From Clostridiaceae bacterium (lineage in GTDB: Bacteria > Bacillota > Clostridia > Lachnospirales > Lachnospiraceae), in NCBI GenBank assembly GCA_910574345.1, contig CAJSZV010000022.1, positions 1 through 64,000 of the forward strand: a stretch of 64,000 nucleotides of DNA, given 5' to 3'. Position numbers and translations under genes: made by a program. Positions 1-64,000 of the stretch are shown piece after piece. The notes under the pieces were generated by a model that saw nothing but the letters and a program-made list of their open reading frames with translations, did no database searches and was not told where the DNA came from. Position 1 is the stretch's first letter; the number at the start of each line of letters is the position of its first letter.

Positions 1-96
1 ACGTCGAACTTACGTTCTTATCAGGCCGTAGGTCTATTAAGGTTACCCTTTTTTACCCTTTTCCAGAAAAATCTTTTTCATTTTCCTCTTGACATA
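1..96. other. Window edge downstream of spoIIIAA
   Basis: In sporulating Firmicutes spoIIIAA is followed at once by spoIIIAB. Here the minus strand after the spoIIIAA stop offers only a 12-codon reading frame (start near 68, after a weak GAGG). No SpoIIIAB-like start is visible in these 96 bases. The sequence is too short to say whether the operon is broken, spaced out, or whether the window begins at a contig or element boundary. Confidence 0.3.
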
Positions 97-1059
97 TTAC
101 CAAATTGCTTCCCGGCCGTACAGCCGCCTTCCCTCCGAGTCCGCAATCTCCTCCACCCGGCCCGCATATCCCCTGTTATTTAAAATAATATACCGCTCAA
201 ACAGCTTTCCCCGAACCATGTCCCTGAGGACCGGCTTCTGTCTGATGTCCTCCACCGAGCTTCCGTGAACCGTAGCCACCAGCTTGCAGCCGCAGTTCAT
301 CACATACTCCACCGCCTCCAGATCCTCCCGGCTTCCGATCTCGTCCACGGCAATCACCTGAGGCGCCATGGTCCGTATCAGCATCATCATGCCCCTGGCC
401 TTGGGACAGCAGTCCAGAATATCCGTCCGCATCCCCAGATCATTCTGAGGCACCCCCTGATAACAGGCCCCCAGCTCCGACCGCTCGTCCACCACCCCCA
501 CGGTAACCCCCTTATGCTCCCGGCTCCCTGTAGAGATCTGGCGGATCATATCCCTCAAAAGAGTCGTCTTCCCGCACCTGGGCGGCGACACAATCAGGGT
601 GTGCTGAACCCGGTCACCTTCATAAATATAAGGCATCACCGCATCACCGCATCCCCGCACCTGATGAGACAGCCGCACATTAATAAACGATATATATTTC
701 ATGCTCCGGATATGGCTGTCCTCCACCACGGTCCTTCCCGCCACCCCGATCCTGTGTCCCCCCTGTATGGTGATAAATCCCTGACGCAGCTCCTCCTCAA
801 AAGCATAGAGAGAATAATTACTGATATATTCCATGGTCTCCCTAAGCTCGTCCCTGGTCACTATATAAGCCTCATCACTCCGGGCCCCCAGTCCCCCTCC
901 TCCGGTCACATAGTACTCCCTTCCCCTGTACACCAAAAGAAGAGGCCTCTCCGCCCGCAGCCGTATCTCCTGAACATCCTCAAAATCCACCTCAACCCGC
1001 CCTATCCTCTCACGGATTCCCCTTGCAAATATACGGATAATCTGGTCTCTTTTCTCCAC
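97..1059 (-). CDS. spoIIIAA: Stage III sporulation protein AA (SpoIIIAA), ATPase
   Basis: This is the mother-cell secretion-type ATPase of the SpoIIIA-SpoIIQ channel that links mother cell and forespore during engulfment. The product is 320 residues, close to the usual ~307. A Walker A loop (PPRCGKTT, about residues 159-166) and a Walker B-like segment (VIAVDEIG) are visible. I chose the GTG at 1057-1059: it follows AGGAGGG at 1066-1072 with a 6-base gap, and a sigma-E-like promoter ends at 1082. An upstream ATG at 1155 would add 32 residues lying across that promoter, so it is unlikely. The rest of the spoIIIA operon would lie beyond the left edge but is not seen. Confidence 0.93.
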   Translation of the reverse strand: MEKRDQIIRIFARGIRERIGRVEVDFEDVQEIRLRAERPLLLVYRGREYYVTGGGGLGARSDEAYIVTRDELRETMEYISNYSLYAFEEELRQGFITIQGGHRIGVAGRTVVEDSHIRSMKYISFINVRLSHQVRGCGDAVMPYIYEGDRVQHTLIVSPPRCGKTTLLRDMIRQISTGSREHKGVTVGVVDERSELGACYQGVPQNDLGMRTDILDCCPKARGMMMLIRTMAPQVIAVDEIGSREDLEAVEYVMNCGCKLVATVHGSSVEDIRQKPVLRDMVRGKLFERYIILNNRGYAGRVEEIADSEGRRLYGREAIW

Positions 1060-1081
1060 AACCTTCCCTCCTCTTTCTTCC

Positions 1082-1111
1082 AATATATGTAGGACAAGGT
1101 AGGAAAATGAC
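1082..1111 (-). promoter_or_regulatory. Sigma-E-type promoter of spoIIIAA
   Basis: On the minus strand GTCATTTT (1104-1111) is followed after 14 bases by CATATATT (1082-1089). This resembles the known sigma-E pattern (-35 GTCATATT, 13-15 bp, -10 CATACAAT). Transcription would begin about 1075, just ahead of the ribosome site. It agrees with mother-cell expression of spoIIIAA and supports the GTG start. Confidence 0.7.
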
Positions 1112-1167
1112 TTTGCGAAATAGTTTCTGTACAGCAAAAAAAGCCCCCCTTTCATTAGGTTATGTTG

Positions 1168-1198
1168 GACATGGCGTTATAAGGAGAACTGCCATGTC
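1168..1198. repeat. Inverted repeat at the left edge of the inserted region
   Basis: GACATGGC (1168-1175) and GCCATGTC (1191-1198) form a perfect 8-bp inverted repeat with a 15-base spacer, followed on the plus strand by TGTTTTTG. It lies where the G/C-rich spoIIIAA gene gives way to A/T-rich sequence. It could be a terminator, an operator or an end of the island. Confidence 0.4.
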
Positions 1199-1313
1199 TG
1201 TTTTTGAATATGTCTATATAGTTCCATTGATCAGCTTAAATAAGACATATTAACGGTTATACCGTTTTTCGGAAAAATGATACTTAGGTGGGTGTTCTGT
1301 ACATTTTTGGCTC

Positions 1314-1355
1314 TTGCCACTTACTGTTTTGTATGTTATGCTATTATACATAACA
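1314..1355 (+). promoter_or_regulatory. Promoter and candidate operator of the GntR-led operon
   Basis: TTGCCA (1314-1319) and TATGCT (1337-1342) are separated by 17 bp. The perfect inverted repeat TGTTATG-8-CATAACA (1334-1355) overlaps the -10 box. GntR/YtrA-type repressors often bind such sites in their own promoters, so I infer autoregulation. A leader of about 40 bases leads to the GTG start at 1388. Confidence 0.55.
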
Positions 1356-1387
1356 GTATAACAGCATGGGCAATTAGGAGGTGGATT

Positions 1388-1771
1388 GTGAAACTCATTA
1401 TTTCAAATATATCGGGTATACCGATATATGAGCAAATTAAACAGCAAGTGAAATCTGCTATTATGTCCGGCGATTTACAAGCGGATGAAACACTTCCCTC
1501 ATTACGGACACTTGCTAAGGAATTGAAAATCAGTGTTTTGACTGTAACGAAGGCGTACACAGAATTAGAACAGGAGGGCTTTGTAAAGAATATTCAGGGA
1601 CGGGGTTGTTTTGTCTTAGGACAGGGCTCTGAACTTTTGCGAGAACAGCTAATTTGCAAAATAGAAAACAACTTATCAGAAGCAATAAACGCTGCGCGAG
1701 TTGCTAATCTTTCCGAAGAAGAATTACATCATCTTTTGAGTATTTTAATGGAGGAAAAAACAAATTATTGA
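1388..1771 (+). CDS. GntR-family transcriptional regulator, YtrA-like
   Basis: This is a 127-residue DNA-binding regulator. An N-terminal winged helix-turn-helix of the GntR class (IPIYEQIKQQV near the start, then LPSLRTLAKEL and VTKAYTELEQEGF) fills residues ~8-75. Only a short helical tail follows, as in the YtrA subfamily, which typically represses ABC-transporter operons. The GTG start at 1388 is chosen because AGGAGGTG lies at 1376-1383. An upstream ATG at 1277 would read through the promoter and operator. The gene heads an operon with a two-component system and an ABC transporter and is probably its local repressor. The signal is unknown. Confidence 0.82.
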   Translation: MKLIISNISGIPIYEQIKQQVKSAIMSGDLQADETLPSLRTLAKELKISVLTVTKAYTELEQEGFVKNIQGRGCFVLGQGSELLREQLICKIENNLSEAINAARVANLSEEELHHLLSILMEEKTNY

Positions 1772-1820
1772 ATATGTTAAAACGCACAAGCGGAGAAAAG
1801 CCTGATTTTATGCAGGCTGT

Positions 1821-1837
1821 GGCGTTTTGCAAACGCC
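1821..1837 (+). terminator. Hairpin between the GntR gene and the small membrane ORF
   Basis: GGCGTTT and AAACGCC form a perfect 7-bp stem with a TGC loop, followed by an A-rich rather than T-rich stretch. It may be a weak terminator or an mRNA-processing hairpin that lowers downstream expression. A 28-codon frame (1774-1860) runs across it but has no properly placed ribosome site, so I do not call it a gene. Confidence 0.3.
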
Positions 1838-1869
1838 TAATAAAAAATAAAGAAATGTGAGGTGAGAAC

Positions 1870-2004
1870 ATGGATTTTACTGTTTTATTTGTGGTGCTTC
1901 TGCTTGGTGTTAGTATACCGCTTAGAAACAAGGCTATCAAGGAATATAGGAAAAAAGGACAAGGACAGCAATCCTCAAAAACAAACGGGGGTAAAAATGA
2001 GTAA
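1870..2004 (+). CDS. Small single-pass membrane protein, 44 residues
   Basis: A 44-residue frame starts with ATG at 1870, preceded by GAGGTGAG with good spacing. Residues ~3-17 are a hydrophobic run (VLFVVLLLGV). The rest is Lys/Gln/Asn-rich and probably cytoplasmic. Its stop overlaps the start of the response regulator (ATGAGTAA at 1997-2004), indicating translational coupling. I recognise no family. Its place before a sensor/response-regulator pair suggests an accessory peptide of the signalling or transport system, but that is inference from position. Confidence 0.55.
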   Translation: MDFTVLFVVLLLGVSIPLRNKAIKEYRKKGQGQQSSKTNGGKNE

Positions 2005-2683
2005 AATATTACTATTGGAAGATGATTTAAGCCTGATTAACGGACTGACATTTGCTTTTCAAAAGGCAGGATTTGAATTAGATATTGCGCGGACAATAAA
2101 AGAAGCTGATACCGCATGGAGGTCGGGAAAGTACGATTTACTGATTTTAGACGTTTCTCTCCCCGACGGTTCCGGCTTTGAAATTTGCCAGAAAGTCCGG
2201 CAGGCATCAAAAGTGCCAATCATATTTTTAACGGTTTCGGACGAGGAAATCAATGTAATTATGGGATTGGATATAGGCGGTGACGACTATATAACGAAAC
2301 CATTTAAGGTCAGCGTGTTAATGTCGCGGATCAACGCCCTGCTTCGCCGGGCAAATGACTTTGGCTCTGCGGATACCGAGCTTCATTCAAATGGTATTAA
2401 AGTTTTGCTCCTGCAAGGACAGGCATATAAAAACGGGGAACTGTTAGACTTGACCGCAGCGGAATATAAATTGCTTTGTCTGTTTATGCAAAATCCTAAC
2501 GTCCTGTTGTCTAAAGAGCAGATATTACAGAAATTATGGGACGGTGACGGAAATTATGTTGACAGTAATACACTGACTGTTTATATCCGCAGACTGCGTA
2601 TCAAAATTGAGGACAATCCCAGCGAGCCGCAAATGCTTCTCAATATCAGGCGCATGGGGTATAAATGGAACATTATTTGTTGA
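1997..2683 (+). CDS. OmpR-family response regulator
   Basis: This is a 228-residue two-component response regulator. The receiver domain (residues 1-~115) has the acidic pocket E8/D9/D10, phospho-acceptor D52 (LLILDVSLPDGSG), T79 and K101. Residues ~130-228 form an OmpR/PhoB winged helix (LTAAEYKLL, LTVYIRRLR, RRMGYKW). Translation is coupled to the 44-residue ORF upstream. The histidine kinase begins 8 bases after the stop. In this setting such regulators usually activate the adjacent ABC transporter in response to peptide antibiotics or envelope stress. The ligand here is unknown. Confidence 0.9.
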   Translation: MSKILLLEDDLSLINGLTFAFQKAGFELDIARTIKEADTAWRSGKYDLLILDVSLPDGSGFEICQKVRQASKVPIIFLTVSDEEINVIMGLDIGGDDYITKPFKVSVLMSRINALLRRANDFGSADTELHSNGIKVLLLQGQAYKNGELLDLTAAEYKLLCLFMQNPNVLLSKEQILQKLWDGDGNYVDSNTLTVYIRRLRIKIEDNPSEPQMLLNIRRMGYKWNIIC

Positions 2684-2691
2684 GGTGGAGC

Positions 2692-3738
2692 ATGGAATTG
2701 TTTACAAACAGAGATACCAGATTTTTATTTACAGGGATAACCGTTTTTATAGCTGGCTTTTTACTATTGTCGCAGATAGGGATATGGGTATTCCGTGACA
2801 GCTGCATACCGTTCATTTCCGTTCTTTCTGTTATATCGGGAAGCGGCATAGCGGCTGTTTGTTTTTGGTATTTTTATCAGCAGCATAAATTGATCGGGAT
2901 AGCTGTATCAGCAATCGACAAATACCTGAAAGGCGATACCAACGCCCGCATTGCTTGTGACAGGGAGGGTGAATTATATAAACTGTTCCATTCGGTGAAC
3001 ACCTTGGCTGCTGTATTAAACGCCCATGCTGAAAATGAATTGCGCTCAAAGGAATTTTTAAGGGATACCATATCGGATATTTCACATCAGCTCAAAACGC
3101 CTATTGCCGCATTGAGTATCTATAACGAAATGGTGCAGGGAGAAGCGGAAAGACTGCCTGAAATAAAGAAATTTACCATATTATCAGAGCAGGAGCTAAA
3201 CAGAATTGAAACGCTGGTACAAAATCTGCTGGAAATTACGAAATTAGACGCTGGTACTATCATCATAGAAAAAAGCGTTGAAAACGTAGCTGATATGGTA
3301 AAAGATATTGAATTACATTTTGCATACCGGGCGAAGCAGGAAAGAAAAGAAATTATTTTATCCGGGGCTGATAACATCACGCTTTTTTGTGACCGCGACT
3401 GGATTATCGAAGCAATCAGCAACATTGTGAAAAATGCTTTAGACCATACAGGCACAGGTGACCGGGTTGTGATTGATTGGAAAGGGCTTCCTGACCTGAC
3501 GCAGATTACAATAAAAGATACTGGCAGCGGTATTCACCCGGAAGATATACATTACATTTTCAAACGCTTTTACCGCAGCCGTTTTTCTAAAGACACACAG
3601 GGGATAGGGCTTGGTCTGCCGCTTGCCAAAGCAATCATAGAAGCCCACGACGGAAACATTACCGTAGACAGCGAGTTAGGCAAGGGAAGTGTTTTCAATA
3701 TCACTTTTCTAAATTCAGATAAAATTACAAAATTGTAA
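2692..3738 (+). CDS. Sensor histidine kinase
   Basis: This is a 348-residue membrane kinase, partner of the preceding regulator. Two transmembrane segments lie near residues 11-35 and 40-62 with almost no external loop, typical of kinases that sense through a neighbouring transporter. The phospho-acceptor His is about residue 132 (ISHQLKTPIAAL). The N box (NIVKNALDHT) and G boxes (DTGSGIHPED, GIGLGLPLAK) are intact. Start ATG 2692 follows GAGGTGG; a frame-compatible ATG at 2665 overlaps the regulator and has no ribosome site. Confidence 0.9.
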   Translation: MELFTNRDTRFLFTGITVFIAGFLLLSQIGIWVFRDSCIPFISVLSVISGSGIAAVCFWYFYQQHKLIGIAVSAIDKYLKGDTNARIACDREGELYKLFHSVNTLAAVLNAHAENELRSKEFLRDTISDISHQLKTPIAALSIYNEMVQGEAERLPEIKKFTILSEQELNRIETLVQNLLEITKLDAGTIIIEKSVENVADMVKDIELHFAYRAKQERKEIILSGADNITLFCDRDWIIEAISNIVKNALDHTGTGDRVVIDWKGLPDLTQITIKDTGSGIHPEDIHYIFKRFYRSRFSKDTQGIGLGLPLAKAIIEAHDGNITVDSELGKGSVFNITFLNSDKITKL

Positions 3739-3806
3739 GTTTCAATTCACTTGGGAGTAGGAAATAGATGTTATTCTTCTTGTAGAACGAAAGGAGGATA
3801 ACATCT

Positions 3807-4364
3807 ATGACTTTTTTACAATTCAAAAAGATTGCAAGGTGGTCTGGTTTACGGGCTGCCCTGCTTGGGGCTATGGGGCTTGTAACGCTTCTGTTCCCGG
3901 AATTTCTACAAGGCAGCATAATCTATGCGGTTGCGGCTTATGCCATTTTGAATGGCGCATTAGGTATCTTAGACTTTCTTTCCGGCAGGGGCAGGGAGGA
4001 AAAGCATATTATAACTTTAAATCTTTTCATAACGGCTGCGGCAATCCTGTTTGGGATTTTAAGCATTGTTTATTTCCGTTACCTGATTAGTATTATGCCC
4101 GTTTTTTTGGGCGTATTGCTGCTGATTGAAAGTGTCGTATACTTTATAGCTGCCTTGTGTGCGGCAAGCAGACTGAAAGCTCTATTAGTCATTCTTTCCC
4201 TGCTTGTTGCGGGCGGCGGCATGGCACTTGTGATATTCACTTTTGGATTTGGCGGCTTAGAGCCATTTGCGAAAATTTTCAGCGGTCTATTATTTTTATC
4301 ATGCGTAATTGAATTACTGCTTGGACTGATTTATAGAAACAAGAACAATGGAGGTACAAAATGA
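3807..4364 (+). CDS. DUF308 (HdeD-like) membrane protein
   Basis: The 185-residue product is very hydrophobic, with about six predicted transmembrane helices and short polar loops (for example SGRGREEKH). The pattern matches the DUF308/HdeD family, whose biochemical role is not established. It follows AAAGGAGG. Its stop overlaps the ABC ATPase start (AAATGA), so it is translated with the transporter and may be an accessory membrane component. Confidence 0.75.
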   Translation: MTFLQFKKIARWSGLRAALLGAMGLVTLLFPEFLQGSIIYAVAAYAILNGALGILDFLSGRGREEKHIITLNLFITAAAILFGILSIVYFRYLISIMPVFLGVLLLIESVVYFIAALCAASRLKALLVILSLLVAGGGMALVIFTFGFGGLEPFAKIFSGLLFLSCVIELLLGLIYRNKNNGGTK

Positions 4365-5095
4365 ACTTATTGGAAGTAAATTCTATCTGTAAAACCTATG
4401 GCGAGGGGGAAACCGCCGTTCACGCACTCAAAGAGGTAAATTTTTCTGTTTCTAAGGGTGAGTTTGTTGCAGTTGTTGGAGAGTCCGGCTCTGGAAAAAG
4501 CACGCTTCTCAATATGATCGGTGCGCTGGATACGCCGACTTCGGGCAAAGTGTTTATTGACGGAAAAGAAATATTTACATTGGAAGATGAAGAACTTACA
4601 ATTTTTCGCCGCAGAAATATCGGGTTTATTTTTCAGGCGTTTAATCTCATACCTGAATTGAATGTTGAACAAAATATTACATTCCCTTTGCTGCTTGACT
4701 ATAAGAAGCCTGATCTTGCTTATTTAGAGGAAATATTGACCGTACTGAATTTGCAGGAACGGCGGCATCATCTCCCCCGGCAGTTATCCGGCGGACAGCA
4801 GCAGCGTGTGGCAATCGGCAGGGCATTGATTACCCGCCCTATGCTGATATTAGCGGACGAACCAACGGGGAACCTTGACACACAGAACAGTAATGAAGTC
4901 ATTGCGCTTTTGAAAAATGCGTCCAAACGGTATGAACAGACAATCATTATGATTACACATAACAGGAGCATTGCTTCTACCGCTGACCGGGTACTGCAAG
5001 TGTCGGACGGTATCATAACAGATTTCGGGAGGGCGCAGGACGTCCGGGGGACGTCTGCTCTGCGCGGACCGGAATGGAAAGGAGACGGCGAATGA
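4361..5095 (+). CDS. ABC transporter ATP-binding protein, MacB/LolD type
   Basis: This 244-residue ATPase carries all ABC motifs: Walker A GESGSGKST (40-48), Q loop FQAFNLIPEL, signature LSGGQQQR (142-149), Walker B LILADEP (162-168) and the H loop MITHN. It belongs to the MacB/LolD/BceA group, which works with FtsX-like permeases by mechanotransmission and often exports or releases antimicrobial peptides from the membrane. The last codons overlap the permease start (ATGA). Confidence 0.92.
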   Translation: MNLLEVNSICKTYGEGETAVHALKEVNFSVSKGEFVAVVGESGSGKSTLLNMIGALDTPTSGKVFIDGKEIFTLEDEELTIFRRRNIGFIFQAFNLIPELNVEQNITFPLLLDYKKPDLAYLEEILTVLNLQERRHHLPRQLSGGQQQRVAIGRALITRPMLILADEPTGNLDTQNSNEVIALLKNASKRYEQTIIMITHNRSIASTADRVLQVSDGIITDFGRAQDVRGTSALRGPEWKGDGE

Positions 5096-7410
5096 AAGGC
5101 TATCTTGGTCTTGTTTCAGAATATGCAAAAGTCCATAAGAAGAAAAACCGCCTTACCATTATCTGCATTGCTATTTCTGTCATGCTGGTAACGGCAATTT
5201 TCGGAATGGCAGATATGAGCCTGAAAGCCCAAAAAGAGGAAGCCATACGGCGGTATGGAAACTGGCATACGATCATTTCCAATATCCCTTTAGAAACAGC
5301 GGACGCTATCAGCAACCGAAAAGACGTGTCTGTTTCCGGCTTTTTGGGTATGGCTTCCAGCACAACCTATCAGGGAAAAGAATTGATTATCCAAAGCAGC
5401 AGCGAGGAACTTGCCGGGCAGATGAATTTATCAGTTACCGAGGGGCATTACCCTGTTTCGGAAGCGGAAGCATTGTTAGACAGGCAGGGCTTGGAGCAAT
5501 TCGGGCTGTCTATTGGAGATACGGTCGAAATTGTATATAGTGACGGGCAGACAAGGCAATATCAGATTTCAGGCACTTATGGCGATTTTTCCAGTTTGCA
5601 GGGAACAGACGCACATGGATTACAACTGGCAGAGGGTGGGCTGCGCTTCCTGCCGGAAACAGAATATCAGGAATATAATTATATCCAGTTTAAGAACGGA
5701 ACCAATATCAACCGTGCAAATGAAGAAATAAAAGCCGAATTTTCCCTGACAGATGAACAGATTTCTACAAATGTTATGCTTCTTGGCTTAATGGGGCAAA
5801 GCAAAGACACTACCATGCTGGAAGTCTACCTTACTGCGGCAATTCTTTTTGTCCTTGTTGCCATGACTGGAACATTTATGATTGCCAGTAGCTTTAATAT
5901 GAGCATTTTGGAGAGGACACAGTTTTTCGGCTTACTGCGCTGTCTTGGGGCTACAAAACGGCAGATTAAACGGTATATCCGCAGGGAGGGATTATTATAC
6001 TGCCTGAAAGCAATTCCTGTCGGGTTACTTTCGGGGAGTGTCATTCTATGGATTGCTGTTTATGTATTAAATGCGATTAACTCACAATATCTCCCGGAAA
6101 TGCCGCAGTTTCAATTCAGCTTTCCCGGCATATTAGCGGGGACGGTAATAGGTGTTTTTGTTGTGATGATTGCGTCAAGTTCTCCGGCTAAAAATGCCGC
6201 AAAGGTATCTCCGCAAACAGCCGTAACAGGGAATATCAATCAGACTGCTCACCAAAACTTCAAAAAAGCGTCCAATACAAAAGCATTTCATGTAGATACA
6301 GCTATGGGACTGCGCCATGCCTTTTCTAACAAGAAAAGCATGATTTTGATTGCGGGTTCTTTTGCGATCAGTATTACCCTGTTTTTGTGTTTTACCATAT
6401 TGATTACGTTTATGAACCATGCGTTAAGCCCCTTGAAGCCTTATGCGCCGGATTTGACGGTAGAGGGAAATGAACCGCATATTCTTTTGCCCCATTCCCT
6501 GAAAGAAGAAATAGAACGGCTTCCGGGAACGGAAAAAGTATATGGGAGAATGTTTTGTACGGACATTACCGCAAATGACAAAAAAGGCGTGGGCAGGGCA
6601 ACTTTAGTTTCTTATGATGAACCTCAATTTTCATGGGCAAGTGATGTGTTGATTTCCGGGGATATTGAAAATGTTCAGAATGGAAACGGCGTTTTAGTGG
6701 ATTATGGCTATTCACAGGAATTTCACTGGGAGATTGGCGACATTATCACGTTGGACATAAACGGCACAACGCATGAAGCGACGGTTTCCGGCATTGTGTC
6801 TGACGTTCCGCTGGATTCTGGGAGTGGGGAGTGGATTATTGTCTGTTCCGAAAATATGTTTACCGCTTTAACGGGTATTACAGATTATAAGATTATCGAA
6901 GTTCAGGCAAGTACAGACATATCCGGGCAGATCAGGAACCTGATTACTCCTGATATGAAACTGCTTGATATGCGACAGCACAACGAGGAAGTACGCACCG
7001 GGTATTTTGCTATGGCGGTCTTTGTCTATGGATTTCTGATCGTGATTGCGCTGGTAGCTTTAATCAATATTATCAACACAGTCAATGCGAGCGTTTCCAG
7101 CAGGATCAATCATTATGGTGTCATGCGGGCAGTCGGAATGTCGGGGAAACAAATTCAAAAGGTAATATGGGCAGAAGCCGCAGCTTACGCTGTCACCGGC
7201 AGCATTGCCGGGGCTGTATCAGGGCTATTCCTGCACCGCTTTTTCTTTGAAATGCTTATTACTTCTTATTGGGGGCAGAAATGGGAACCGCCGTTATTGG
7301 TTCTTGCCGTAGTAATTTCAGCGGCAATCCTAACTACATTTATTGCTGTCATTGCACCGTCCCGAAAGATTAAAAAGACAAGTATTGTCAATGCAGTAAA
7401 TGCGGGGTGA
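5092..7410 (+). CDS. FtsX-like ABC transporter permease
   Basis: This 772-residue permease has an N-terminal transmembrane helix, a long extracytoplasmic region (~60-250), an FtsX core with three helices (~255-375, including LRCLGATKRQIKRY), then a duplicated half with another helix, extracytoplasmic region and FtsX core (VMRAVGMSGKQIQK). This 8-10-helix two-core form pairs with MacB/BceA-type ATPases. Start ATG 5092 follows AAAGGAG and overlaps the ATPase stop. The adjoining two-component system suggests induction by the transported or resisted compound, possibly a peptide antibiotic; that is inference. Confidence 0.9.
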   Translation: MKGYLGLVSEYAKVHKKKNRLTIICIAISVMLVTAIFGMADMSLKAQKEEAIRRYGNWHTIISNIPLETADAISNRKDVSVSGFLGMASSTTYQGKELIIQSSSEELAGQMNLSVTEGHYPVSEAEALLDRQGLEQFGLSIGDTVEIVYSDGQTRQYQISGTYGDFSSLQGTDAHGLQLAEGGLRFLPETEYQEYNYIQFKNGTNINRANEEIKAEFSLTDEQISTNVMLLGLMGQSKDTTMLEVYLTAAILFVLVAMTGTFMIASSFNMSILERTQFFGLLRCLGATKRQIKRYIRREGLLYCLKAIPVGLLSGSVILWIAVYVLNAINSQYLPEMPQFQFSFPGILAGTVIGVFVVMIASSSPAKNAAKVSPQTAVTGNINQTAHQNFKKASNTKAFHVDTAMGLRHAFSNKKSMILIAGSFAISITLFLCFTILITFMNHALSPLKPYAPDLTVEGNEPHILLPHSLKEEIERLPGTEKVYGRMFCTDITANDKKGVGRATLVSYDEPQFSWASDVLISGDIENVQNGNGVLVDYGYSQEFHWEIGDIITLDINGTTHEATVSGIVSDVPLDSGSGEWIIVCSENMFTALTGITDYKIIEVQASTDISGQIRNLITPDMKLLDMRQHNEEVRTGYFAMAVFVYGFLIVIALVALINIINTVNASVSSRINHYGVMRAVGMSGKQIQKVIWAEAAAYAVTGSIAGAVSGLFLHRFFFEMLITSYWGQKWEPPLLVLAVVISAAILTTFIAVIAPSRKIKKTSIVNAVNAG

Positions 7411-7664
7411 GTAACCATGAAAAAATCTTGATTGCAGATGATTACCTTGATTTTTTAGAGGGATTAAGCTATGTTCTGAAAGACCATTATGAAGTAACAA
7501 CCGCTGGCAATTTGACAGAAGCCAAAAACAAAGTGTCAACCACTGTATTTGATGTGATCAGCAAGGATGCCGATGCTTCGGGACATTTTGTCTCGAAGTG
7601 GAAGCAGGCCGCAACAGCAGTCACAGCCCGCTCCTTTGCCGGACAAGCTGGTCGGCGAGAGTAA
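7407..7664 (+). pseudogene. Truncated response-regulator receiver domain
   Basis: A GTG start overlaps the permease stop. The first ~51 residues read as a receiver-domain N terminus (KILIADDYLDFLEGL, with the DD acidic pair). The match stops just before the phospho-acceptor Asp, after FDVI near 7560. The remaining frame is unrelated and ends at 7664. The coding match is therefore cut at a junction near 7560, leaving no phosphorylation site or output domain. It is a remnant of a second two-component system on the island. Confidence 0.75.
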
Positions 7665-7899
7665 GCGCCGGAAACACATTGACCGGATGCTGAACGGCAT
7701 GGACGAAAAGGTGCCTATCATCATAGAGGGAGCCGCAGAGGACGATTTTGACGAAGTTTTGAGAGATGTTTTTCAGAAAATTTTCCTTATGTACTACTAC
7801 GGAAAAGATTGGAAAATGCCAATCATAGACAAAAAGAAAAAGCAGGTTTCCCCACTTTTTCAAGATAAGTTTATTTCGGTATGGTTAGTACGACTTTAA
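7567..7899 (+). pseudogene. Unidentified coding fragment at a recombination junction
   Basis: A plus-strand frame begins almost exactly where the receiver fragment ends. Up to about 7860 its composition looks like real protein, including a Gln/Pro-rich patch, a KRRKHIDRML segment and an acidic helix. I do not recognise the family. The last ~13 residues run across the 3' end of the opposite-strand kinase remnant, so the natural C terminus is lost. It is probably an internal or C-terminal piece of a gene joined here by deletion. Confidence 0.4.
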
Positions 7900-8401
7900 A
7901 TCCACCGTATTCGCTATGGTCTATTATGAATTTCTCCATTATGCCCTTTTATAATCTGTTTCACAATAAGCAATCCTAAACCGTGTCGCTGTTCGGCAGT
8001 ATTCGTGTCACAGACCATATAATATGGCGTATTGTTTAGCCTGTCAATCTGTTCGTCGGAAGCTCCTATGCCGCTATCTTCAATGCAAATCTTACAAGCA
8101 TTGTTACCATCATCAACGGACACATAGATCACACACCCATTTTCATTGTGATTTATGCTGTTCTGGATAAGGTTTGATATTGCACGTTTCAATAAATCCT
8201 TATCGGCGTTAATATAACAAGCAGACAGAATATCAGCGGTTTTCCATTCGATTGGAAATTTATCATCAATATTCATGTTCATAAAATCCACAATAATCTG
8301 CCGAATAATAGATATTGCATTTTCCTGTTTCATTGTTAGCGGTTGCATATCATATTCAAGTTTAGAAGCAAGGTTGAGGTCGTTAATCAAGTCTTTCATT
8401 C
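7871..8401 (-). pseudogene. Truncated, frameshifted sensor histidine kinase
   Basis: The minus-strand frame (8399 to 7914) covers the C-terminal half of a histidine kinase: LINDLNLASKLEYD from the dimerisation region, N box NLIQNSINHN, G1 EDSGIGAS and G2 HGLGLLIVKQII. The frame stops early after GEIHNRP. One extra A near 7925-7930 is enough to explain this: removing it restores a normal ending (IDHSEYGGFKVVLTIPK) with a stop at 7871-7873. The N-terminal sensor and the phospho-acceptor His are missing, cut at the IS66 end (8402). The gene is non-functional. Confidence 0.8.
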
Positions 8402-8418
8402 GTAAGCGTCAAATAAGA
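8402..8418. repeat. IS66 left terminal inverted repeat
   Basis: GTAAGCGTCAAATAAGA, an exact inverted match to 10929-10945. Similarity continues imperfectly inward for about a dozen bases. Confidence 0.9.
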
Positions 8419-8467
8419 TAGTGGATAGAAAAATAACCACTACCCCTCTATACTGAAAGGGCAGTGG

Positions 8468-10036
8468 TCATCGGCACCGTTCCTGTACCATGGGATCCCA
8501 TGGCAGATAGTCATCCAGATATTCCGGATTCTCAAGAAATATACTCCCCGGCATATCTGACAGGATATATTTGATATATTTCATTGCATCCAGCCCATTG
8601 GCTTTCGCTGTCTCGACCAGCGTGTAGATTCCTGCACTTGCCGCAGCACCCTTCGGACTTCCGGCAAACAGCCAGTTCTTCCGGCCAATCACAAAGGGGC
8701 GGATACAGTTCTCCGCAAGGGAATTGCTGTTGGAACAGTTCCCATCCTCAAGATAGTTGAAGAACTCCTGCCGGTTGTTCAGGGCATACTGGAAAGCTGT
8801 ATGGAGCTTCGACTTTGGCAGTTCTCCGGCAGAGTGTATTTCTGCCCATGACCAAAAAGCCTCGAGAAGCGGTTTCTCCCGGTCGATCCGTTCCTTTTTC
8901 TTCTGTTCCGGGTCAAGGCCCTCCAGTTCCTTTTCGATCTCAAACAGCTTATTCAGACGAACAACTGCTTCCGCAGGCTTTGAAGCTTCCGTCCCATGGA
9001 GGTCTTTTGGCAGCGCGTCCACAAAGGCGCGGCGCAGATGGGTGTAGCACAGGCATCTTGTAACCCCTTTCACCCCATTGTACCCGGAATAAGCATCCGT
9101 ATGGATGTATCCGGTATAGCCCTTTAAAAATGCTTCCGGATATTTCCCGTCTCTCCCCGGCTGGTACTCAAAATACCGGACCGGCTGTTTGCAGTCCCTG
9201 ATGCTGCAGTATACCCACATATAAGAATCCGAAGTGTTCTTCCTCCCTGGTTCCTTCAGCACTTGTACGTGGGTCTCATCGATGTGCAGATACTCCTGTT
9301 TCAGAAGCTCCTGCCTGAGGCGGCCGGCCACATGGGAGAGCCAGTCCCGGTAGACGCAAAGGAGCCAGTTCGACATCGCTGCCCTGCTCAAGGAAAGGCC
9401 CAGGGCCTCCCATTCCTTTTCCTGGCGGTATAACGGGATGCCCAGCTCAAACTTCTGATGGATGAGCCATGCGATCGTGGAAGCAGACGCCAGGGAATGC
9501 ATGACAGGGGAATACGGCACCGGGGACTTCTCCATATAAGGGGTTCCGTTTTTGCGGCATGCCCTGCATTCATAAGTTTCCCGGTAATGGTCGATCACCT
9601 TGAGGCTGGCAGGGATGAACTCTACCTCGGTACGGACAAACTCCTCCCCGACTTTTACCATGGCGCCTCCGCACCTTTCACAGATCTGTTCCCTCTCATC
9701 AATCGTGTGGAGCACTTTGCTGCGGGGAATGTCTTTGATCAGTTTTTCCCGCTGGCCGGTATATTTTCTTTTTCGCAGATGCTTTTCGACCGCCACCAGA
9801 TCCGGCTCCTGCGCCTTCGGATCGGCGCAGGTTTCAACCTCATTAAAAAGAGACATCTGTCCCTCTATTTCAAGGGCAGACGTCTTCTCTGATTTTGTCC
9901 CATAAAGTTTACGAGTAAGGAAATCAACCTGCTCCTTCAGGAGCCGGACCTGCTGTTCCAGTTCTTTGATCTGCTTTTTGTACTCCTGTCCTATATCCGG
10001 CATGGGCTGAAAACCTTCCTGTTCTGATGTGCCCAT
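8468..10036 (-). CDS. tnpC: IS66 family transposase TnpC (DDE)
   Basis: This 522-residue transposase matches the full IS66 architecture: an N-terminal coiled coil and leucine-zipper region (~15-45), a zinc-binding segment (CERCGGAM ... CRACRKNG, ~119-170), then the DDE core with HIDETHVQV (first Asp), IHTDAYSGY (second Asp) and NSLAENCIRPFVIGRKNW (Glu), and a C-terminal IS66 tail. No stop or frameshift is seen, so the protein should be active. The start lies 31 bases after tnpB. Confidence 0.95.
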   Translation of the reverse strand: MGTSEQEGFQPMPDIGQEYKKQIKELEQQVRLLKEQVDFLTRKLYGTKSEKTSALEIEGQMSLFNEVETCADPKAQEPDLVAVEKHLRKRKYTGQREKLIKDIPRSKVLHTIDEREQICERCGGAMVKVGEEFVRTEVEFIPASLKVIDHYRETYECRACRKNGTPYMEKSPVPYSPVMHSLASASTIAWLIHQKFELGIPLYRQEKEWEALGLSLSRAAMSNWLLCVYRDWLSHVAGRLRQELLKQEYLHIDETHVQVLKEPGRKNTSDSYMWVYCSIRDCKQPVRYFEYQPGRDGKYPEAFLKGYTGYIHTDAYSGYNGVKGVTRCLCYTHLRRAFVDALPKDLHGTEASKPAEAVVRLNKLFEIEKELEGLDPEQKKKERIDREKPLLEAFWSWAEIHSAGELPKSKLHTAFQYALNNRQEFFNYLEDGNCSNSNSLAENCIRPFVIGRKNWLFAGSPKGAAASAGIYTLVETAKANGLDAMKYIKYILSDMPGSIFLENPEYLDDYLPWDPMVQERCR

Positions 10037-10067
10037 TATACCATAAAACAGCAGGATTTTCCAGTAT

Positions 10068-10442
10068 TTATAAGGAATTTTCGGGTTTCCCGGGCTTTGG
10101 GGGATCCCATTTGCGAACCGCTCTGGGCTGCTGCGGGTTCAGTCCCTCCAGCAGCCAGCGGAGCTGCTGATGGGAGATTAATCTGGCTTCTTCGCCTGTG
10201 CGCGGCCACTGGAGGCGGCCGTTTTCGCAGCGCTTATAGAAAAGACAGAAACCGTCCCCTTCATAGTGGACTGCCTTGATCCGGTCCGCCCGTTTCCCGC
10301 AGAAAAGGAACAGGGAATTGCTGTAAGGATCAAGCCGGAAGCTGTACTGGATGATATCGATCAGACCATCCAGCTGTTTCCTCATATCCGTATACCCGGT
10401 GCGTATATAGATCTTTTCTACCCGGGAGAGGTCGCCTAACAT
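10068..10442 (-). CDS. tnpB: IS66 family accessory protein TnpB
   Basis: This 124-residue protein has the typical IS66 Orf2 core (YIRTGYTDMRKQLDGL, LFLFCGKRADRIKAVHYEGDGF, YKRCENGRLQWP). TnpB is needed for IS66 transposition together with TnpA and TnpC; its biochemical role is unclear. The start overlaps the tnpA stop by 7 bases, indicating coupling. Confidence 0.95.
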   Translation of the reverse strand: MLGDLSRVEKIYIRTGYTDMRKQLDGLIDIIQYSFRLDPYSNSLFLFCGKRADRIKAVHYEGDGFCLFYKRCENGRLQWPRTGEEARLISHQQLRWLLEGLNPQQPRAVRKWDPPKPGKPENSL

Positions 10443-10831
10443 GACCGCACTGCTTTCAGGATAGTTTCCAGCAGGCCGCAGGGAGTATCCTCAAAGAGTT
10501 CAACCGTCACAGTACCGATATGGAGCACTGCCGCAGGAGCGGCAGTGAAATCCTGTCTGCCGCGAAGGGATACTTCCGTAAATTCCGCAGCAGCATCCGG
10601 CAGCAGCACAGTCTGCTCCATTACCGGCCTGGATCCATTCCTTTTTCGGGGCAGTTCCTCAAGCGCCAGCTTCCGGATCTTTGCGATCCAATAATAATAG
10701 CTTTTTAAAGAGATATCATGCTGTTCGCACCATACCTGATTCGTCAGGCCGGAGGCTCTGCATTGCCGGATCACATCCAGCCAGTATTGAAGTTTTACCT
10801 GTTTATCCGGAGTCAAAGTGGAAATGTCCAT
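10436..10831 (-). CDS. tnpA: IS66 family protein TnpA
   Basis: This is a 131-residue first gene of the element, with an N-terminal helix-turn-helix (WLDVIRQCRASGLTNQVWCEQ, then SLKSYYYWIAKIRK) as in IS66 TnpA. It follows AAAGGAG. The C-terminal part is less conserved. Presumed to bind the element ends. Confidence 0.9.
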   Translation of the reverse strand: MDISTLTPDKQVKLQYWLDVIRQCRASGLTNQVWCEQHDISLKSYYYWIAKIRKLALEELPRKRNGSRPVMEQTVLLPDAAAEFTEVSLRGRQDFTAAPAAVLHIGTVTVELFEDTPCGLLETILKAVRSC

Positions 10832-10928
10832 AGGTATTCTCCTTTATCTGGATTTAGAGTTTTTGGAGTGAACCCTAAAAACTCTAACCCTGATTTTACA
10901 GGAGAACGCCATATATTTCACTACACGT

Positions 10929-10945
10929 TCTTATTTGACGCTTAC
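10929..10945. repeat. IS66 right terminal inverted repeat
   Basis: TCTTATTTGACGCTTAC, the exact reverse complement of 8402-8418. Confidence 0.9.
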
Positions 10946-11086
10946 AATATATCTATCAATAAATTATCTTTTCGGGCTGAAATGCAAAGAACACAACTGA
11001 AAAAATCAAGATTGTGCTATGCCCTGGAATGTGATTTGCACGACCTGATAGAATATATCACACCAGACGAACTGCACAACCAATAG
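10946..11086 (+). pseudogene. C-terminal coding remnant beside IS66
   Basis: A 46-codon open stretch begins at the IS66 end and stops with TAG at 11084. It has normal-looking composition (CYALECDLHDLIEYITPDEL) and a terminator hairpin right after the stop, so it looks like the genuine 3' end of a gene whose front was lost at the IS66 boundary. The family is not recognised. An internal ATG at 10982 has no clear ribosome site. Confidence 0.45.
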
Positions 11087-11089
11087 CAA

Positions 11090-11122
11090 AACCCCATGGA
11101 AGCCGCTTGCCTCCATGGGGTT
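11090..11122. terminator. Bidirectional terminator at the right end of the island
   Basis: AACCCCATGGA (11090-11100) pairs with TCCATGGGGTT (11112-11122). It lies 3 bases after the coding remnant and is flanked by A-rich and mixed A/T sequence. Confidence 0.65.
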
Positions 11123-11153
11123 AAAAATATAACTCTTATTCTCTTTTATCTCT

Positions 11154-11169
11154 GGGAACATCCGTTCCC
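11154..11169 (-). terminator. Short hairpin downstream of rlmH
   Basis: GGGAAC (11154-11159) and GTTCCC (11164-11169) form a 6-bp stem just past the rlmH stop. No strong T-run follows, so termination is uncertain. Confidence 0.35.
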
Positions 11170-11177
11170 TTTCGCCC

Positions 11178-11657
11178 TTACTTATGATATGGTTGATGAT
11201 TCAAAATCCGATAACTCCGATACACCTGCTCCAGCAAAATCACCCTCATAAGCTGATGCGGAAACGTCATTTTAGAAAAACTCAAGGCAAAATCAGCCCG
11301 TTCCATAACCCGCCCCGAAAGACCCAAAGACCCTCCGATGACAAACACGATCTGACTCACGCCCTCCACCCCCAGCCGTCCTATCCGCTCCGCCAGCTCC
11401 TCCGAATCCAGCATTCTCCCCTCAATGGCCAGGGCAATCACGTAAGCCCCATCCCTTATGTGCCCCAGAATCCGCTCCCCCTCCCTCTCCTTGATCTGAT
11501 TCTCCAGGGCCTCCCCCGCCCCCTCAGGAGTCTTTTCATCAGCCACCTGAACAATCTCCAGCTTACAATACCGGCTAAGACGCTTCTCATACTCCCTTAT
11601 GGCATCCTCAAAAAACCGCTCCTTAATCTTCCCCACAGCTACCAGCGTAATCCTCAT
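11178..11657 (-). CDS. rlmH: 23S rRNA pseudouridine-1915 N3-methyltransferase RlmH
   Basis: This 159-residue SPOUT-fold enzyme methylates pseudouridine 1915 in helix 69 of 23S rRNA using S-adenosylmethionine. Conserved features are the N-terminal MRITLVAVGK, the SAM knot (FVIGGSLGL, LSFSKMTFPHQLMRVILLEQVYRSYRI) and the invariant C-terminal PYHK. Length is exactly typical. Its start overlaps the GNAT stop (ATGA). The low-G/C island begins just beyond its 3' end; in Staphylococcus the same position of the same gene is the SCCmec integration site. Confidence 0.96.
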   Translation of the reverse strand: MRITLVAVGKIKERFFEDAIREYEKRLSRYCKLEIVQVADEKTPEGAGEALENQIKEREGERILGHIRDGAYVIALAIEGRMLDSEELAERIGRLGVEGVSQIVFVIGGSLGLSGRVMERADFALSFSKMTFPHQLMRVILLEQVYRSYRILNHQPYHK

Positions 11658-12148
11658 TCCGAAAACTCCAAAATCATATCATACCACACGGCGCCGCCGT
11701 GAACCGACTGAGACACTCCCAGACTCTTATACCCAAATCCCTCATAAAATCCAATAAGCCTGTCCTTACAAGTCAGAATCAGCCCCCGGCGCCCCCTCCT
11801 TCTTGCATCCTCAATCATATACCTCATCAACTTCCCCGCAATTCCCCTGTGCTGCCACTGAGGCGCCACATCAAGACCGAAAATACTCTGATACGCACCA
11901 GACGGATTGTGAAGAGACCCATCCTCAAACATCTCATCCACAATAACCCGGCTGTCCGTTGCCGCCCCGTTAATAAACCCCACGATCTCTCCCCCTATCT
12001 CCGCCACAAAAAAACAGTCCGGAAAACACTGGATTCTCTCCAAAAAAGCCTGCCTCCCCGCAGCCTCTGCCGCCGGAAAACACATCGCCTCCACCTCCGT
12101 TACCCTGTCCAAATCCTCCATAGTCACCTGTCTGATTCTATCTGTCAT
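11654..12148 (-). CDS. GNAT family N-acetyltransferase
   Basis: This 164-residue acetyl-CoA-dependent acyltransferase shows the GNAT core: motif D/A region FGLDVAPQWQHRGIAGKLM, with the Q/RxxGxG/A-like acetyl-CoA loop (QHRGIAGKL), and motif B LIGFYEGFGYKSLG. The layout resembles arylalkylamine (AANAT-like) acetyltransferases. The substrate is unknown. It is coupled to rlmH downstream by a 4-base overlap and to a small ORF upstream by another. Confidence 0.85.
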   Translation of the reverse strand: MTDRIRQVTMEDLDRVTEVEAMCFPAAEAAGRQAFLERIQCFPDCFFVAEIGGEIVGFINGAATDSRVIVDEMFEDGSLHNPSGAYQSIFGLDVAPQWQHRGIAGKLMRYMIEDARRRGRRGLILTCKDRLIGFYEGFGYKSLGVSQSVHGGAVWYDMILEFSE

Positions 12149-12243
12149 CTGTACACTCCCTCTCCTTTTTCAAACAAATACCCTATCTTATCATAGTATC
12201 TCTCTTTACTCATCTCATGACCTGTTTTATAATCAATCAACAT
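12145..12243 (-). CDS. Small ORF coupled to the acetyltransferase (32 residues or a gene tail)
   Basis: From ATG 12243 a 32-codon frame, rich in Lys/Tyr/Glu, ends in a TGA that overlaps the acetyltransferase start (ATGA), a hallmark of real translational coupling. No ribosome site precedes this ATG. The open frame continues upstream for about 12 codons to a stop near 12282. It may be a tiny gene or the surviving 3' end of a longer one. The family is not recognised. Confidence 0.4.
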   Translation of the reverse strand: MLIDYKTGHEMSKERYYDKIGYLFEKGEGVYR

Positions 12244-12329
12244 TTCTTTCAGAGGCAATTTTTCAATATTGTATCCAATTTATAACGTTCAAGAAGGAGT
12301 TCTACATTATTCCTCACTACCTTATCCGC

Positions 12330-13034
12330 CTATCCCTGGGCACGGAAATAATACCCCACACCCCACTTGGTGTGGACAAACTGCGGCGCACTGGGACTGG
12401 GCTCAATCTTCTCCCTCAGCCGCCTCACATGAACGTCAACCGTCCGCACATCTCCAGAATCCATAGCCTTGTTGCCCCACACATAACCCAGAAGGGACTC
12501 CCTGCTGTAGACCTTGTTGGGATTGCAGGCCAAAAGCTCCAGAAGGTCAAACTCCTTGGCAGTCAGATTGATCTCCTTCTCCCCCACAAACACCCGTCTG
12601 CTGTCCCGGTCAAGCTTTAAGCTGCCCGCGGCCACCACCCGGTTCTCCGGCACGCTGCCCCGCCTGCTCCTCTTGGAATTCCGCCGCAGAATCGCCTTAA
12701 TCCTGGCCTTCACCTCTAGGATGTTAAAAGGCTTCGTAATATAATCATCCGCCCCATACTCCAGGCCCAGAATCTTATCCATGTCCTCGCCCTTGGCAGT
12801 CAGCATAATAATGGGAACCTCCGAAAATTCCCGAATGCTCTGACACACCTCATACCCGTCCGCCTTAGGCAGCATAACATCCAAAAGGATCACATCATAC
12901 TCCGTCTCCTTCGCCTTGTTAATAGCTTCCTCCCCATCATATGCACAGTCAACCTCCATTCCGTCCTGCTCCAGACTAAAACGGATTCCCTTGACGATCA
13001 ATTTCTCATCATCAACCACCAGAACCTTTGTCAT
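12330..13034 (-). CDS. OmpR/WalR-type response regulator without an adjacent kinase
   Basis: This 234-residue regulator has a receiver domain with D8/D9, phospho-acceptor D52 (VILLDVMLPKADG), T80-region LTAKGED and KPF, then an OmpR-type winged helix (LTAKEFDLLELLACNPNKVYS, VDVHVRRLREKIE, GVGYYF). It is close in style to WalR/PhoP. No histidine kinase lies beside it: downstream there are ~180 bases with a small coupled ORF, then the acetyltransferase. Its partner must be elsewhere or has been lost. Confidence 0.9.
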   Translation of the reverse strand: MTKVLVVDDEKLIVKGIRFSLEQDGMEVDCAYDGEEAINKAKETEYDVILLDVMLPKADGYEVCQSIREFSEVPIIMLTAKGEDMDKILGLEYGADDYITKPFNILEVKARIKAILRRNSKRSRRGSVPENRVVAAGSLKLDRDSRRVFVGEKEINLTAKEFDLLELLACNPNKVYSRESLLGYVWGNKAMDSGDVRTVDVHVRRLREKIEPSPSAPQFVHTKWGVGYYFRAQG

Positions 13035-13065
13035 ATTCCACCTCTTCCCTCAACTTCCACGCACC

Positions 13066-13965
13066 CTAAGGCGCTCCTTCTTGTACCGTAATGCTGTCCT
13101 TTATCTTCCGAAAAGCTGCCTCCTTGATTCCCGACACATTCATAATCTCCTCAATAGCCCCGAAGCCTCCCTGCTCCTCCCGGTAACGGATAATATCCTC
13201 CGCCCTGGCCTCACCGATTCCCCGAAGCGTCATGAGCTCCTCCTTAGTGGCAGTGTTGAGATTCACCTTCCCGGATGAAGACGTCCCTTCCCCTCCTCCG
13301 GGCCGGCCTCCGCCCTCTGCCCCCGTCTCACCAGACCAGGCACCAGGCATCTCAATCCATGGCTCCCGGTTCCCGGCAGCGTCACCTGACACCTGACCGT
13401 TCCCGCCTCCAGCGGCGCTTCCCGGCACCCGACCCTCTCCGCTCCTGGCAGCGCCACCCGATGTCTGATCGTCCCCGCTCCCGGCGGCACTTCCCGGACT
13501 CTGACCCAGCACTGCCACTTCATAAAGAGACGGCACTGTAATCTTCATGCCATCCCCCACTTCCAAGGCCATATTCAGATAATCCCCAGCAGCCTCCTCC
13601 GTAAATCCCCCAGCCAGCTCCACTGCCTGAAAAAGCCGGCTTCCAGGCTCCATCTCATAGACCCCCGGATTTCTCACCTGACCGCAGATATGTACATAAA
13701 AACGGACTGATTCCCCTTGACGGCCCGGCTCCTTCCCAGATTCCTCCCCGGCATTCCCCGGTTCCATCTCCAGTGCCTCCGTCTCAGCTGAAATCAGTCC
13801 TCTCTGTACGTCCCTGTCCCCAGATGTCTCTTCTGTGTGCAGAACCGCCGTCACAATCTGACCCTCCGGCTCTGACTGGTTTGTCCGTCCACTGCAGCTA
13901 TAACATATGCCTGCAGCCAACACGCATATGAAAGTCAGCAGAAATTTGACTCTTTGTATTTTCAT
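13066..13965 (-). CDS. ComEA-like secreted helix-hairpin-helix protein with SLBB domain
   Basis: This 299-residue protein begins with a signal or anchor segment (FLLTFICVLAAGICYS). Residues ~85-145 form an SLBB/Slc domain (VHICGQVRNPGVYEM). A long Gly/Ala/Ser-rich linker follows (~150-232). Residues ~235-297 are a double helix-hairpin-helix (VNLNTATKEELMTLRGIGEARA, FGAIEEIMNVSGI) as in the DNA receptor ComEA. ComEA binds incoming DNA at the cell surface during transformation. Many Clostridia keep ComEA-like proteins without known competence, so DNA binding is likely but uptake unproven. Confidence 0.85.
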   Translation of the reverse strand: MKIQRVKFLLTFICVLAAGICYSCSGRTNQSEPEGQIVTAVLHTEETSGDRDVQRGLISAETEALEMEPGNAGEESGKEPGRQGESVRFYVHICGQVRNPGVYEMEPGSRLFQAVELAGGFTEEAAGDYLNMALEVGDGMKITVPSLYEVAVLGQSPGSAAGSGDDQTSGGAARSGEGRVPGSAAGGGNGQVSGDAAGNREPWIEMPGAWSGETGAEGGGRPGGGEGTSSSGKVNLNTATKEELMTLRGIGEARAEDIIRYREEQGGFGAIEEIMNVSGIKEAAFRKIKDSITVQEGAP

Positions 13966-14056
13966 GGTAATCCTCCTTTTTCATTTATGGAGAATACCAT
14001 TTTCAGCCTACCTCTATTCTAACCAAATCAGCAGCCAAATACAAGCACATTTTCCA

Positions 14057-14485
14057 TTAATATCGGAAAATAATAATGCCCGCAATGGCCACCGCGGCGC
14101 CGATGAGCTTCTTCCACTCCAGCCCCGCCTTCTCCACGCCGAAAAGCCCCAGCACTTCGATTCCATAGGCCACAATAATCTGGGAAATCACAATCAAAAG
14201 AGCCGACTTAGCAGGCCCCAGGCTCCCCATACTCTTAATCACCGTGTAGGTAATCAACGCCCCAAGGACGCCTCCTGTCAGCATGTACCAGGGCTGCACC
14301 TGGCCCAGACCACTGATCTGCTCCCGCCCCGTGCACAGCCACATAATCAGACATGTGACAAAGGCCGTCAGCTGCACCCAGCCCGAAGACACCCAGATGC
14401 TGGTCTGCTTCGTCACCTCCGTGTTAAAAACTCCCTGAATACTCATAAGCGCTCCCGAAAGCAGCGCAATCACAATACCCCACAT
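14057..14485 (-). CDS. DMT-superfamily membrane protein, DUF606/YdcZ type
   Basis: This 142-residue protein has five hydrophobic helices and starts MWGIVIALLSGALMSIQGVFN, the usual opening of the DUF606 family. This is a half-size branch of the drug/metabolite transporter superfamily that probably works as a dimer. Substrate unknown. It follows AAAGGAGA on the minus strand. Confidence 0.8.
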   Translation of the reverse strand: MWGIVIALLSGALMSIQGVFNTEVTKQTSIWVSSGWVQLTAFVTCLIMWLCTGREQISGLGQVQPWYMLTGGVLGALITYTVIKSMGSLGPAKSALLIVISQIIVAYGIEVLGLFGVEKAGLEWKKLIGAAVAIAGIIIFRY

Positions 14486-14572
14486 AACGCAAATCTCCTT
14501 TTTTATGGGATATTTTATCTGATTAACAAGGTTTTATTCACAAAGCCAATCTTTTCCATAAAACACGCTGCA

Positions 14573-15415
14573 TCACTGGCCAGCCCCCAATGCCGCCAGC
14601 GCCAGATGCCTTGCCAGCACCGCCGTGGTCACCGCACCCACACCTCCCGGCACCGGTGTAGCCATGGCCGCCTTCCCCTCAATAGACTCAAAATCCACAT
14701 CCCCGCATAGCTTCCCGTTCCCGTCCGCATTGATTCCCACATCAATGACCACTGCCCCAGGGCCCACATACTCCCCATCCAGCATCTTCGCCCGCCCCGC
14801 AGCCGCCACAAGGATCTCCCCGTTTCTGCAGGTTCCCGGCAGATCCACCGTCTTCGTATGGCATACCGTAACCGTGGCATTCTCCTTCATCAAAAGCATG
14901 GCCAATGGCTTTCCCACCACCATGCTCCGCCCTACAATCACCGCCCGTTTCCCGGCTATGGGGATCCCATTGGCCTTTAAAACCTCCACCACCGCCTCGG
15001 CAGTACAAGGTGCAAATCCCGAAGAATCCCCGGCAAATACCTTGGCAATATTGACCGGTGAAATCCCGTCCAGATCCTTCCCCGGATCCATCATATTCTC
15101 AATATCCCTCTCACAGATATGCTTCGGAAGGGGTTTAAGAACAAGAATCCCCGTAACCTCCGGATCCTCGTTGATCTTCTTAAATTCTTCCTTAAATTCG
15201 GCATCGCTGATTGTCTCAGGAAACCCATAAGACTTAGCCTCCAGCCCGAAAGCCTCCATTTTTTTCATGGCCCCACGCTCATAAGACAGATCATCGGGAC
15301 GCTCCCCTACCCGCACAATAGCAAGCCTGGGGACCTGTCCTTCCGAATTTTCTAATATTCTTTGTACCTCTGCTTTTATCTTGGCAGATACTTCTGCTCC
15401 TTTTAATACAATCAT
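14573..15415 (-). CDS. folD: Methylene-tetrahydrofolate dehydrogenase FolD (likely dehydrogenase only)
   Basis: This 280-residue cytosolic enzyme oxidises methylene-THF to methenyl-THF. The Rossmann domain is clear (GKRAVIVGRSMVVGKPLAMLL, TVTVCHTKT, VIDVGIN, PVPGGVGAVTTAVLARH). Normal FolD also hydrolyses methenyl-THF using a Lys four residues after a Tyr (YVxxK) and a Gln in VQLPLP. Here the Tyr is kept (Y45) but the Lys position is Ala (A49) and the motif reads VLKPLP, so the Gln is Leu. The conserved Asp of DLDG remains. I infer loss of cyclohydrolase activity, perhaps replaced by the neighbouring FchA. Start ATG 15415 is the conserved one; frame to 15469 upstream is unlikely. Confidence 0.9.
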   Translation of the reverse strand: MIVLKGAEVSAKIKAEVQRILENSEGQVPRLAIVRVGERPDDLSYERGAMKKMEAFGLEAKSYGFPETISDAEFKEEFKKINEDPEVTGILVLKPLPKHICERDIENMMDPGKDLDGISPVNIAKVFAGDSSGFAPCTAEAVVEVLKANGIPIAGKRAVIVGRSMVVGKPLAMLLMKENATVTVCHTKTVDLPGTCRNGEILVAAAGRAKMLDGEYVGPGAVVIDVGINADGNGKLCGDVDFESIEGKAAMATPVPGGVGAVTTAVLARHLALAALGAGQ

Positions 15416-15540
15416 GGTTCCCTGTTTCCTTTCCTTTTTATTTGGGTTTCTTGCTTTTGGGATGGACAAAAGTCCGTCCCGGCAGAAATGCGCCGGGAAG
15501 AGAGTCCTCTCCCAAAGATCCTTCTCACCAAAATAATTAT

Positions 15541-16170
15541 TTATGGATTCAGCCGCCCCAGCACCTTCCCGTAAATCTGATCTGCAAGGGAAATTCCTTT
15601 TTCCATGGACTTATGAGCTCTGCTGTTCAGTTCTGCGGCTTTCTCCTTATTCTTCATGGACTTGGTATTGATGTATACATTCATCACCGCACCTGTGAGG
15701 CCTGCCCTTGCAAACTGCACTGCCACACCCACATCGCTGACTGCCATAACGCTGCCTTTTTCTTCCAGTTCTTTCAAAATCTCAAGGATTTCCACGGACA
15801 GTTCCATGATTCTTATGGGCACCAGACTGGCATTTACCAAGTTCTCCTCCATAACCTGTTCCTTGTGTGTTTTCTCCTCCTCGGTCCCTGCTGGAAGGCC
15901 GTAGGCTGCGGCTAAGGGAGCAAATACTCTGGCGTCCTCATCTATAAGCGTCACCATTTCTTTCTGCATCCCACGCAGTTTTTCCATCATGGAGACCACA
16001 TCCGTTTCCACGGCTGCATATTTTTTCTTTCCCACTGTCAGATTGCCTACCATAAGGCCTAAGGCCGTCCCTAAGGCTCCCGCCAAAGCCGAAGCTCCGC
16101 CGCCGCCGGGTACCGGCTGCTTTGACGACAGTGCCTCCAAAAATACGGTGATTGTCTGTCCCTCTGTCAT
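15541..16170 (-). CDS. fchA: Formiminotetrahydrofolate cyclodeaminase/cyclohydrolase family protein
   Basis: This 209-residue helical enzyme of the FTCD_C family has the conserved loop PVPGGGGASALAGALG near residue 20, followed by LMVGNLTVGKKKY. Family members convert formimino-THF to methenyl-THF plus ammonia, or act as methenyl-THF cyclohydrolases. It lies 125 bases upstream of folD on the same strand, so the two probably form one C1-folate unit. Given the altered FolD active site, FchA may supply the cyclohydrolase step. Start ATG 16170 has AAGGAG upstream. Confidence 0.9.
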   Translation of the reverse strand: MTEGQTITVFLEALSSKQPVPGGGGASALAGALGTALGLMVGNLTVGKKKYAAVETDVVSMMEKLRGMQKEMVTLIDEDARVFAPLAAAYGLPAGTEEEKTHKEQVMEENLVNASLVPIRIMELSVEILEILKELEEKGSVMAVSDVGVAVQFARAGLTGAVMNVYINTKSMKNKEKAAELNSRAHKSMEKGISLADQIYGKVLGRLNP

Positions 16171-16424
16171 AATCGTTCCACTCCTTCTTAATCTTTCTTC
16201 TCTGACATTTATTATGATTGCCGCATGTCACGGGCATTGACTCTGCCCTTTGCGAACATAGTACCATATCTTCCCCAAAAACGGAATTTATTTTCTATTA
16301 AATCTTCCGGCCATGGCCAGTTATCCGGTTTAAACGCCCAGTTATTTCTGCCCGCTTGAAAACCGGAGGCTTATCTGTTAACTTTCCCATATAAGATATT
16401 TTCCAGTCAGCAAAAGGAGAAAGC

Positions 16425-17912
16425 ATGAACGGCGATGCCATACTTATGGCTGCCGCAGCGTCCGCCGGGCAAAACGGTGCTTCCGTTATCGTTTTGGAAG
16501 CCAATGGGATTGTGGGGGGGCTCCACCATCCGTTCCGGCGGCCATATGCTGGTTTTTGATAATAAGATCAACGCCTCCATGGAGAGAAAGATAAAGCCCT
16601 TGAATCTTACCTGGAATATGATCCCGGCGAGTTTGGTGAGTGGAAAGATACCCTCCTGACTTTACAGGAACAGATCAAATCTTATCTGTCCGGCAATGAT
16701 GCAGGCCGCTTTGACAGTGTGGAAATGGCTTTGATTGACCATTACATTAAAGGCAGAGGCAAAGACATAGATGGGAATGACATGACCATTGACTTTGAAC
16801 TGTGCAGGAATGCATTTGAAAATGCTGCTGCCATCAACAGCTGGCTTGGGGAAGGCGGCATGAAAATTCAGGATAAAATGTACAATGCCCATGGCGGCAC
16901 GCCGGTGGATGGAGCATCTGCCATGGTAAACGCCCTTCAGACCATGGCGGAAGCTTCCGGAGCCAAGATTATCCTGAATATGAGAGCCACTGATCTGATT
17001 GTAGAAAATGGCAGTGTTACCGGGGTCACAGCCGTAGATTCCAATGGTACAAAACACACCTATCACGCCCACAAAGGTGTTATCCTGGCTACGGGCAGTT
17101 TCTCCTCCAACGGCGCCATGTGTGCCCAGTATCAGCGTATGGAAACAGGCCTGACGGCCAATGTGGGAAGCACCAACCCTGCCACCAACACCGGCGATGG
17201 CATTATCATGGCTGAGAATGCCGGCGCGGCTCTTCGGGATATGGGCTTTTTGTGTACACTGATGAAAGGATACCATGAGGGCTGCTCTACAGGGGAGTTC
17301 GGAAAAATCAACGGCACACAGCAGCTCATTGTCAATGCCGAAGGCAAGCGTTTTATGGATGATGTAAAAGCCGGCGGCATGACTACAACCGGTGTTCTAA
17401 ACAGCCAGCCTGACGGTCTTGCTTACTTTGTCGGTGATTCTTCCATGATTCATGCTTTGAATGAATCCGTAGAGGGTTTTGTCGATGATATGTGTTCACG
17501 CGGCGACTGGTTTGTGGTGGCTGATTCGTTAGAAGAAGCCCTGGCAAAATCCGGTCTGGATGTTGAAACAGCTATGGAGACTATTACCACATTCAACGGC
17601 TATGTTGATGCGGGAACAGACCCGGACTTCGGCCGCACTGCTTTTAACGGCAAAGTGGAAAACGGTCCCTTTGCAGTCGTAAAGATGGAAAATCATTATC
17701 ATCTGACCTTCGGCGGACTTGTCATTGACACACATGCCCAGGTACTGGATGAAAACAATCAGCCCATTCCCCACCTGTACGCTGCCGGCGATGTGATCAG
17801 CGGTTTTGAAGGGGCTGCCCACCAGAGCGGCGACTGTCTGACCGTGGTGCTGTTTTATGGCAAGGTGGCCGGTCAAAAGGCCGCTTTGAGGCAAGGAGGG
17901 CATCCAGGGTAG
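16425..17912 (+). pseudogene. Decayed FAD-dependent fumarate-reductase-type flavoprotein
   Basis: The product resembles the flavoprotein of fumarate/urocanate reductases and flavocytochrome c: VIVLEANGIVGG, then SGGHMLVF, ATGSFSSNG, NTGDGIIMAENAGA, QLIVNAEGKRFMDD and LYAAGDVISGFEGAAHQ. It is broken in several ways. A ribosome site and ATG (16425) lead straight into the middle of the FAD-binding region, without the GxGxxG start. A run of seven G at 16514-16520 has one base too many. A duplicated AG near 16583 makes a second shift that restores frame. The C-terminal end is cut near 17884, where the opposite-strand kinase remnant begins. A long frame (16719-17912) remains open but cannot encode a complete enzyme. 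Confidence 0.85.
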
Positions 17913-18387
17913 GATTCCCCGTAAAAAAGTCCGGCTCCAGTTCCTCAATACTTTTCTGAAGATCATGGAGATAAGATTGTACATTTTCTGTTCCGGCCAT
18001 AAGTTCTATGGTATGAAGGTGATTCTGCATATCGTGATAAAGGGCTTTGATCCGGCTGTTGTTTTCCTGCTCCATGAGAAAATGCTGGTACTGGGCATGA
18101 AGCTGCTGCCTGGCCCGTTCATTTTTCTCCTTATAGCGGTTTGCCTGAGAATAATATTCGGAATTCAGCAGAACGGTCATGGCCGAAAAGCCGAAAAACA
18201 CCACCAGAAAATTGATCAGGAGCCGGTAATCAGCCGTCATAATCAAGGAGGCACCCTGCAAGTAGTCATACAGAACCAGGTTGGCGATAAAACAGGCCGC
18301 CGCCGGAAAAAGGCTGAGCATCATCTCATGGAAGGTAAGCACTCTGTCTCCATGTATCTCAATGAAAAAGCCCTTGATTAAAACCAC
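17884..18387 (-). pseudogene. Truncated GHKL-type sensor kinase (AgrC/LytS-like)
   Basis: The frame (18387 to 17797) covers the end of a membrane sensor (two hydrophobic helices), a coiled coil, the phospho-acceptor region LYHDMQNHLHTIELM and the start of the ATPase linker (NPTLDALLASK). The match ends at 17884, where sequence becomes the antisense of the flavoprotein gene. The ATP-binding domain and most of the N-terminal membrane domain are missing. The start overlaps the regulator remnant, showing an earlier operon with a second deletion between them. Confidence 0.8.
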
Positions 18388-18950
18388 GGACAGAACAGAT
18401 AGCTGTTGAGAACCTCCTCTGTCTCTTTCATAGAGGAAAAGCTCTCTATCGTCTCCGTGTCCGTATGCACCATAACATGGCCTTTGTATGTCTCCACATA
18501 AAGAATGTGCTCCACGGGAATGCGGCTGATCTTTGTCTTTGTCCGTATAGTAAGGATTGCCTCCCTGCGGGACTTAAGCTCTGTCAGCGCTTTCCCCACA
18601 ACAGCAGAAAATTTTTCATAATCCGGCGGCTTCAAAAGGAAACGATATGCCTGCACCTCATAGCCTTCCAAAGCATACTGAATATAGTTGGTCAGAAAAA
18701 TAATCGTCAGCTGCTCATTAGAGGCACGAATGGTCCGGGCTGCCGCTAAACCATCGTTCCCCGGCATCTGAATGTCCATAATCAGCAAGTCAAAGGCTGT
18801 ATGATCTTCCTTCAGCAGATTCTCTCCGCTGTCAAAACAAGTGACCGACAGTTCAAGCCCGGCAGATAGGGAAATGCGTTCCAGATAACTGCACAATGTC
18901 TCCCGAATGTCTGAATCGTCATCACAGACTGCAATCCGAAGCACGGACAT
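18378..18950 (-). pseudogene. LytTR response regulator, C-terminally truncated
   Basis: The receiver domain is whole (AVCDDDSDI, LLIMDIQMPGNDG with D59, FLTNYIQYA, KPPDYEKF). The LytTR DNA-binding domain begins normally (ILTIRTKTKISRIPVEHILYVETYKGH) but breaks off after ~55 residues (EEVLNSYLFCPWF). The second half of the domain, with the conserved Ser-Arg-containing end, is absent. The deletion junction is near 18395. DNA binding is unlikely. Confidence 0.75.
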
Positions 18951-19126
18951 CTCCCCTTCTCAAGACTCTCTTCCCCCTCTGCGCCTTTGCGGTTTCCCTG
19001 CCAGCGCAGAGGCATATCCTCCCTCTGAAAAACTGCATATTCATAATACCTTCTTGCTTCCAAAATAAAAATATGTGTATCTGTCTGGGCTGTCCTGCTA
19101 TTTTCTGTCCACTGCTTTTTTAGCTG

Positions 19127-19684
19127 TCATACATTACGCCCGCCAAGCCTCGCCATAATCATATCCCGGTACTCTCCATGATGCGGCATGCCTCCGCCAA
19201 CACCCCCAAGCTTTGGAAGCACCAGCTTAAAATAACCTCCGTTTTTCATGACAACCCTGCACTTTACAGACCCCATCCACCCCTTCTTCATCTCACAGCT
19301 TCTGATATCCCCAAAGGAATAGCAGGTCCCCATATCATCAAACAATAATCCGGAGGCAACCTCCTGTACCTCCCGCCCTTCCACCGCCGGATTATCGTTA
19401 AACTGATAGAGATAACTGCATTTTTCACACTCGGCAATCACCAGACAGGACTGGGTAATGCCAAGATAAATATCATAGGCCCCATATTTCCTCTTATTCA
19501 GCTCAATGGTTCCTCCCTTTTCATCCGGAAACAACCCTTCCTCCCTGCGGATACATTTCCCAAAAATACCTGTGATAAGAGTTTCCTTTGATATTGCATG
19601 GATACCCGCCACTAAGGATTCCCCGCCAGGTATATACTTCCCCAAAACCTGTCTCATGTTGTTCTCATCAAAAATTTCAGACAT
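19127..19684 (-). CDS. Conserved-looking hypothetical protein, 185 residues
   Basis: No family is recognised. The protein is soluble, without signal peptide or membrane helices. Its beta-rich C-terminal half (GTCYSFGDIRSCEMK, GYFKLVLPKLGG) has the look of a bacterial PH-like fold; a Cys pair sits at CEKC. It has GAGGAAGGGG before the ATG and a good promoter just upstream, and it stands alone between the decayed locus and the MFS gene. Confidence 0.7.
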   Translation of the reverse strand: MSEIFDENNMRQVLGKYIPGGESLVAGIHAISKETLITGIFGKCIRREEGLFPDEKGGTIELNKRKYGAYDIYLGITQSCLVIAECEKCSYLYQFNDNPAVEGREVQEVASGLLFDDMGTCYSFGDIRSCEMKKGWMGSVKCRVVMKNGGYFKLVLPKLGGVGGGMPHHGEYRDMIMARLGGRNV

Positions 19685-19723
19685 ATTGTTCCCCTTCCTC
19701 GCTCATCTATAAGAACTGTCTTT

Positions 19724-19752
19724 ATTATATCTGCTGTTCCCTTGCCGGACAA
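19724..19752 (-). promoter_or_regulatory. Promoter of the 185-residue hypothetical gene
   Basis: On the minus strand TTGTCC (19747-19752) and a perfect TATAAT (19724-19729) are 17 bp apart, giving a leader of about 30 bases. Confidence 0.6.
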
Positions 19753-20069
19753 CGTATTTCTGCTGTTCTTTCTTTTTGCTTTTTGCTCTCATATGGATTG
19801 ATGCCTGATATCAGACAGATATTCAGATATTCTGCCGAAGAATCCGGGAAAGCTTCTCTTTAAATATTTGAATTCTATTGATTTTTTTCCCTGTCTATGT
19901 CATATTATTCACGTGGACTGTAACGTCTATGGTGTAATAAATACACAACGACCCACGCCAAAAAGCCCGTCAAATGTACACGCCTTAAAGGATTAGCTTC
20001 GCGTCACAGGCATGCCCACTTGACTCGCTGATCGTGAGAACCAGGGAGACTTCGGAATCTCCCTTCCCA
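19753..20069. other. Non-coding gap upstream of the MFS stop
   Basis: I see no gene here. The only structure is a hairpin AGGGAGA (20043-20049) / TCTCCCT (20058-20064) a few bases past the MFS stop; it lacks a T-run on the minus strand, so it is a weak terminator candidate. The A/T-rich part near 19860-19910 holds no recognisable promoter for a plus-strand gene. Confidence 0.4.
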
Positions 20070-21341
20070 TTATCTGGTGGCTCCGATTCTTTGCTCCCCT
20101 TTCTTTCGTTCTGTTCGGGCATGCGTAATTTTCCTCCAAAGCACGACACCCAAAAGCAACAGACTGTTGATCAGATGAAAACTGGCAGCGGCAGCAAATG
20201 CGTACCTGTATGTGCCAAACAGATCAAAAAGATATCCGATAATAGCAAGAGAACTTGAACTTCCTATGCTGGTAAAAAAACCGATTACCGAATAGGCCTG
20301 AGCATAATGTTCATTGCCAAAGAAATACCGGGTCAGAAGAGGAATCCCCACCGCCCCCACAGAATAAACGGAGCCAAATAAAAAAGCGGCAATAAGAAGT
20401 TGTGCCGTACCCGCCCCTGTGCCATTCATCAGCACCATGAGAGAACCCGCATTCACCCCCATCATCATCAGACATGCCTTCACCGGCCCCAGACGGTCGC
20501 TGATAAAACCGATGAAAAGTTTGGTGCAGATATTGCCCATCATCGAACACGACATTAACGCGGCCCCAAACGTTTCCCCCAGCCCAAGAGACTGAGAATA
20601 GCCGGAAAAATGCTGAGTGATTCCTGTGATTGACGTGTGAAGCACCGTGAAAATGCACATCAATACAAAACCTGCCTGCATATAAGAAAATCTGCTCGTT
20701 GAGGAATCGGCTATTTTCCCCTTCTGACTCTTTGGCAGTTCCTCATATCCATAGGGCTTTCGCCCTCTCTCCTCAGGCCCCATGGAAAAAGGCAGAATAC
20801 AGGCCGGCAAGGTAAATACCAGGATCAGGCCGCCCATTACAATATAAGCGTTCCTCCACCCGGCGGCGGCAATCAGATTGCTAAGAAGAGGCGAACAAAG
20901 AGCCCCGCTAAGTCCGCTGAAGCTGAGAGCCATACCTATGGCTGCACCGTTTCTCTTATGGAACCACCGATTAACAAGCATCGTTATGGGCACGGTGCCG
21001 TATAATCCCACACCGATTCCTCTTAGTACACCCAGAATATAAAACATGGCAATACTGCCTGACATACCCATGAAAACCGTGGCTGCGGCACTCAAAAAAA
21101 TTCCCGTAATCAAAATAGGTTTATAAGAAAAATGTTTTGACAGCCACGGCACCCAAAGAGATACAACGGCCGTGGCCATAAGTGACAAGGTGGCATGAAA
21201 GGCAAAAGTTCCCCTTAAGACCCCAAGTTCCTGGGAAACTACCGTATAAAACACCCCTACGGAATTGCTGCACAGACCTATGGCACCGGCCGCCAGTCCA
21301 CAGGCGATAATCAAGACCCAAGCATACTCTTTTCTTTCCAT
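20070..21341 (-). CDS. Major facilitator superfamily transporter, OFA/MCT-like
   Basis: This 423-residue protein has twelve predicted helices, a central charged loop (~195-225) and MFS motif A-like sequences (after helix 2: WLSKHFSYKP; after helix 8: FIGFISDRLGPVKA). The helix 4-5 region (GVLRGIGVGLYGTVPITMLVNRWFHKR) is typical of the oxalate/formate and monocarboxylate transporter branch. Substrate is unknown, likely a small organic acid. It is a single-gene unit. Confidence 0.85.
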   Translation of the reverse strand: MERKEYAWVLIIACGLAAGAIGLCSNSVGVFYTVVSQELGVLRGTFAFHATLSLMATAVVSLWVPWLSKHFSYKPILITGIFLSAAATVFMGMSGSIAMFYILGVLRGIGVGLYGTVPITMLVNRWFHKRNGAAIGMALSFSGLSGALCSPLLSNLIAAAGWRNAYIVMGGLILVFTLPACILPFSMGPEERGRKPYGYEELPKSQKGKIADSSTSRFSYMQAGFVLMCIFTVLHTSITGITQHFSGYSQSLGLGETFGAALMSCSMMGNICTKLFIGFISDRLGPVKACLMMMGVNAGSLMVLMNGTGAGTAQLLIAAFLFGSVYSVGAVGIPLLTRYFFGNEHYAQAYSVIGFFTSIGSSSSLAIIGYLFDLFGTYRYAFAAAASFHLINSLLLLGVVLWRKITHARTERKKGEQRIGATR

Positions 21342-21519
21342 TCCTTTAACCTCTCATTCTCTTAAAGTTAAATCCTTTTAATCTTAGCATAATCATTATA
21401 TAAGAATGGAAGGTTTCCTCCTATCTTTTTCCAAAAGCTGAAAAAAGTATGCAAGAAATACTTTCTTTTGCCCCTGCTCCCATGCTATACTTAATAATAT
21501 TTTATCAAAGGAGTCCCCT

Positions 21520-22326
21520 ATGATCAAAGCAATCTTTTTCGATATTGACGGAACCTTAAGAGATTTTACAGAACAAGACATCCGCCCCGGCACCTATAAA
21601 GCCATAGAACTGGCCCGGCAGGCAGGAATCCGCTGCTTTGTGGCAACAGGAAGACATCTTATGGAGATTGAAGAAGAACACCTTTTAGGCCATCTTACCT
21701 TTGACGGCTATGTACTCCTCAACGGCAACTACTGTATGGGAGCCGACCACTCCCTTCTGTTCCATAACCCCATTCCCATATCCCAGGTTCAAAAAGCCCT
21801 GGCCCTGGAGAAGGAACTTGGGTTTGCCCTCCTTCTCATGGAACGGGATGCCATGTACATCAGCCGCATCACCCCATTGGTGGAAAAACTCCAGGCAGAC
21901 ATAGGAACCGCCCTTCCCCCCGTAGAACCCCACATGGAAAGAGGCCTTGCAAACCCGGTCTATCAAATGGTTCCCTACGGCCAAGAAGAGACCCTGGCCC
22001 GCCTAGCCGCTGAGCTTCCCCTCTGCGATGCCACCCGCTGGCATGACGGCGGCGCCTTCGACATCACCCCGAAGGGCGGCACCAAATGTCTCGGCGTCCA
22101 AAAAATCCTGGAACACTTCGGCTGGAGCCGGGAAGAAGCCGCCGCTGTGGGAGACGGGTACAACGACATTCCCATGATCCGCTTCGCAGGCCTGGGCGTC
22201 GCCATGGGCAACGGCAATGACCAGGTAAAAGCCGCCGCCAATTACATAACCGACCCAATTGATCAGGACGGACTTCTCCACGCCGTAGAATACCTGATAC
22301 ACCAAAATGAAGAGACTGCCCGCTGA
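21520..22326 (+). CDS. HAD-superfamily Cof-type sugar/nucleotide phosphatase
   Basis: This 268-residue hydrolase has all HAD motifs of the Cof (IIB) group: motif I FFDIDGTL (D9, D11), motif II VATGR, motif III Lys in KGGTKCLGVQ and motif IV VGDGYNDIPM. The C2B cap lies at ~85-185. Such enzymes dephosphorylate sugar phosphates, FMN or PLP. The ATG follows AAAGGAG. An extended -10 (TGCTATACT, 21483-21491) gives a nearby promoter. Confidence 0.92.
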   Translation: MIKAIFFDIDGTLRDFTEQDIRPGTYKAIELARQAGIRCFVATGRHLMEIEEEHLLGHLTFDGYVLLNGNYCMGADHSLLFHNPIPISQVQKALALEKELGFALLLMERDAMYISRITPLVEKLQADIGTALPPVEPHMERGLANPVYQMVPYGQEETLARLAAELPLCDATRWHDGGAFDITPKGGTKCLGVQKILEHFGWSREEAAAVGDGYNDIPMIRFAGLGVAMGNGNDQVKAAANYITDPIDQDGLLHAVEYLIHQNEETAR

Positions 22327-22333
22327 ACAGATA

Positions 22334-22372
22334 TCGCCTGCCTTTTAGAATCATTTTTCCAAAAGCAGGCGA
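22334..22372. terminator. Convergent terminator between HAD and AAA genes
   Basis: TCGCCTGC (22334-22341) pairs with GCAGGCGA (22365-22372). TTTT/AAAA extends the stem inward past one bulged base. It sits between two converging genes. Confidence 0.7.
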
Positions 22373-22379
22373 CATGATT

Positions 22380-23978
22380 TTACAGCCCTTTGTTTGATAT
22401 GGCACCCCTCTGATATCTTTCGATTCTGCAGGTATGCTGCTGAGTTTTTACATTATAGCTGATCCCAACCAGGAGAATCTCCCCTCCATAATCTTCCAAT
22501 ACCTCCGGGTAATGATTCCTCTTAATCTGACTGATTGCCCCATCCTCCGTTTTGTTCCATTTTAATTCAATAAGAAGAACCGGCATTGAAGACCCCCTCT
22601 TAGGCAAATACACCACATCCGCATACCCCCTTCCAGAAGGCAGTTCCTCAATTCGCAGGAATTCATCAATACAGCTGATATAAGCAAACCGTATGACACT
22701 CCGCAAAGCCTGCTCATTATTATAATATAGAGGCGCAACCCCCACCCGGTGGGCCTCCTCCAAAGCCAAAGCCACCCCTTCCTCATCCATATCCAAGGTC
22801 CGTTCCAAAAGCGTATCCGAATTTTGAATCAGTTTCGCAATCTCCCTATGGCTGCCCGCTGCCATAGCCCGGACAAATTCCTGGCGAATCTCCTCATTGG
22901 GGATAAACACAGATTTATCCAAAGAATTGTAGGCAAGATACCCCAGATGCACAAGAAGCGTCAGAACATCATCCCGCTTTCTGATGCTCACCATATCATT
23001 CTGAAAAGTCCCCACATCAATGGGAATACAGGCGCCCCCAAGCATTTGAACTATGGATTCCTTTAACCCATCTAAATTCAAGTCAATATAAATCTGTAAA
23101 GATATATAAGTCTCTGTCTGTGTCCAGTAATTGCCAAGATCCTCATTTTTTATGGCCTCCATCACCGAATTTGGATTATAAACAGATTGAACCCGGCTGA
23201 AAAAATACCCATCATACCACCGCTTCATCTCTCCAAAATCCATTCCATATCTCTGGCACAATTCCTTTACTTCTGTTTCCGTAAACCCAACATATTCCGC
23301 AAGCCGTTTCGGTGCAATCATGGTATATTCTCTAAAATTTGTCATGGCCGATTGGGTCCCATACTTTTTAATCGGTAAAATTCCAGTCATATAGGCGCCC
23401 TCAATTATTTTGTCCGTAACACCGCTGCTTTTAAACAATCCCCGCAAAAGCTGAATATATTCCTCCTGAATTCCGTGATTCTCTTTAGCCTCCCGAAACA
23501 AAGCATCCCACTCATCAATAATAAAAATAAATTTATTGCCCGTTCTTTCATTCACATTAACCAGCATTTCAGGGAGCGTGGCCGCTTTTTCCACATAAGG
23601 ATAAGTGGCAGCCAGTTCCTCTGCTACCTTTCTCTGAATCTCCCGTACAATATCGTTCACAGAAGCCACAATGGCAATAAACCAGGTAATGTCCAAATAA
23701 ATCACATCAAATCGATTCAGATACTTTTTAAACGAAGGATCCGCCGCAATCTTATAACCTGCAAATAATGCCTCTGAGTCACAGCTTTTATCATAATATG
23801 CACACAGCATCTGCGCCGCAAAGGACTTTCCAAAACGGCGCGGACGGCTTACACAAGTAAGCTTATCCGAAGTACCCAATGTACGGTTGATCCATGCGAT
23901 CATCCCTGTCTTATCTACATAGATTCCCCTTGTCATAGACTCAAACCCGGCATTTCCTATATTCAGATAGGTTCCCAT
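22380..23978 (-). CDS. AAA-ATPase-like protein with C-terminal PD-(D/E)XK nuclease domain
   Basis: This 532-residue protein has the AAA-ATPase_like domain (N-terminal YVDKTGMIAWIN, P-loop variant SRPRRFGKS at ~44-52, Walker B FIFIIDEWD at ~173-181) and a PD-(D/E)XK-type nuclease-like domain (GYADVVYLP, VLLIELKW, ~445-500). It is a large, multi-copy clostridial and bacteroidal family of unknown function, suspected to act in selfish-element or defence roles. It starts directly after the AraC stop codon, so it may be read from that transcript. Confidence 0.88.
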   Translation of the reverse strand: MGTYLNIGNAGFESMTRGIYVDKTGMIAWINRTLGTSDKLTCVSRPRRFGKSFAAQMLCAYYDKSCDSEALFAGYKIAADPSFKKYLNRFDVIYLDITWFIAIVASVNDIVREIQRKVAEELAATYPYVEKAATLPEMLVNVNERTGNKFIFIIDEWDALFREAKENHGIQEEYIQLLRGLFKSSGVTDKIIEGAYMTGILPIKKYGTQSAMTNFREYTMIAPKRLAEYVGFTETEVKELCQRYGMDFGEMKRWYDGYFFSRVQSVYNPNSVMEAIKNEDLGNYWTQTETYISLQIYIDLNLDGLKESIVQMLGGACIPIDVGTFQNDMVSIRKRDDVLTLLVHLGYLAYNSLDKSVFIPNEEIRQEFVRAMAAGSHREIAKLIQNSDTLLERTLDMDEEGVALALEEAHRVGVAPLYYNNEQALRSVIRFAYISCIDEFLRIEELPSGRGYADVVYLPKRGSSMPVLLIELKWNKTEDGAISQIKRNHYPEVLEDYGGEILLVGISYNVKTQQHTCRIERYQRGAISNKGL

Positions 23979-25034
23979 TCATTTTCCCCCTTCCACAATC
24001 CGACTCCGAAACTGCTTTGGCGTAACCCCATACTTCCCCTTAAACTTCTCATAAAACGCGTTCACATTCGTAAACCCGCACCTTACGCTGATTTCCTCAA
24101 CCGATACCTTTGTCTCCAAAAGCATGGCCGCCCCCTGTTTCAGCCGTTCCTCCGTTACCAGCTCCTTAAAATTACGTCCCGTCACCCGCTTCACAAACCG
24201 GCTGAAATAGTTGGGATGAAACCCAAACTCCTCCGCCGCACTCTCCAGAGTAATACAAAGATAATGATTTCTGATATACTTAAGCACCGCCGCCCGGCTC
24301 TCATAATCCCGGTCTATTTTCTGCATGGCATGGTTTGTATCCCCGTAGATACGCAGAAGGCTGGTAAACAAAATCAGCAGATAACTGTCAATCATCGTAC
24401 CCGAACCGATTCCCGGCTCTATAAGCTCCTTGGCCAGCTGCCTGAAAATTCTCTTAATCTCAGGATAATTCCCCGCCTCAAAACACATGCAGGCATTGTT
24501 CTTGCGCTCCTCATAAAGACATCTGATCAAAAAACTGGAAACCGCATGATTGATCTCAAGAGACTCAAAAAATGTATTGTTAAACACTTCCTGGTTCATG
24601 GCAAAAACCAGAATAATATCATCCTCCCCCGACATAGAATTATCATGAATTGTATGAGGGTCCAGAATACACACATCCCCCTCCCGCAAAACCACAGCCT
24701 CCCCATTGATCGTCTGATAAAAACAGCCTGAATACACATACTGCATCTCAATATGCTTGTGAGAATGAGGTTTCACATAATTAAACCTGGAATGACGCCT
24801 AAAAAACACATTAGAAGACCACTTCCATTCAACTATAGGGCTTATATCATAATGATTCACCTGCTCCCACCGCAGACGATCCATACTTTGGCTGATCTCC
24901 TCCCCATCCCTTAAGCCAAACTGCCGTTTCAGATTTCTTATATACTCCTCTTCGCTGGGAGTATGCCTCCACAAAATCTCCTCCAGCTGACCATCCGTCA
25001 CCCCATATCCCCTTCCCTTCTGAAAAGTTCCCAA
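23979..25034 (-). CDS. AraC-family transcriptional regulator
   Basis: This 351-residue regulator has a cupin-type sensor domain (HSHKHIEMQYVYSG, LREGDVCILDPHTIHDN, ~85-145) and a C-terminal pair of helix-turn-helices (ITLESAAEEFGFHPNYFSRFVKR, VEEISVRCGFTNVNAFYEKFK). It is divergent from the PTS EIIC and glycoside hydrolase genes, which it probably activates when the sugar is present. The start is uncertain: TTG 25032-25034 opens the longest frame but its ribosome site is poor, and a later start is possible. Confidence 0.88.
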   Translation of the reverse strand: MGTFQKGRGYGVTDGQLEEILWRHTPSEEEYIRNLKRQFGLRDGEEISQSMDRLRWEQVNHYDISPIVEWKWSSNVFFRRHSRFNYVKPHSHKHIEMQYVYSGCFYQTINGEAVVLREGDVCILDPHTIHDNSMSGEDDIILVFAMNQEVFNNTFFESLEINHAVSSFLIRCLYEERKNNACMCFEAGNYPEIKRIFRQLAKELIEPGIGSGTMIDSYLLILFTSLLRIYGDTNHAMQKIDRDYESRAAVLKYIRNHYLCITLESAAEEFGFHPNYFSRFVKRVTGRNFKELVTEERLKQGAAMLLETKVSVEEISVRCGFTNVNAFYEKFKGKYGVTPKQFRSRIVEGGK

Positions 25035-25170
25035 CCCCTGCAGGTATCCTGTATCCTTAATCTCCCTTTAGTATAGCTGATTATAAACACCATTACAATC
25101 ATAATAAAAAAGTTAATTTTTGATATGATTATCCTTAAAATCTGTCATTTTTTAATCTCCCCCATTCCGC

Positions 25171-25176
25171 TATAAT
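25171..25176 (+). promoter_or_regulatory. Activator-dependent promoter of the PTS/glycosidase operon
   Basis: A perfect TATAAT lies 57 bp before the EIIC start, but the -35 position (25148-25153) is only a T-run with no TTGACA match. A good -10 with no -35 is what an AraC-activated promoter looks like; the regulator gene is divergent. Confidence 0.45.
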
Positions 25177-25232
25177 AACCCTATCACATAACAGGCAAGC
25201 CGGCACGCCTCAACAAAAAGGAGATTATAACT

Positions 25233-26210
25233 ATGAATACAAAAAAAGCTACCTACATGGATATTCTCATGAGGCTTATGGCCGCTATCCAGAACAACCG
25301 GATCCTCCAAGGCATCTCAAAAGGATTTGTTATGGCAATGCCCATTATCTTTATGGGGTCATTTGCGCTGGTCATTAAAATCATCCCCGTTACAGCCTGG
25401 AAAGAATTTGTAAGCGCCTCCGCCCTCGGCTGGACCATTAAAATGCCTGAATCCGTTCCTCCCTTTGTGTCCAACTCCTTTAAAAACATTATCCCCTCCC
25501 TTATTATCCTGTCCCTCTTCACCCTGGTAAACGCCCTGTTCTCCATAACACCATTTGAACACGTTCACCAGTTTGTCTTCACTCTGATTCAGACCCCTCT
25601 CCAGAATCTGGGCGGCGGGATTGTCGCCATGGTTCTCGTAGCCACACTGTGTCAGTTGGTTTGGGCATTCGGTATTCACGCCAGCTCCGTTCAATCCGTC
25701 ATGACACCTATCTGGACCGCTATGGACATGTCCCAGCTTGCTGCCGCCACAGCCGGAACCGCTCTCCCCTATATTATTGGAAAGCAATTCTGGAGCGTAT
25801 ACTCTGATGCCACCATTTTGCCCCTGGCCATTCTGCTCATGGCTGCCGTCAGATCCAGCCGCTACCGCTCCACTGGCAAAGTAAGCATTATCCCCGCTAT
25901 ATTCAACATCAGCGAACCTCTGGTGTTCGGACTGCCCATTGTACTGAACCCCCTGTTTGCCATTCCCTTTATCCTGTACAAGCCCCTCTGCCTGATCATC
26001 GCCTACGCTGCCACTGCACTGGGCCTTGTTCCCAGGATCATGGCAGTCAGCGTGCCTTTCGGAACCCCCTACATTCTCTCAGGAATCATGCAGGGAGGCC
26101 CCAGAGTTGCCCTTCTCCAGATTCTCCTCATTTTCATGGGGCTGGTGCTGTACTATCCATTCCTGAAAGCAGCCGACAACATGGCCCTCAAAGAAGAGCA
26201 GGCAGAATAA
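25233..26210 (+). CDS. PTS sugar transporter EIIC, lactose/cellobiose (CelB) type, shortened
   Basis: This membrane component would import and phosphorylate a sugar together with EIIA/EIIB, which are not encoded nearby. CelB signatures are visible: NNRILQGISKGFVMAMPIIFMGSF, IKMPESVPPFVSNSF, WAFGIHASSVQ, NISEPLVFGLPIVLNP. Only 325 residues are present, against about 430 for the family. The missing part is internal: after WKEFVSASALG (~residue 69) the sequence jumps to the loop before IKMPESVPP, leaving out about three helices. This may be an in-frame deletion that abolishes transport. Confidence 0.82.
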   Translation: MNTKKATYMDILMRLMAAIQNNRILQGISKGFVMAMPIIFMGSFALVIKIIPVTAWKEFVSASALGWTIKMPESVPPFVSNSFKNIIPSLIILSLFTLVNALFSITPFEHVHQFVFTLIQTPLQNLGGGIVAMVLVATLCQLVWAFGIHASSVQSVMTPIWTAMDMSQLAAATAGTALPYIIGKQFWSVYSDATILPLAILLMAAVRSSRYRSTGKVSIIPAIFNISEPLVFGLPIVLNPLFAIPFILYKPLCLIIAYAATALGLVPRIMAVSVPFGTPYILSGIMQGGPRVALLQILLIFMGLVLYYPFLKAADNMALKEEQAE

Positions 26211-26247
26211 AAAACAATATCACGCAAAAACAAGGAAGTGAAACAAC

Positions 26248-28770
26248 ATGAACAATCATATTTTTCCCTTTTTATGGTTAAAAGGAGAATCACAAGAAAT
26301 TATTGCCGATTATATCCGGCAGATCCACGAATCCCACATCGGAGCCATATGCATCGAATCCCGCCCCCACCCCGATTTTCTCGGCCCCAAGTGGTGGGCT
26401 GATGTAGAAATGATTATCGCAGAACTGAAAAAATACAACATGAAACTCTGGATTTTGGACGATGCCCACTTCCCCACCGGCTATGCCGGCGGGGCCATAA
26501 AACAGAATCCCCGCCTTGGCAAAAAACTCCTCATTCACCGCCGGATTCAAATCCTGGGGCCCAAAAAACAGGCCGGAATCTATACCCTCATACCCGGAGA
26601 CGAAAATGCACGCCTTCTGGGGATCGTGGCAAAACAAGGAACCTCCCAGATTGATCTGAGCGGCCAAAAAGAAAACCCTATTCTATATTTTGACCTTCCA
26701 GAAGGACTGTGGCAGGTATTTCTCATATACGAATCCACAAAAGCATCATACAACCCCGATTATATCAATATGACAGACCCGGCCTCCTGCCGCCTGCTCA
26801 TTGACGCGGTATACGAATCCCACTACCAGCACTTCAAAGACGAATTTGGCCGCACCATCGTAGGCTTCTTCAGCGATGAACCCGGCTTCGGCAACGAAAA
26901 AGGCGTGAAAAATGACAGCGCCATCGGCAAAGACATGCCCCTTCCCTGGTCCCACCCCCTAAAAGAACGGCTTAAAGCCCGCTTAGGAGAAGACTACCTC
27001 ACAAAACTCACGGCCCTCTGGCAAAAAGAACCAGACAGCCCATACATCCGCCACGTATATATGGACGAATGCACCCGCCTTTACGACCAGTGCTTCTCCA
27101 GCCAGATCGGAACCTGGTGCCGTGAGCACGGAGTCGAATATATCGGACACATCATCGAAGACCGGGACTCCCACGCAAGACTCGGCGTAGGCCCAGGCCA
27201 TTTCTTCCGCTCCATGTACGGACAAGATATGGCCGGCATTGATGTGGTCCTAAATCAGCTGATTCCCGGCATTGACCAGAGCTTCCATCCCACATTTAAA
27301 GGCGGCTGGGACTCCGAATTCTTCCACTATGCCCTGGTAAAGCTGGGCACCTCCTTAGCCCACATTGACCCCAAAAAGAAAGGCCGCACCATGGCCGAAG
27401 TCTTCGGAGCCTATGGGTGGTGCGAAGGCGTATCCATGATGAAATGGATTACCGACCATTTTCTCGTAAGAGGCGTCAACCACTTTGTCCCCCATGCATT
27501 TTCCATGGCCCGGTATCCCGACTCCGACTGCCCGCCCCACTTTTATGCCCACAAAAGAAATCCCCTCTTTCCTTACTTCGGTTACCTTATGAACTACATG
27601 AACCATATGTGCTCCATTTTCTCCGGCGGTATTACCCTGACAGACGTGGCTGTCCTCTACCACGGAGACAGCGAATGGGCCGGAGACTACATGCCGGTGC
27701 AGAAACCCGCCAAAGAACTGACCCGCAGCCAGATCGAATTTGACATTATCCCCGCCGATGTTTTTACAGAAAACGAATACTTTTCCTACACCTTTTCCCA
27801 CAACCGGCTCACAGTCAACACCCAGCAGTACAAAGGCCTTGTGATCCCCTACTGCCAATACATCAGCAAAGAATTATACCAATTTGTCAAATCCCACAAA
27901 GACTTCCCCATAATCTTCCTGGAAGATTTCCCCATGGGACTTTATAACAGCCGCGAAACAATCACTTTTCAGGATATAGACCATGCAGCCTGTATTCCCG
28001 CTGCCCAGCTGGCCCCATGGCTAAAAGCACACGGCCTTGCCGGCATCCATACAGAATCCCCCTGCCCCTCCCTTCGGATTCACCGCTACCAAAAAGAAGA
28101 CGCCACTTACATCATGGCCTTCAATGAAGACCCTGTCCGCCAACTCCACAGCCGCCTTCCCCTTACGGACCCAGACCCCGGTTCCATACTCCGCCTGGAT
28201 CTTATGTCAGACAGTCTGACCCCGGCCTCTGTCTGCGGCAATATGCTCTCCATTGATCTGGAACCTTACGAATCCTGCGTATATATCCTGGGCAGCACCC
28301 CGGACAGACAGCCAAAACCCCCTGTGGTATATGACCAGACCCTTATGACCATCACATCCGCCGCAGACCTAAGCCTCTATGATTACAACACAAAAACCTT
28401 CTCCTCCGCCGGCCCCCTTAAAGAACTCTGCAATCTGTCCGCCCCCTCCTGTTACCCTGACTACAGCGGAATCTTTGCATACGAAATACCCTTTACCCTT
28501 GACCAGCCAGGCCCGGTACAGATTCATCTGGGAGAAGTCCATGACGCTGCCACCCTCTTTCTGGACCAGGAAAAAATAGGCATGCGCATCTGCCCGCCCT
28601 ACCGCTTTTGCCTAAACCACGTCAATCAAGGCCCCCATACCCTCCGGGTTGAAGTCGCCAACACCCTGGACAAGCACCACATGGACCTGATCTCCTCCGC
28701 ACAGGAGATCTCCCCCTCCGGCCTCTTAGGACCTGTCACAATCAAAATCCCTTCATCCAGAGGAGAATAA
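26248..28770 (+). CDS. Large glycoside hydrolase, GH106-like, with C-terminal jelly-roll domain
   Basis: This 840-residue cytosolic protein (no signal peptide) has a TIM-barrel-like N-terminal two thirds with segments typical of GH106-related hydrolases (LWILDDAHFPTGYAGG, VGFFSDEPGFG, GHIIEDRDSHA, FGAYGWCEG). The C-terminal ~150 residues form a galactose-binding-like jelly roll (YEIPFTLDQPGPVQIHLGEV, GPHTLRVEVANTL). GH106 includes alpha-L-rhamnosidases, but the exact activity cannot be read. Candidate acids are the E of SDEP and of IIED. It follows the EIIC gene by 37 bp. Confidence 0.75.
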   Translation: MNNHIFPFLWLKGESQEIIADYIRQIHESHIGAICIESRPHPDFLGPKWWADVEMIIAELKKYNMKLWILDDAHFPTGYAGGAIKQNPRLGKKLLIHRRIQILGPKKQAGIYTLIPGDENARLLGIVAKQGTSQIDLSGQKENPILYFDLPEGLWQVFLIYESTKASYNPDYINMTDPASCRLLIDAVYESHYQHFKDEFGRTIVGFFSDEPGFGNEKGVKNDSAIGKDMPLPWSHPLKERLKARLGEDYLTKLTALWQKEPDSPYIRHVYMDECTRLYDQCFSSQIGTWCREHGVEYIGHIIEDRDSHARLGVGPGHFFRSMYGQDMAGIDVVLNQLIPGIDQSFHPTFKGGWDSEFFHYALVKLGTSLAHIDPKKKGRTMAEVFGAYGWCEGVSMMKWITDHFLVRGVNHFVPHAFSMARYPDSDCPPHFYAHKRNPLFPYFGYLMNYMNHMCSIFSGGITLTDVAVLYHGDSEWAGDYMPVQKPAKELTRSQIEFDIIPADVFTENEYFSYTFSHNRLTVNTQQYKGLVIPYCQYISKELYQFVKSHKDFPIIFLEDFPMGLYNSRETITFQDIDHAACIPAAQLAPWLKAHGLAGIHTESPCPSLRIHRYQKEDATYIMAFNEDPVRQLHSRLPLTDPDPGSILRLDLMSDSLTPASVCGNMLSIDLEPYESCVYILGSTPDRQPKPPVVYDQTLMTITSAADLSLYDYNTKTFSSAGPLKELCNLSAPSCYPDYSGIFAYEIPFTLDQPGPVQIHLGEVHDAATLFLDQEKIGMRICPPYRFCLNHVNQGPHTLRVEVANTLDKHHMDLISSAQEISPSGLLGPVTIKIPSSRGE

Positions 28771-28790
28771 TATCACGCCATCAAAAAAGC

Positions 28791-28816
28791 GCCGCTGCCC
28801 TTTCCCCGGCAGCGGC
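28791..28816 (-). terminator. Intrinsic terminator of the ADP-ribosylglycohydrolase gene
   Basis: GCCGCTGCC and GGCAGCGGC form a perfect 9-bp stem. On the minus strand it is followed by GCTTTTTTGA. It also lies just after the plus-strand glycosidase. Confidence 0.85.
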
Positions 28817-28853
28817 ATCCATCCCTGCAAAAACAATGGATCAGGTATCCCCC

Positions 28854-29831
28854 TCACAAACTCCCTTCCCCCTTCCAAAACCCTTCAAGAAGCCCTTCCA
28901 CCCGCTCCCTCTCCCTGAGCATGCCAAGCCACCTGTCAGGAATCCCCTTCCTGCCATACACAATCCCCGCCAGGCCACCCGCCACACAGGCCGTAGTATC
29001 CGTGTCATTTCCCAAAAGAACCGCCCTCTTAACCGCCTCCTCATAACTGCCCGCCCCTTCCAGCACCATAAATGCACTCCGCAGACAATCCACTACATAC
29101 CCGCTCCCCTTCCCCTCCCAGGGAAGATCCGGACGTACGCTCCACTCCAGCTCCCGCCCATACTCCGGCATACCCTCATATATAGAACGCAGCCTGGCCA
29201 CCCCTTCCCTCAGAGCCCGACTGATCCCCTGCCCCTCAAGAAGCCTGACAGCCACAAGACAATACAAGGCACAGCACACCTGGTTGCACAGGTGGCCGTG
29301 GGTAATAAGACACTGCCTGTGGGCATCCTCCACAAGCCTTCGGTCCCTCTCCCCACTGACCCCCTTCTCCCTCCCCCAATGCCATAACGCCAGAGGAAGA
29401 ACCCTCATCAAAGCCCCGTTGCCCTTGCCCTCCGGATTCAGCAGGCCGCACTCACAGGCGGAAACTCCCCTCCTGTAAGCAGTAAGGGCATTTCCTGTCT
29501 GAATCCCCACATCAAAAACCACCCCATCCACTGCCCAGACCCCCTCCTCATACCAGGAAGAAAGAGCCCCCGCAAAATCCTCCAGAGAAAAACCCCGCCG
29601 CCTTATGAGACTGTCAAACAGACAAAGGGCCTGAGCCCCATCATCCGACCAGGTTCCCGCCTCCACCTCCGAATAAGTCTTTCTAAACCCTTTTGGCGGA
29701 ACCATGTCAATATCCTCATATTCCGGCAGCTCCTCCCTTTCGTAGAACTCATAAGGAACCCCCAGTGCATCCCCTATAAGCAGCCCGTATAAGCCACCTG
29801 CAAGTTTGTCATAAGCTTTCATTTTTTCCAA
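28854..29831 (-). CDS. ADP-ribosylglycohydrolase family protein
   Basis: This 325-residue enzyme belongs to the DraG/ARH family, which removes ADP-ribose from proteins or hydrolyses related N-glycosides. Metal-site motifs are seen: GDALGVPYEF, GTWSDDGAQALCL, KGNGALMRVLPLAL and LLGNDTDTTACVAGGLAG. I chose the TTG at 29829-29831 because GGGAGG lies 6 bases upstream; the longer frame to 30017 has no such site and reads into the neighbouring terminator. No partner ADP-ribosyltransferase is nearby. Confidence 0.88.
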   Translation of the reverse strand: MEKMKAYDKLAGGLYGLLIGDALGVPYEFYEREELPEYEDIDMVPPKGFRKTYSEVEAGTWSDDGAQALCLFDSLIRRRGFSLEDFAGALSSWYEEGVWAVDGVVFDVGIQTGNALTAYRRGVSACECGLLNPEGKGNGALMRVLPLALWHWGREKGVSGERDRRLVEDAHRQCLITHGHLCNQVCCALYCLVAVRLLEGQGISRALREGVARLRSIYEGMPEYGRELEWSVRPDLPWEGKGSGYVVDCLRSAFMVLEGAGSYEEAVKRAVLLGNDTDTTACVAGGLAGIVYGRKGIPDRWLGMLRERERVEGLLEGFWKGEGSL

Positions 29832-30002
29832 GATTATCCTCCCAATTCCTTGCTTTTGTTCCTCGTCCCATTCTTTCCCTCCCATAATTCCCTTACAAAA
29901 CGCATACACTACCTGTGAGGTGATAAAAATGATAGACATCCCGCAGCGAGATGCGCAATTATGTGGAAAATATGTTCCAATAACATCAGCCATACCAAAA
30001 GA

Positions 30003-30037
30003 ACCGGACAAGTCCACCCTGTCCGGTCTCTTTTTTC
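30003..30037 (+). terminator. Strong intrinsic terminator, active on the plus strand
   Basis: ACCGGACA (30003-30010) pairs with TGTCCGGT (30020-30027), followed by CTCTTTTTTC. On the minus strand it sits behind the acetamidase stop with a weaker TTCTTTT tail, so it may work both ways. No established plus-strand gene lies upstream; a short frame from ATG 29930 with GAGGTGATAAAA reads into the stem. Confidence 0.75.
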
Positions 30038-30061
30038 ATGTTCCTCTTGCCTCTCTTCCCC

Positions 30062-30961
30062 TTACGGCAGCCTGTACCCATAAGCCTCCAGCACCTTCAA
30101 AGGAAATTCCACCCGCACCGTCTTTAAGGGGTCCACCACCTGGCACACCACCATATTCGACAGCAGAGACATAAGCATCCCCGCCTCAAAATCATCCTTC
30201 CCCGCAGCCTCCCTCACAAAATTCTTCATAGCCTTGGCCGCCATATCCCCCGCTTCATCCAAAGTCTTCGCCGACTGAATGGTCATTACATCCCCCCGGC
30301 AGTACAAAAACGGAGCCGGCAGGCAGCAGTCCTTCACCACACTCACCCTCACAGTCACCCTGCCCCCCGTCTCCAGCCCGCATATCATTACCTCCCCGTC
30401 ACCCATAAGCCCATGAAGATCCCCCATAGACAAAAGAGCACCCTCCACATTCACCGGAAGATACAGCACAGACCCCTTCACAATCTTACGACAGTCCATA
30501 TTCCCCCCATGACTGTCCGGCGTATCCGTAGTAACTCCCTCCCCAGCCGGAGCCGTTCCGATCACCCCGATCATGGTATCCAGCTTTAATGTCACCCGCT
30601 CATCAAACACGGTCTCCCCATTTTTCAACTCAAATATCTTCGCAATCCGCCTGTCAAAATCCTCACGGAACACACCCGCCACCGGCGAACACCTCATAAC
30701 CCCCCAGGACCGAGGCTCAATATCAAGAATCTCCACCTTCAGCACATCCCCCGCCAAAGCCCCCCTCACATACAAAGGCCCTGTAGCCGGATTCTCCAGA
30801 GGACACTCCTTATCCCCCAAAGGCCTCTCCTCACTGACCACCCCATCATCATAACAATCCCTGGTCTCAAAAACTACCGTCTCCCCGCTGTCACACACTG
30901 CCGCCGGTTCCACACCCTTTACCAGAACCTCCGACACCTTGTCCCTTCCGATTACAATCAT
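30062..30961 (-). CDS. Acetamidase/formamidase family protein
   Basis: This 299-residue hydrolase family splits short-chain amides to acid and ammonia. Family landmarks are ATGPLYVRGALAGDVLKVEI, TDTPDSHGGNMDCR, LYLPVNVEGALLSMGDLHGLMGDGE and the N-terminal VFETRDCYDD. Start ATG 30961 is preferred because AAGGGGG precedes it; an ATG at 30979 overlaps the stop of the membrane-protein gene (ATGA). It seems to be the last gene of the long arginine-operon transcript, although no metabolic link to arginine is apparent. Confidence 0.9.
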   Translation of the reverse strand: MIVIGRDKVSEVLVKGVEPAAVCDSGETVVFETRDCYDDGVVSEERPLGDKECPLENPATGPLYVRGALAGDVLKVEILDIEPRSWGVMRCSPVAGVFREDFDRRIAKIFELKNGETVFDERVTLKLDTMIGVIGTAPAGEGVTTDTPDSHGGNMDCRKIVKGSVLYLPVNVEGALLSMGDLHGLMGDGEVMICGLETGGRVTVRVSVVKDCCLPAPFLYCRGDVMTIQSAKTLDEAGDMAAKAMKNFVREAAGKDDFEAGMLMSLLSNMVVCQVVDPLKTVRVEFPLKVLEAYGYRLP

Positions 30962-30975
30962 AACGTTCCCCCTTA

Positions 30976-32388
30976 TCATTTAACCCTCAAAGTCTCCCCA
31001 ATCAACTGATAACTGGACCAGACAGACAAAGCATACCCCACCAGAAGATTCACCGCGAATCCCCGCCAGGTATCAAGCTCTGTCATAAGAGTACCAAAAT
31101 TCATAACCACATACCGAACCGTATCAAAACTCGCATCCCACTCAAAAAACGCCCTGCACAAAATAATCACATAATCCAGCACACAGGCAAAAGTCACCAT
31201 AAACGCAGCAACAATCAGAGAAATCGCCGCCCCCTTTCTGTCTAAGCACCCCGACAGCCTCTCATACCCCTTCAAGGCAAATTTCAGCATAACATAACCG
31301 GCAATCCCCGCCACAAAGCCCACCATGCTGATCATAATCCACAGAACCACCCCCACAAGAGACCCCCCTATAGCCCCGATGATTCCCAAAAACACATTGC
31401 TTTTCCTCACCGGAACCAGGCGCACGCCGCTGCCATTGGTATAACCTGTGGAAGCAGAGCCGGTATAGCCATAGCCGCTCCCCGCTCCGGCCCCGCCAGA
31501 ACCTCCAGGCCTCCCCATACTCTCACCCATATATCCCCCGCCTGCACTCCCATAAGCACCATCCGCACCCTCATACACCCCATCCGAACTCCCCGGCACC
31601 TGCCCCGAACCAGACATCCCGGACACCCCGGACACCTCCGAGGCCCCAGACATCTCCGACTCCTCCGGCCGGTTCTGCCACACAGAAGCACGCCTCATAT
31701 TCTCCCTCTCCCGTCCCTCTGCATGGCTTGCGTCCCTCCAGTTCCTCACATACAACACGATGAGAAGCACAGCCATAACACTCCCGATAAACCCGACAAT
31801 AAAAAACGGCCTGGACACGCCAAAATCAGCCTGACCCAAAGGCACCCCCGACATATCAAGAAGGCTGATCCCCATATAATCCTCAAAATTCTCCTCCGTC
31901 ATAAACTCCTCTTCATAGAGAATATTCATGCACTCGATTGCAAACCCCCGGATATCATCCTCAATAGGCGCCGCCACTCCCCGAAGCATAAGAGGCTCCG
32001 GTTCCGCCGCATCCTCCTCATACACATAATCCATATAAGGCCCAAACCCCTCGTCAAGCTCCCCCTTCATTTTAACAATAAAAGGATACCACTCCTTATC
32101 AAACGCAAAATAATAATGATACGTCTCCTTAAAATCAGACGCAAACTCCTCCGTCAGCCCAATGATCTCCCAGGTTTTAAAAGCATCCTGCCTCCCGCTC
32201 CCACTGTCCTCCCAGGGGTCAAACCACTCCTCCCGCTGCTGTGCCCTGCTGGCCTTTTCCACGGCATCCAGATAAAAAAACAATCCCGCCAGGCCCATAC
32301 TCAAAGTCAGCACAAGGATTATGGCCGAAACCACAATCCCTATCATCGCCCGTCTCTTCTTCTTTTTATAATTCGCCGCGGCTATCAT
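30976..32388 (-). CDS. Multi-pass membrane protein with Gly/Ser-rich linker, unknown function
   Basis: This 470-residue protein starts with a basic tail and a transmembrane helix (residues ~15-37), then an acidic extracytoplasmic domain (~40-185), a second helix (~190-213), a long Ser/Gly/Tyr-rich linker (~215-320), and a C-terminal module of about four helices (~330-465). I recognise no characterised family. Its ATG overlaps the argD stop (ATGA), so it is translated with the arginine operon. A transport or envelope role is possible but unsupported. Confidence 0.75.
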   Translation of the reverse strand: MIAAANYKKKKRRAMIGIVVSAIILVLTLSMGLAGLFFYLDAVEKASRAQQREEWFDPWEDSGSGRQDAFKTWEIIGLTEEFASDFKETYHYYFAFDKEWYPFIVKMKGELDEGFGPYMDYVYEEDAAEPEPLMLRGVAAPIEDDIRGFAIECMNILYEEEFMTEENFEDYMGISLLDMSGVPLGQADFGVSRPFFIVGFIGSVMAVLLIVLYVRNWRDASHAEGRERENMRRASVWQNRPEESEMSGASEVSGVSGMSGSGQVPGSSDGVYEGADGAYGSAGGGYMGESMGRPGGSGGAGAGSGYGYTGSASTGYTNGSGVRLVPVRKSNVFLGIIGAIGGSLVGVVLWIMISMVGFVAGIAGYVMLKFALKGYERLSGCLDRKGAAISLIVAAFMVTFACVLDYVIILCRAFFEWDASFDTVRYVVMNFGTLMTELDTWRGFAVNLLVGYALSVWSSYQLIGETLRVK

Positions 32389-33584
32389 AAAGACGCCTCC
32401 AGCTTCTCAAGCATTAAATCCACATGGTCCTGAGTAACCACCAGCGGCGGAACAAACCGGATCACATTGGCCCCCGCACTGATCAATACCAGACGCTGAT
32501 CCAACAAGGCCTTAGAAACAATATCCCCCACAGGCCGGTCAAATTCCAGCCCCTGGATCAGTCCCTTCCCCCTGTGGCCCACTACACACTCGTGGTTCCC
32601 CGCAAACTCCTCCAGCCTCTCCCACAGATAAGTACCCATAATCCTCACATGTTCCAGAATATGCCGCTCCTCAAAAAGCCGCAGCACCGTATCCGCCGCC
32701 CTGCACACAAAAGGATTCCCCCCGTAAGTAGTCCCGTGATCCCCAGGCTTCATGGCATCCGCCGCCTTCCCACAGGCCAGAAACGCCCCCACAGGCACCC
32801 CGTTGCCCAAAGCCTTGGCCACCGTCATTACATCCGGCTTCACCCCATACTCCTGCCACGCAAACATAGAACCGCTCCGCCCCATGCCGCACTGAATCTC
32901 ATCCAGAATCAGCACCAAATCATGCTCATCACAAAGGGCCCTGACCCCCCTTAAAAACTCCTCCGAAGCCGGGTAGATACCCCCCTCCCCCTGAATCGTC
33001 TCCATAATAATCCCACAGGTATTATCATTCACCAAAGCCCTCACACTGTCCAGATCATTAAACCTTGCAAACCTGACCCCAGGAAGCAGAGGCCCAAAAG
33101 GCTCCCGATAATGATCATTTCCCGTAACCGAAAGAGCCCCCAGACTTCTCCCGTGGAACGAATGCTCCATGGCAATGATCTCATGACCGCCCCGGCCATC
33201 CCGGTTGTAAGCATACCGCTTTGCAATCTTAAGAGCCCCCTCCACAGCCTCCGTACCACTGTTGGTAAAAAACACCCTCTCCATCTGAGACGCTCTCAAA
33301 AGCCTCTCCCCGGCATCAGCTGCCGGCTCATTATAGAACAGATTAGAAATATGCAGAAGCTTCCCCAGCTGCTCCCCCATCTCCAAATTGTACTCTGGAT
33401 CATTGTACCCCAAAGCCATAACCGCAATCCCGGCCCCGAAATCCAGATATTCATTCCCCTCCAGGTCATATAAGCACACACCCTCCCCCCGGTCAAACAC
33501 CACCGGAAACCGGTTGTAAGTCTTATACAGCACCCGCTCCGCCCTGTCAATCACCCTGTCCTTTTCCATTCCGTCACTGGTCAT
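32385..33584 (-). CDS. argD: Acetylornithine aminotransferase
   Basis: This 399-residue class III PLP aminotransferase makes N-acetylornithine in arginine synthesis. Motifs: [47 protein letters not shown], the PLP-lysine region [16 protein letters not shown] and GTTYGGNP. Its start overlaps the end of argB by 11 bases. Operon order argC-J-B-D is the classic Firmicutes order. Confidence 0.95.
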
Positions 33585-34470
33585 GATAAAAATGCTCCTC
33601 CTTTGAATTCAATATCGCCGTGCCGATCCCTTTGTTCGTAAATATCTCCAGAAGCAGACAATGAGGAATCCGCCCATCCAGAATATGCACCCTGGATACC
33701 CCATCCCTTATGGCATCAATACAATTCTGAAGCTTAGGAAGCATGCCGCCCCCCAGAGAACCACTGTTCACAAACTCCTGGGCCTCCCCAACTTCCATCT
33801 CAGAAATCAGAGAATCCTTATCCTCAAAATCCCGGTACAGCCCCTCCACATCCGTCAAAAACGCCAGCTTCTCCGCCTTCACCGCCCTGGCAATGGCACA
33901 GGCTGCATCATCAGCATTAATATTGTAGCTTAAATAATTATCGTCAAAACCAATCGGACATATAATCGGAAGAAAATCCTTTTCCAAAAGGTCATAGATC
34001 ACCTTGGGATTTACTTCCTTAATATCCCCCACAAACCCAATATCCTGTCCGCCAGAATATTTCTTATTACACTTCAGCATCATGCCGTCCTTGCCGCTGA
34101 TGCCCACCGCCTTCACACCCAGTTCATTGACCAGCTGCACCAGGCTTTTATTCACCCGGTTTAAAACCATTTCCGCAATCTCCATGGTGGCCTCATCTGT
34201 CACCCTCAGCCCGTTGACAAACCGAGGCTCCATGCCCACCTTGCTCACCCACTGGCTGATCTCCTTGCCCCCTCCGTGAACAATAATCGGCTTAAATCCC
34301 ACCAGCTTTAAAAGCACCACATCCTGAATCACCTGTCTCTTCAGGCTTTCATCCACCATGGCGCTGCCGCCGTACTTTACCACGATAATCTTCCTGTTAA
34401 ACCGCTGAATATAAGGCAGCGCCTCAATAAGCACCGCCGCCTTCTCCATAATCTTCGGATCCAAATTCAT
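33574..34470 (-). CDS. argB: Acetylglutamate kinase
   Basis: This 298-residue amino-acid kinase phosphorylates N-acetylglutamate. Motifs: [51 protein letters not shown], and [14 protein letters not shown]. Start ATG 34470 follows AGGAGGAG; longer in-frame starts up to 34524 are less likely. Confidence 0.95.
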
Positions 34471-34545
34471 TCCATTCTCCTCCTCTTCCATATGAGCACA
34501 GGACTCACCCGCGCCGCCTTCCATGTCACCAAAAACCCGTTTCTC

Positions 34546-35775
34546 CTACGACCGGTAATCCGCGTTAATCTTCACATAATCAAACGTCAAATCACATCCC
34601 CAGGCAGTCGCACAAGCCTCCCCCATCTTCATATCAGCAATAGCCCTGACCTCAGGCTGAGACAAGATCTCCGTAGCCTCCCTTTCACTGTAATCCACAG
34701 CCACGCCGTTTTCGATGATTTTCAGCCTCCCTGCCCTGCTCTCAAAAAACAAATCCACCCTCTCCGGGTCAAACTCCGCCCCCGAATATCCCATGGCACA
34801 CAAAATCCGTCCCCAGTTGGCATCATGACCGAAGATTGCCGCCTTTGTCAGATTCGATGTAATGACGGATTTAGCCAAAATCACTGCCTCCTCCTTGGTC
34901 CTTGCCCCCACAATCCGCACCTCAAAGAGGGCCGTACACCCTTCCCCGTCCCCCGCGATCTTCTTGGCCAGGGTCTCATTCACCTCATGAAGAGCCGCCT
35001 TAAAAGCCTCATAATCCGGCCCCTTCTCTGTGATCTCCACATTCCCCGCCATGCCATTGGCCAGAAGCAGCACTGTGTCATTAGTAGAAGTATCCCCATC
35101 CACAGACACCATATTGTAAGTATCCCTCACATCCTCACTCAATGCCGCCTGAAGCAGCTCCTTTGAAATAGCTGCATCCGTAGTAATAAACCCAAGCATG
35201 GTACACATATTGGGATGAATCATACCGGAGCCCTTGCACATGCCCCCGATCGTAACCCTCTTTCCCCCCAGCTCCAGGGAAACCGCCGCTTCCTTCTTCA
35301 CCGTATCCGTAGTCATAATCGCCATGGCCGCTGACGCTCCATGCTCCAAATCCTCCCCCAGCCCCGAAGCCATGACCTTAACCCCGGCCCTGATCCGGTC
35401 CATGGGAAGCTGCATGCCGATGACCCCCGTAGAAGCCACCAGCACCGACTCCGCCGGAATCCTGAGTACGTTCGCCGCCTCATCCGCCGTGTCCTTACAA
35501 TATCCGTACCCCTCCGCCCCCGTACAGGCATTGGCAATCCCCGCATTGATTACCACCGCCTGGGCAAAAGGCTTATTATATACCAGATCCTGATCCCATT
35601 TCACAGGAGCCGCCTTCACAACATTGGTGGTAAATGTCCCCGCCGCCCTGCAAGGCACTTCACTGTAAATCAGCGCCATATCCTGCCTGTCCTTATACTT
35701 GATTCCCGCCGCCGCGGAAGCAGACTGAAAACCTATGGCCGCTGTCACTCCGCCCTCTATGATCTTATAACCCAT
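34546..35775 (-). CDS. argJ: Bifunctional ornithine acetyltransferase / N-acetylglutamate synthase
   Basis: This 409-residue precursor recycles the acetyl group in arginine synthesis. The self-cleavage site is seen at GDGEGCTALFEV, where Thr becomes the nucleophile of the beta chain (the residue before it is Cys rather than the usual Ala). Other motifs: YSEVPCRAAGTFTTN, GYCKDTADEAANVLRI, ASTGVIGMQLPMDRI, KGSGMIHPNMCTMLGF, GHDANWGRILCAMGYSG. Start ATG 35775 has GGAAGG upstream. The long frame to 35922 would overlap the zinc-ribbon gene. Confidence 0.95.
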   Translation of the reverse strand: MGYKIIEGGVTAAIGFQSASAAAGIKYKDRQDMALIYSEVPCRAAGTFTTNVVKAAPVKWDQDLVYNKPFAQAVVINAGIANACTGAEGYGYCKDTADEAANVLRIPAESVLVASTGVIGMQLPMDRIRAGVKVMASGLGEDLEHGASAAMAIMTTDTVKKEAAVSLELGGKRVTIGGMCKGSGMIHPNMCTMLGFITTDAAISKELLQAALSEDVRDTYNMVSVDGDTSTNDTVLLLANGMAGNVEITEKGPDYEAFKAALHEVNETLAKKIAGDGEGCTALFEVRIVGARTKEEAVILAKSVITSNLTKAAIFGHDANWGRILCAMGYSGAEFDPERVDLFFESRAGRLKIIENGVAVDYSEREATEILSQPEVRAIADMKMGEACATAWGCDLTFDYVKINADYRS

Positions 35776-35813
35776 CCTATTACCTTCCTTTCCGTTTTCC
35801 AAAGGCACCCCCC

Positions 35814-36197
35814 CTATGCCCTCCCCAAAAGTCCCAGAACCACTCCCGCTCCCATAAGCAGCAGCGCTCCTCCGACAATCCCCAGAATCATCCGGCTTAA
35901 CCTTCTGTCCATACGCTCCCATCCCTTTTTCCGATTCTCCAGATTCTCAAGCTCCCTGTTAAATTCCGCCTCTTCCAGAGCCAATTCCTCTTCGGAAATA
36001 TCTTTTCCCCACTCCCTTATATCCTCCACAGAAACCTCCATTTTTTCCTGGATTTTCCGTTCTCTTTCCTCCCGCCTCTGCCTCCTTTTTTCCTCCTCCA
36101 TCTCAGCCAGCTCCCTGTCCGTTACCAGAGGCACCTTGCAGTCACTGCACTCCCTTACCCAGTCCTCATACTCCATCTTACACTTGGGACAAACCAT
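35814..36197 (-). CDS. Zinc-ribbon, coiled-coil, tail-anchored membrane protein
   Basis: This ~127-residue protein lies inside the arginine operon between argC and argJ. It has a zinc ribbon at the N terminus (CPKC ... CSDC), a highly charged Glu/Arg/Lys coiled coil (~30-95) and one C-terminal transmembrane helix (ILGIVGGALLLMGAGVVLGLL). The ATG at 36197 is preferred; a GTG at 36206 is possible. It lies 15 bases after argC. No function known; not a usual arg operon member. Confidence 0.75.
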   Translation of the reverse strand: MVCPKCKMEYEDWVRECSDCKVPLVTDRELAEMEEEKRRQRREERERKIQEKMEVSVEDIREWGKDISEEELALEEAEFNRELENLENRKKGWERMDRRLSRMILGIVGGALLLMGAGVVLGLLGRA

Positions 36198-36212
36198 TCC
36201 GGCCACCCATAC

Positions 36213-37253
36213 TTACGGAAATACCGGGATCAGTTTCAACCCCGTATCCTCCGAAAGCCCGAACATCAGGTTCATATTCTGCACCGCCTGGCCCGCAGCG
36301 CCCTTCACCATATTATCCATAGCCCCCATAATGATGATGCGTCCGGTTCTCTCGTCAATCTTGAAATTCACGTCCACAAAATTGCTCCCCTCCACCCATC
36401 TGGTCTGGGGGCACACATCTTTTTCCAGAACCCGGACAAAAAGCTCCTGATCATAATACCGATTATAGACAGCCTTTATCTCCTCATAAGTCACGTTCTT
36501 CACCAAAGAAGCATAGGCAGTAATCAATATCCCTCTGTTCATGGGAATCAGGTGAGGAGTAAAATTCAGCATCACAGGCTTCCCCGCCCCATAAGACAGC
36601 TGCTCCTCAATCTCCGGTGTATGCCTGTGGTTTGCAACGCCGTATGCCTTGCAGCTCTCATTGACCTCACAGTACAGATTGTCAAGCTTCGCCCCTCTTC
36701 CTGCCCCCGACACCCCTGACTTTGCATCGATAATCAAGGTATCCGTATCAATCAGCCCCTCCTTTACCAAAGGATAAATGGCCAGGGTAGAGCAGGTAGG
36801 ATAGCATCCCGGATTAGCCACCAGCCTTGCCTTCTTAATCTTATCCCGGTTTAACTCCGGCAGGCCGTACACTGCCTCCCCGATAAATTCAGGTGACGGA
36901 TGTGTAATCTTGTACCATTTCTCATACACCGCCACATCCTTGATCCTGAAATCCGCACTTAAATCAATAATTTTCACCTTTGATAAGAGCTCCTCATTGA
37001 CCAGAGAAGCGCACAGTCCCTGGGGCGTGGCAGTAAAAATCACATCCACCAGATTCCCCAGCTCCTCCATGTTCTCTTCCATACACGTATCATCCACAAT
37101 CTGGAACATATTTTGATAAATGGATGCATATTTCTGATCTACATAGCTTTTTGAGCCATACCATTTGATCTCCACATCATCCCTCTGAAGCAAAATCCTT
37201 GCAAGCTCCCCTCCTGCATACCCGGTAGAACCGATAATTCCGACTTTAATCAT
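36213..37253 (-). CDS. argC: N-acetyl-gamma-glutamyl-phosphate reductase
   Basis: This 346-residue NADPH-dependent enzyme performs the third step of arginine synthesis. It has the Rossmann start VGIIGSTGYAGGEL and the active-site Cys in ANPGCYPTCS, with GVSGAGRGAKL and HRHTPEIEEQL further on. Start ATG 37253 is favoured over ATG 37259, since GAGGAG is 7 bases from the former and only ~2 from the latter. First gene of the arginine operon, with tandem ArgR-like boxes upstream. Confidence 0.95.
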   Translation of the reverse strand: MIKVGIIGSTGYAGGELARILLQRDDVEIKWYGSKSYVDQKYASIYQNMFQIVDDTCMEENMEELGNLVDVIFTATPQGLCASLVNEELLSKVKIIDLSADFRIKDVAVYEKWYKITHPSPEFIGEAVYGLPELNRDKIKKARLVANPGCYPTCSTLAIYPLVKEGLIDTDTLIIDAKSGVSGAGRGAKLDNLYCEVNESCKAYGVANHRHTPEIEEQLSYGAGKPVMLNFTPHLIPMNRGILITAYASLVKNVTYEEIKAVYNRYYDQELFVRVLEKDVCPQTRWVEGSNFVDVNFKIDERTGRIIIMGAMDNMVKGAAGQAVQNMNLMFGLSEDTGLKLIPVFP

Positions 37254-37339
37254 GTTCATCTCTCCTCAGACATTGTCTTTTCTTTTCCTATAGTATAGTG
37301 GTTTACGGCCTTTTTGAAAAGTGCCTTTTTTCATAAAAA

Positions 37340-37378
37340 TATTAATAATTATACATTAATTTTGCATAATATGCAATA
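37340..37378 (-). promoter_or_regulatory. argC promoter with two candidate ARG boxes
   Basis: On the minus strand a perfect TATAAT (37348-37353) lies 17 bp from TTGCAT (37371-37376). Two 18-19-bp sites resembling the ArgR consensus (TNTGNATWWWWATNCANA) overlap these: 37340-37358 (AATAATTAT core) over the -10, and 37360-37378 (palindrome TTGCATAATATGCAA) over the -35. They are separated by about 3 bp, the usual spacing for ArgR hexamer binding. Repression by arginine is expected. Confidence 0.7.
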
Positions 37379-37601
37379 CAACTATTGAAACTTAAATTAC
37401 CTTGACAATTCCCGGCAGTTATGGTAGGCTATCCTCATACTTCTTCTGATTTTATCTAAATCCAGAAAAGTCTAAGGAAAGATTCTTTCCTGGTTGTTCC
37501 CCGATTTGTATACAGTGGTAATAAATTTTAGGTATTTTTAAATTCTTACGGAATATGTGTCCGCCAGACCTTTTTTCGTATATTAAGGATTTATAGAAGC
37601 A

Positions 37602-37630
37602 TTGAATAGACTCAACTCCTATGATATACT
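37602..37630 (+). promoter_or_regulatory. Promoter of the repeat-protein gene
   Basis: TTGAAT (37602-37607) and TATACT (37625-37630) are 17 bp apart. A leader of ~108 bases leads to the coding start at 37745. The stretch 37379-37600 between this promoter and argC holds no gene I can support. Confidence 0.55.
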
Positions 37631-37744
37631 TAAATTTATCCATAAGTATTGGGGAAGCTCATTAGGGTTCCGTTTCGAAAAGCCGGGTCCTAATTAATGC
37701 GAAAATATTTGTCCATAAAAGTATGAAAAAAGGAGGTGAACAAC

Positions 37745-38950
37745 TTGTTGGATGCTAAAGACCTAGAACTTTTACAATCCATGACAGAACATGTAGTTGC
37801 AAAGCAAATTTCCAAATTAGAGTTTTCTATAGCAGCTGAAATGGGCAGACGTATGGATGACCGTTTTGCAAAATCCGAAAACTCCATTCTGAATGAAATG
37901 GACAGACGCATGGACGACCGTTTTGCAAAATCCGAAAACTCCATTCTGAGTGAAATAGACAAACGCATGGACGACCGTTTTGCAAAATCTGAAAACTCCA
38001 TTCTGAGTGAAATGGACAGACGCATGGACGACCGTTTTGCAAAATCTGAAAACTCCATTCTGAGTGAAATAGACAAATGCATGGACGACCGTTTTGCAAA
38101 ATCTGAAAACTCCATTCTGGATGAAATGGACAAACGTATGGACGACCGTTTTGCAAAATCCGAAAACTCCATTCTGAGTGAAATAGACAGACGTATGGAC
38201 GACCGTTTTGCAAAATCCGAAAACTCCATTCTGGATGAAATAGACAGACGTATGGACAACCGTTTTGCAAAATCCGAAAGCTCCATTCTGGATGAAATAG
38301 ACAGACGTATGGACGACCGTTTTGCAAAATCTGAAAGCTCCATTCTGAGTGTGATGGATGATCGTTTTGCCAAATCCGAAAACTCCATTCTGGATGAAAT
38401 AGACAGACGTATGGACAACCGTTTTGCAAAATCCGAAAGCTCCATTCTGAGTGTGATGGACAACCGCTTTGCCAAATCTGAAAACTCCATTCTGGATGAA
38501 ATAGACAGACGTATGGACAACCGTTTTGCAAAATCCGAAAGCTCCATTCTGAGTGTGATGGACAACCGCTTTGCCAAATCTGAAAACTCCATTCTGAATG
38601 AAATGGACAGACGTATGGACGACCGCTTTGCCAAATCCGAAAACTCCATTCCGGATGAAATGGACAGACGTATGGACGACCGTTTTGCAAAATCCGAAAA
38701 CTCCATTCTGAGTGAAATAGACAAACGCATGGACGACCGTTTTGCAAAATCTGAAAACCTGGTTCTGGACGAGATGGAGCGTACCAGAAGGATTCTGGAA
38801 GGCAAAATTCAGACCGTTCAGAATAACCTGGATGACATCCGGGAGTACTACCGGATTAGCAAATTAGAACAGGACAACTCTGCCTTGCTTCTCTGCATTG
38901 TATCTGACCTTCAAAAACGAGTTGACCTGCTGGAACAAAAAACTGCGTAG
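37745..38950 (+). CDS. Coiled-coil protein with 17 tandem repeats
   Basis: This ~401-residue soluble, highly charged protein begins at TTG 37745, 8 bases after AGGAGG. A GTG (37736) is in frame but lies in the ribosome site. A short helical N terminus (DLELLQSMTEHVVAKQISKLEF) leads into 17 copies of MD[D/N]RFAKSE[N/S]SIL... Most units are 19 residues (57 bp); three are 15 residues (45 bp). The C terminus (KIQTVQNNLDDIREYYRIS, DLQKRVDLLEQ) is another coiled coil like those of short clostridial proteins of unknown function. No signal peptide or membrane helix. It probably forms a long helical rod or oligomer. Confidence 0.85.
   Translation: MLDAKDLELLQSMTEHVVAKQISKLEFSIAAEMGRRMDDRFAKSENSILNEMDRRMDDRFAKSENSILSEIDKRMDDRFAKSENSILSEMDRRMDDRFAKSENSILSEIDKCMDDRFAKSENSILDEMDKRMDDRFAKSENSILSEIDRRMDDRFAKSENSILDEIDRRMDNRFAKSESSILDEIDRRMDDRFAKSESSILSVMDDRFAKSENSILDEIDRRMDNRFAKSESSILSVMDNRFAKSENSILDEIDRRMDNRFAKSESSILSVMDNRFAKSENSILNEMDRRMDDRFAKSENSIPDEMDRRMDDRFAKSENSILSEIDKRMDDRFAKSENLVLDEMERTRRILEGKIQTVQNNLDDIREYYRISKLEQDNSALLLCIVSDLQKRVDLLEQKTA
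37853..38785 (+). repeat. Tandem array of 57-bp (and three 45-bp) coding repeats
   Basis: There are 14 units of 57 bp and three of 45 bp (933 bp in all), in frame within the coiled-coil gene. Units are 85-100% identical at DNA level, with variation at a few fixed positions (aac/agc, gac/aac, agt/gat/aat). The short units end SILSV and lack the E-[I/M]-D-R segment. Array length can change by slippage or recombination without breaking the frame. Confidence 0.9.
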
Positions 38951-39000
38951 AAATCTTACATGCCCCCTTGGCCCTCTGCCTGCAAAAGTCAAATTTATGG

Positions 39001-39049
39001 GTTGCATTTTTTTGCAATATGATGTATATTTATGAATAATTTAAAATTA
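39001..39049 (+). promoter_or_regulatory. argG promoter with candidate ARG boxes
   Basis: TTGCAA (39012-39017) and AATAAT (39035-39040) form a 17-bp-spaced promoter. An imperfect palindrome TTGCATTTTTTTGCAA (39002-39017) covers the -35 and TATGAATAATTTAAAATTA (39031-39049) the -10. Both resemble ARG boxes, and the first resembles the argC -35 box. Co-repression with argC is likely. Confidence 0.6.
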
Positions 39050-39083
39050 TACTAATATCAAGTTCAGAAAGGAATGACCCACC

Positions 39084-40304
39084 ATGAAAGAAAAAGTAAT
39101 TTTAGCTTATTCCGGCGGTCTTGACACTACCGCCATTATCCCATGGTTAAAAGAACACTTTGACTATGAAGTTATCTGCTGCTGTATTGACTGCGGTCAG
39201 GGCAGCGAGCTGGACGGGCTGGAGGAACGGGCCAGACTGTCCGGAGCCTCCAAGTTATACATTGAAGATCTGGTGGATGAGTTTTGTGACAACTATATCG
39301 TTCCATGTGTCCAGGCCGGTGCTGTGTATGAAAACAAATATTTGCTTGGCACATCCATGGCCCGTCCTGCCATCGCTAAGAGGCTGGTAGAAATCGCCAG
39401 GAAAGAAGGAGCTTCAGCTATCTGCCATGGCGCTACAGGCAAAGGGAATGATCAGATTCGTTTTGAACTGGGCATCAAGGCTTTAGCCCCTGATCTGAAG
39501 ATTATCGCTCCATGGCGTATGACAGACGTGTGGACTATGAAGTCCAGAGAAGATGAGATCGAATACTGCAGGCAGCATGGCATTCACCTCCCATTCTCCG
39601 CGGACAGCAGCTACAGCCGTGACCGGAACTTATGGCATATCAGCCACGAAGGACTGGAATTAGAAGACCCGGCAAGCGAGCCTAATTATGACCACCTTCT
39701 TGTTCTTGGGGTAACTCCTGAGAAAGCGCCTGACCAAGGGGAGTATGTAACCATGACATTTGAAAAGGGAATTCCTGTCAGTGTCAATGGCGAAAAGATG
39801 AAAGTCTCCGACATTATCCGCAGGTTAAACGAACTGGGAGGCAAACATGGAATCGGTATTGTCGACATCGTGGAAAACCGGGTGGTTGGCATGAAATCCC
39901 GCGGCGTCTATGAAACTCCCGGCGGAACCATTCTCATGGAAGCCCATGCTCAGCTGGAAGAACTGGTTTTAGACCGGGCTACTATGGAAGTGAAGAAAGA
40001 TATGGGTAACAAGATGGCACAGATTGTGTATGAAGGCAAATGGTTCACGCCTCTAAGAGAGGCTGTTCAGGCTTTCGTTACATCTACCCAGGAGTATGTA
40101 ACCGGCGAAGTAAAGTTCAAACTCTATAAGGGCAATATCATCAAAGCCGGCACCACTTCACCATACTCTCTGTACAGCGAGTCTCTGGCTTCTTTCACAA
40201 CTGGAGACTTATACGATCATCATGATGCCGATGGCTTTATTACCCTGTTTGGTCTGCCGCTGAAGGTCCGTGCACTGAAGATGGCTGAGACACAAAAGCG
40301 TTAA
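39084..40304 (+). CDS. argG: Argininosuccinate synthase
   Basis: This 406-residue ATP-dependent ligase joins citrulline and aspartate. It has the N-type PP-loop [28 protein letters not shown] and [14 protein letters not shown]. Argininosuccinate lyase (argH) does not follow, which is unusual; only a hairpin and a convergent regulator lie downstream. It is divergent from the argC operon, with the repeat-protein gene in between. Confidence 0.96.
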
Positions 40305-40350
40305 GTATCCAACCGCAGACCGCATCCATATAAATGCACAAAGAAACCGC

Positions 40351-40378
40351 TTGGCAGAGAACGCTCCGGCTCTGCCAG
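40351..40378 (+). terminator. Terminator hairpin after argG
   Basis: TTGGCAGAG (40351-40359) pairs with CTCTGCCAG (40370-40378), closing with one G-T pair; GCGATTTTAAAAT follows. Confidence 0.6.
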
Positions 40379-40433
40379 GCGATTTTAAAATCTATGTTAG
40401 CTTTATGCTCCCTCATAAAAAGGGGCTCCGCGC

Positions 40434-41273
40434 TCACCGAAACTTCAGAGGCACTTGCAGCCGCAGAAACATGGACCTCCTCTCACTGTCGAATACATTA
40501 AACTCCGTGAGCACCTCACAGATATAATCGCCGCTGATCGTATAATTATGATCTTGACAGTATTTTAACAGGCGGGCCGCATACTCAGGTTCATCGTCAA
40601 AACTGTCCAGGTAGATGCAGGCATACATGGCGCTGTCAATATTGCGCACGGAATCATGATCTGGAAAATTATCATCCACAAAGATAAATATCTCATGGGA
40701 TACCATCCTTAAAGATAAAAAATCCTCTCTTTCCAGGATGGTCCCCGCATTACAATAATAGACCTGTGGAAGTCCCTGGCCTATAAGATTCTCTTTCAAA
40801 TCCTCAAGAATCTCTTCATATACAGAGATGTCATGCTCATAGAAGTTCGTATCTGTATGCATGACATATACCTTCCTGTGAGGAATATACTCTACCGTAA
40901 TCATGCCGCAGTCCGGCGCCTTTCTGAACCGCTCCACACTTTCTATGGCTCTGCTGATGGCTCCCAGACGCAGCTGCAGCTGGGCTATCTCTTCTTTCGC
41001 CTGTCTTTTTTTACTGATAAGGGTGGATTCAATAAGCTCAATATCACCCTTTTCCAAAATCTCCCGGATCTCACCAAGACTCATCCCCAGTTCTTTCATA
41101 TACTGAATCATATCCAGGCGGGCTTTCTGGTGGATACTGTAATACCTGTAATTGGTCTCCGGATCTGTATAGCAGGGCTTTAAGATTCCCACTTTATCAT
41201 ACAGCCGCAAGGTAGGGATGGAAACCCGGTTAAACTGAGCCATCTCTCCTATTTTCATCATTTTGTCATCCAT
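40434..41273 (-). CDS. MerR-family regulator with GyrI/BmrR-like effector domain
   Basis: This 279-residue regulator has an N-terminal MerR winged helix (MKIGEMAQFNRVSIPTLRLYDK, NYRYYSIHQKARLDMIQYMK), a dimer coiled coil (~75-125), and a C-terminal ligand domain (~135-279: VEYIPHRKVYVM, VYYCNAGTILE, YIC) like the drug-sensing BmrR/GyrI fold. The divergent gene at 41555 has a classic MerR-activated promoter, so this is probably its activator. Ligand unknown. Confidence 0.9.
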   Translation of the reverse strand: MDDKMMKIGEMAQFNRVSIPTLRLYDKVGILKPCYTDPETNYRYYSIHQKARLDMIQYMKELGMSLGEIREILEKGDIELIESTLISKKRQAKEEIAQLQLRLGAISRAIESVERFRKAPDCGMITVEYIPHRKVYVMHTDTNFYEHDISVYEEILEDLKENLIGQGLPQVYYCNAGTILEREDFLSLRMVSHEIFIFVDDNFPDHDSVRNIDSAMYACIYLDSFDDEPEYAARLLKYCQDHNYTISGDYICEVLTEFNVFDSERRSMFLRLQVPLKFR

Positions 41274-41478
41274 ACTTCTGCTCCTAAAACCCTGATGCAG
41301 GATTAGAGTTTTTGGTTAAATTGTATATTTTTATTATAATATCATTATTATTTTTAGCAAGATATTTTATTACTTTTCTTTTCATTTCGTCTTCTATGTA
41401 TATATTTCAGCCCATATCCTCTCTTTCCACACTCTTCACAGACATTGATTTTAACCGTTAAAATTTCCACAATCTCCC

Positions 41479-41509
41479 TTGACTCTCACCTTGGACCAGG
41501 TTATATACT
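41479..41509 (+). promoter_or_regulatory. MerR-type promoter with 19-bp spacer and dyad operator
   Basis: TTGACT (41479-41484) and TATACT (41504-41509) are 19 bp apart, the over-long spacing that MerR regulators correct by twisting DNA. The spacer contains the near-perfect dyad ACCTTGGACCAGGT (41488-41501). The MerR gene is divergent, about 205 bp away. Confidence 0.8.
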
Positions 41510-41554
41510 ATAACTGTCAATTAACTTTGTTTCCTGAGAAGGAGGTTTTTCATT

Positions 41555-42580
41555 ATGAGTAAGATTAAAGTAGTACAGTACGGATGCGGAAAAATGAGCA
41601 AATACATTCTTCGTTACCTCTACGAGAAAGGGGCGCAGATTGTAGGTGCTATTGATGTCAATCCTGAGATTGTAGGAATGGATATAGGCGACTATGCCGA
41701 ACTTGGCGTAAAGACGGGAATCCTCATCAGCAACAACGCCGAGGAAGTACTGGACAACACAGATCCTGACATTGCAGTGGTTACTCTCTTCAGTCTGGTA
41801 AGCGACTGCTATGATCACTTTGTAAACTGCTTAAGCCGGGGAATCAGCGTTATCACTACCTGCGAGGAAGCTACTTACTGCTGGACAACCGATCCGGTCC
41901 GCGCCAATCATCTGGATGTTCTGGCCAAAGAGAATAACTGCACCTTCGTGGGAAGCGGCATGGAAGACACCTTCTGGGTAAATATGGTCAGTCTGGTTGC
42001 GGGAAGCTGCCACAACATCAAAAAAATCGAAGGCGCCGTAAGCTACAATGTAGAAGACTATGGCCTGGCTCTGGCCAAAGCCCACGGTGTGGATCTGACT
42101 CCGGAAGAATTCGAGAAACAGATTGCCCATCCGGAAGTTTTAGAGCCCTCCTATGTATGGAACTCCAACGAAGCTCTTGCCGCCAAGATGGGATGGACCA
42201 TTAAGAGCCAGACCCAGAAATGTGTTCCTTACTTCCATCAGGGTGACCTCTATTCATCCACCATGGGCAAGGATATTAAAGAAGGCAACTGTATCGGCAT
42301 GGCAGCCGTTGTGACCACAGAAACTTTCCAGGGTCCGGTTATTGAAACTCAGTGTATTGGCAAAGTCTATGGTCCTGATGACGGAGATATGTGCGACTGG
42401 AAGATTACCGGCGAACCGGATACAGAATTCCATGTGGTGAAACCTGCCACTGTTGAGCATACCTGCGCCACTATCGTTAACAGAATCCCTGCAGTGCTTC
42501 GTGCCCCTGCCGGACTGATTACCATGGATGAATTGGATGAGATTGAGTACATGACTTATCCTATGGAGTTCTACTGCTGA
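41555..42580 (+). CDS. DapB-like NAD(P)H-dependent amine dehydrogenase
   Basis: This 341-residue oxidoreductase has an N-terminal Rossmann domain ([17 protein letters not shown]) and a dihydrodipicolinate-reductase-like body ([20 protein letters not shown]). It is closest in pattern to the 2,4-diaminopentanoate dehydrogenase group of ornithine fermentation, which deaminates a diamino acid with NAD(P)+. The other genes of that pathway (ornithine aminomutase, OrtA/OrtB) are absent here, so its substrate is uncertain. It is a single-gene unit under a MerR promoter. AGAAGGAGG precedes the ATG. Confidence 0.78.
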
Positions 42581-42604
42581 TTCGTTTCATACTGCCGGAT
42601 AAAG

Positions 42605-42637
42605 AAAGGCGGCTTATCAGTTGATATGGCCGCCTTT
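42605..42637. terminator. Bidirectional terminator between convergent genes
   Basis: AAAGGCGGC (42605-42613) pairs with GCCGCCTTT (42629-42637), followed by TTC on the plus strand and preceded by AAAG, giving a U-rich tail both ways. Confidence 0.85.
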
Positions 42638-42639
42638 TT

Positions 42640-43692
42640 CTAATTCAGATAGGCAATATCCTCTTTATCCGGAAGTTCAAAATACTTAATATCAGGGTTC
42701 CCCTCCAGTCCCAAAAGTCTCACCGCACTGATGCGCCTGTTTTTGCAGGTAGAAAAATAATATGTACCGCTCTCCGCGCACATGGCACTGGTACACAAGG
42801 TCTGATCATAAAAATTCTGTTCCTTATGCTGGCCATCCTCATCCGGACGCATAACAATTCCTTCCGGTATATTGACAGACGAAAATTGATGGAACATACG
42901 GGTAATACCGTCAACTTCATTTTCGCCCTTTACCGCATAATGTTTCATCACCGCCATGCGCACAAAGCGGGAGGATGAAGAATAATCGCCGGGAAGGCCG
43001 AAACCGCCGCCGGAACTTATACTGTCTCCCTGGACCTTCAAGTCCATAAAATCGTGGGAAGCATCCAAAGTATTGGATACGGATGCATAATTGCACAGAT
43101 TGGTCTGCTGCCACTGGTATCCCGGACTGTTGGTAATAACACCTATGGTATCCCGGTGAATGTTCAGCCCTTCCTTATCCGGTTCAATAATAATCGTCTC
43201 CCCTGTTCTGTCTGAAAAAATATAGTGAACAGCCATTTTCTGTCCAAAGATAGGCTCTCCTGTCAGGTTGAGAGAAGGAAGGATGGAAGCCGCTTCCTCC
43301 ACAGACGCACACTGGCTTAAGAGATAACCCGTAAGAAATCCGGGATGGATATTCATGTGACGGCTGTCCCGCACCTGATCATAAGCCGCATAACCGGGAT
43401 AATTGAGAAGCCCTCCCATTACCCCCATTTCATTGATTCCGTCTACCATAACCGGAGACACCAGCCCTGTAATAGCCATTCCCCCAAAGGCATAGCGGCT
43501 TCTCACCCGGCGGGGGCAGTTCTTATCTATTTCTAATTTTAACGGATAATTTCTTGGGATAACTGCAATCCGGTTTCCCAAAAGACTGCCGCATTGGTCA
43601 TAAGTTCTTCCCAAAAGATGCTTATGATCCTTTGTCTCCCAGGCAAAGCAGGTGCATCCCATATTGATAAAGGGACTTTTATCACTTCTCAT
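42640..43692 (-). CDS. Choloylglycine hydrolase / penicillin V acylase family (Ntn hydrolase)
   Basis: This is a 350-residue Ntn-hydrolase. All key residues of bile salt hydrolases align: nucleophile C13 (GCTCFAWET), R29 and D32 (GRTYD), N97 (LLNYPG), N188 (NSPGYQW) and R242 (SSSRFVR). The family splits conjugated bile salts, penicillin V or N-acyl-homoserine lactones; which one cannot be decided. With the ATG at 43692, a 12-residue leader must be removed to expose the Cys. AAAGGAG lies 11 bases before this ATG, and no ribosome site precedes the later ATG at 43662, so a pro-peptide is likely. Confidence 0.88.
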   Translation of the reverse strand: MRSDKSPFINMGCTCFAWETKDHKHLLGRTYDQCGSLLGNRIAVIPRNYPLKLEIDKNCPRRVRSRYAFGGMAITGLVSPVMVDGINEMGVMGGLLNYPGYAAYDQVRDSRHMNIHPGFLTGYLLSQCASVEEAASILPSLNLTGEPIFGQKMAVHYIFSDRTGETIIIEPDKEGLNIHRDTIGVITNSPGYQWQQTNLCNYASVSNTLDASHDFMDLKVQGDSISSGGGFGLPGDYSSSSRFVRMAVMKHYAVKGENEVDGITRMFHQFSSVNIPEGIVMRPDEDGQHKEQNFYDQTLCTSAMCAESGTYYFSTCKNRRISAVRLLGLEGNPDIKYFELPDKEDIAYLN

Positions 43693-43794
43693 ATATTTTC
43701 AGGCTCCTTTCCCCTGTGCTACCCTATGGAACAGCAACATAGAAACTGCATAATACAATGTATCCTCCACATAGTCATATGATTCAAAAAATTG

Positions 43795-43823
43795 TTGACA
43801 TTTTGTAAAACATATTGTATTCT
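43795..43823 (+). promoter_or_regulatory. Strong promoter of the MATE gene leader
   Basis: A perfect TTGACA (43795-43800) and TATTCT (43818-43823) lie 17 bp apart, about 140 bp before the MATE start. Transcription should begin near 43830. Confidence 0.75.
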
Positions 43824-43829
43824 GTTTCT

Positions 43830-43915
43830 ACAAACCTGCTGTTTTCAAGCAGGCGTGGATTTTCAGTAACCGTTACTTTTTCGCCACGTGATCATTTATC
43901 CGATGATCATGTGGC
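43830..43915 (+). promoter_or_regulatory. Structured leader RNA, candidate guanidine-IV (mepA) riboswitch
   Basis: The leader starts with hairpin CCTGCT/AGCAGG (43835-43853), then CGTGG (43854-43858) which can pair with CCACG (43884-43888) around a small GTAAC/GTTAC hairpin (43869-43879). That pairing would destroy the terminator stem starting at 43883, so the RNA can switch between antitermination and termination. The only class I know linked to clostridial MATE/MepA pumps with this terminator layout is guanidine-IV; I cannot match its consensus base by base, so the class is an inference. Confidence 0.5.
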
Positions 43916-43921
43916 TTTTTT
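43883..43921 (+). terminator. Attenuator terminator in front of the MATE gene
   Basis: GCCACGTGATCAT (43883-43895) pairs with ATGATCATGTGGC (43903-43915) over 13 bp with one G-U pair, followed by six T. It lies between promoter and gene, so readthrough must be regulated. Confidence 0.9.
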
Positions 43922-43963
43922 GTTGATTTTCGTCATTTTTTAAGAAAAGAGGTATTTATACAT

Positions 43964-45325
43964 ATGGAGCAACAAACATTTATGAAAGAAAAACCGATCC
44001 TTCCTTTGGTTCTGTCCATGTCCCTTCCCATGATCCTTTCCATGATGGTGTCGTCTCTCTACAACATCATTGACAGCTTCTTCGTGGCGAAGATCAGTGA
44101 AAATGCCATGACAGCCCTGTCCCTTCTGTTCCCCATGCAGAACCTGATCAACGCAGTCACCATCGGCTTTTCCATCGGGATCAATGCAGTCATCTCCTTT
44201 TATCTTGGAGCAGGAAAGCAGAAAGAAGCAGACACCGCCGCCTCTCTGGGATTACTGCTCAATGCCGCTCATGGAATTTTTCTGACTGTTTTCTGTGTGG
44301 GGGTCATGCCTTCCTTTTTAGGTATGTTCACAAATCAGCCGGAGGTCATCCATCTGGGAATCAGGTATTCCAAAATTGCATTCGGCTTTTCTGTGGTAAT
44401 TGCTCTGGCTATGGCCTTTGAAAAAATTTTTCAGTCTGTAGGAAAAATGTCCATAACCATGGTCAGTGTCCTCTGCGGCTGTGTATCCAATATTATCCTG
44501 GATCCCATATTCATCTTCGGGCTGGGCCCAGTTCCGGCAATGGGAATTGATGGCGCTGCCCTGGCTACCGGAATCGGTCAGACTGTCAGTCTTTTCATCT
44601 ACATAGCGGTTTTTGCGGTAAAACCTCTTCCCATAAACCTTTGCTTCCCCCGCCTGTCCGGCGAAAAGACCATGGCAGGGAAATTATACTCCATCGGTAT
44701 TCCGGCTGTCTTAAACCTGGCTCTCCCTTCCCTGCTGACAGCATCATTGAATGTAATCCTGGCCTCCTTCTCCCAGACCTATGTGCTGGTTCTGGGCGCC
44801 TACTATAAACTGCAGACCTTTCTCTATCTGTCTGCCAACGGAATCATTCAGGGCATGCGTCCGCTCATTGGATACAATTACGGAGCCGGAGAGCAGAAAA
44901 GAGTTCAAAGTATCTACAAAGTCTGTCTCCTTCTGGCTGCCGGAATTATGACAGCAGGCACTGTTCTGTGCCAGGCCATCCCCTCTCGGCTTATGAGTCT
45001 CTTTACCTCCAATGGGGATACCATTGCCGCCGGGGCCTGCGCTCTTCGGATTATCAGTATGGGATTTATCATCTCATCTGTCTCAATCATCTCCTGCGGA
45101 GCACTGGAGGGACTCAGTAAGGGACTCGCTTCTCTGGTTATTTCTCTCCTGCGATATGTTTTGGTGACCATTCCTGCGGCATGGGGACTGAGCCGTTTTA
45201 TGGGAGCCGCAGGAGTATGGCATGGATTCTGGGTATCGGAAGCCGTAACTGCAGTCATTGCCTATTGTCTGATTCGCCAAAAAGGCCTGGGAAAAACCAA
45301 AAACACGGCAGTCCATAAGACATGA
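43964..45325 (+). CDS. MATE family efflux transporter, MepA-like
   Basis: This 453-residue membrane antiporter has twelve predicted helices in two six-helix halves (first half PMILSMMVSSLYNIIDSFFV, GFSIGINAVISFYLGAGKQKEA; second half SLLTASLNVILASF, GMRPLIGYNYGAGEQKRV). The pattern is that of the MepA/DinF-type Na+- or H+-coupled multidrug exporters. The leader with a terminator suggests control by a small ligand, perhaps a guanidinium compound which such pumps may export. Confidence 0.9.
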   Translation: MEQQTFMKEKPILPLVLSMSLPMILSMMVSSLYNIIDSFFVAKISENAMTALSLLFPMQNLINAVTIGFSIGINAVISFYLGAGKQKEADTAASLGLLLNAAHGIFLTVFCVGVMPSFLGMFTNQPEVIHLGIRYSKIAFGFSVVIALAMAFEKIFQSVGKMSITMVSVLCGCVSNIILDPIFIFGLGPVPAMGIDGAALATGIGQTVSLFIYIAVFAVKPLPINLCFPRLSGEKTMAGKLYSIGIPAVLNLALPSLLTASLNVILASFSQTYVLVLGAYYKLQTFLYLSANGIIQGMRPLIGYNYGAGEQKRVQSIYKVCLLLAAGIMTAGTVLCQAIPSRLMSLFTSNGDTIAAGACALRIISMGFIISSVSIISCGALEGLSKGLASLVISLLRYVLVTIPAAWGLSRFMGAAGVWHGFWVSEAVTAVIAYCLIRQKGLGKTKNTAVHKT

Positions 45326-45359
45326 AAAGCGCAGCCCTTTATGGACTGCGCTTTTCATG
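45321..45359. terminator. Bidirectional terminator between MATE and RidA genes
   Basis: CATGAAAAGCGCAG (45321-45334) and CTGCGCTTTTCATG (45346-45359) form a perfect 14-bp stem that includes the MATE stop codon. An alternative pairing exists between GCAGTCCATAA (45309-45319) and TTATGGACTGC (45339-45349). It would end both the pump transcript and the ten-gene operon from the right. Confidence 0.85.
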
Positions 45360-45373
45360 GATATGCCGTCACT

Positions 45374-45844
45374 CTATTTCAATTCCACCAGCACTTCTAT
45401 CTCACAGGCAATTCCCCCCGGAAGAGAATTAGTTCCGATAGCCGACCGGGCAGGCAGACCTGCCTCCTCCCCGAAGATATCATAAAGCAGCTGGGAGCCG
45501 CCGTTGACCACCTGGGGCTGTTCTGTAAAATCATCTGCCGAGTTCACAAAGGCCAGCAGCTTTACAAACCCCTTGATCCTGTTTAAGTCTCCGGTTTTTT
45601 TGTGAAGATTCGCCAGAAGATTCAGCATGCAGTTGTACGCTGCTTTCTGCCCCTGTTCCACGGTCAGATCTCTTCCCAGTTTTCCGACCACATTTTCCCC
45701 GCCAATGGCCGGGCCGCAGCCGGAACAATACAGAAACTTCCCGCCAAACTCCTTAACCGGACTGTAGACCCCTCCCCTTGCCGGCGCCTGGGGAAGCTCA
45801 ATCCCTTTTTCCTTTAAAATTTCATAAATATCCTTCATGATCAT
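45374..45844 (-). CDS. RidA/YjgF-family enamine/imine deaminase
   Basis: This 156-residue protein matches the RidA superfamily, YjgH-like group (GKFLYCSGCGPAIGG, NCMLNLLANL, GLPARSAIGTNSLPGGIACEIEVLVEL with the key Arg before S/T). RidA hydrolyses reactive enamines/imines made by PLP-dependent dehydratases. It is the last gene of the ten-gene operon and lies 25 bases after the D-amino-acid PLP enzyme, a natural partner. AGGAGGG precedes; the ATG at 45844 or the one two codons later may be used. Confidence 0.88.
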   Translation of the reverse strand: MIMKDIYEILKEKGIELPQAPARGGVYSPVKEFGGKFLYCSGCGPAIGGENVVGKLGRDLTVEQGQKAAYNCMLNLLANLHKKTGDLNRIKGFVKLLAFVNSADDFTEQPQVVNGGSQLLYDIFGEEAGLPARSAIGTNSLPGGIACEIEVLVELK

Positions 45845-45869
45845 TATCCCTCCTCAGATGCCGATTCCA

Positions 45870-46970
45870 TCAAACGCTTTTGTTCTGTGCATCTATCCGT
45901 ATCACCTGGCAGAAAGCGCCGTCCCGAAAACCATAAACGCGTTCTGCAAGATTGGTTACCACACATGCATGATTGGGAATCAGCGTGATCTTATCCCCTA
46001 TCTTAAGAGGATTCATTCCCTCTGCCCTGACAAATGCATGCTCTTCATTCAGTGCATAAACTTCCAGTTCCGGATAATCCGGAATATACCCGTAACCTTT
46101 CCGGTAGTGGCAGCTGTCCGATGTCAGGGATTTAGTTCCCACATCACAGATCACCACATGATCATCGGGTTTTGCCACCACAGTGGTCACTATAAAAAGG
46201 GCGCACTCTTCTGGTGATGCAAGCCCTAAGTCGATCTGCCCGCAGTCATTGAATATGTAATGCCCGCTTCTGATCTCCGTGATGCCGGATAACAGCCATG
46301 GACGCTTGCCGGAAAAACTGGAACCGGCGCTTAACACATTCATGGAAAATCCGTCTTCCTCCAATATCTTTGCTGTCCCTGTCAGTTCGTCATGCTCTTT
46401 TCGGGTATATTCATCTAACTCTTCAAAATTACGGGCATTGTAGATCAGCCCTCCATAGTACATAAGGCCGATAATGCGAATCCCCAAAAGGGATCTAACC
46501 TGCCTGGCAAAAGCAAGGGCGTTCTCCGGCCTTACGCCTCCCCGGTTCAGCCCTCCGTCGATTTCTATGAGGACATCTATAACCCTGCCCCGGCTTTCAA
46601 ACCAGCGGCTCATGGCCTCCGCCGCCTCATAGCTGTTAATAACAGCAGAAAGAGAAACCCGTTCAGACAGACGGTACAGCCGTTCCAGTTTGTCCTCGCC
46701 GACTATGGGATAAGCCACAAATATATCGGTTATCCCACAGTCCGCCATGACTTCTCCTTCTCCAAGCTTGGCCACGGTAATGCCGTCGCAGCCGGCTTTT
46801 ATCTGCATCCCGGCAAAAAAACCTGACCGGTGTGTCTTAACATGAGGCCGGTGCTTCAGCCCGTATTCGTGGGCCTTTTCCACCATATTCTTTATATTGG
46901 CCTCTGCTGTTTCCAGTTCCACCACAACTGCCGGCGTAGGCAGTTTTTTCAATTCTTCATTTATTTTCAT
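45870..46970 (-). CDS. D-threonine aldolase / D-serine dehydratase-like PLP enzyme
   Basis: This 366-residue protein has the alanine-racemase-type N-terminal barrel (TPAVVVELETAEANI, with PLP-lysine in RPHVKTHRS) and the C-terminal D-serine-dehydratase-like domain with a His/Cys metal motif (IPNHACVV, DSCHYRKGYG). The DSD1 group eliminates or cleaves beta-hydroxy D-amino acids. Its neighbours (RidA, a DauR-like regulator) fit D-amino-acid catabolism. Exact substrate unknown. Confidence 0.85.
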   Translation of the reverse strand: MKINEELKKLPTPAVVVELETAEANIKNMVEKAHEYGLKHRPHVKTHRSGFFAGMQIKAGCDGITVAKLGEGEVMADCGITDIFVAYPIVGEDKLERLYRLSERVSLSAVINSYEAAEAMSRWFESRGRVIDVLIEIDGGLNRGGVRPENALAFARQVRSLLGIRIIGLMYYGGLIYNARNFEELDEYTRKEHDELTGTAKILEEDGFSMNVLSAGSSFSGKRPWLLSGITEIRSGHYIFNDCGQIDLGLASPEECALFIVTTVVAKPDDHVVICDVGTKSLTSDSCHYRKGYGYIPDYPELEVYALNEEHAFVRAEGMNPLKIGDKITLIPNHACVVTNLAERVYGFRDGAFCQVIRIDAQNKSV

Positions 46971-47001
46971 AAGCTTCCCCGTGCAAAATCAATGGGACAG
47001 C

Positions 47002-47646
47002 TCAGCTGTTTCTCGACTCCTCCAGATAGCCGTACATGGTGTTTTTAGAAATCTGGAGATATTTTGAGATGCGGTCTCCAGCCTTCGCTATCAAAAATGC
47101 ACCTTTCTGATCTAAATATTTTATTGCTTCCACTTTCTCCTGTTTTGACATATAACTGGGATGCTTTCCTATAGCGCGTTCGCAGCTTACAATTAATTCT
47201 TCCAGCAGTTCTCCCACGGATTCCGCAAAAACCTCCTGCTCCCGCGCTTCGGAAACCGGCATATTAAACTCATATTGGGACATGATTTTGCTGATGTTCA
47301 TCAGATCAGTCACATCAAAGTTAATACAGATGGAACCGATTACTTTGCCTTCCGGATTTTTCAGATAGATGCTGGAAGACTTTACCATTCTGCCGTCCTT
47401 TAGCTGGGTATAATACCGAAACATTCCGTTGGAATCCTTTTCCCCGTTAAGCACCTGAAGTCCCAGGTTGCTTCCGCATCCTCCGATGCTGCGCCCGGTG
47501 ATTTCCCCGTTTTCAATAGCCACAATGGTATGTTCATAATCCTCTGTCAGGTCATGTAAGACAACCTCGCATTTCTTTCCGAACTGCTCTGCAATTAGCT
47601 TAATGATGGTATTCAGATTTTCAAATTCTGCCCTTACTGATTCCAA
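47002..47646 (-). CDS. YheO-like PAS transcriptional regulator, DauR type
   Basis: This 214-residue regulator has a YheO-like PAS sensor domain (~8-115, FGKKCEVVLHDL, GRSIGGCGSNLGL, GSICINFDVT) and a C-terminal DauR-type helix-turn-helix (QEKVEAIKYLDQKGAFLIAK, ISKYLQISKNTMYGYL). The characterised member DauR represses D-arginine utilisation. It is encoded inside the operon it probably controls, between the creatininase and the D-amino-acid enzyme. Confidence 0.88.
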   Translation of the reverse strand: MESVRAEFENLNTIIKLIAEQFGKKCEVVLHDLTEDYEHTIVAIENGEITGRSIGGCGSNLGLQVLNGEKDSNGMFRYYTQLKDGRMVKSSSIYLKNPEGKVIGSICINFDVTDLMNISKIMSQYEFNMPVSEAREQEVFAESVGELLEELIVSCERAIGKHPSYMSKQEKVEAIKYLDQKGAFLIAKAGDRISKYLQISKNTMYGYLEESRNS

Positions 47647-47658
47647 TGTACTTCCCCC

Positions 47659-48456
47659 TTATATGGTCTTATCGCTGGTATATCGGTTATCCGCCCAAAA
47701 TTCATCCAGAAATTCCGCCAGACGATCCGTACAATACTCAAAGAGAGCTTTTCCCTTTTCAGCAGTCCCGTACTGGCCCATTCCCACATTTCCGTCAGGT
47801 GAATAAATTTCAAAATTATTATACATAACTACCGCATTTTTTGCAAACATATCCGCATTGAACCAGCGATTTCCCCCTTGGGGAATCTTATAATCAATGA
47901 TCTCTTTTTCTCTCACAAGTTCCGGCATTATATGCATCATTAAAGCCGTCTCCATCTCTCCGGCATGTCCCAAACCGCCTAAGGGAGTTTCCCTCCACTG
48001 CTTCTCTATATACTCCCCGGCAAAGTCCCAATATTTTGCCATTACCAGTTTGACTCCATACTTGGCGCCCAGTTCATTTACCCCGATGTGGAGGGCTGCA
48101 CTGTTGCCGCCGTGGGAATTGATCACCAGAAGTTTGCGGAAACCATAGGAGTGAACCCTGTAAAATATGGTCTCGATCATATGGGCCAGTTCTTCCTGCT
48201 CCAGAGAGAGAGTCCCTGTGAAAGCTAAATGGTGTCTTGAGAATCCATAGGGAATGGAAGGCAGCATAAACACAGTACTGTCTGCCTTCCGGGCCGCCTC
48301 TTTCACCATGGCTTCCCCAAGAATCAGATCTGTCCCCAGGGGAAGATGGCGGGCATGCTGTTCGCAGGATCCCACTACAATGGCGGCGACAGGTTTCTCT
48401 TTATCCGTCATTTCCAGTTCCTTTGCTGTAAAATGGTTCCACAGCTTCAGCATCAC
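47659..48456 (-). CDS. Creatininase-family amidohydrolase
   Basis: This 265-residue enzyme has the creatininase fold and metal ligands: E/H/D in GSCEQHARHLPLGTD, H in INSHGGNSAAL, E in GHAGEMETALMM. Members open cyclic amides (creatinine) or hydrolyse N-formyl or related amides. It may linearise the imported substrate. Its start (GTG 48456, or ATG three bases on) overlaps the stop of the upstream lyase, so translation is coupled. Confidence 0.88.
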   Translation of the reverse strand: MMLKLWNHFTAKELEMTDKEKPVAAIVVGSCEQHARHLPLGTDLILGEAMVKEAARKADSTVFMLPSIPYGFSRHHLAFTGTLSLEQEELAHMIETIFYRVHSYGFRKLLVINSHGGNSAALHIGVNELGAKYGVKLVMAKYWDFAGEYIEKQWRETPLGGLGHAGEMETALMMHIMPELVREKEIIDYKIPQGGNRWFNADMFAKNAVVMYNNFEIYSPDGNVGMGQYGTAEKGKALFEYCTDRLAEFLDEFWADNRYTSDKTI

Positions 48457-49631
48457 TTATGTCCCCTTTCTTCATATTTTCCCGGATCTTTCAGGCCGGA
48501 GCCTGTCAAAAGAACGGCAATATCATGGCTGCTGTCAATAAGGTTTTCCGCTTTCGCCTTCATCACTCCTGCCAGAGCTGCGGCAGACGACGGCTCCACG
48601 AAGATTCCCTCTTTTCCTGCCAGCAGTTTTCCCGCCGCCAGAATTTCCTCATCACTTACCGTAAGGCCCAGCCCGCCGCTGCCCTTTATGGCTTTTACGG
48701 TCAGATCCCCATTGTCCTCATATCCAAGCAAAGGATCTGCGATGGCTGACGCGATTCCTCCCGGATTCTCCCAGCCCACAGTCTTCCCGCCTGTCCGCCA
48801 TGCTCTCACAATCGGAGCGCATTGTTCGCTCTGTACCGCCGCCAGACGAGGAATGGTCTTAAGCCTGCCCGTCATACAAAGCTCTTCAAATCCTTTGTAG
48901 ATACCGTACAGCACAGGCCCCGCACCTACGGGAATAAAGACATAGTCCGGCATATTTCCGGCCTGCATATAGATTTCATAAGCCATGGTTTTATAACCTT
49001 CCACTGCCAAAGGCGATAAAAACGTGGTAGTCAGGTTCATGGTTCCCGGTTCCTTTGCCATCTCCTTTGCATATTCATAAGATTTATCAAATTTCCCCGG
49101 AATCCGGCAGATGCTGCCGCGGCAGGTCTGAGCGTGAATTACCTTCCCCGCAGGCGTACCCCGCGGAACAGCCACAGTCACAGGAATTCCTGCCCTTGCG
49201 CCATAAGCTGCACTGCTTGCCGCTCCGTTTCCCGACGAGGCCACCACCACCCTTTTTACTCCCAGTTCCAAAGCCGCAGACACACACAGGGCAATGGCAC
49301 GATCCTTAAAAGATCCTGTAGGATTCCTGGTCTCATCTTTCATCCAGAGAGAATGGATACCCAGCTCCTCTCTTACATGTTTTCCTTCTATATATGGAGT
49401 ATTACACTCCTGCAAAGTAACCCAGTTATCCTTTTTTATGTCCGGCAGAACTGGTTCAAAAGAGGAAATCCCTTTTATCTCTCTCTGATGCAGCAAACGA
49501 TTCTGCCCGTCTCTTAGAGCTTCCGGGGCATACTGCACCAAAAGAATTCCGCCGCAGGCACTGCATGTTCCTTGAGAAAGATCTAAGTATTGGCTTTTAC
49601 ACTTTATACACTTCAGTATGGCTTTATCCAT
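48453..49631 (-). CDS. Threonine-synthase-like fold-II PLP lyase with N-terminal zinc ribbon
   Basis: This 392-residue enzyme has a Cys4 ribbon at the N terminus (CIKC ... CSAC), then a tryptophan-synthase-beta fold: PLP lysine in PTGSFKDRAIA, phosphate loop SSGNGAAS, PVGAGPVLYG, ending LLTGSGLKDPG. It looks like threonine synthase, but in a catabolic operon without other threonine genes it more likely is an ammonia-lyase or beta-replacement enzyme. It overlaps the M20 gene by 8 bases. Confidence 0.85.
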   Translation of the reverse strand: MDKAILKCIKCKSQYLDLSQGTCSACGGILLVQYAPEALRDGQNRLLHQREIKGISSFEPVLPDIKKDNWVTLQECNTPYIEGKHVREELGIHSLWMKDETRNPTGSFKDRAIALCVSAALELGVKRVVVASSGNGAASSAAYGARAGIPVTVAVPRGTPAGKVIHAQTCRGSICRIPGKFDKSYEYAKEMAKEPGTMNLTTTFLSPLAVEGYKTMAYEIYMQAGNMPDYVFIPVGAGPVLYGIYKGFEELCMTGRLKTIPRLAAVQSEQCAPIVRAWRTGGKTVGWENPGGIASAIADPLLGYEDNGDLTVKAIKGSGGLGLTVSDEEILAAGKLLAGKEGIFVEPSSAAALAGVMKAKAENLIDSSHDIAVLLTGSGLKDPGKYEERGHK

Positions 49632-50772
49632 TTTGCCCCGAATCCTTCCTCAGTACATGTCGTGCCAGCATCTCGTAATACTTCGCCGCCTGCTCCACCT
49701 GCCTAAGTTCTACAAATTCGTCCACAATATGGGCCTGCTCAATGCTGCCGGGCCCAATGACAATCGCCGGAATCCCTTCTCTGGTAAACAGCACCTGCTC
49801 ACAGGTGGCCGGAAAGTCCCGAACCCTTGTCTTCTCTCCGGCAGTCTTTTCGAAAACCGCTTTGGCTGTCTTCACAAAAGGATGATCCATGGCGATCTCG
49901 CCCGGTTCCAGGTTAATATAACGCCTGAGGGAATACTCAAACTGATCATCACTGCTCTTTATTTTCTCCAAATACTCCCGTATTCTTTCCTCCGCCAAAT
50001 CTCCCGTATCCCCTGGTATCATCCGGTAATCCACGGCAATCCGGCAGGTTCCGGGAATAATATTGTCCTTCTCTCCGCCATTTATCATAGTCACCGATAT
50101 GGAAGGCCTTCCCAAAAGAGGATGGGACACGGTCTCCAAAGCTCTGTCCATGTCCTCTATGGCACGGACTGCCTTCAAAGCCTTTCCCACAGCATTGACC
50201 CCGTTCCAGGGCATGCCGGAATGACAGCTTCTTCCTTCTACCGTAATCTCAAACCTGGCCGTCCCCTTGTGAGCTACTGCAATCTGTAAGTTTGTAGGCT
50301 CACCGATGACCACATAGTCCCCGTCTTCCCATCCGTGCTTACAGCTTAAGGTTCCTAAATTAATAATCTCCTCATCCGCCACAAAATTCAGGCACAGCTC
50401 GCCCCAAAGTCCCTGTGTATTTCGGGCAATCCTGATTCCGGCCTCCATCATGGCCGCAACGCCGCCTTTCATGTCAGCGCTGCCTCTTCCATAGAGTTTT
50501 CCATCCCTGATCACCGGTTCAAAAGGCGGTGTCGTCCATCCCTTTCCCGCCGGGACCACATCAAGATGTCCGTTAAATACCAGTTTCGGCCCTTCTCCCA
50601 TAGGCAGACGGGCAATTATGCTTTTTCGATTCTTCCCACACTCCGGCTGCTCTGTGAGAAATCCCAAAGGTTTTAATGTCTCATCAATCCATGCCGCCAG
50701 CTCCGCCTCATTCCCCGGCGGATTTGTGGTATCAACGGAGACCAGTTTTTTCAATATATCTACTGCCTGCAT
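49624..50772 (-). CDS. M20-family metal-dependent deacylase/peptidase (ArgE/DapE-like)
   Basis: This 382-residue enzyme has the M20 two-metal site: NGHLDVVP, RGSADMKGG, and the catalytic base in FVADEEI, plus a lid domain (~165-285). M20 members deacylate N-acyl amino acids or cut dipeptides. In this operon it might free the amino acid from an N-acyl derivative. It follows dctM by ~21 bases. Confidence 0.9.
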   Translation of the reverse strand: MQAVDILKKLVSVDTTNPPGNEAELAAWIDETLKPLGFLTEQPECGKNRKSIIARLPMGEGPKLVFNGHLDVVPAGKGWTTPPFEPVIRDGKLYGRGSADMKGGVAAMMEAGIRIARNTQGLWGELCLNFVADEEIINLGTLSCKHGWEDGDYVVIGEPTNLQIAVAHKGTARFEITVEGRSCHSGMPWNGVNAVGKALKAVRAIEDMDRALETVSHPLLGRPSISVTMINGGEKDNIIPGTCRIAVDYRMIPGDTGDLAEERIREYLEKIKSSDDQFEYSLRRYINLEPGEIAMDHPFVKTAKAVFEKTAGEKTRVRDFPATCEQVLFTREGIPAIVIGPGSIEQAHIVDEFVELRQVEQAAKYYEMLARHVLRKDSGQNG

Positions 50773-50793
50773 ATCTTTCTCCTCTCTTCCCTT

Positions 50794-52074
50794 TTAGAAA
50801 AACAGACTTGGAAGCCACAGTGTCAGAGGCGGAATATAGGTGATCAGCAGAACCACTATGATTCCTCCTATAAAGAACGGCAGAAGATCAAGGACGCAGT
50901 CTTCAATCTTGGTCTTGGATATGGCACAGGATATAAACAATGTGGTTCCCACCGGCGGCGTAAACAGTCCCAGTGCCAGAGACACCAGCGTCACAATACT
51001 GAACTGTATGGGATCCACTCCCAGACCTATGGCAATAGGCATAAAGATGGGAAGGAAAATAAACAGGTTCGGCACATTGTCCATAATCATGCCTGCTACA
51101 AACAGCATGGACACCATAACTAAAAGCAGAAGGTTCTTAGACAGTCCCAGGCCCAAAAGCCAGTGGGAGATCATGGTAGGCACATTCTCTCTCACCAGGA
51201 TCCACTGAAAAATGGATGCGCTGCACACCACCAGCATGACGGATGTAGTTCCCTTTGCAGTTTCTGCCAAAGCCCTGTAGATGGCTTTGAAGTCCAAAGT
51301 CTTATATACCACCAGACCCAGGAATAAGGCATAAACCGCTGCCAGTGATGCCGACTGTGTAGGGGTGGCTATTCCCAGAATAATACTCCCAAGAAGAATA
51401 ACCGGCAAAAACAGAGCCCATATGGTATGAATCAGCGCCTGTTTTATCTCCTTCCATGTAGCTCTTTTCTCCCTCGGATAGTTGCGCTTCACAGACATAA
51501 CAACCGTAATGGCAAGGTACATAAGGCCAAGCAAAATACCTGGTATGGCTCCCGCCATGAACATCTTCGCCACGGAAAGACCAGTAATCCATGCTATGAT
51601 AATCATGGTGCTGCTGGGCGGAATGATAATTCCCACAGTGGAACTGGTTGCATTGATCGCCACGGAAAAGGACTCGTCATACCCTTTGCGGTTCATCTCC
51701 GGTATGAGAATGCCGCCTACGGATGCCGCATCCGCAACCGAAGAACCGGATACTCCTGCCAGTAGCATGCTGGTAACTACAGACACACATCCCAGACCTC
51801 CCGGCAGCTGACGCACCAGCACGTCTGCAAAACGGATAATCTTCATTGCAACACCTGATTCCACCATAAGATTTCCGGCAAGGATAAAAAACGGAACAGC
51901 CAGAAAGGAAAAGGACTGTGTGTTGGAGAAAAATCTCTGCACTGCCATCTGCAGCGTAATTCCATTCATCAGCATATAAGTAACGCCGGTAATACCCATG
52001 GAAAACGCAATGGGGACACCTACGGCAATCATGACAAAAAACAGCAGAAAAATCAAAATAAGCGTACTATTCAT
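50794..52074 (-). CDS. dctM: TRAP transporter large permease, DctM
   Basis: This 426-residue permease with ~12 helices carries the Na+-driven solute across the membrane. Typical parts are FFVMIAVGVPIAFSMG, GVSGSSVADAASVGGILIPEM and GLGVDPIQFSIVTLVSLALGLFTPPVGTTLF. Start ATG 52074 follows GGAGG and overlaps the dctQ stop by 8 bases; the frame upstream to 52125 is shadow. Confidence 0.93.
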   Translation of the reverse strand: MNSTLILIFLLFFVMIAVGVPIAFSMGITGVTYMLMNGITLQMAVQRFFSNTQSFSFLAVPFFILAGNLMVESGVAMKIIRFADVLVRQLPGGLGCVSVVTSMLLAGVSGSSVADAASVGGILIPEMNRKGYDESFSVAINATSSTVGIIIPPSSTMIIIAWITGLSVAKMFMAGAIPGILLGLMYLAITVVMSVKRNYPREKRATWKEIKQALIHTIWALFLPVILLGSIILGIATPTQSASLAAVYALFLGLVVYKTLDFKAIYRALAETAKGTTSVMLVVCSASIFQWILVRENVPTMISHWLLGLGLSKNLLLLVMVSMLFVAGMIMDNVPNLFIFLPIFMPIAIGLGVDPIQFSIVTLVSLALGLFTPPVGTTLFISCAISKTKIEDCVLDLLPFFIGGIIVVLLITYIPPLTLWLPSLFF

Positions 52075-52567
52075 GGTGCACCTCCAAGTTGACAAACCGC
52101 TGGATGATGCGCAGCAGCAGGACAAGAGTGATCATTCCAAACATCAGCAGCATGGAAAGATAAAGCACGGTCTTTGGAAAACGAAACAAAGGCATGTACA
52201 GTTCCTTCATGCTCACGCACATCTCCCAGCTGGCCGTAAACATCAGCCAGGAGAACGCAATACAGATCATATCGATGACCGTATCCACGATTATTTTTGC
52301 CGTTCCCTTAAACTTGGTCTTCACAATATCCAAAGCGATATTTCCGTCCCGCATAGTGATGATGACCCCGGAAAATCCGGTAATCCAAGCAAATGTAAGG
52401 CCTGTCAGTTCTGTGGTTATGGTAATGGGATATTTCAAAAGAGTAGAAAATACATCCAGAACCACTACAACAATCATGATTGTCACAAGAATCGCATTGA
52501 AGAAAGAAAATATGGTTTCTGTCAAATCAAAAAAGCGGTTCAATGTATGGTTAAACTTTGTCCGCAT
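52067..52567 (-). CDS. dctQ: TRAP transporter small permease, DctQ
   Basis: This 166-residue protein has four helices and the DctQ signatures FAWITGFSGVIITMRDGNIALDI. It is the small membrane subunit that scaffolds DctM. Preceded by GGAGGG on the minus strand and located directly after the binding-protein gene. Confidence 0.92.
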   Translation of the reverse strand: MRTKFNHTLNRFFDLTETIFSFFNAILVTIMIVVVVLDVFSTLLKYPITITTELTGLTFAWITGFSGVIITMRDGNIALDIVKTKFKGTAKIIVDTVIDMICIAFSWLMFTASWEMCVSMKELYMPLFRFPKTVLYLSMLLMFGMITLVLLLRIIQRFVNLEVHHE

Positions 52568-52634
52568 TCACGTTCCCTCCTTTCGCCGGTGCGAAGGAAG
52601 GAAAACCGGGTTTTCTTTCCTCCGCACGTTTATG

Positions 52635-53714
52635 TTATTTCAGGAATTTCTCCGCATAATCCGCCGGAACACTCTGTGCAAATTCATCGTAGACAGGCTG
52701 CACCGCCTTGCGGAACTCTTCCAGCTCAGGATAAGTGATCTCCTTAAAATGAGGCGTTACCAACTCCAGATACTCCGTATCTGCGGAAGTGTAGTACTCT
52801 CTGGAAATCTCCTTGGCCGCATCAGCGGCTTCCTGAATAATATCCTGAGCCTCAGGATCCAGTCCATCCCACAAGGCTTTGTTGGTAATAAAGTTAATGT
52901 TGTAGCAGAAAATATTTACAATTGCCAGGTAATCCTGCACTTCATGGAACTTTGTCTGATATATAGCATCCAAGGGATTAAACTGGCCGTCTACCACACC
53001 CTGGGACAGGGCCATGTAAATCTCTGTGAAGGGCAGGGTCGTCACGGCTGCGCCCAGATTCTGGAACGAATTGATCAGCACCTGCTCATTGGGGCTTCTC
53101 ATCTTCAGTCCTTTCAGATCCTCAACCGTGTTGATGGGACGTTTATTGTTGGTGATCTGTGCGAATCCCAGGTCTCCGATGGAAAGGAGTTTATAACCGT
53201 TCTCTTCCGCTACCTTTCCCCAGTACTCCCCCAGTTCTCCGTCCGCCTGCTCATGGAACGCATCATAACCGCTCATGAAGAAGGGAAGGGAGATGGAACC
53301 AAACACCGGATCCACATTACTCATGGCGCCTCCTCCGGGAAGGGAAAAATCTACGGCCCCGATCTTCACTGCCTCAATCATCTCCTGCTCATTGCCCAGG
53401 GTTTCAGAAGGATAGAGTTCTACTTTCAGCCTTCCCCCCGACTTTTCCTCAACAATCCTTTTGAATTCATTAGCCATCTCTCCGCGGACGGAATCTTCCA
53501 CTGTATGATAGCCTAACTTAAAAGTGTAGGATTTCAGTTCCGAGCTGCCGGCAGACGCCTGGCTTTCTGCCTTCTCCCCAGATTCCGCTTTTGTCTCTGT
53601 CTGCGCCTGTGTGGGTGCTGCCGTGCTCTCAGCCGGTTTCGAACTGCTGCCGCAGCCTGTTAAGAGCGATACCGCCAATGCTGCGCTGATACTAAGTGAC
53701 CATAATTTTCTCAT
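52635..53714 (-). CDS. dctP: TRAP transporter substrate-binding lipoprotein, DctP
   Basis: This 359-residue protein has a lipoprotein signal (AALAVSLLTGCGSS), a Ser/Thr/Ala/Glu linker, then the DctP fold (ESTAAPTQ after the Cys; LGYHTVEDS, GELGEYWGKVAEENGYKLL). The conserved Arg that binds a carboxylate is in KGLKMRSPNEQ. It implies a carboxylate ligand such as an amino-acid derivative. The ATG at 53714 follows GGAGGAACC; the frame upstream to 53792 overlaps the aminotransferase. Confidence 0.93.
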   Translation of the reverse strand: MRKLWSLSISAALAVSLLTGCGSSSKPAESTAAPTQAQTETKAESGEKAESQASAGSSELKSYTFKLGYHTVEDSVRGEMANEFKRIVEEKSGGRLKVELYPSETLGNEQEMIEAVKIGAVDFSLPGGGAMSNVDPVFGSISLPFFMSGYDAFHEQADGELGEYWGKVAEENGYKLLSIGDLGFAQITNNKRPINTVEDLKGLKMRSPNEQVLINSFQNLGAAVTTLPFTEIYMALSQGVVDGQFNPLDAIYQTKFHEVQDYLAIVNIFCYNINFITNKALWDGLDPEAQDIIQEAADAAKEISREYYTSADTEYLELVTPHFKEITYPELEEFRKAVQPVYDEFAQSVPADYAEKFLK

Positions 53715-53755
53715 AGGTTCCTCCAATTTATTATAATTTTTTTGCTGTATGTAAA

Positions 53756-54943
53756 TCAAATATGTGCTTCCCCTTCCCTCCTTTCCGCACATCTACAATT
53801 TTGATGAACAAACCTTCTGATTCTTTCCGCTGCAATATCCAATGTCTCTTCCGCATTTGCAAAGGAAAGACGGATGTAGGATTCCTGGCCTTCCCCAAAG
53901 GCCGTCCCCGGCGCCAGCGCCAGTTTCTCCTGTTCCAGAAGTCCATACACAAATTCTTCTGCCCTCATGCCTGTATCTTCTATATTAAAGTACAAATAAA
54001 ACGTGGCTTCCGGTTTGCGGCACCTAAGTCCGTGAACGCCGGAGAGTCCCTCCACAATCCTGTCTCTTTGCCTTTTCAGGGAATCCAGAGACTCTCTGAC
54101 AAAGTCCTCTCCGTACTTAAGAGCCGCTATGGCTGCCCTCTGTGTCGGTTCACTGATGCAGGAAACACTGTACTCATGCATGGTCTCCAAAGCTTTCGCC
54201 ACATGAACAGGGGCAATAATATACCCGATCCTCCATCCGGTCATGGCATATGTTTTAGAAAAACTGTCTACAATAAGGCAGCGCTCCTCCATTCCCGGAA
54301 CATCATATATGCTGGTATAAGTCTCTTCCTCATAGATCATCCTGCGGTATACTTCATCGGAGATTACGGTCAGATCCCTCTCTTCTGCCAGTTTTGCAAT
54401 AAACTCCATGGTCTCCTTATGGATCACTGCGCCGGTGGGATTGGCTGGGGAATTCAAAAGAATAATCCGGGTCTTTTCATTCACCGCCTGGTTTAAATTC
54501 TCTTTTCTTACAACAAATCCGTCTTCCTCATATACCCTGACAAAGCGGGGAACCGCCCCCACCGTTCTGATCTGCCCAAGGTAGGTGGGCCAATAGGGTT
54601 CCATAACAACAACTTCATCTCCGGGATTCAAAAGGGTCATAAAAATCAAAAGCAGAGCTTCCGTCCCTCCCGCTGTCACAATTACCTGTTCCGGCAAAAT
54701 GCAGCGGTTCCCATAGCTTTCTGCGATTGCCCGGCGCAGATCCATAAGTCCTGCATTCGGGGTATAATGGGTCCTTCCTGAATACATACTTTTTACTGCG
54801 GCCTCTATGAATCTTTCAGACGTATGGCTGTCCGGTTCTCCCAGTGCCAGACTTATCACATCTTCTGATTCCGCAATACGGTTAAACACGGCCCTGATCC
54901 CTGAGGGCGGGGTAGTTAAGGTCAGATCGGATAGTTTTATCAT
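53756..54943 (-). CDS. Class I/II PLP aminotransferase
   Basis: This 395-residue aminotransferase has the fold-I core: TAGGTEALLLIF, LNSPANPTGAV, DEVYRRMIYEE, and the PLP lysine in DSFSKTYAMTGWRIGY. It is the first gene of the ten-gene operon. ATG 54943 follows GAGG; a GTG four codons upstream is possible. It would convert the final amino acid to a keto acid or transfer its amino group. Confidence 0.9.
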   Translation of the reverse strand: MIKLSDLTLTTPPSGIRAVFNRIAESEDVISLALGEPDSHTSERFIEAAVKSMYSGRTHYTPNAGLMDLRRAIAESYGNRCILPEQVIVTAGGTEALLLIFMTLLNPGDEVVVMEPYWPTYLGQIRTVGAVPRFVRVYEEDGFVVRKENLNQAVNEKTRIILLNSPANPTGAVIHKETMEFIAKLAEERDLTVISDEVYRRMIYEEETYTSIYDVPGMEERCLIVDSFSKTYAMTGWRIGYIIAPVHVAKALETMHEYSVSCISEPTQRAAIAALKYGEDFVRESLDSLKRQRDRIVEGLSGVHGLRCRKPEATFYLYFNIEDTGMRAEEFVYGLLEQEKLALAPGTAFGEGQESYIRLSFANAEETLDIAAERIRRFVHQNCRCAERREGEAHI

Positions 54944-54972
54944 GCCATTCCTCACATTCTTTCATGTTGTGT

Positions 54973-54989
54973 GATTAATATTTTTAATC
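54973..54989. promoter_or_regulatory. Second candidate LysR site in the divergent region
   Basis: GATTAA-TATTT-TTAATC is a 6-bp inverted repeat with a T-N11-A core, just upstream of the aminotransferase start and below its promoter. LysR regulators commonly bind such pairs. Confidence 0.35.
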
Positions 54990-55010
54990 TCGTGATTATT
55001 ATTATTAATT

Positions 55011-55040
55011 ATAATATATCATATTATTTGTGCTTGTCAA
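55011..55040 (-). promoter_or_regulatory. Promoter of the ten-gene operon with overlapping LysR-type palindrome
   Basis: On the minus strand TTGACA (55035-55040) and TATTAT (55011-55016) are 18 bp apart. The perfect palindrome ATAATATATCATATTAT (55011-55027) covers the -10 and part of the spacer and fits the T-N11-A LysR pattern. The divergent LysR gene is nearby, so it is the likely regulator. Confidence 0.55.
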
Positions 55041-55117
55041 CCTGTTTTTTTGGAATTATCCTCTGTACTTTGTAAAAAATACACAATGACAGACTGACGG
55101 CGTGCCCGTCATATGCA

Positions 55118-55148
55118 GCAAAAAACCGCTGCATCAGCGGTTTTTTGC
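55118..55148 (+). terminator. Isolated perfect terminator hairpin in the LysR leader
   Basis: GCAAAAAACCGCTG and CAGCGGTTTTTTGC form a 14-bp perfect stem with a CAT loop and T-run. A second small stem, TGACGG/CCGTCA, lies just ahead (55095-55112). No gene precedes it on either strand. It may end a short RNA or attenuate the LysR transcript. No gene is seen in the surrounding 54,944-55,336 gap. Confidence 0.65.
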
Positions 55149-55336
55149 CAGTACAGCGGTTTCTCAATTTACAAACATCCGTTCCTTGGAGTTCTTATTT
55201 TTTTACCTTATCCAAATCTGTAAAATTCAGACCGGCAGCATGAAGATTTTCTTGCCTTTTCCCTCTATTTATTGTATAAATTGCTTAGAACCTTGCAATC
55301 AACGACCCTGCATTTCACATAAAAGGAGACCTTTCT

Positions 55337-56230
55337 ATGGACACAAAGTACCTGACTTACATTCTGGCCATCGCCAGAAAGAAGAACATGACCAAAGCTG
55401 CCGAGGAACTATATGTATCCCAGTCCTCCTTAAGTCAGTACCTGTCAAAATTAGAAAGCGAGCTTGGGACTCCCCTGTTTTTCCGCAGCAAAGGAAGCCT
55501 CTCCCTCACTCCGGCCGGCAAACTTTATGTGGCCGCCGCCGAGGAAGTGATCCGCATTAAGGATCATTTATACCAGAGTATCCAGAATATCGACAACCGT
55601 GGACATATCACCATCGGGGTCACCTCTCAGTTCGGTTTAAAAATGCTTACAGAACTAATTCCGCCTTTTAAACAGCTGTTTCCTGATGTGACCATAGAGA
55701 TCTCGGAAACCAATGTTCCCTCTCTCACCAAAATGATCCTGGATGAAAGCATTGACTGCGGCATCATGGCCATTAATGAAATTCCGCCTTTCAGCCCCAA
55801 CCAAGTGGACGTGCTCCGCAAGGAAGAGGTTTATTGGGCAATCCCAAAAACTCATCCCTATTACCGTCAAAATCCTGACCAGCCCATAACCATCCGGGAT
55901 TTGACTGATTATTTCAGCGATGACAATATTCTTCTCTCGAAAAAAGGCTCTACTCTCCGGGTATTGACTGATCAGATCATCGAATCTTCACAGATTATGC
56001 TCAGCACTGTCTGCGAAACCAACAGCATTATCGCAACCCGAAGCATGGTAGCCATGGGAATCGGAATTACGCTAATCGGCGAATCCTGTTCCACTGACCG
56101 GGAACATATCGCTTATTACTCTATGGCCTCCCCGCTCTACCGCCTTAATGCATTTGTCCGCAGGAAAAATTGGGCGATGAACAATCCGGAACGTCATCTG
56201 CGGGAGCAGGTTCTATCGTATTTTTCTTAA
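55337..56230 (+). CDS. LysR-family transcriptional regulator
   Basis: This 297-residue regulator has a winged helix-turn-helix (LAIARKKNMTKAAEELYVSQSS at ~8-30) and a periplasmic-binding-like effector domain (ITIGVTSQFGL onward, with IPPFSPNQV). It is divergent from the ten-gene operon and convergent with the LarA-like gene, and so most likely controls the operon. AAAGGAG lies upstream of the ATG. Confidence 0.92.
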   Translation: MDTKYLTYILAIARKKNMTKAAEELYVSQSSLSQYLSKLESELGTPLFFRSKGSLSLTPAGKLYVAAAEEVIRIKDHLYQSIQNIDNRGHITIGVTSQFGLKMLTELIPPFKQLFPDVTIEISETNVPSLTKMILDESIDCGIMAINEIPPFSPNQVDVLRKEEVYWAIPKTHPYYRQNPDQPITIRDLTDYFSDDNILLSKKGSTLRVLTDQIIESSQIMLSTVCETNSIIATRSMVAMGIGITLIGESCSTDREHIAYYSMASPLYRLNAFVRRKNWAMNNPERHLREQVLSYFS

Positions 56231-56249
56231 ATATTTCCTTGCATAAATT

Positions 56250-56298
56250 AAGAATCCGGATATCTGGATGCAGTTTGCATCACCATACCCGGATTCTT
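56250..56298. terminator. Bidirectional terminator after LysR and LarA-like genes
   Basis: AAGAATCCGG (56250-56259) pairs with CCGGATTCTT (56289-56298); an inner GATGCA/TGCATC stem adds stability. It separates convergent transcripts. Confidence 0.7.
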
Positions 56299-56356
56299 AT
56301 GATATCTTTAATCATTGGGATGTCAGCGGCGGCATTTCCTTATGAAAAGAACCTGT

Positions 56357-57661
56357 TTAAAGCATAGCCGCCACATTGCCATCCTCATCAAATTCCAGTT
56401 CTGACGGTTCATCTAATGCCTCCAAACCTGGATATTTCCCTGCCTTAACATCCTCATAATACGACTCTGACAGCATAATCTGGCCGATATGAAGGCTGTT
56501 GGGAATGCGGACCACCCTCGGATTGGACTGGTCAATCCCATTGCAGGTACGGATGCACAGCTGGATGGCTTCCTTGTCCGTAGCCAGCACACATGGAATT
56601 CGGGCCGAATTAATCACCGTGCTGGTAATGCAGTTAGGATACATTTTTTCAATATCCATGGCATCGAATATTTTCTTTGTGATGGCGCTTGCCAATCCGG
56701 TTCCCAATGCATTGCCGTGAGACTCCTCGCTCAGGTTCAAAAAACAGGTTCTCTGAACCTCAACTCCGCCTTTGGCATATTCTGTGGAGAATGTGCCTGT
56801 AATATTCGGATCCACCCCTGTACCGCTGTAATTCTTCCCAATCTCATCCACAATCAGCACATCGCAGCTTTCGATTAACAGTTTAGGCATATTCTGAAAA
56901 GCCAGTTTCAAAAGTTCCGGTTCCCTCTTCAAAATCTTCTCACTGGGAATCCCTTCTATTTTCCAGGTCTCATCATATGCGTTTTCAATGCAGGGAATCG
57001 CAAACAGGACATTGGCCTTTTCCAAAACCACCTTTGCCATAGTCGGAATATTCTCGGCTATGACTCCCATTCCGTCTGTGTGAACCAGAGAGGCCCCCTT
57101 CTGTTTGCCAAGACCCACTGTCATCATCTTGCAGGGGCCGCTTTCATAGGGACCTCGAAAAGCATTATGGGGCTTTAACCGGCAGGAAATGATTATCCCG
57201 TCGGCCTCATAAGCGTTTTTATCCATATATACCGGCCTGTTTCTTTCACTGATTCCCAGTTCCACCACTTCCATAGAAGAGAGAATGGGGCATCCCATAG
57301 TTTCCTCCGTAATATGATATCCCTCCAGAATTTCCAGCTGCCCCTCAGCCGTAGCCCCGCCGTGACTCCCCATAGCGGGAACAATAAAGGGTCGTGCCCC
57401 CTGATCTTTTACAAAGTCCACGATTGCTCTTGTAATCCGATCCACATTGCGGATTCCACGGCTTCCTGCAGTAATAGCGATACGCATCCCCGGCTTTATA
57501 CGCCCGACCAGTTCTTTCTTTGAAAGCTCCCGGTATACAGTCTCCTTGATCTTTTCCGGGGGAATACATTCCCCCGGAAAAACCTGTCTGGCATGAAACA
57601 TAGGGGGAATCGGAATGTCACGAAGCAGCTCCGATACCTTTCCTCCTCTTACAACATCCAT
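56357..57661 (-). CDS. LarA-like (lactate racemase domain) protein
   Basis: This 434-residue protein matches the LarA/DUF2088 fold: AITAGSRGIRN, FIVPAMGSHGGATAEGQ (H100), SCRLKPHNAFRG (H165) and KMMTVGLGKQKGA. LarA uses a nickel-pincer nucleotide to racemise alpha-hydroxy acids. The cofactor synthesis genes larBCE are not nearby, but the key His residues are kept. Downstream of a dicarboxylate-type uptake system, it could epimerise a hydroxy acid such as an aldarate. Last gene of the operon. Confidence 0.8.
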   Translation of the reverse strand: MDVVRGGKVSELLRDIPIPPMFHARQVFPGECIPPEKIKETVYRELSKKELVGRIKPGMRIAITAGSRGIRNVDRITRAIVDFVKDQGARPFIVPAMGSHGGATAEGQLEILEGYHITEETMGCPILSSMEVVELGISERNRPVYMDKNAYEADGIIISCRLKPHNAFRGPYESGPCKMMTVGLGKQKGASLVHTDGMGVIAENIPTMAKVVLEKANVLFAIPCIENAYDETWKIEGIPSEKILKREPELLKLAFQNMPKLLIESCDVLIVDEIGKNYSGTGVDPNITGTFSTEYAKGGVEVQRTCFLNLSEESHGNALGTGLASAITKKIFDAMDIEKMYPNCITSTVINSARIPCVLATDKEAIQLCIRTCNGIDQSNPRVVRIPNSLHIGQIMLSESYYEDVKAGKYPGLEALDEPSELEFDEDGNVAAML

Positions 57662-57680
57662 AGTCGCTTTTCACTCCGGC

Positions 57681-58514
57681 TTACATTAATACTTTTACCT
57701 GACGCACTCTCTCGTCAATAAATTCCGCCCATACCGTGTCGTCCAGATAGATCTGATTCTCGTCCGTATACTGCCCCGCCCGATCCACAATCTCAATCTG
57801 ATTGGGATGGCTTGGAAGCGCAATGTCCACATGGATGGCTTTCAGCTTCTCGGCATCATCAAAGAATCTCTGACGCAGGGCCGGAGTCAAATACCTGCTC
57901 TTTGCATAGTAGTTATCATTCATAGTATTCGCTCCCACACCGCCATGCATCCCCACTGTATAGACTTCCCCATTTACCGGGTTCTTCACTTCCCAGAAAA
58001 AGCTGGTACATCCAATGGTATGACCCGGAGTCAGCATGGTTCGTATGGTTACATCGCCCATGACAATAGGCTCATGGTCAGAGTAATACTTATCCACCTC
58101 AAAGGTCTGTGGATGAGAATCCTTATCCAAAACCAAGGTTTCCTCAGGACACTCTTCCATAAATGTTGCGTCTTCCCTGGACATATAAAGCTCTGCTCCA
58201 GTCAGCTCCTTCATAATCCTGGCTGCTCCCATGTGATCAAAGTGAGCGTGGCTGATAAGGATCTTCTTGATATCCGCAGGATTGAATCCGATCTTGTAGA
58301 TGGAATCCACCAGCATATACGCGCTCTCTGGGATAGCCGCATCAATGAGAACCAGCCCTTCTCCCGTGTCGATGAGATAACACCCTACCCAGGTCTGTCC
58401 CGCCACATACCATGTGTGAGGAGCTACCTGAAAAGGCTCTATGGCCAGAGTCCATGGCCTGTAAGCCAGCGTGGCCACCGGATCCTTGGTTGCCGGAGTA
58501 CAACGAAATGCCAT
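57681..58514 (-). CDS. Metallo-beta-lactamase-fold hydrolase, B3-like
   Basis: This 277-residue hydrolase has the metal motif SHAHFDHMG (His89/91/94 region), a later GHT (~PGHTIGCTSFFW) and SHPNQ near the end. The layout, with VAGQTWVGCYLIDT near the start, resembles the broad B3-like group, not a proven antibiotic resistance enzyme. It lies between tctA and the LarA-like gene; lactone hydrolysis in sugar-acid breakdown is one possible role. Confidence 0.85.
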   Translation of the reverse strand: MAFRCTPATKDPVATLAYRPWTLAIEPFQVAPHTWYVAGQTWVGCYLIDTGEGLVLIDAAIPESAYMLVDSIYKIGFNPADIKKILISHAHFDHMGAARIMKELTGAELYMSREDATFMEECPEETLVLDKDSHPQTFEVDKYYSDHEPIVMGDVTIRTMLTPGHTIGCTSFFWEVKNPVNGEVYTVGMHGGVGANTMNDNYYAKSRYLTPALRQRFFDDAEKLKAIHVDIALPSHPNQIEIVDRAGQYTDENQIYLDDTVWAEFIDERVRQVKVLM

Positions 58515-58562
58515 AACAATTTCTCCTTTCCTGGATCTGTTCTGTCGATCCTATGCGATTAT

Positions 58563-60056
58563 CTACTGTTTTCCTGCTTTCATTTTCCCCAGAACCGTTC
58601 TGATAATGGGTGAGAACACACATCCGATTCCAATCACCATCATAACGCAGGAGATGGGTCTTGTGAAGAATGTAGCGGCTGTTCCCGTATACTGGAAAGC
58701 CTTTAACATGTTGCTCTCTAAGGTGGGACCCAGTATAAACGCCAGAATCAGAGGCGCCGTGGGGATGCCGCCGTAAGCCATAAAGATACCTACAACTGCA
58801 AATACCAGCATCATACCGCATTTATATAAGCTTCCCGCATCCACATAGGCACTTACCATGGAGATAATAAGAAGCGCCGGATACATATAGTGGTAGGGAA
58901 CCTTCAGTATCTGAGGGAACAGTCTCATTCCGAGGACCTGCATCACCAGTACCACACAGGCAACCACTGCAACGGTTCCGAACATCAGGTATACAATATG
59001 TCCGCTGTTCTTAAATACCATGGGGCCCATCTCCAGTCCGTGGATGGTCAGAGCGCCGATAAGAAGAGCCGTGGTGGAGTCGCCGGGGATGCCCAGAGCC
59101 GCCATGGGGATCATAGCCCCGCCGATGGAAGCATTGTTGGCAACTTCCGGAGCCCAGATTCCGCCCGGATTACCTTTTCCGAAAGAATCAGGATCTTTGG
59201 AAGCATTCTTTGCAGAGGAGTAGGCCACTAAGTTGGAGAGACCTGACCCCATGCCCGGAAGGAATCCGATTCCAAGACCGATAAGGAAAGAGCGAATGAT
59301 ATTTACCAGCTGTTCTTTAATCTCACCGAAAGTGATTCCCAGACCTCTTACACTCTTATTGTCCACCACAGGAAGAGCGCCAAAGCCTTTTCCGTAAGAA
59401 GCAACGATACTGCTGACACTGAACACACCGATCAGTACTACGGTCATTCCAAGACCGCTCATGAGATACATATTGTCAAATACAAATCTGGGCTCTGCAT
59501 CAATGGGGGAAAATCCTACGGATGCAAACAGCAGACCGATACATGCGGACACCAGACCTTTAAACATATTGCCTTTGGAGATAGCAAGAACCATGGTAAT
59601 GGCTACGAAGCACAGTGCAAAATACTCCCATGGTCCCATGAGAAATGCAATATCCGCAATGGTCTCGCTGAGGAGAGCCGCAATAATAGCGCTGAAAAAG
59701 GTTCCGGTAAAAGACGCTACCATACCGATGGCCAGAGCCTTTCCTGATTTGCCCTGCTTGCTCATGGGATATCCGTCCCAGCAGGTGGAAACCGCAGAGG
59801 CGGAACCGGGAATACCTAAAAGCACGGAACCGATAAAAGCTCCGGAACATCCGCCGATCCACAAGGCGATGAGGAAGATAACCGCTGTTCCCGCATTCAT
59901 GCTGTAGGTGAGAGGCATGAACAGCATAACTGCCAGAGTACCCGAAAGTCCCGGTATTGCTCCGAAGATAATGCCGATGGCCGTTCCCACGATCATCAGA
60001 ATCAGGTTAAAAGGCTGCACAAGCTGTGATACGATATAAGGTAAATTCTCTATCAT
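58563..60056 (-). CDS. tctA: Tripartite tricarboxylate transporter large permease TctA
   Basis: This 497-residue membrane protein has about 11-12 helices and the two family signatures GAIPGLSGTLAVMLFMPLTY and GFLPGMGSGLSNLVAYSSAK, with FGKGNPGGIWAPEVANNASIGGA split across helices. It is the main translocator for citrate, aldarates or other carboxylates. Confidence 0.93.
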   Translation of the reverse strand: MIENLPYIVSQLVQPFNLILMIVGTAIGIIFGAIPGLSGTLAVMLFMPLTYSMNAGTAVIFLIALWIGGCSGAFIGSVLLGIPGSASAVSTCWDGYPMSKQGKSGKALAIGMVASFTGTFFSAIIAALLSETIADIAFLMGPWEYFALCFVAITMVLAISKGNMFKGLVSACIGLLFASVGFSPIDAEPRFVFDNMYLMSGLGMTVVLIGVFSVSSIVASYGKGFGALPVVDNKSVRGLGITFGEIKEQLVNIIRSFLIGLGIGFLPGMGSGLSNLVAYSSAKNASKDPDSFGKGNPGGIWAPEVANNASIGGAMIPMAALGIPGDSTTALLIGALTIHGLEMGPMVFKNSGHIVYLMFGTVAVVACVVLVMQVLGMRLFPQILKVPYHYMYPALLIISMVSAYVDAGSLYKCGMMLVFAVVGIFMAYGGIPTAPLILAFILGPTLESNMLKAFQYTGTAATFFTRPISCVMMVIGIGCVFSPIIRTVLGKMKAGKQ

Positions 60057-60069
60057 AGTCTCTCACCTC

Positions 60070-60531
60070 CTAAAACAGCGAGCCTGAGGGCAGGCTGAGT
60101 CCAAAGACATAAATATAGATCACATATATGATTACGGAAAGAAGAACAGAATAAATAATTCTTCCCTTCAAAGTGCTTTTGCTCCCTTTTGCAAACATGG
60201 TCGTCAGGGCATAGGCAGCAAAAGGAGTGGTAATCAGATAGCCGATCAGGCTTGATACGAACACATACACCGCCAGAACCGCCATTGCCAAAGCCATACG
60301 GATCCAGCCCTCTTTTGTCATAAACGGCTTTTCTGCCTCCTGTTTCTTCATCCCCTCTACAAAAATCCCGGCTCCGCATACCACAAAGCCAAAGGCTGCG
60401 ATCATAGGAAGGGCCTTAGGTCCTGGGTAAGCCATGGAAAACGGCACGTTCATCTGACTGGTCATGACAAATACCACGATCCCTATGACCACCAGCAAAG
60501 CGCCTGTGAGCTGGTCCCTCTTTATATTCAT
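60070..60531 (-). CDS. tctB: Tripartite tricarboxylate transporter small permease TctB
   Basis: This 153-residue protein has four hydrophobic helices and the DUF1468 pattern (FSMAYPGPKALPMIAAFGF). It sits between tctC and tctA, the canonical place. The ATG precedes by GGGGCGGC-like sequence only, so the ribosome site is weak. Confidence 0.9.
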   Translation of the reverse strand: MNIKRDQLTGALLVVIGIVVFVMTSQMNVPFSMAYPGPKALPMIAAFGFVVCGAGIFVEGMKKQEAEKPFMTKEGWIRMALAMAVLAVYVFVSSLIGYLITTPFAAYALTTMFAKGSKSTLKGRIIYSVLLSVIIYVIYIYVFGLSLPSGSLF

Positions 60532-60553
60532 AGAATTTGCCGCCCCTTTCTCT

Positions 60554-61549
60554 TTATTTCTGCTTTAATCCCAGCATGTCAACTACACTGTTTAAAGACT
60601 CCTGCTGGGCTTTTACCTTCTCTGCTCCTTCTTCAATGCTGAAAAATTCCATAGCCATACCTGTAGGCTCCAGAATAGCCTTTACTTCGTCATTGAGAGC
60701 TGCGGATGCAAAATAATCATGGATCTTTGTCACCTTTGCCTGATCCATATCCTTGGGTCCTAATACAAACATGAGAGTCGTAAAAGTACAGTCATATCCC
60801 TGGTCTACAAGGCTGGTAACGCCTGGAAGAACTGAGCTTTCCCCGCCTTCTTCATCTACGGAGAAGCATGCCAGAGCTTTGGCCTTGCCGGATTCCACAT
60901 ACTGCTTCGCCTGATTGGCATTGACGAAAGCCGCATCAATACTGCCTCCTACCAGAGCAGTCAGTTTTTCCGTATCAGAACCTGCCTCCACATACTTAAT
61001 ATCAATGCCGGCAGCCTGTGAGAACAGACCGCACATAATGTGAGAGCTTCCTCCTGTCTCAACACCGAAGAGAAGGGTTCCCGGCGCCGCCTTTGCCGCA
61101 TTCACCACATCGTCTGTCGTGTTGTATGCAGAATCGCCGGGCACTACCAGAACACAGCCTGTCTTCTCCAGGCTTTCGCCTACTGCGATTACGGTAAAAT
61201 CGTCTGCAGCTGTATGATCATAAACGCCTGTAGCTGTCTTAATCAGCATCGTCGTATGGAAGAACAGAAGAGAACTTGCATCATTCTTAGCTGCCCTTAC
61301 CTTCTCCATGGCTACAACGCCGCTTCCGTCTGTGTTGTTCTGAATAGCCAGGTTGCTTCCGGAATCTTTGGAGACCTGAGTAGCCAAAGCCCTGGCTGTT
61401 ACGTCTGTACCGCCGCCTGCTTTTGCGGGAACCTGCAGCTCAATATTCTTCGGAAGAGAATCAGAGCTTCCGCCGCCGGAACATGCTGTCATGGATACTG
61501 CCATTGCTCCTGCCAATACAATGCCTAATAACTTTTTCATTTTTTTCAT
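60554..61549 (-). CDS. tctC: Tripartite tricarboxylate transporter binding lipoprotein TctC
   Basis: This 331-residue extracytoplasmic receptor (Bug family) has a lipoprotein signal (GAMAVSMTACSGG) and the Bug fold (IELQVPAKAGGGTDVTARALA, GVETGGSSHIMCGLFSQAAG, IDAAFVNANQA). It binds a carboxylate for TctAB. Start ATG 61549 has AAGGAG upstream; a GTG at 61570 lies in front of that ribosome site. Confidence 0.92.
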   Translation of the reverse strand: MKKMKKLLGIVLAGAMAVSMTACSGGGSSDSLPKNIELQVPAKAGGGTDVTARALATQVSKDSGSNLAIQNNTDGSGVVAMEKVRAAKNDASSLLFFHTTMLIKTATGVYDHTAADDFTVIAVGESLEKTGCVLVVPGDSAYNTTDDVVNAAKAAPGTLLFGVETGGSSHIMCGLFSQAAGIDIKYVEAGSDTEKLTALVGGSIDAAFVNANQAKQYVESGKAKALACFSVDEEGGESSVLPGVTSLVDQGYDCTFTTLMFVLGPKDMDQAKVTKIHDYFASAALNDEVKAILEPTGMAMEFFSIEEGAEKVKAQQESLNSVVDMLGLKQK

Positions 61550-61581
61550 TTTTCTTTTCTCCTTTTTCACGTTTAAGAACT

Positions 61582-62928
61582 TTATCTCACCAAAGCCGGT
61601 TTTTTAGAATCATATTTCCAGCCCGGAATCAGATACTGCATTGCCTCTGCATCATTTCGGTCATGACTCGGAAGCCGATTATACAATCTGTTTGCTTCCT
61701 CCACCTTAACCATATCAATCGTCACTCCCATTCCCGGTTTATCCGGTACCTGAAGAAAACCGTCTTTTATCTCCGGTGCGTCTTTTAAAAGATTCTGACC
61801 ATCCTGCCAGATCCAGTGAGTATCCAAAGCTGTAGGCCTGCCCGGCGCCGCCGCCGCCACATGGGCAAAAGCTGTCAGGGTAATGTCAAAGTGGTTGTTG
61901 GAATGACTTCCCCAGGTAAGGCCCCAGTCGTTGAGCACCTGGGCCATCCGCACGCTTCCTTCAAATCCCCAGAAATGAGGATCCGCAAGAACAATATCTA
62001 CAGACTTTTGCGCCACGGAGTGATAAAACTGCCGCCAGTTGGTAGCAATCATATTGGTAGCCACCGGAAGATTAACCGCATTTTTAAACTCCGCCATAAT
62101 CTCCCTGCTGCTGAAACCTGCTTCCGGCCCACAGGGGTCTTCTATATATGTCAAGACTCCCTCCATGGGTTTGCACAAATCTATGGCTTCTCTCAGGCTC
62201 CATGCACCGTTGGGATCAATATTGATTCTGCCGGTCGGGAAGTGCTTCTTAAGGGCACACACCGTCTCCATCTCTTTTTCGCCTTCCAGCACTCCGCCTT
62301 TGAGTTTGAAATTGCGGAAACCATATTTTTCATGAAGAGTACATGCCTGTTCCACCATGCGCTCCGCTGTCAGCATCTCCTGCCTTCTCAAACGGAACCA
62401 GGAATCCCCACTGGACTGTTCATCTATGTAAGGCAGGTCTGCCCTTTTCTTATCGCTTACATAAAACAGATAGCCTAGGGTCTCTACCTGATCTCTCTGT
62501 TTTCCTTCTCCCAAAAGTTCGCACATAGGAAGCTCCAGGTACTGTCCCAGCAGATCCAGCATAGCGCATTCTATAGCCCATTCTGCCTTTACCACAAATT
62601 TCAGTTTGCTGATATCCAAAGTCTGAATTCCTTCTCCGTCATCCTCCGCGGCTCTTTTGGCCGCTCTGTGGATTGACTGAAGAACTCTCCGGTAAGCTCC
62701 TATAGGACTCCCTTCCACCAAGGGAATGCATGCTCTCAAAGATTCACAGGTATAATCTCCTCCGTGAATCTCGCCGATACCCGTGTGTCCGGCGCTGTCC
62801 TTTAAAATTACCAGGTTTCTGGTAAAAAAGGGAGCGTGGGCGCCGCTGAGGGTCATCAGCATGCTGTCATATCCGGCAACAGGGATAACCTGCATCTCTG
62901 TTACGGTTGGTGTTCCTCTTCGTTCCAT
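61582..62928 (-). CDS. gudD: Glucarate dehydratase-like enolase-superfamily enzyme
   Basis: This 448-residue enzyme aligns with GudD: KLKGG (K208/K210), D238 in INIDPNGAW, E263 in YIEDPCG, N292 in ATNMIATNWRQ, D316 in LADPHFW and H342 in [10 protein letters not shown]. GudD dehydrates D-glucarate (and L-idarate) to 5-keto-4-deoxyglucarate. The dehydrated product would normally go to a KDG aldolase, which is not in the window. It has AGGAGGAAG before the ATG. Confidence 0.9.
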   Translation of the reverse strand: MERRGTPTVTEMQVIPVAGYDSMLMTLSGAHAPFFTRNLVILKDSAGHTGIGEIHGGDYTCESLRACIPLVEGSPIGAYRRVLQSIHRAAKRAAEDDGEGIQTLDISKLKFVVKAEWAIECAMLDLLGQYLELPMCELLGEGKQRDQVETLGYLFYVSDKKRADLPYIDEQSSGDSWFRLRRQEMLTAERMVEQACTLHEKYGFRNFKLKGGVLEGEKEMETVCALKKHFPTGRINIDPNGAWSLREAIDLCKPMEGVLTYIEDPCGPEAGFSSREIMAEFKNAVNLPVATNMIATNWRQFYHSVAQKSVDIVLADPHFWGFEGSVRMAQVLNDWGLTWGSHSNNHFDITLTAFAHVAAAAPGRPTALDTHWIWQDGQNLLKDAPEIKDGFLQVPDKPGMGVTIDMVKVEEANRLYNRLPSHDRNDAEAMQYLIPGWKYDSKKPALVR

Positions 62929-62959
62929 GTGTATTCTTCCTCCTTTTCAATCGGAGCGT

Positions 62960-62982
62960 TGTATGGTCGTTTTGTCCATACA
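62960..62982. promoter_or_regulatory. Inverted repeat (candidate operator) before gudD
   Basis: TGTATGG-9-CCATACA is a perfect 7-bp inverted repeat between a promoter (63013-63042) and the gudD start. On the minus strand it also overlaps a 10-codon leader frame (62947-62979) with its own AGGAGG. A regulator could bind the DNA, or the leader ORF could affect translation. Confidence 0.45.
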
Positions 62983-63012
62983 TCCTCCTTCTTTTCCCGC
63001 TCTTTATATTCA

Positions 63013-63042
63013 ATAATACCAGCGGGTTTATGAAAAGGCCAA
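63013..63042 (-). promoter_or_regulatory. Internal promoter for gudD-tct operon
   Basis: On the minus strand TTGGCC (63037-63042) and TATTAT (63013-63018) lie 18 bp apart in the 185-bp gap between the tandem dehydratase genes. It may drive the transporter genes separately from the upstream copy. Confidence 0.5.
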
Positions 63043-63113
63043 TTCATTATTGTGATTTCTTCTATAAGGAATACTAATTGTACCGTTCTCGGCCCTGCTG
63101 CCAAAAACCCTTC

Positions 63114-64000
63114 TTACCGCACCAGACAGGGCCTCTTGGGGTCAAACTTCCAGCCGGGAATCAGATACTGCATTCCTACGGCATCGTCTCTTCCGCCAAG
63201 GCAGTTATCCAGATATACCTGATGGGCCTTCCTGATCTGATCCATATCCGCCTCGATTCCAAGGCCCGGTTTCTTTGGCACTGCCACACAGCCGTCCACA
63301 ATCTGCAAGGGCTCTTTTGTCAGTCTCTCCAGTCCCTCCTGCCAGATCCAGTGGGTATCCAGGGCATTGTACTCTCCCGGAACCGCCGCGCCTACCTGAG
63401 TAAACATAGCCAGAGAAATGTCAAAGTGGTTGTTGGAATGACTTCCCCATGTATAGCCGAAGTCATGACACATCTGTCCTACTCTCACAGAACCGGCCAT
63501 GGTCCAGAAATGAGGATCCGCCAGAATAATATCCACTGCCTGAGACTCTAAGGAATGGCTTACTTCCCTCCAGTCTGTGGCGATCATGTTGGTAGCTGTG
63601 GGGAATCCGGTGCGGCGTCTGAACTCACTCATAATCTCTCTTCCTGAATAAACGCCCTCTGCTCCGCACGGGTCCTCACAATATGTAAGAATGCCTTTCA
63701 TTCCCTTAACATACTCTACTGCCTGTTCAAGAAGCCATCCGCCGTTGGGATCCAGGTCGATTCTGGCTTCCGGAAATGCCTTTTTTAAGGCGCGGATTAC
63801 ATCCATCTCCTCATTGCCCGGAAGCACGCCGCCCTTTAACTTAAAGTCCTGGAACCCATATTTTTCGTGGGTAGCCTTAGCAAATGCTACGATGCTGTCT
63901 GCATCCAGGGCTTCCTCATGACGGATCCGATACCATTCACAGTCGGAATCCGGCTCGCAGTCGTAGGGCAGATCGGTCTTCTTTCTGTCTCCCACAAAGA
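63114..64000 (-). CDS. Second glucarate dehydratase-like enzyme (5' end outside window)
   Basis: The ~295 visible residues are the C-terminal two thirds of a second Gud[85 protein letters not shown]. It shares most key residues with the downstream copy but differs in many others, so it is a diverged paralogue rather than a recent duplicate. The frame is open through base 64000 and the start lies beyond. Confidence 0.9.

Follow-up and report, generated by a model that had tools for sequence, protein, structure and literature searches.

A ten-gene TRAP-linked unit of a Lachnospiraceae genome and its possible role in the catabolism of N-acylated D-hydroxy amino acids

Which compound is taken up and degraded by the products of ten adjacent genes that combine a TRAP transporter with amide hydrolases, PLP-dependent enzymes and a Rid protein? 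The locus raising this question lies in a window of 64,000 nucleotides, the whole stretch of DNA analysed here.

Layout of the ten-gene unit

All ten open reading frames (ORFs) were located on the minus strand, and each scored above the Pfam cut-off of its family (Table 1). Along this strand, the order was aminotransferase, DctPQM, M20 deacylase, fold II PLP enzyme (PALP), creatininase-family protein, YheO/DauR-type regulator, D-serine-dehydratase-like enzyme (DSD-like) and Rid. With the likely starts, gaps never exceeded 67 bp: they amounted to 41 bp (aminotransferase/dctP), 67 bp (dctP/dctQ), 21 bp (dctM/M20), 12 bp (creatininase-family/regulator), 31 bp (regulator/DSD-like) and 25 bp (DSD-like/Rid), while overlaps of 8 bp (dctQ/dctM), 8 bp (M20/PALP) and 1 to 4 bp (PALP/creatininase-family) joined the others. 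The continuous unit with overlaps described in the first-pass annotation was thus borne out by ORFs, family matches and gaps, and from this arrangement we infer a single operon. As for the starts, the aminotransferase ORF spanned 53756-54955 with a possible GTG start at 54955, and the ATG at 54943 was preceded by a Shine-Dalgarno-like GTGAGGA. The listed dctP ORF reached 53792, its ATG at 53714 fitting a Shine-Dalgarno-like site; that of dctM was listed from a TTG at 52125, with such a site at ATG 52074.

Scanning positions 45200-55400 yielded 23 promoter-like sites versus 12.5 in shuffled sequences. The top one, which had an overlapping second reading, lay some 70 bp upstream of this first ATG of the unit. 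Lower-scoring minus-strand sites (10/12) at 53759, 47954 and 47847 make additional transcription starts inside the unit possible. The hairpin behind the last gene displayed no U-tract after its stem and was absent from the list of a terminator scan (10 sites versus 10.8 in shuffles).

Rid was the only PF14588 match of the genome (a count of PF14588 alone, PF01042-type Rids aside) and was encoded two genes away from one of its only two PAS_6 regulators. Together with the recurrence of such sets elsewhere, this places the regulator-Rid grouping above chance.

Table 1. Features of the ten-gene unit and its flanks
Feature	Position	Strand	Evidence
Class I/II aminotransferase (fold I), SFSKT lysine	53756..54943	-	PF00155, 231.5 bits
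DctP, TRAP substrate-binding protein	52635..53714	-	PF03480, 279.5 bits
DctQ, TRAP small permease	52067..52567	-	PF04290, 62.7 bits
DctM, TRAP large permease	50794..52074	-	PF06808, 400.7 bits; TIGR00786, 418.6 over 268.45
M20 ArgE/DapE-type deacylase	49624..50772	-	TIGR01910, 290.5 over 217.6
Fold II PLP enzyme, threonine-synthase-like (PALP)	48453..49631	-	PF00291, 242.4 bits
Creatininase-family amidohydrolase	47659..48456	-	PF02633, 209.1 bits (cut-off 31.3)
YheO/DauR-type regulator (PAS_6 + HTH_22), TTG start	47002..47646	-	Pfam matches
Fold III PLP enzyme, dehydratase type (DSD-like)	45870..46970	-	Pfam match, motifs, tree
Rid-fold protein (PF14588), arginine in ARSAIG	45374..45844	-	Pfam match, alignment
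Candidate promoter-like site TTGACA-16-TATATT, upstream of unit	55013..55040	-	Consensus scan, 11/12
dctP-dctQ spacer, hairpin-capable	52567..52635	-	76-nt stretch 52565-52640, -24.2 kcal/mol, z -2.92
17-bp hairpin behind last gene, at convergent gene's end	45321..45359	-	-30 kcal/mol, z -6.45

Transporter, enzymes and regulator

The TRAP transporter set was complete according to model matches. DctP was nearest to PDB entry 4p47, followed by the SiaP group; its MRSPN and DGQFNP stretches, which we take to have a ligand role, aligned with SiaP and support the carboxylate-type uptake suggested earlier. The aminotransferase (nearest PDB entries 1dju and 1gd9) remained below its best NCBIfam model (354.2, cut-off 422).

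Metal-binding and other motifs of the M20 protein (GHLD, ADMKGG, DEE, GEPT, QAH) were present and, with its TIGR01910 match, lend sequence support to the deacylase step. M20 deacylases are L-selective as a rule. The creatininase-family protein retained EQH, GTD, SHGGN and HAGE. The W of the creatininase LGW motif has a functional role and aligned here to a gap; since the score against creatininase model TIGR04448 was only 108.8 (cut-off 235), the earlier label creatininase holds for the family and was dropped for the enzyme (EC 3.5.2.10).

PALP displayed a four-Cys N-terminus and Lys109. The Arg of the threonine synthase motif NSVNPxR(I/L)EGQKT has a phosphate role; PALP reads Ala209 at this position, in LSPLAVEGYK. 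It passed threonine synthase model TIGR00260 (177.8 versus 167.1) and fell below PRK08197 (271.4 versus 303) and four other listed models. Because this Arg is missing and the host possesses another ThrC-type gene, PALP is unlikely to be a threonine synthase, despite the passed model; of the threonine-synthase-like lyase announced earlier, the likeness to TIGR00260 stands, and a function as β-eliminase is proposed. Among related PALPs, that of a purine cluster (L088) passed both TIGR00260 and PRK08197 despite lacking the Arg, and one from a module locus (G1117) retained it.

The DSD-like enzyme displayed Lys45 in PHVKTH and the metal pair H334-x-C336. Its metal motif PNHAC was also that of D-threo-3-hydroxyaspartate dehydratase 3wqc. 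By contrast, the pair was H-x-D in two D-threonine aldolases (4v15, 7dib) as well as in a BhcC and in a Vibrio homologue. In the available text of PMC4401734, His and Cys form the pair of dehydratases, His and Asp that of aldolases. H-x-C was found in all 64 surveyed DSD relatives (62 by pattern, two by alignment). D-threonine aldolase and BhcC identities were rejected owing to Cys in place of Asp and to a BhcC model score of 145.9 (cut-off 690). The enzyme would belong to the D-serine/D-threo-3-hydroxyaspartate dehydratase type with predicted activity on a D-β-hydroxy amino acid, in keeping with the eliminase postulated earlier. It grouped with the DSD of an E. coli plasmid cassette in a clade of five (99/99). 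Around members L066 and L067, genes resembling MttB-type methyltransferases were seen by eye, and neither M20 nor Amidohydro_3 occurred in the stretch read; a further member (L037) stems from a 3-kb contig. Within 5 kb of the 64 DSD loci, Rid was found at eight, Amidohydro_3 at five (one weak), M20 at one and the regulator at one, so that such company is a minority context.

Initially called DauR-like, the regulator was reassigned to the YheO-like family, in which linkage to Rid genes is described as common in the accessible part of PMC4519771. Its identity to regulators from seven module loci was 42-52%; to two regulators of purine clusters it was 37-38%. Rid belonged to its superfamily by PF14588 and by an Arg near the C-terminus, whose retention supports enamine removal; canonical RidA was rejected (TIGR00004, 27.4 versus 106.25). 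The RSA motif was shared by seven of ten compared loci, Lactonifactor displaying ARAAIG and the pattern being unmatched in G149 and in the guessed stretch of G718.

Related loci and a proposed route

The gene-neighbourhood search suggested by the first-pass annotation showed that similar sets recur elsewhere in varying combinations. The recurring set comprises a YheO-type regulator, Rid, a PLP β-eliminase (PALP and/or DSD), an amide hydrolase (M20, D-aminoacylase type or M81) and a varying transporter; it was encountered in same-genus genomes, in Lactonifactor and on an E. coli plasmid, with partial versions in Phaeobacter and Haladaptatus. Plasmid NZ_CP095858 harbored contiguous regulator, DSD, M20 and Rid genes (43, 41, 38 and 51% identity to the operon proteins), followed by an MFS transporter instead of TRAP; PALP, creatininase and aminotransferase, all present in the operon, were not listed beside this cassette. 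It occurred in three of 5426 E. coli genomes, and no study of it was found in the literature searched. Three same-genus genomes displayed regulator-Rid-PALP-Amidohydro_3 sets (the one Amidohydro_3 tested fell near D-aminoacylases), and DSD, Rid and an Amidohydro_3 protein of the D-aminoacylase family were contiguous in two loci of the same phylum. DSD, an annotated D-aminoacylase and creatininase were adjacent in Haladaptatus, spread over both strands. At eight other PALP family loci (purine-type or ThrC-like), the regulator was present in four and Rid found in none.

In Lactonifactor longoviformis DSM 17459 (L019, L021, L085), counterparts of the regulator (42%), Rid (39%), M20 (35%), PALP (48%), creatininase (46-48%) and aminotransferase (41%) were found, with three PALPs in all and, by eye, extra dehydrogenases and a ribose-type ABC transporter; unlike the operon, the stretch read contained no DSD. 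There, PALP, creatininase and aminotransferase genes are adjacent and, as the E. coli plasmid carries regulator, DSD, Rid and M20 alone, the operon might unite two independent pathways, a D-amino-acid module of these four and an unrelated module of the other three. This we consider unlikely, given that regulator, Rid and M20 of Lactonifactor lie about 17 kb or less from the second subset and that same-genus loci combine regulator and Rid with PALP.

The chances seem about even that the operon serves catabolism of an exogenous N-acylated β-hydroxy-α-amino acid, most likely small and of D configuration (resembling N-acyl-D-Ser/Thr, or D-Ser in peptidyl form). The substrate anion would enter through DctPQM, and M20 would remove the N-acyl group, as suggested by its family and by the D-aminoacylase-type enzymes at its place in relatives. 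The DSD-like enzyme, judged by its motif, would eliminate water from the D-amino acid to an enamine, and Rid would hydrolyse this enamine, or the imine, with release of ammonia and a 2-oxo acid. PALP might serve as an additional eliminase acting on a different isomer or on an analogue, a cyclic or amide form might be the target of the creatininase-family hydrolase, and the aminotransferase might handle the 2-oxo acid or else the other half; the YheO-type protein would be the local regulator. Transamination and ring opening, as claimed earlier, remained unsupported. The simple deacylation-dehydration-Rid scheme would work without PALP, creatininase-family protein and aminotransferase. Further points that count against this reading are the usual L-selectivity of M20 deacylases, the minority context among DSD loci, the surroundings of L066 and L067, the little or no activity of OngB on N-acetyl-D-serine, the Rid score under TIGR00004, the PALP match to TIGR00260, the Arg retained in G1117 and the PALP family loci at which Rid was not found.

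More tentatively, an undescribed pathway is possible in which PALP and DSD divide between them the isomers or analogues of a β-substituted amino acid that is N-acylated and partly cyclic, and share one Rid, the creatininase-family enzyme opening the cyclic form; regulator, Rid, eliminase and amide hydrolase would then be a recurring unrecognised module with exchangeable transporters.

If the deacylation-dehydration-Rid reading is right, it would add a bacterial route for feeding on oxidised amino sugars or on N-acylated hydroxy-amino acids of D configuration, for which few routes are described, and genes otherwise annotated as threonine synthase, creatininase or alanine racemase would receive testable functions. 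The bundle of YheO-type regulator, Rid and PLP eliminase suggests a design for finding further pathways.

Comparison with known pathways

The β-hydroxyaspartate cycle (annotated in L157) likewise unites PALP, a D-threonine-aldolase-fold enzyme and an aminotransferase in one operon, and ectoine/hydroxyectoine degradation shares TRAP, M20 and PALP (in part PMC5924519). A variant of either is highly improbable and contradicted by model scores (besides BhcC, BhcB 68.9 versus 550 and EutB 46.7 versus 413) and by H-x-C in place of the H-x-D of BhcC; no BhcA-, BhcD-, DoeA- or DoeD-type genes were among the ten.

The closing steps of reductive uric acid degradation also employ a ring-opening amidohydrolase, an M20 enzyme and a PLP eliminase leading to pyruvate, as far as covered by the consulted parts of PMC12507026 and PMC12990295. 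In E. coli and C. difficile, these families are represented by UacY (Amidohydro_3), YgeY (M20) and YgeX (PALP) (PMC12507026, same part). An N-carbamoyl- or N-acyl-2,3-diaminopropionate-like substrate, with the creatininase-family protein as ring opener, M20 resembling YgeY and PALP resembling YgeX, would fit the uricolytic-looking clusters of relatives L088 and L089, which carry ThrC-like PALPs and YheO-type regulators, the L088 M20 passing the YgeY model; the host's second YheO regulator sits in a similar-looking cluster (by eye). It is nevertheless quite improbable: the operon M20 scored 179.7 against YgeY (cut-off 321), the M20 and PALP subfamilies differ, L088 has a YgeX-looking ORF separate from its ThrC-like PALP (by eye), and carbamoyltransferase, hydantoinase and carbamate kinase were absent among the ten genes.

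In the available text on Campylobacter jejuni (PMC4519771), the YheO-type PAS regulator CfiR adjoins and represses the Rid-domain gene cfiP (Cj1387c-Cj1388); catabolic enzymes, as predicted for the operon, are not described there.

The closest characterised pathway appears to be ong of Pseudoalteromonas prydzensis, a marine chitin pathway for GlcNAc1A catabolism. According to the portion of PMC9537276 consulted, as in the remainder of this comparison, OngB deacetylates (with little or no activity on N-acetyl-D-serine), the fold III enzyme OngC deaminates GlcN1A, D-Ser and D-Thr, and the Rid protein OngD is essential. Both systems have a fold III deaminase gene adjoining Rid (45374-46970 in the operon), a likeness of fold class and adjacency. 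They differ in that OngB is D-aminoacylase-like, a type replaced by M20 among the ten genes; in transporter and regulator (SSS and RpiR type in ong, TRAP and YheO type here); in the sugar kinase KdgK, a KDG kinase being absent among the ten; and in PALP, creatininase and aminotransferase, which the source's ong gene list lacks.

By the same OngB/OngC/OngD logic, the substrate could be an amino-sugar acid in N-acylated form, either GlcNAc1A-like or some other 2-amino-2-deoxy-aldonate, M20 replacing OngB and TRAP replacing OngIT to give a 2-keto-3-deoxy-aldonate. Consistent with this are a Phaeobacter TRAP-M81-DSD-sugar kinase-Rid set, a GarL/HpaI-like aldolase (under model cut-offs) behind the set in G1129, to which ORFs of G1114 and G1111 look alike by eye, the creatininase, Rid, KDPG-aldolase-like and KDG-kinase-like genes of G606, and both the ABC transporter and a Gfo/Idh gene of Lactonifactor. 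We regard it as rather unlikely: no sugar kinase or keto-deoxy aldolase was detected by Pfam among the ten genes and 30 further window ORFs (two of the 30 matching no family), nor is any listed in the E. coli cassette, which favours a Ser/Thr-type substrate over a sugar-acid.

The earlier statement that no described pathway has this gene set was not contradicted for the whole set; its core triple of deacylase, fold III PLP deaminase and Rid is, by the same source, that of ong, a pathway left unmentioned in the first-pass annotation. The gene build of the operon was thus not found among described pathways in the searches made, while its logic would be the one known from ong.

Layout and surroundings of the ten-gene unit

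The ten genes encode an aminotransferase, DctPQM, an M20 protein, a threonine-synthase-like fold II PLP enzyme (PALP), a creatininase-family protein, a YheO/DauR-type regulator, a D-serine-dehydratase-like fold III PLP enzyme (DSD) and a Rid protein. Their description in the first-pass annotation as one continuous minus-strand unit was confirmed: the span was occupied by ten ORFs, each over its Pfam family cut-off, with junctions ranging from an 8-bp overlap to a 67-bp gap (likely starts were taken from Shine-Dalgarno-like sites). A 17-bp hairpin (-30 kcal/mol) was encountered 3' of the last stop; its stem lacked a trailing U-tract and it was absent from the list of the terminator scan. The dctP-dctQ spacer was also able to fold. 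As read from the sequence, the ten genes likely, though not certainly, form one transcription unit. The PF02275 protein encoded nearby could be an N-acyl amide hydrolase.

Coordinates of the ten-gene unit and of neighbouring features in the window
Feature	Coordinates	Strand	Remark
ArgJ, amino acid kinase, class III aminotransferase and semialdehyde dehydrogenase families, then acetamidase/formamidase and ADP-ribosylglycohydrolase families	28854-37259	-	one dense run of genes
Choloylglycine-hydrolase-family (PF02275) linear amide hydrolase	42640-43692		one gene between it and operon
Ten-gene unit	45374-54955	-	
Promoter-like site TTGACA-16-TATATT	55040-55013		site scan
LysR gene	55337-56230	opposite to 56357-62928 set	adjoins that set; upstream of operon
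Enolase-superfamily gene, TctCBA tripartite tricarboxylate transporter, MBL-fold and LarA-like genes	56357-62928	-	

Proteins of the unit

The PALP displayed four cysteines at its N-terminus and read TTTFLSPLAVEGYKT at the position of NSVNPxR(I/L)EGQKT in four solved threonine synthases, the arginine of which we take to be the binder of the substrate phosphate. This residue was missing in eight of nine PALPs from module loci (it was kept in compared genome G1117); two purine-cluster PALPs lacked it and three others carried it. The host genome includes another ThrC-type gene, with a Thr_synth_N domain. Since this gene is present and the arginine is lost, threonine biosynthesis was set aside, although the PALP passed one threonine synthase model (TIGR00260). 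Threonine-synthase-like PALPs without the conserved arginine recurred among relatives (loci L087-L093), two of them (L088 and L089) within uric-acid-type clusters, and such PALPs are given no role in the excerpted parts of PMC12507026 and PMC12990295.

The DSD-like protein displayed Lys45 and His334-x-Cys336, and its PNHAC sequence recurred unchanged in 3wqc, a D-threo-3-hydroxyaspartate dehydratase of known structure. H-x-D was carried by two D-threonine aldolases (4v15 and 7dib) and by one BhcC and one Vibrio homologue fetched for contrast. According to the excerpts of PMC4401734, the dehydratase from chicken uses His and Cys as its metal pair, and the aldolase uses His and Asp. Because its motif matches 3wqc and agrees with these pairs, the protein is classed, by motif, with the dehydratases; on the same premise from PMC4401734, an aldolase role was rejected. 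H-x-C was found in all 64 surveyed DSD loci, the H-x-D contrast consisting of the BhcC and Vibrio genes only. A tree of 34 rows, for which 25 proteins were drawn from the 60 surveyed, placed the window DSD, its E. coli counterpart and the proteins of loci L037, L066 and L067 together in one clade (99/99); L037, L066 and L067 all displayed a Rid match within 5 kb. The window DSD formed a long branch, the nearest row by path being L066, and its exact placement was unsure. By eye, the surroundings of L066 and L067 included genes resembling MttB-type methyltransferases, corrinoid proteins and a reactivase; their substrates are perhaps N-methylated hydroxy-amino acids.

Among the remaining proteins, M20 was borne out as a deacylase candidate by its metal motifs and by passing the ArgE/DapE model. 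The creatininase-family protein kept the metal motifs, in agreement with the family assignment, but scored 108.8 against a cut-off of 235 with the creatininase model (111.6 against 172 with MftE); creatinine use was set aside on the former score. Rid kept its arginine and scored far under TIGR00004. In the PDB comparison DctP came closest to 4p47 and to the SiaP group, and none of the NCBIfam models shown reached its cut-off with the aminotransferase. Two PAS_6 regulators were present in the host genome. The second YheO-type regulator lies within a cluster (G000:C23:17500-37000, locus L162) that looked uricolytic by eye, with XdhD-, YgfK-, SsnA-, permease-, YgeX- and YgeY-like ORFs, a reading based on the reductive uric acid pathway as excerpted from PMC12507026 and PMC12990295.

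Distribution and related gene sets

Counting the window's own genome throughout, the PALP was detected in 11 of 200 family genomes (E<=1e-40), five of 26 genomes of the genus (1e-60) and, at 1e-80, only in the window's own among 392 order genomes. The creatininase was found in three of 397 family genomes (1e-40) and two of 398 phylum genomes (1e-50), and the DSD in 84 of 398 phylum genomes (1e-60). A scan of named genomes yielded eight loci, the best in Lactonifactor longoviformis (48%) and the others at 24-38%. Of the further loci that were read, none carried all ten genes.

Lactonifactor displayed a divergent YheO regulator (42%), Rid (39%), M20 (35%), three PALPs (48, 38 and 34%), creatininase (46-48%) and aminotransferase (41%). 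On E. coli plasmid NZ_CP095858 (16637-21417), regulator (43%), DSD (41%), M20 (38%) and Rid (51%) were contiguous and followed by MFS; among 5426 E. coli genomes, 3 carried this cassette, each on a plasmid and at 100.0% identity. An IS26-family transposase gene lies directly upstream of it in the plasmid record examined. Three genomes of the same genus (G1129, G1114 and G1111) carried regulator (44%), PALP (38-39%), ABC transporter genes and an Amidohydro_3-type protein (446-462 bits with a model built from two such proteins); Rid was at 56-58% in G1129 and G1114, and that of G1111 came from a three-frame translation. The PDB entries nearest to the Amidohydro_3 protein of G1129 were 9g5m, D-aminoacylases, N-acyl-D-glutamate deacylase and OngB, and its set was followed by a GarL/HpaI-like aldolase under its models' cut-offs. 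G1117 displayed regulator (52%), PALP (37%), Rid (53%) and a PRK09237-type amidohydrolase (below cut-off); G149 combined regulator, PALP and Rid with a Na+/H+-antiporter-family protein. DSD, Rid and Amidohydro_3 were contiguous in G899 and G626. Phaeobacter harbored TRAP, M81, DSD, sugar kinase and Rid; Haladaptatus harbored adjoining genes for creatininase, symporter, DSD and D-aminoacylase, spread over both strands; and G606 displayed creatininase, Rid (45%) and KDPG-aldolase-like and KDG-kinase-like genes. The creatininase-like match of G170 had no further module gene within its stretch.

The DSD survey covered 64 loci, namely four plasmid loci and 60 of 87 matches outside the window's genome (mostly, though not strictly, the best ones). 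As some stretches stop at contig ends, neighbour counts within 5 kb are lower bounds: at least eight loci for Rid, five for Amidohydro_3 (one of 40 bits), two for aminotransferase and one each for M20, regulator, creatininase and PALP. The module set is a minority context within the DSD family. Regulator and Rid both occurred in the stretch read in seven genomes with a module-type PALP (the window's own, Lactonifactor, G149, G1111, G1129, G1114 and G1117). Another eight loci of the family, L087-L094, have PALPs of other types; four of these loci included the regulator, and Rid was found in none of the eight.

Candidate pathway and the ong precedent

Relatives swap the amide hydrolase (M20, Amidohydro_3 or M81) and the transporter while PLP eliminase and Rid are kept. 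Gene order, motifs and homologies were read directly; from these we infer all activities and the substrate of the unit. In the simplest common reaction, an N-acyl amino acid would be imported and deacylated by the amide hydrolase, the freed amino acid would undergo PLP-dependent elimination, and Rid would hydrolyse the enamine. The beta-hydroxyaspartate cycle and ectoine were rejected because the model scores and the motif spoke against them and expected genes were missing from the ten.

Experimental precedent for this logic of deacylation, PLP deamination and Rid is provided by the ong cluster for GlcNAc1A catabolism in Pseudoalteromonas prydzensis, as excerpted from PMC9537276. There, OngB deacetylates GlcNAc1A and displays little or no activity on N-acetyl-D-serine, and the deacylase can therefore set the substrate; OngC (fold III) acts as a deaminase on GlcN1A and on D-Ser and D-Thr as well. 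OngD (Rid) is essential in vivo. Because neither a kinase nor an aldolase was found among the ten genes or in the E. coli cassette, gene content favours a Ser/Thr-like compound as the putative substrate; a sugar acid and diaminopropionate are less likely alternatives.

The ten-gene unit represents a concrete, testable candidate pathway. In this variant a putative second eliminase, an aminotransferase and a creatininase-family enzyme join an M20/TRAP/YheO build; no description of it was found. The initial remark that no described pathway with this set was known was not contradicted for the set as a whole, which was not found in the open-licence literature searched, among the matches listed. The core logic, going by the excerpts of PMC9537276, is already known from ong.
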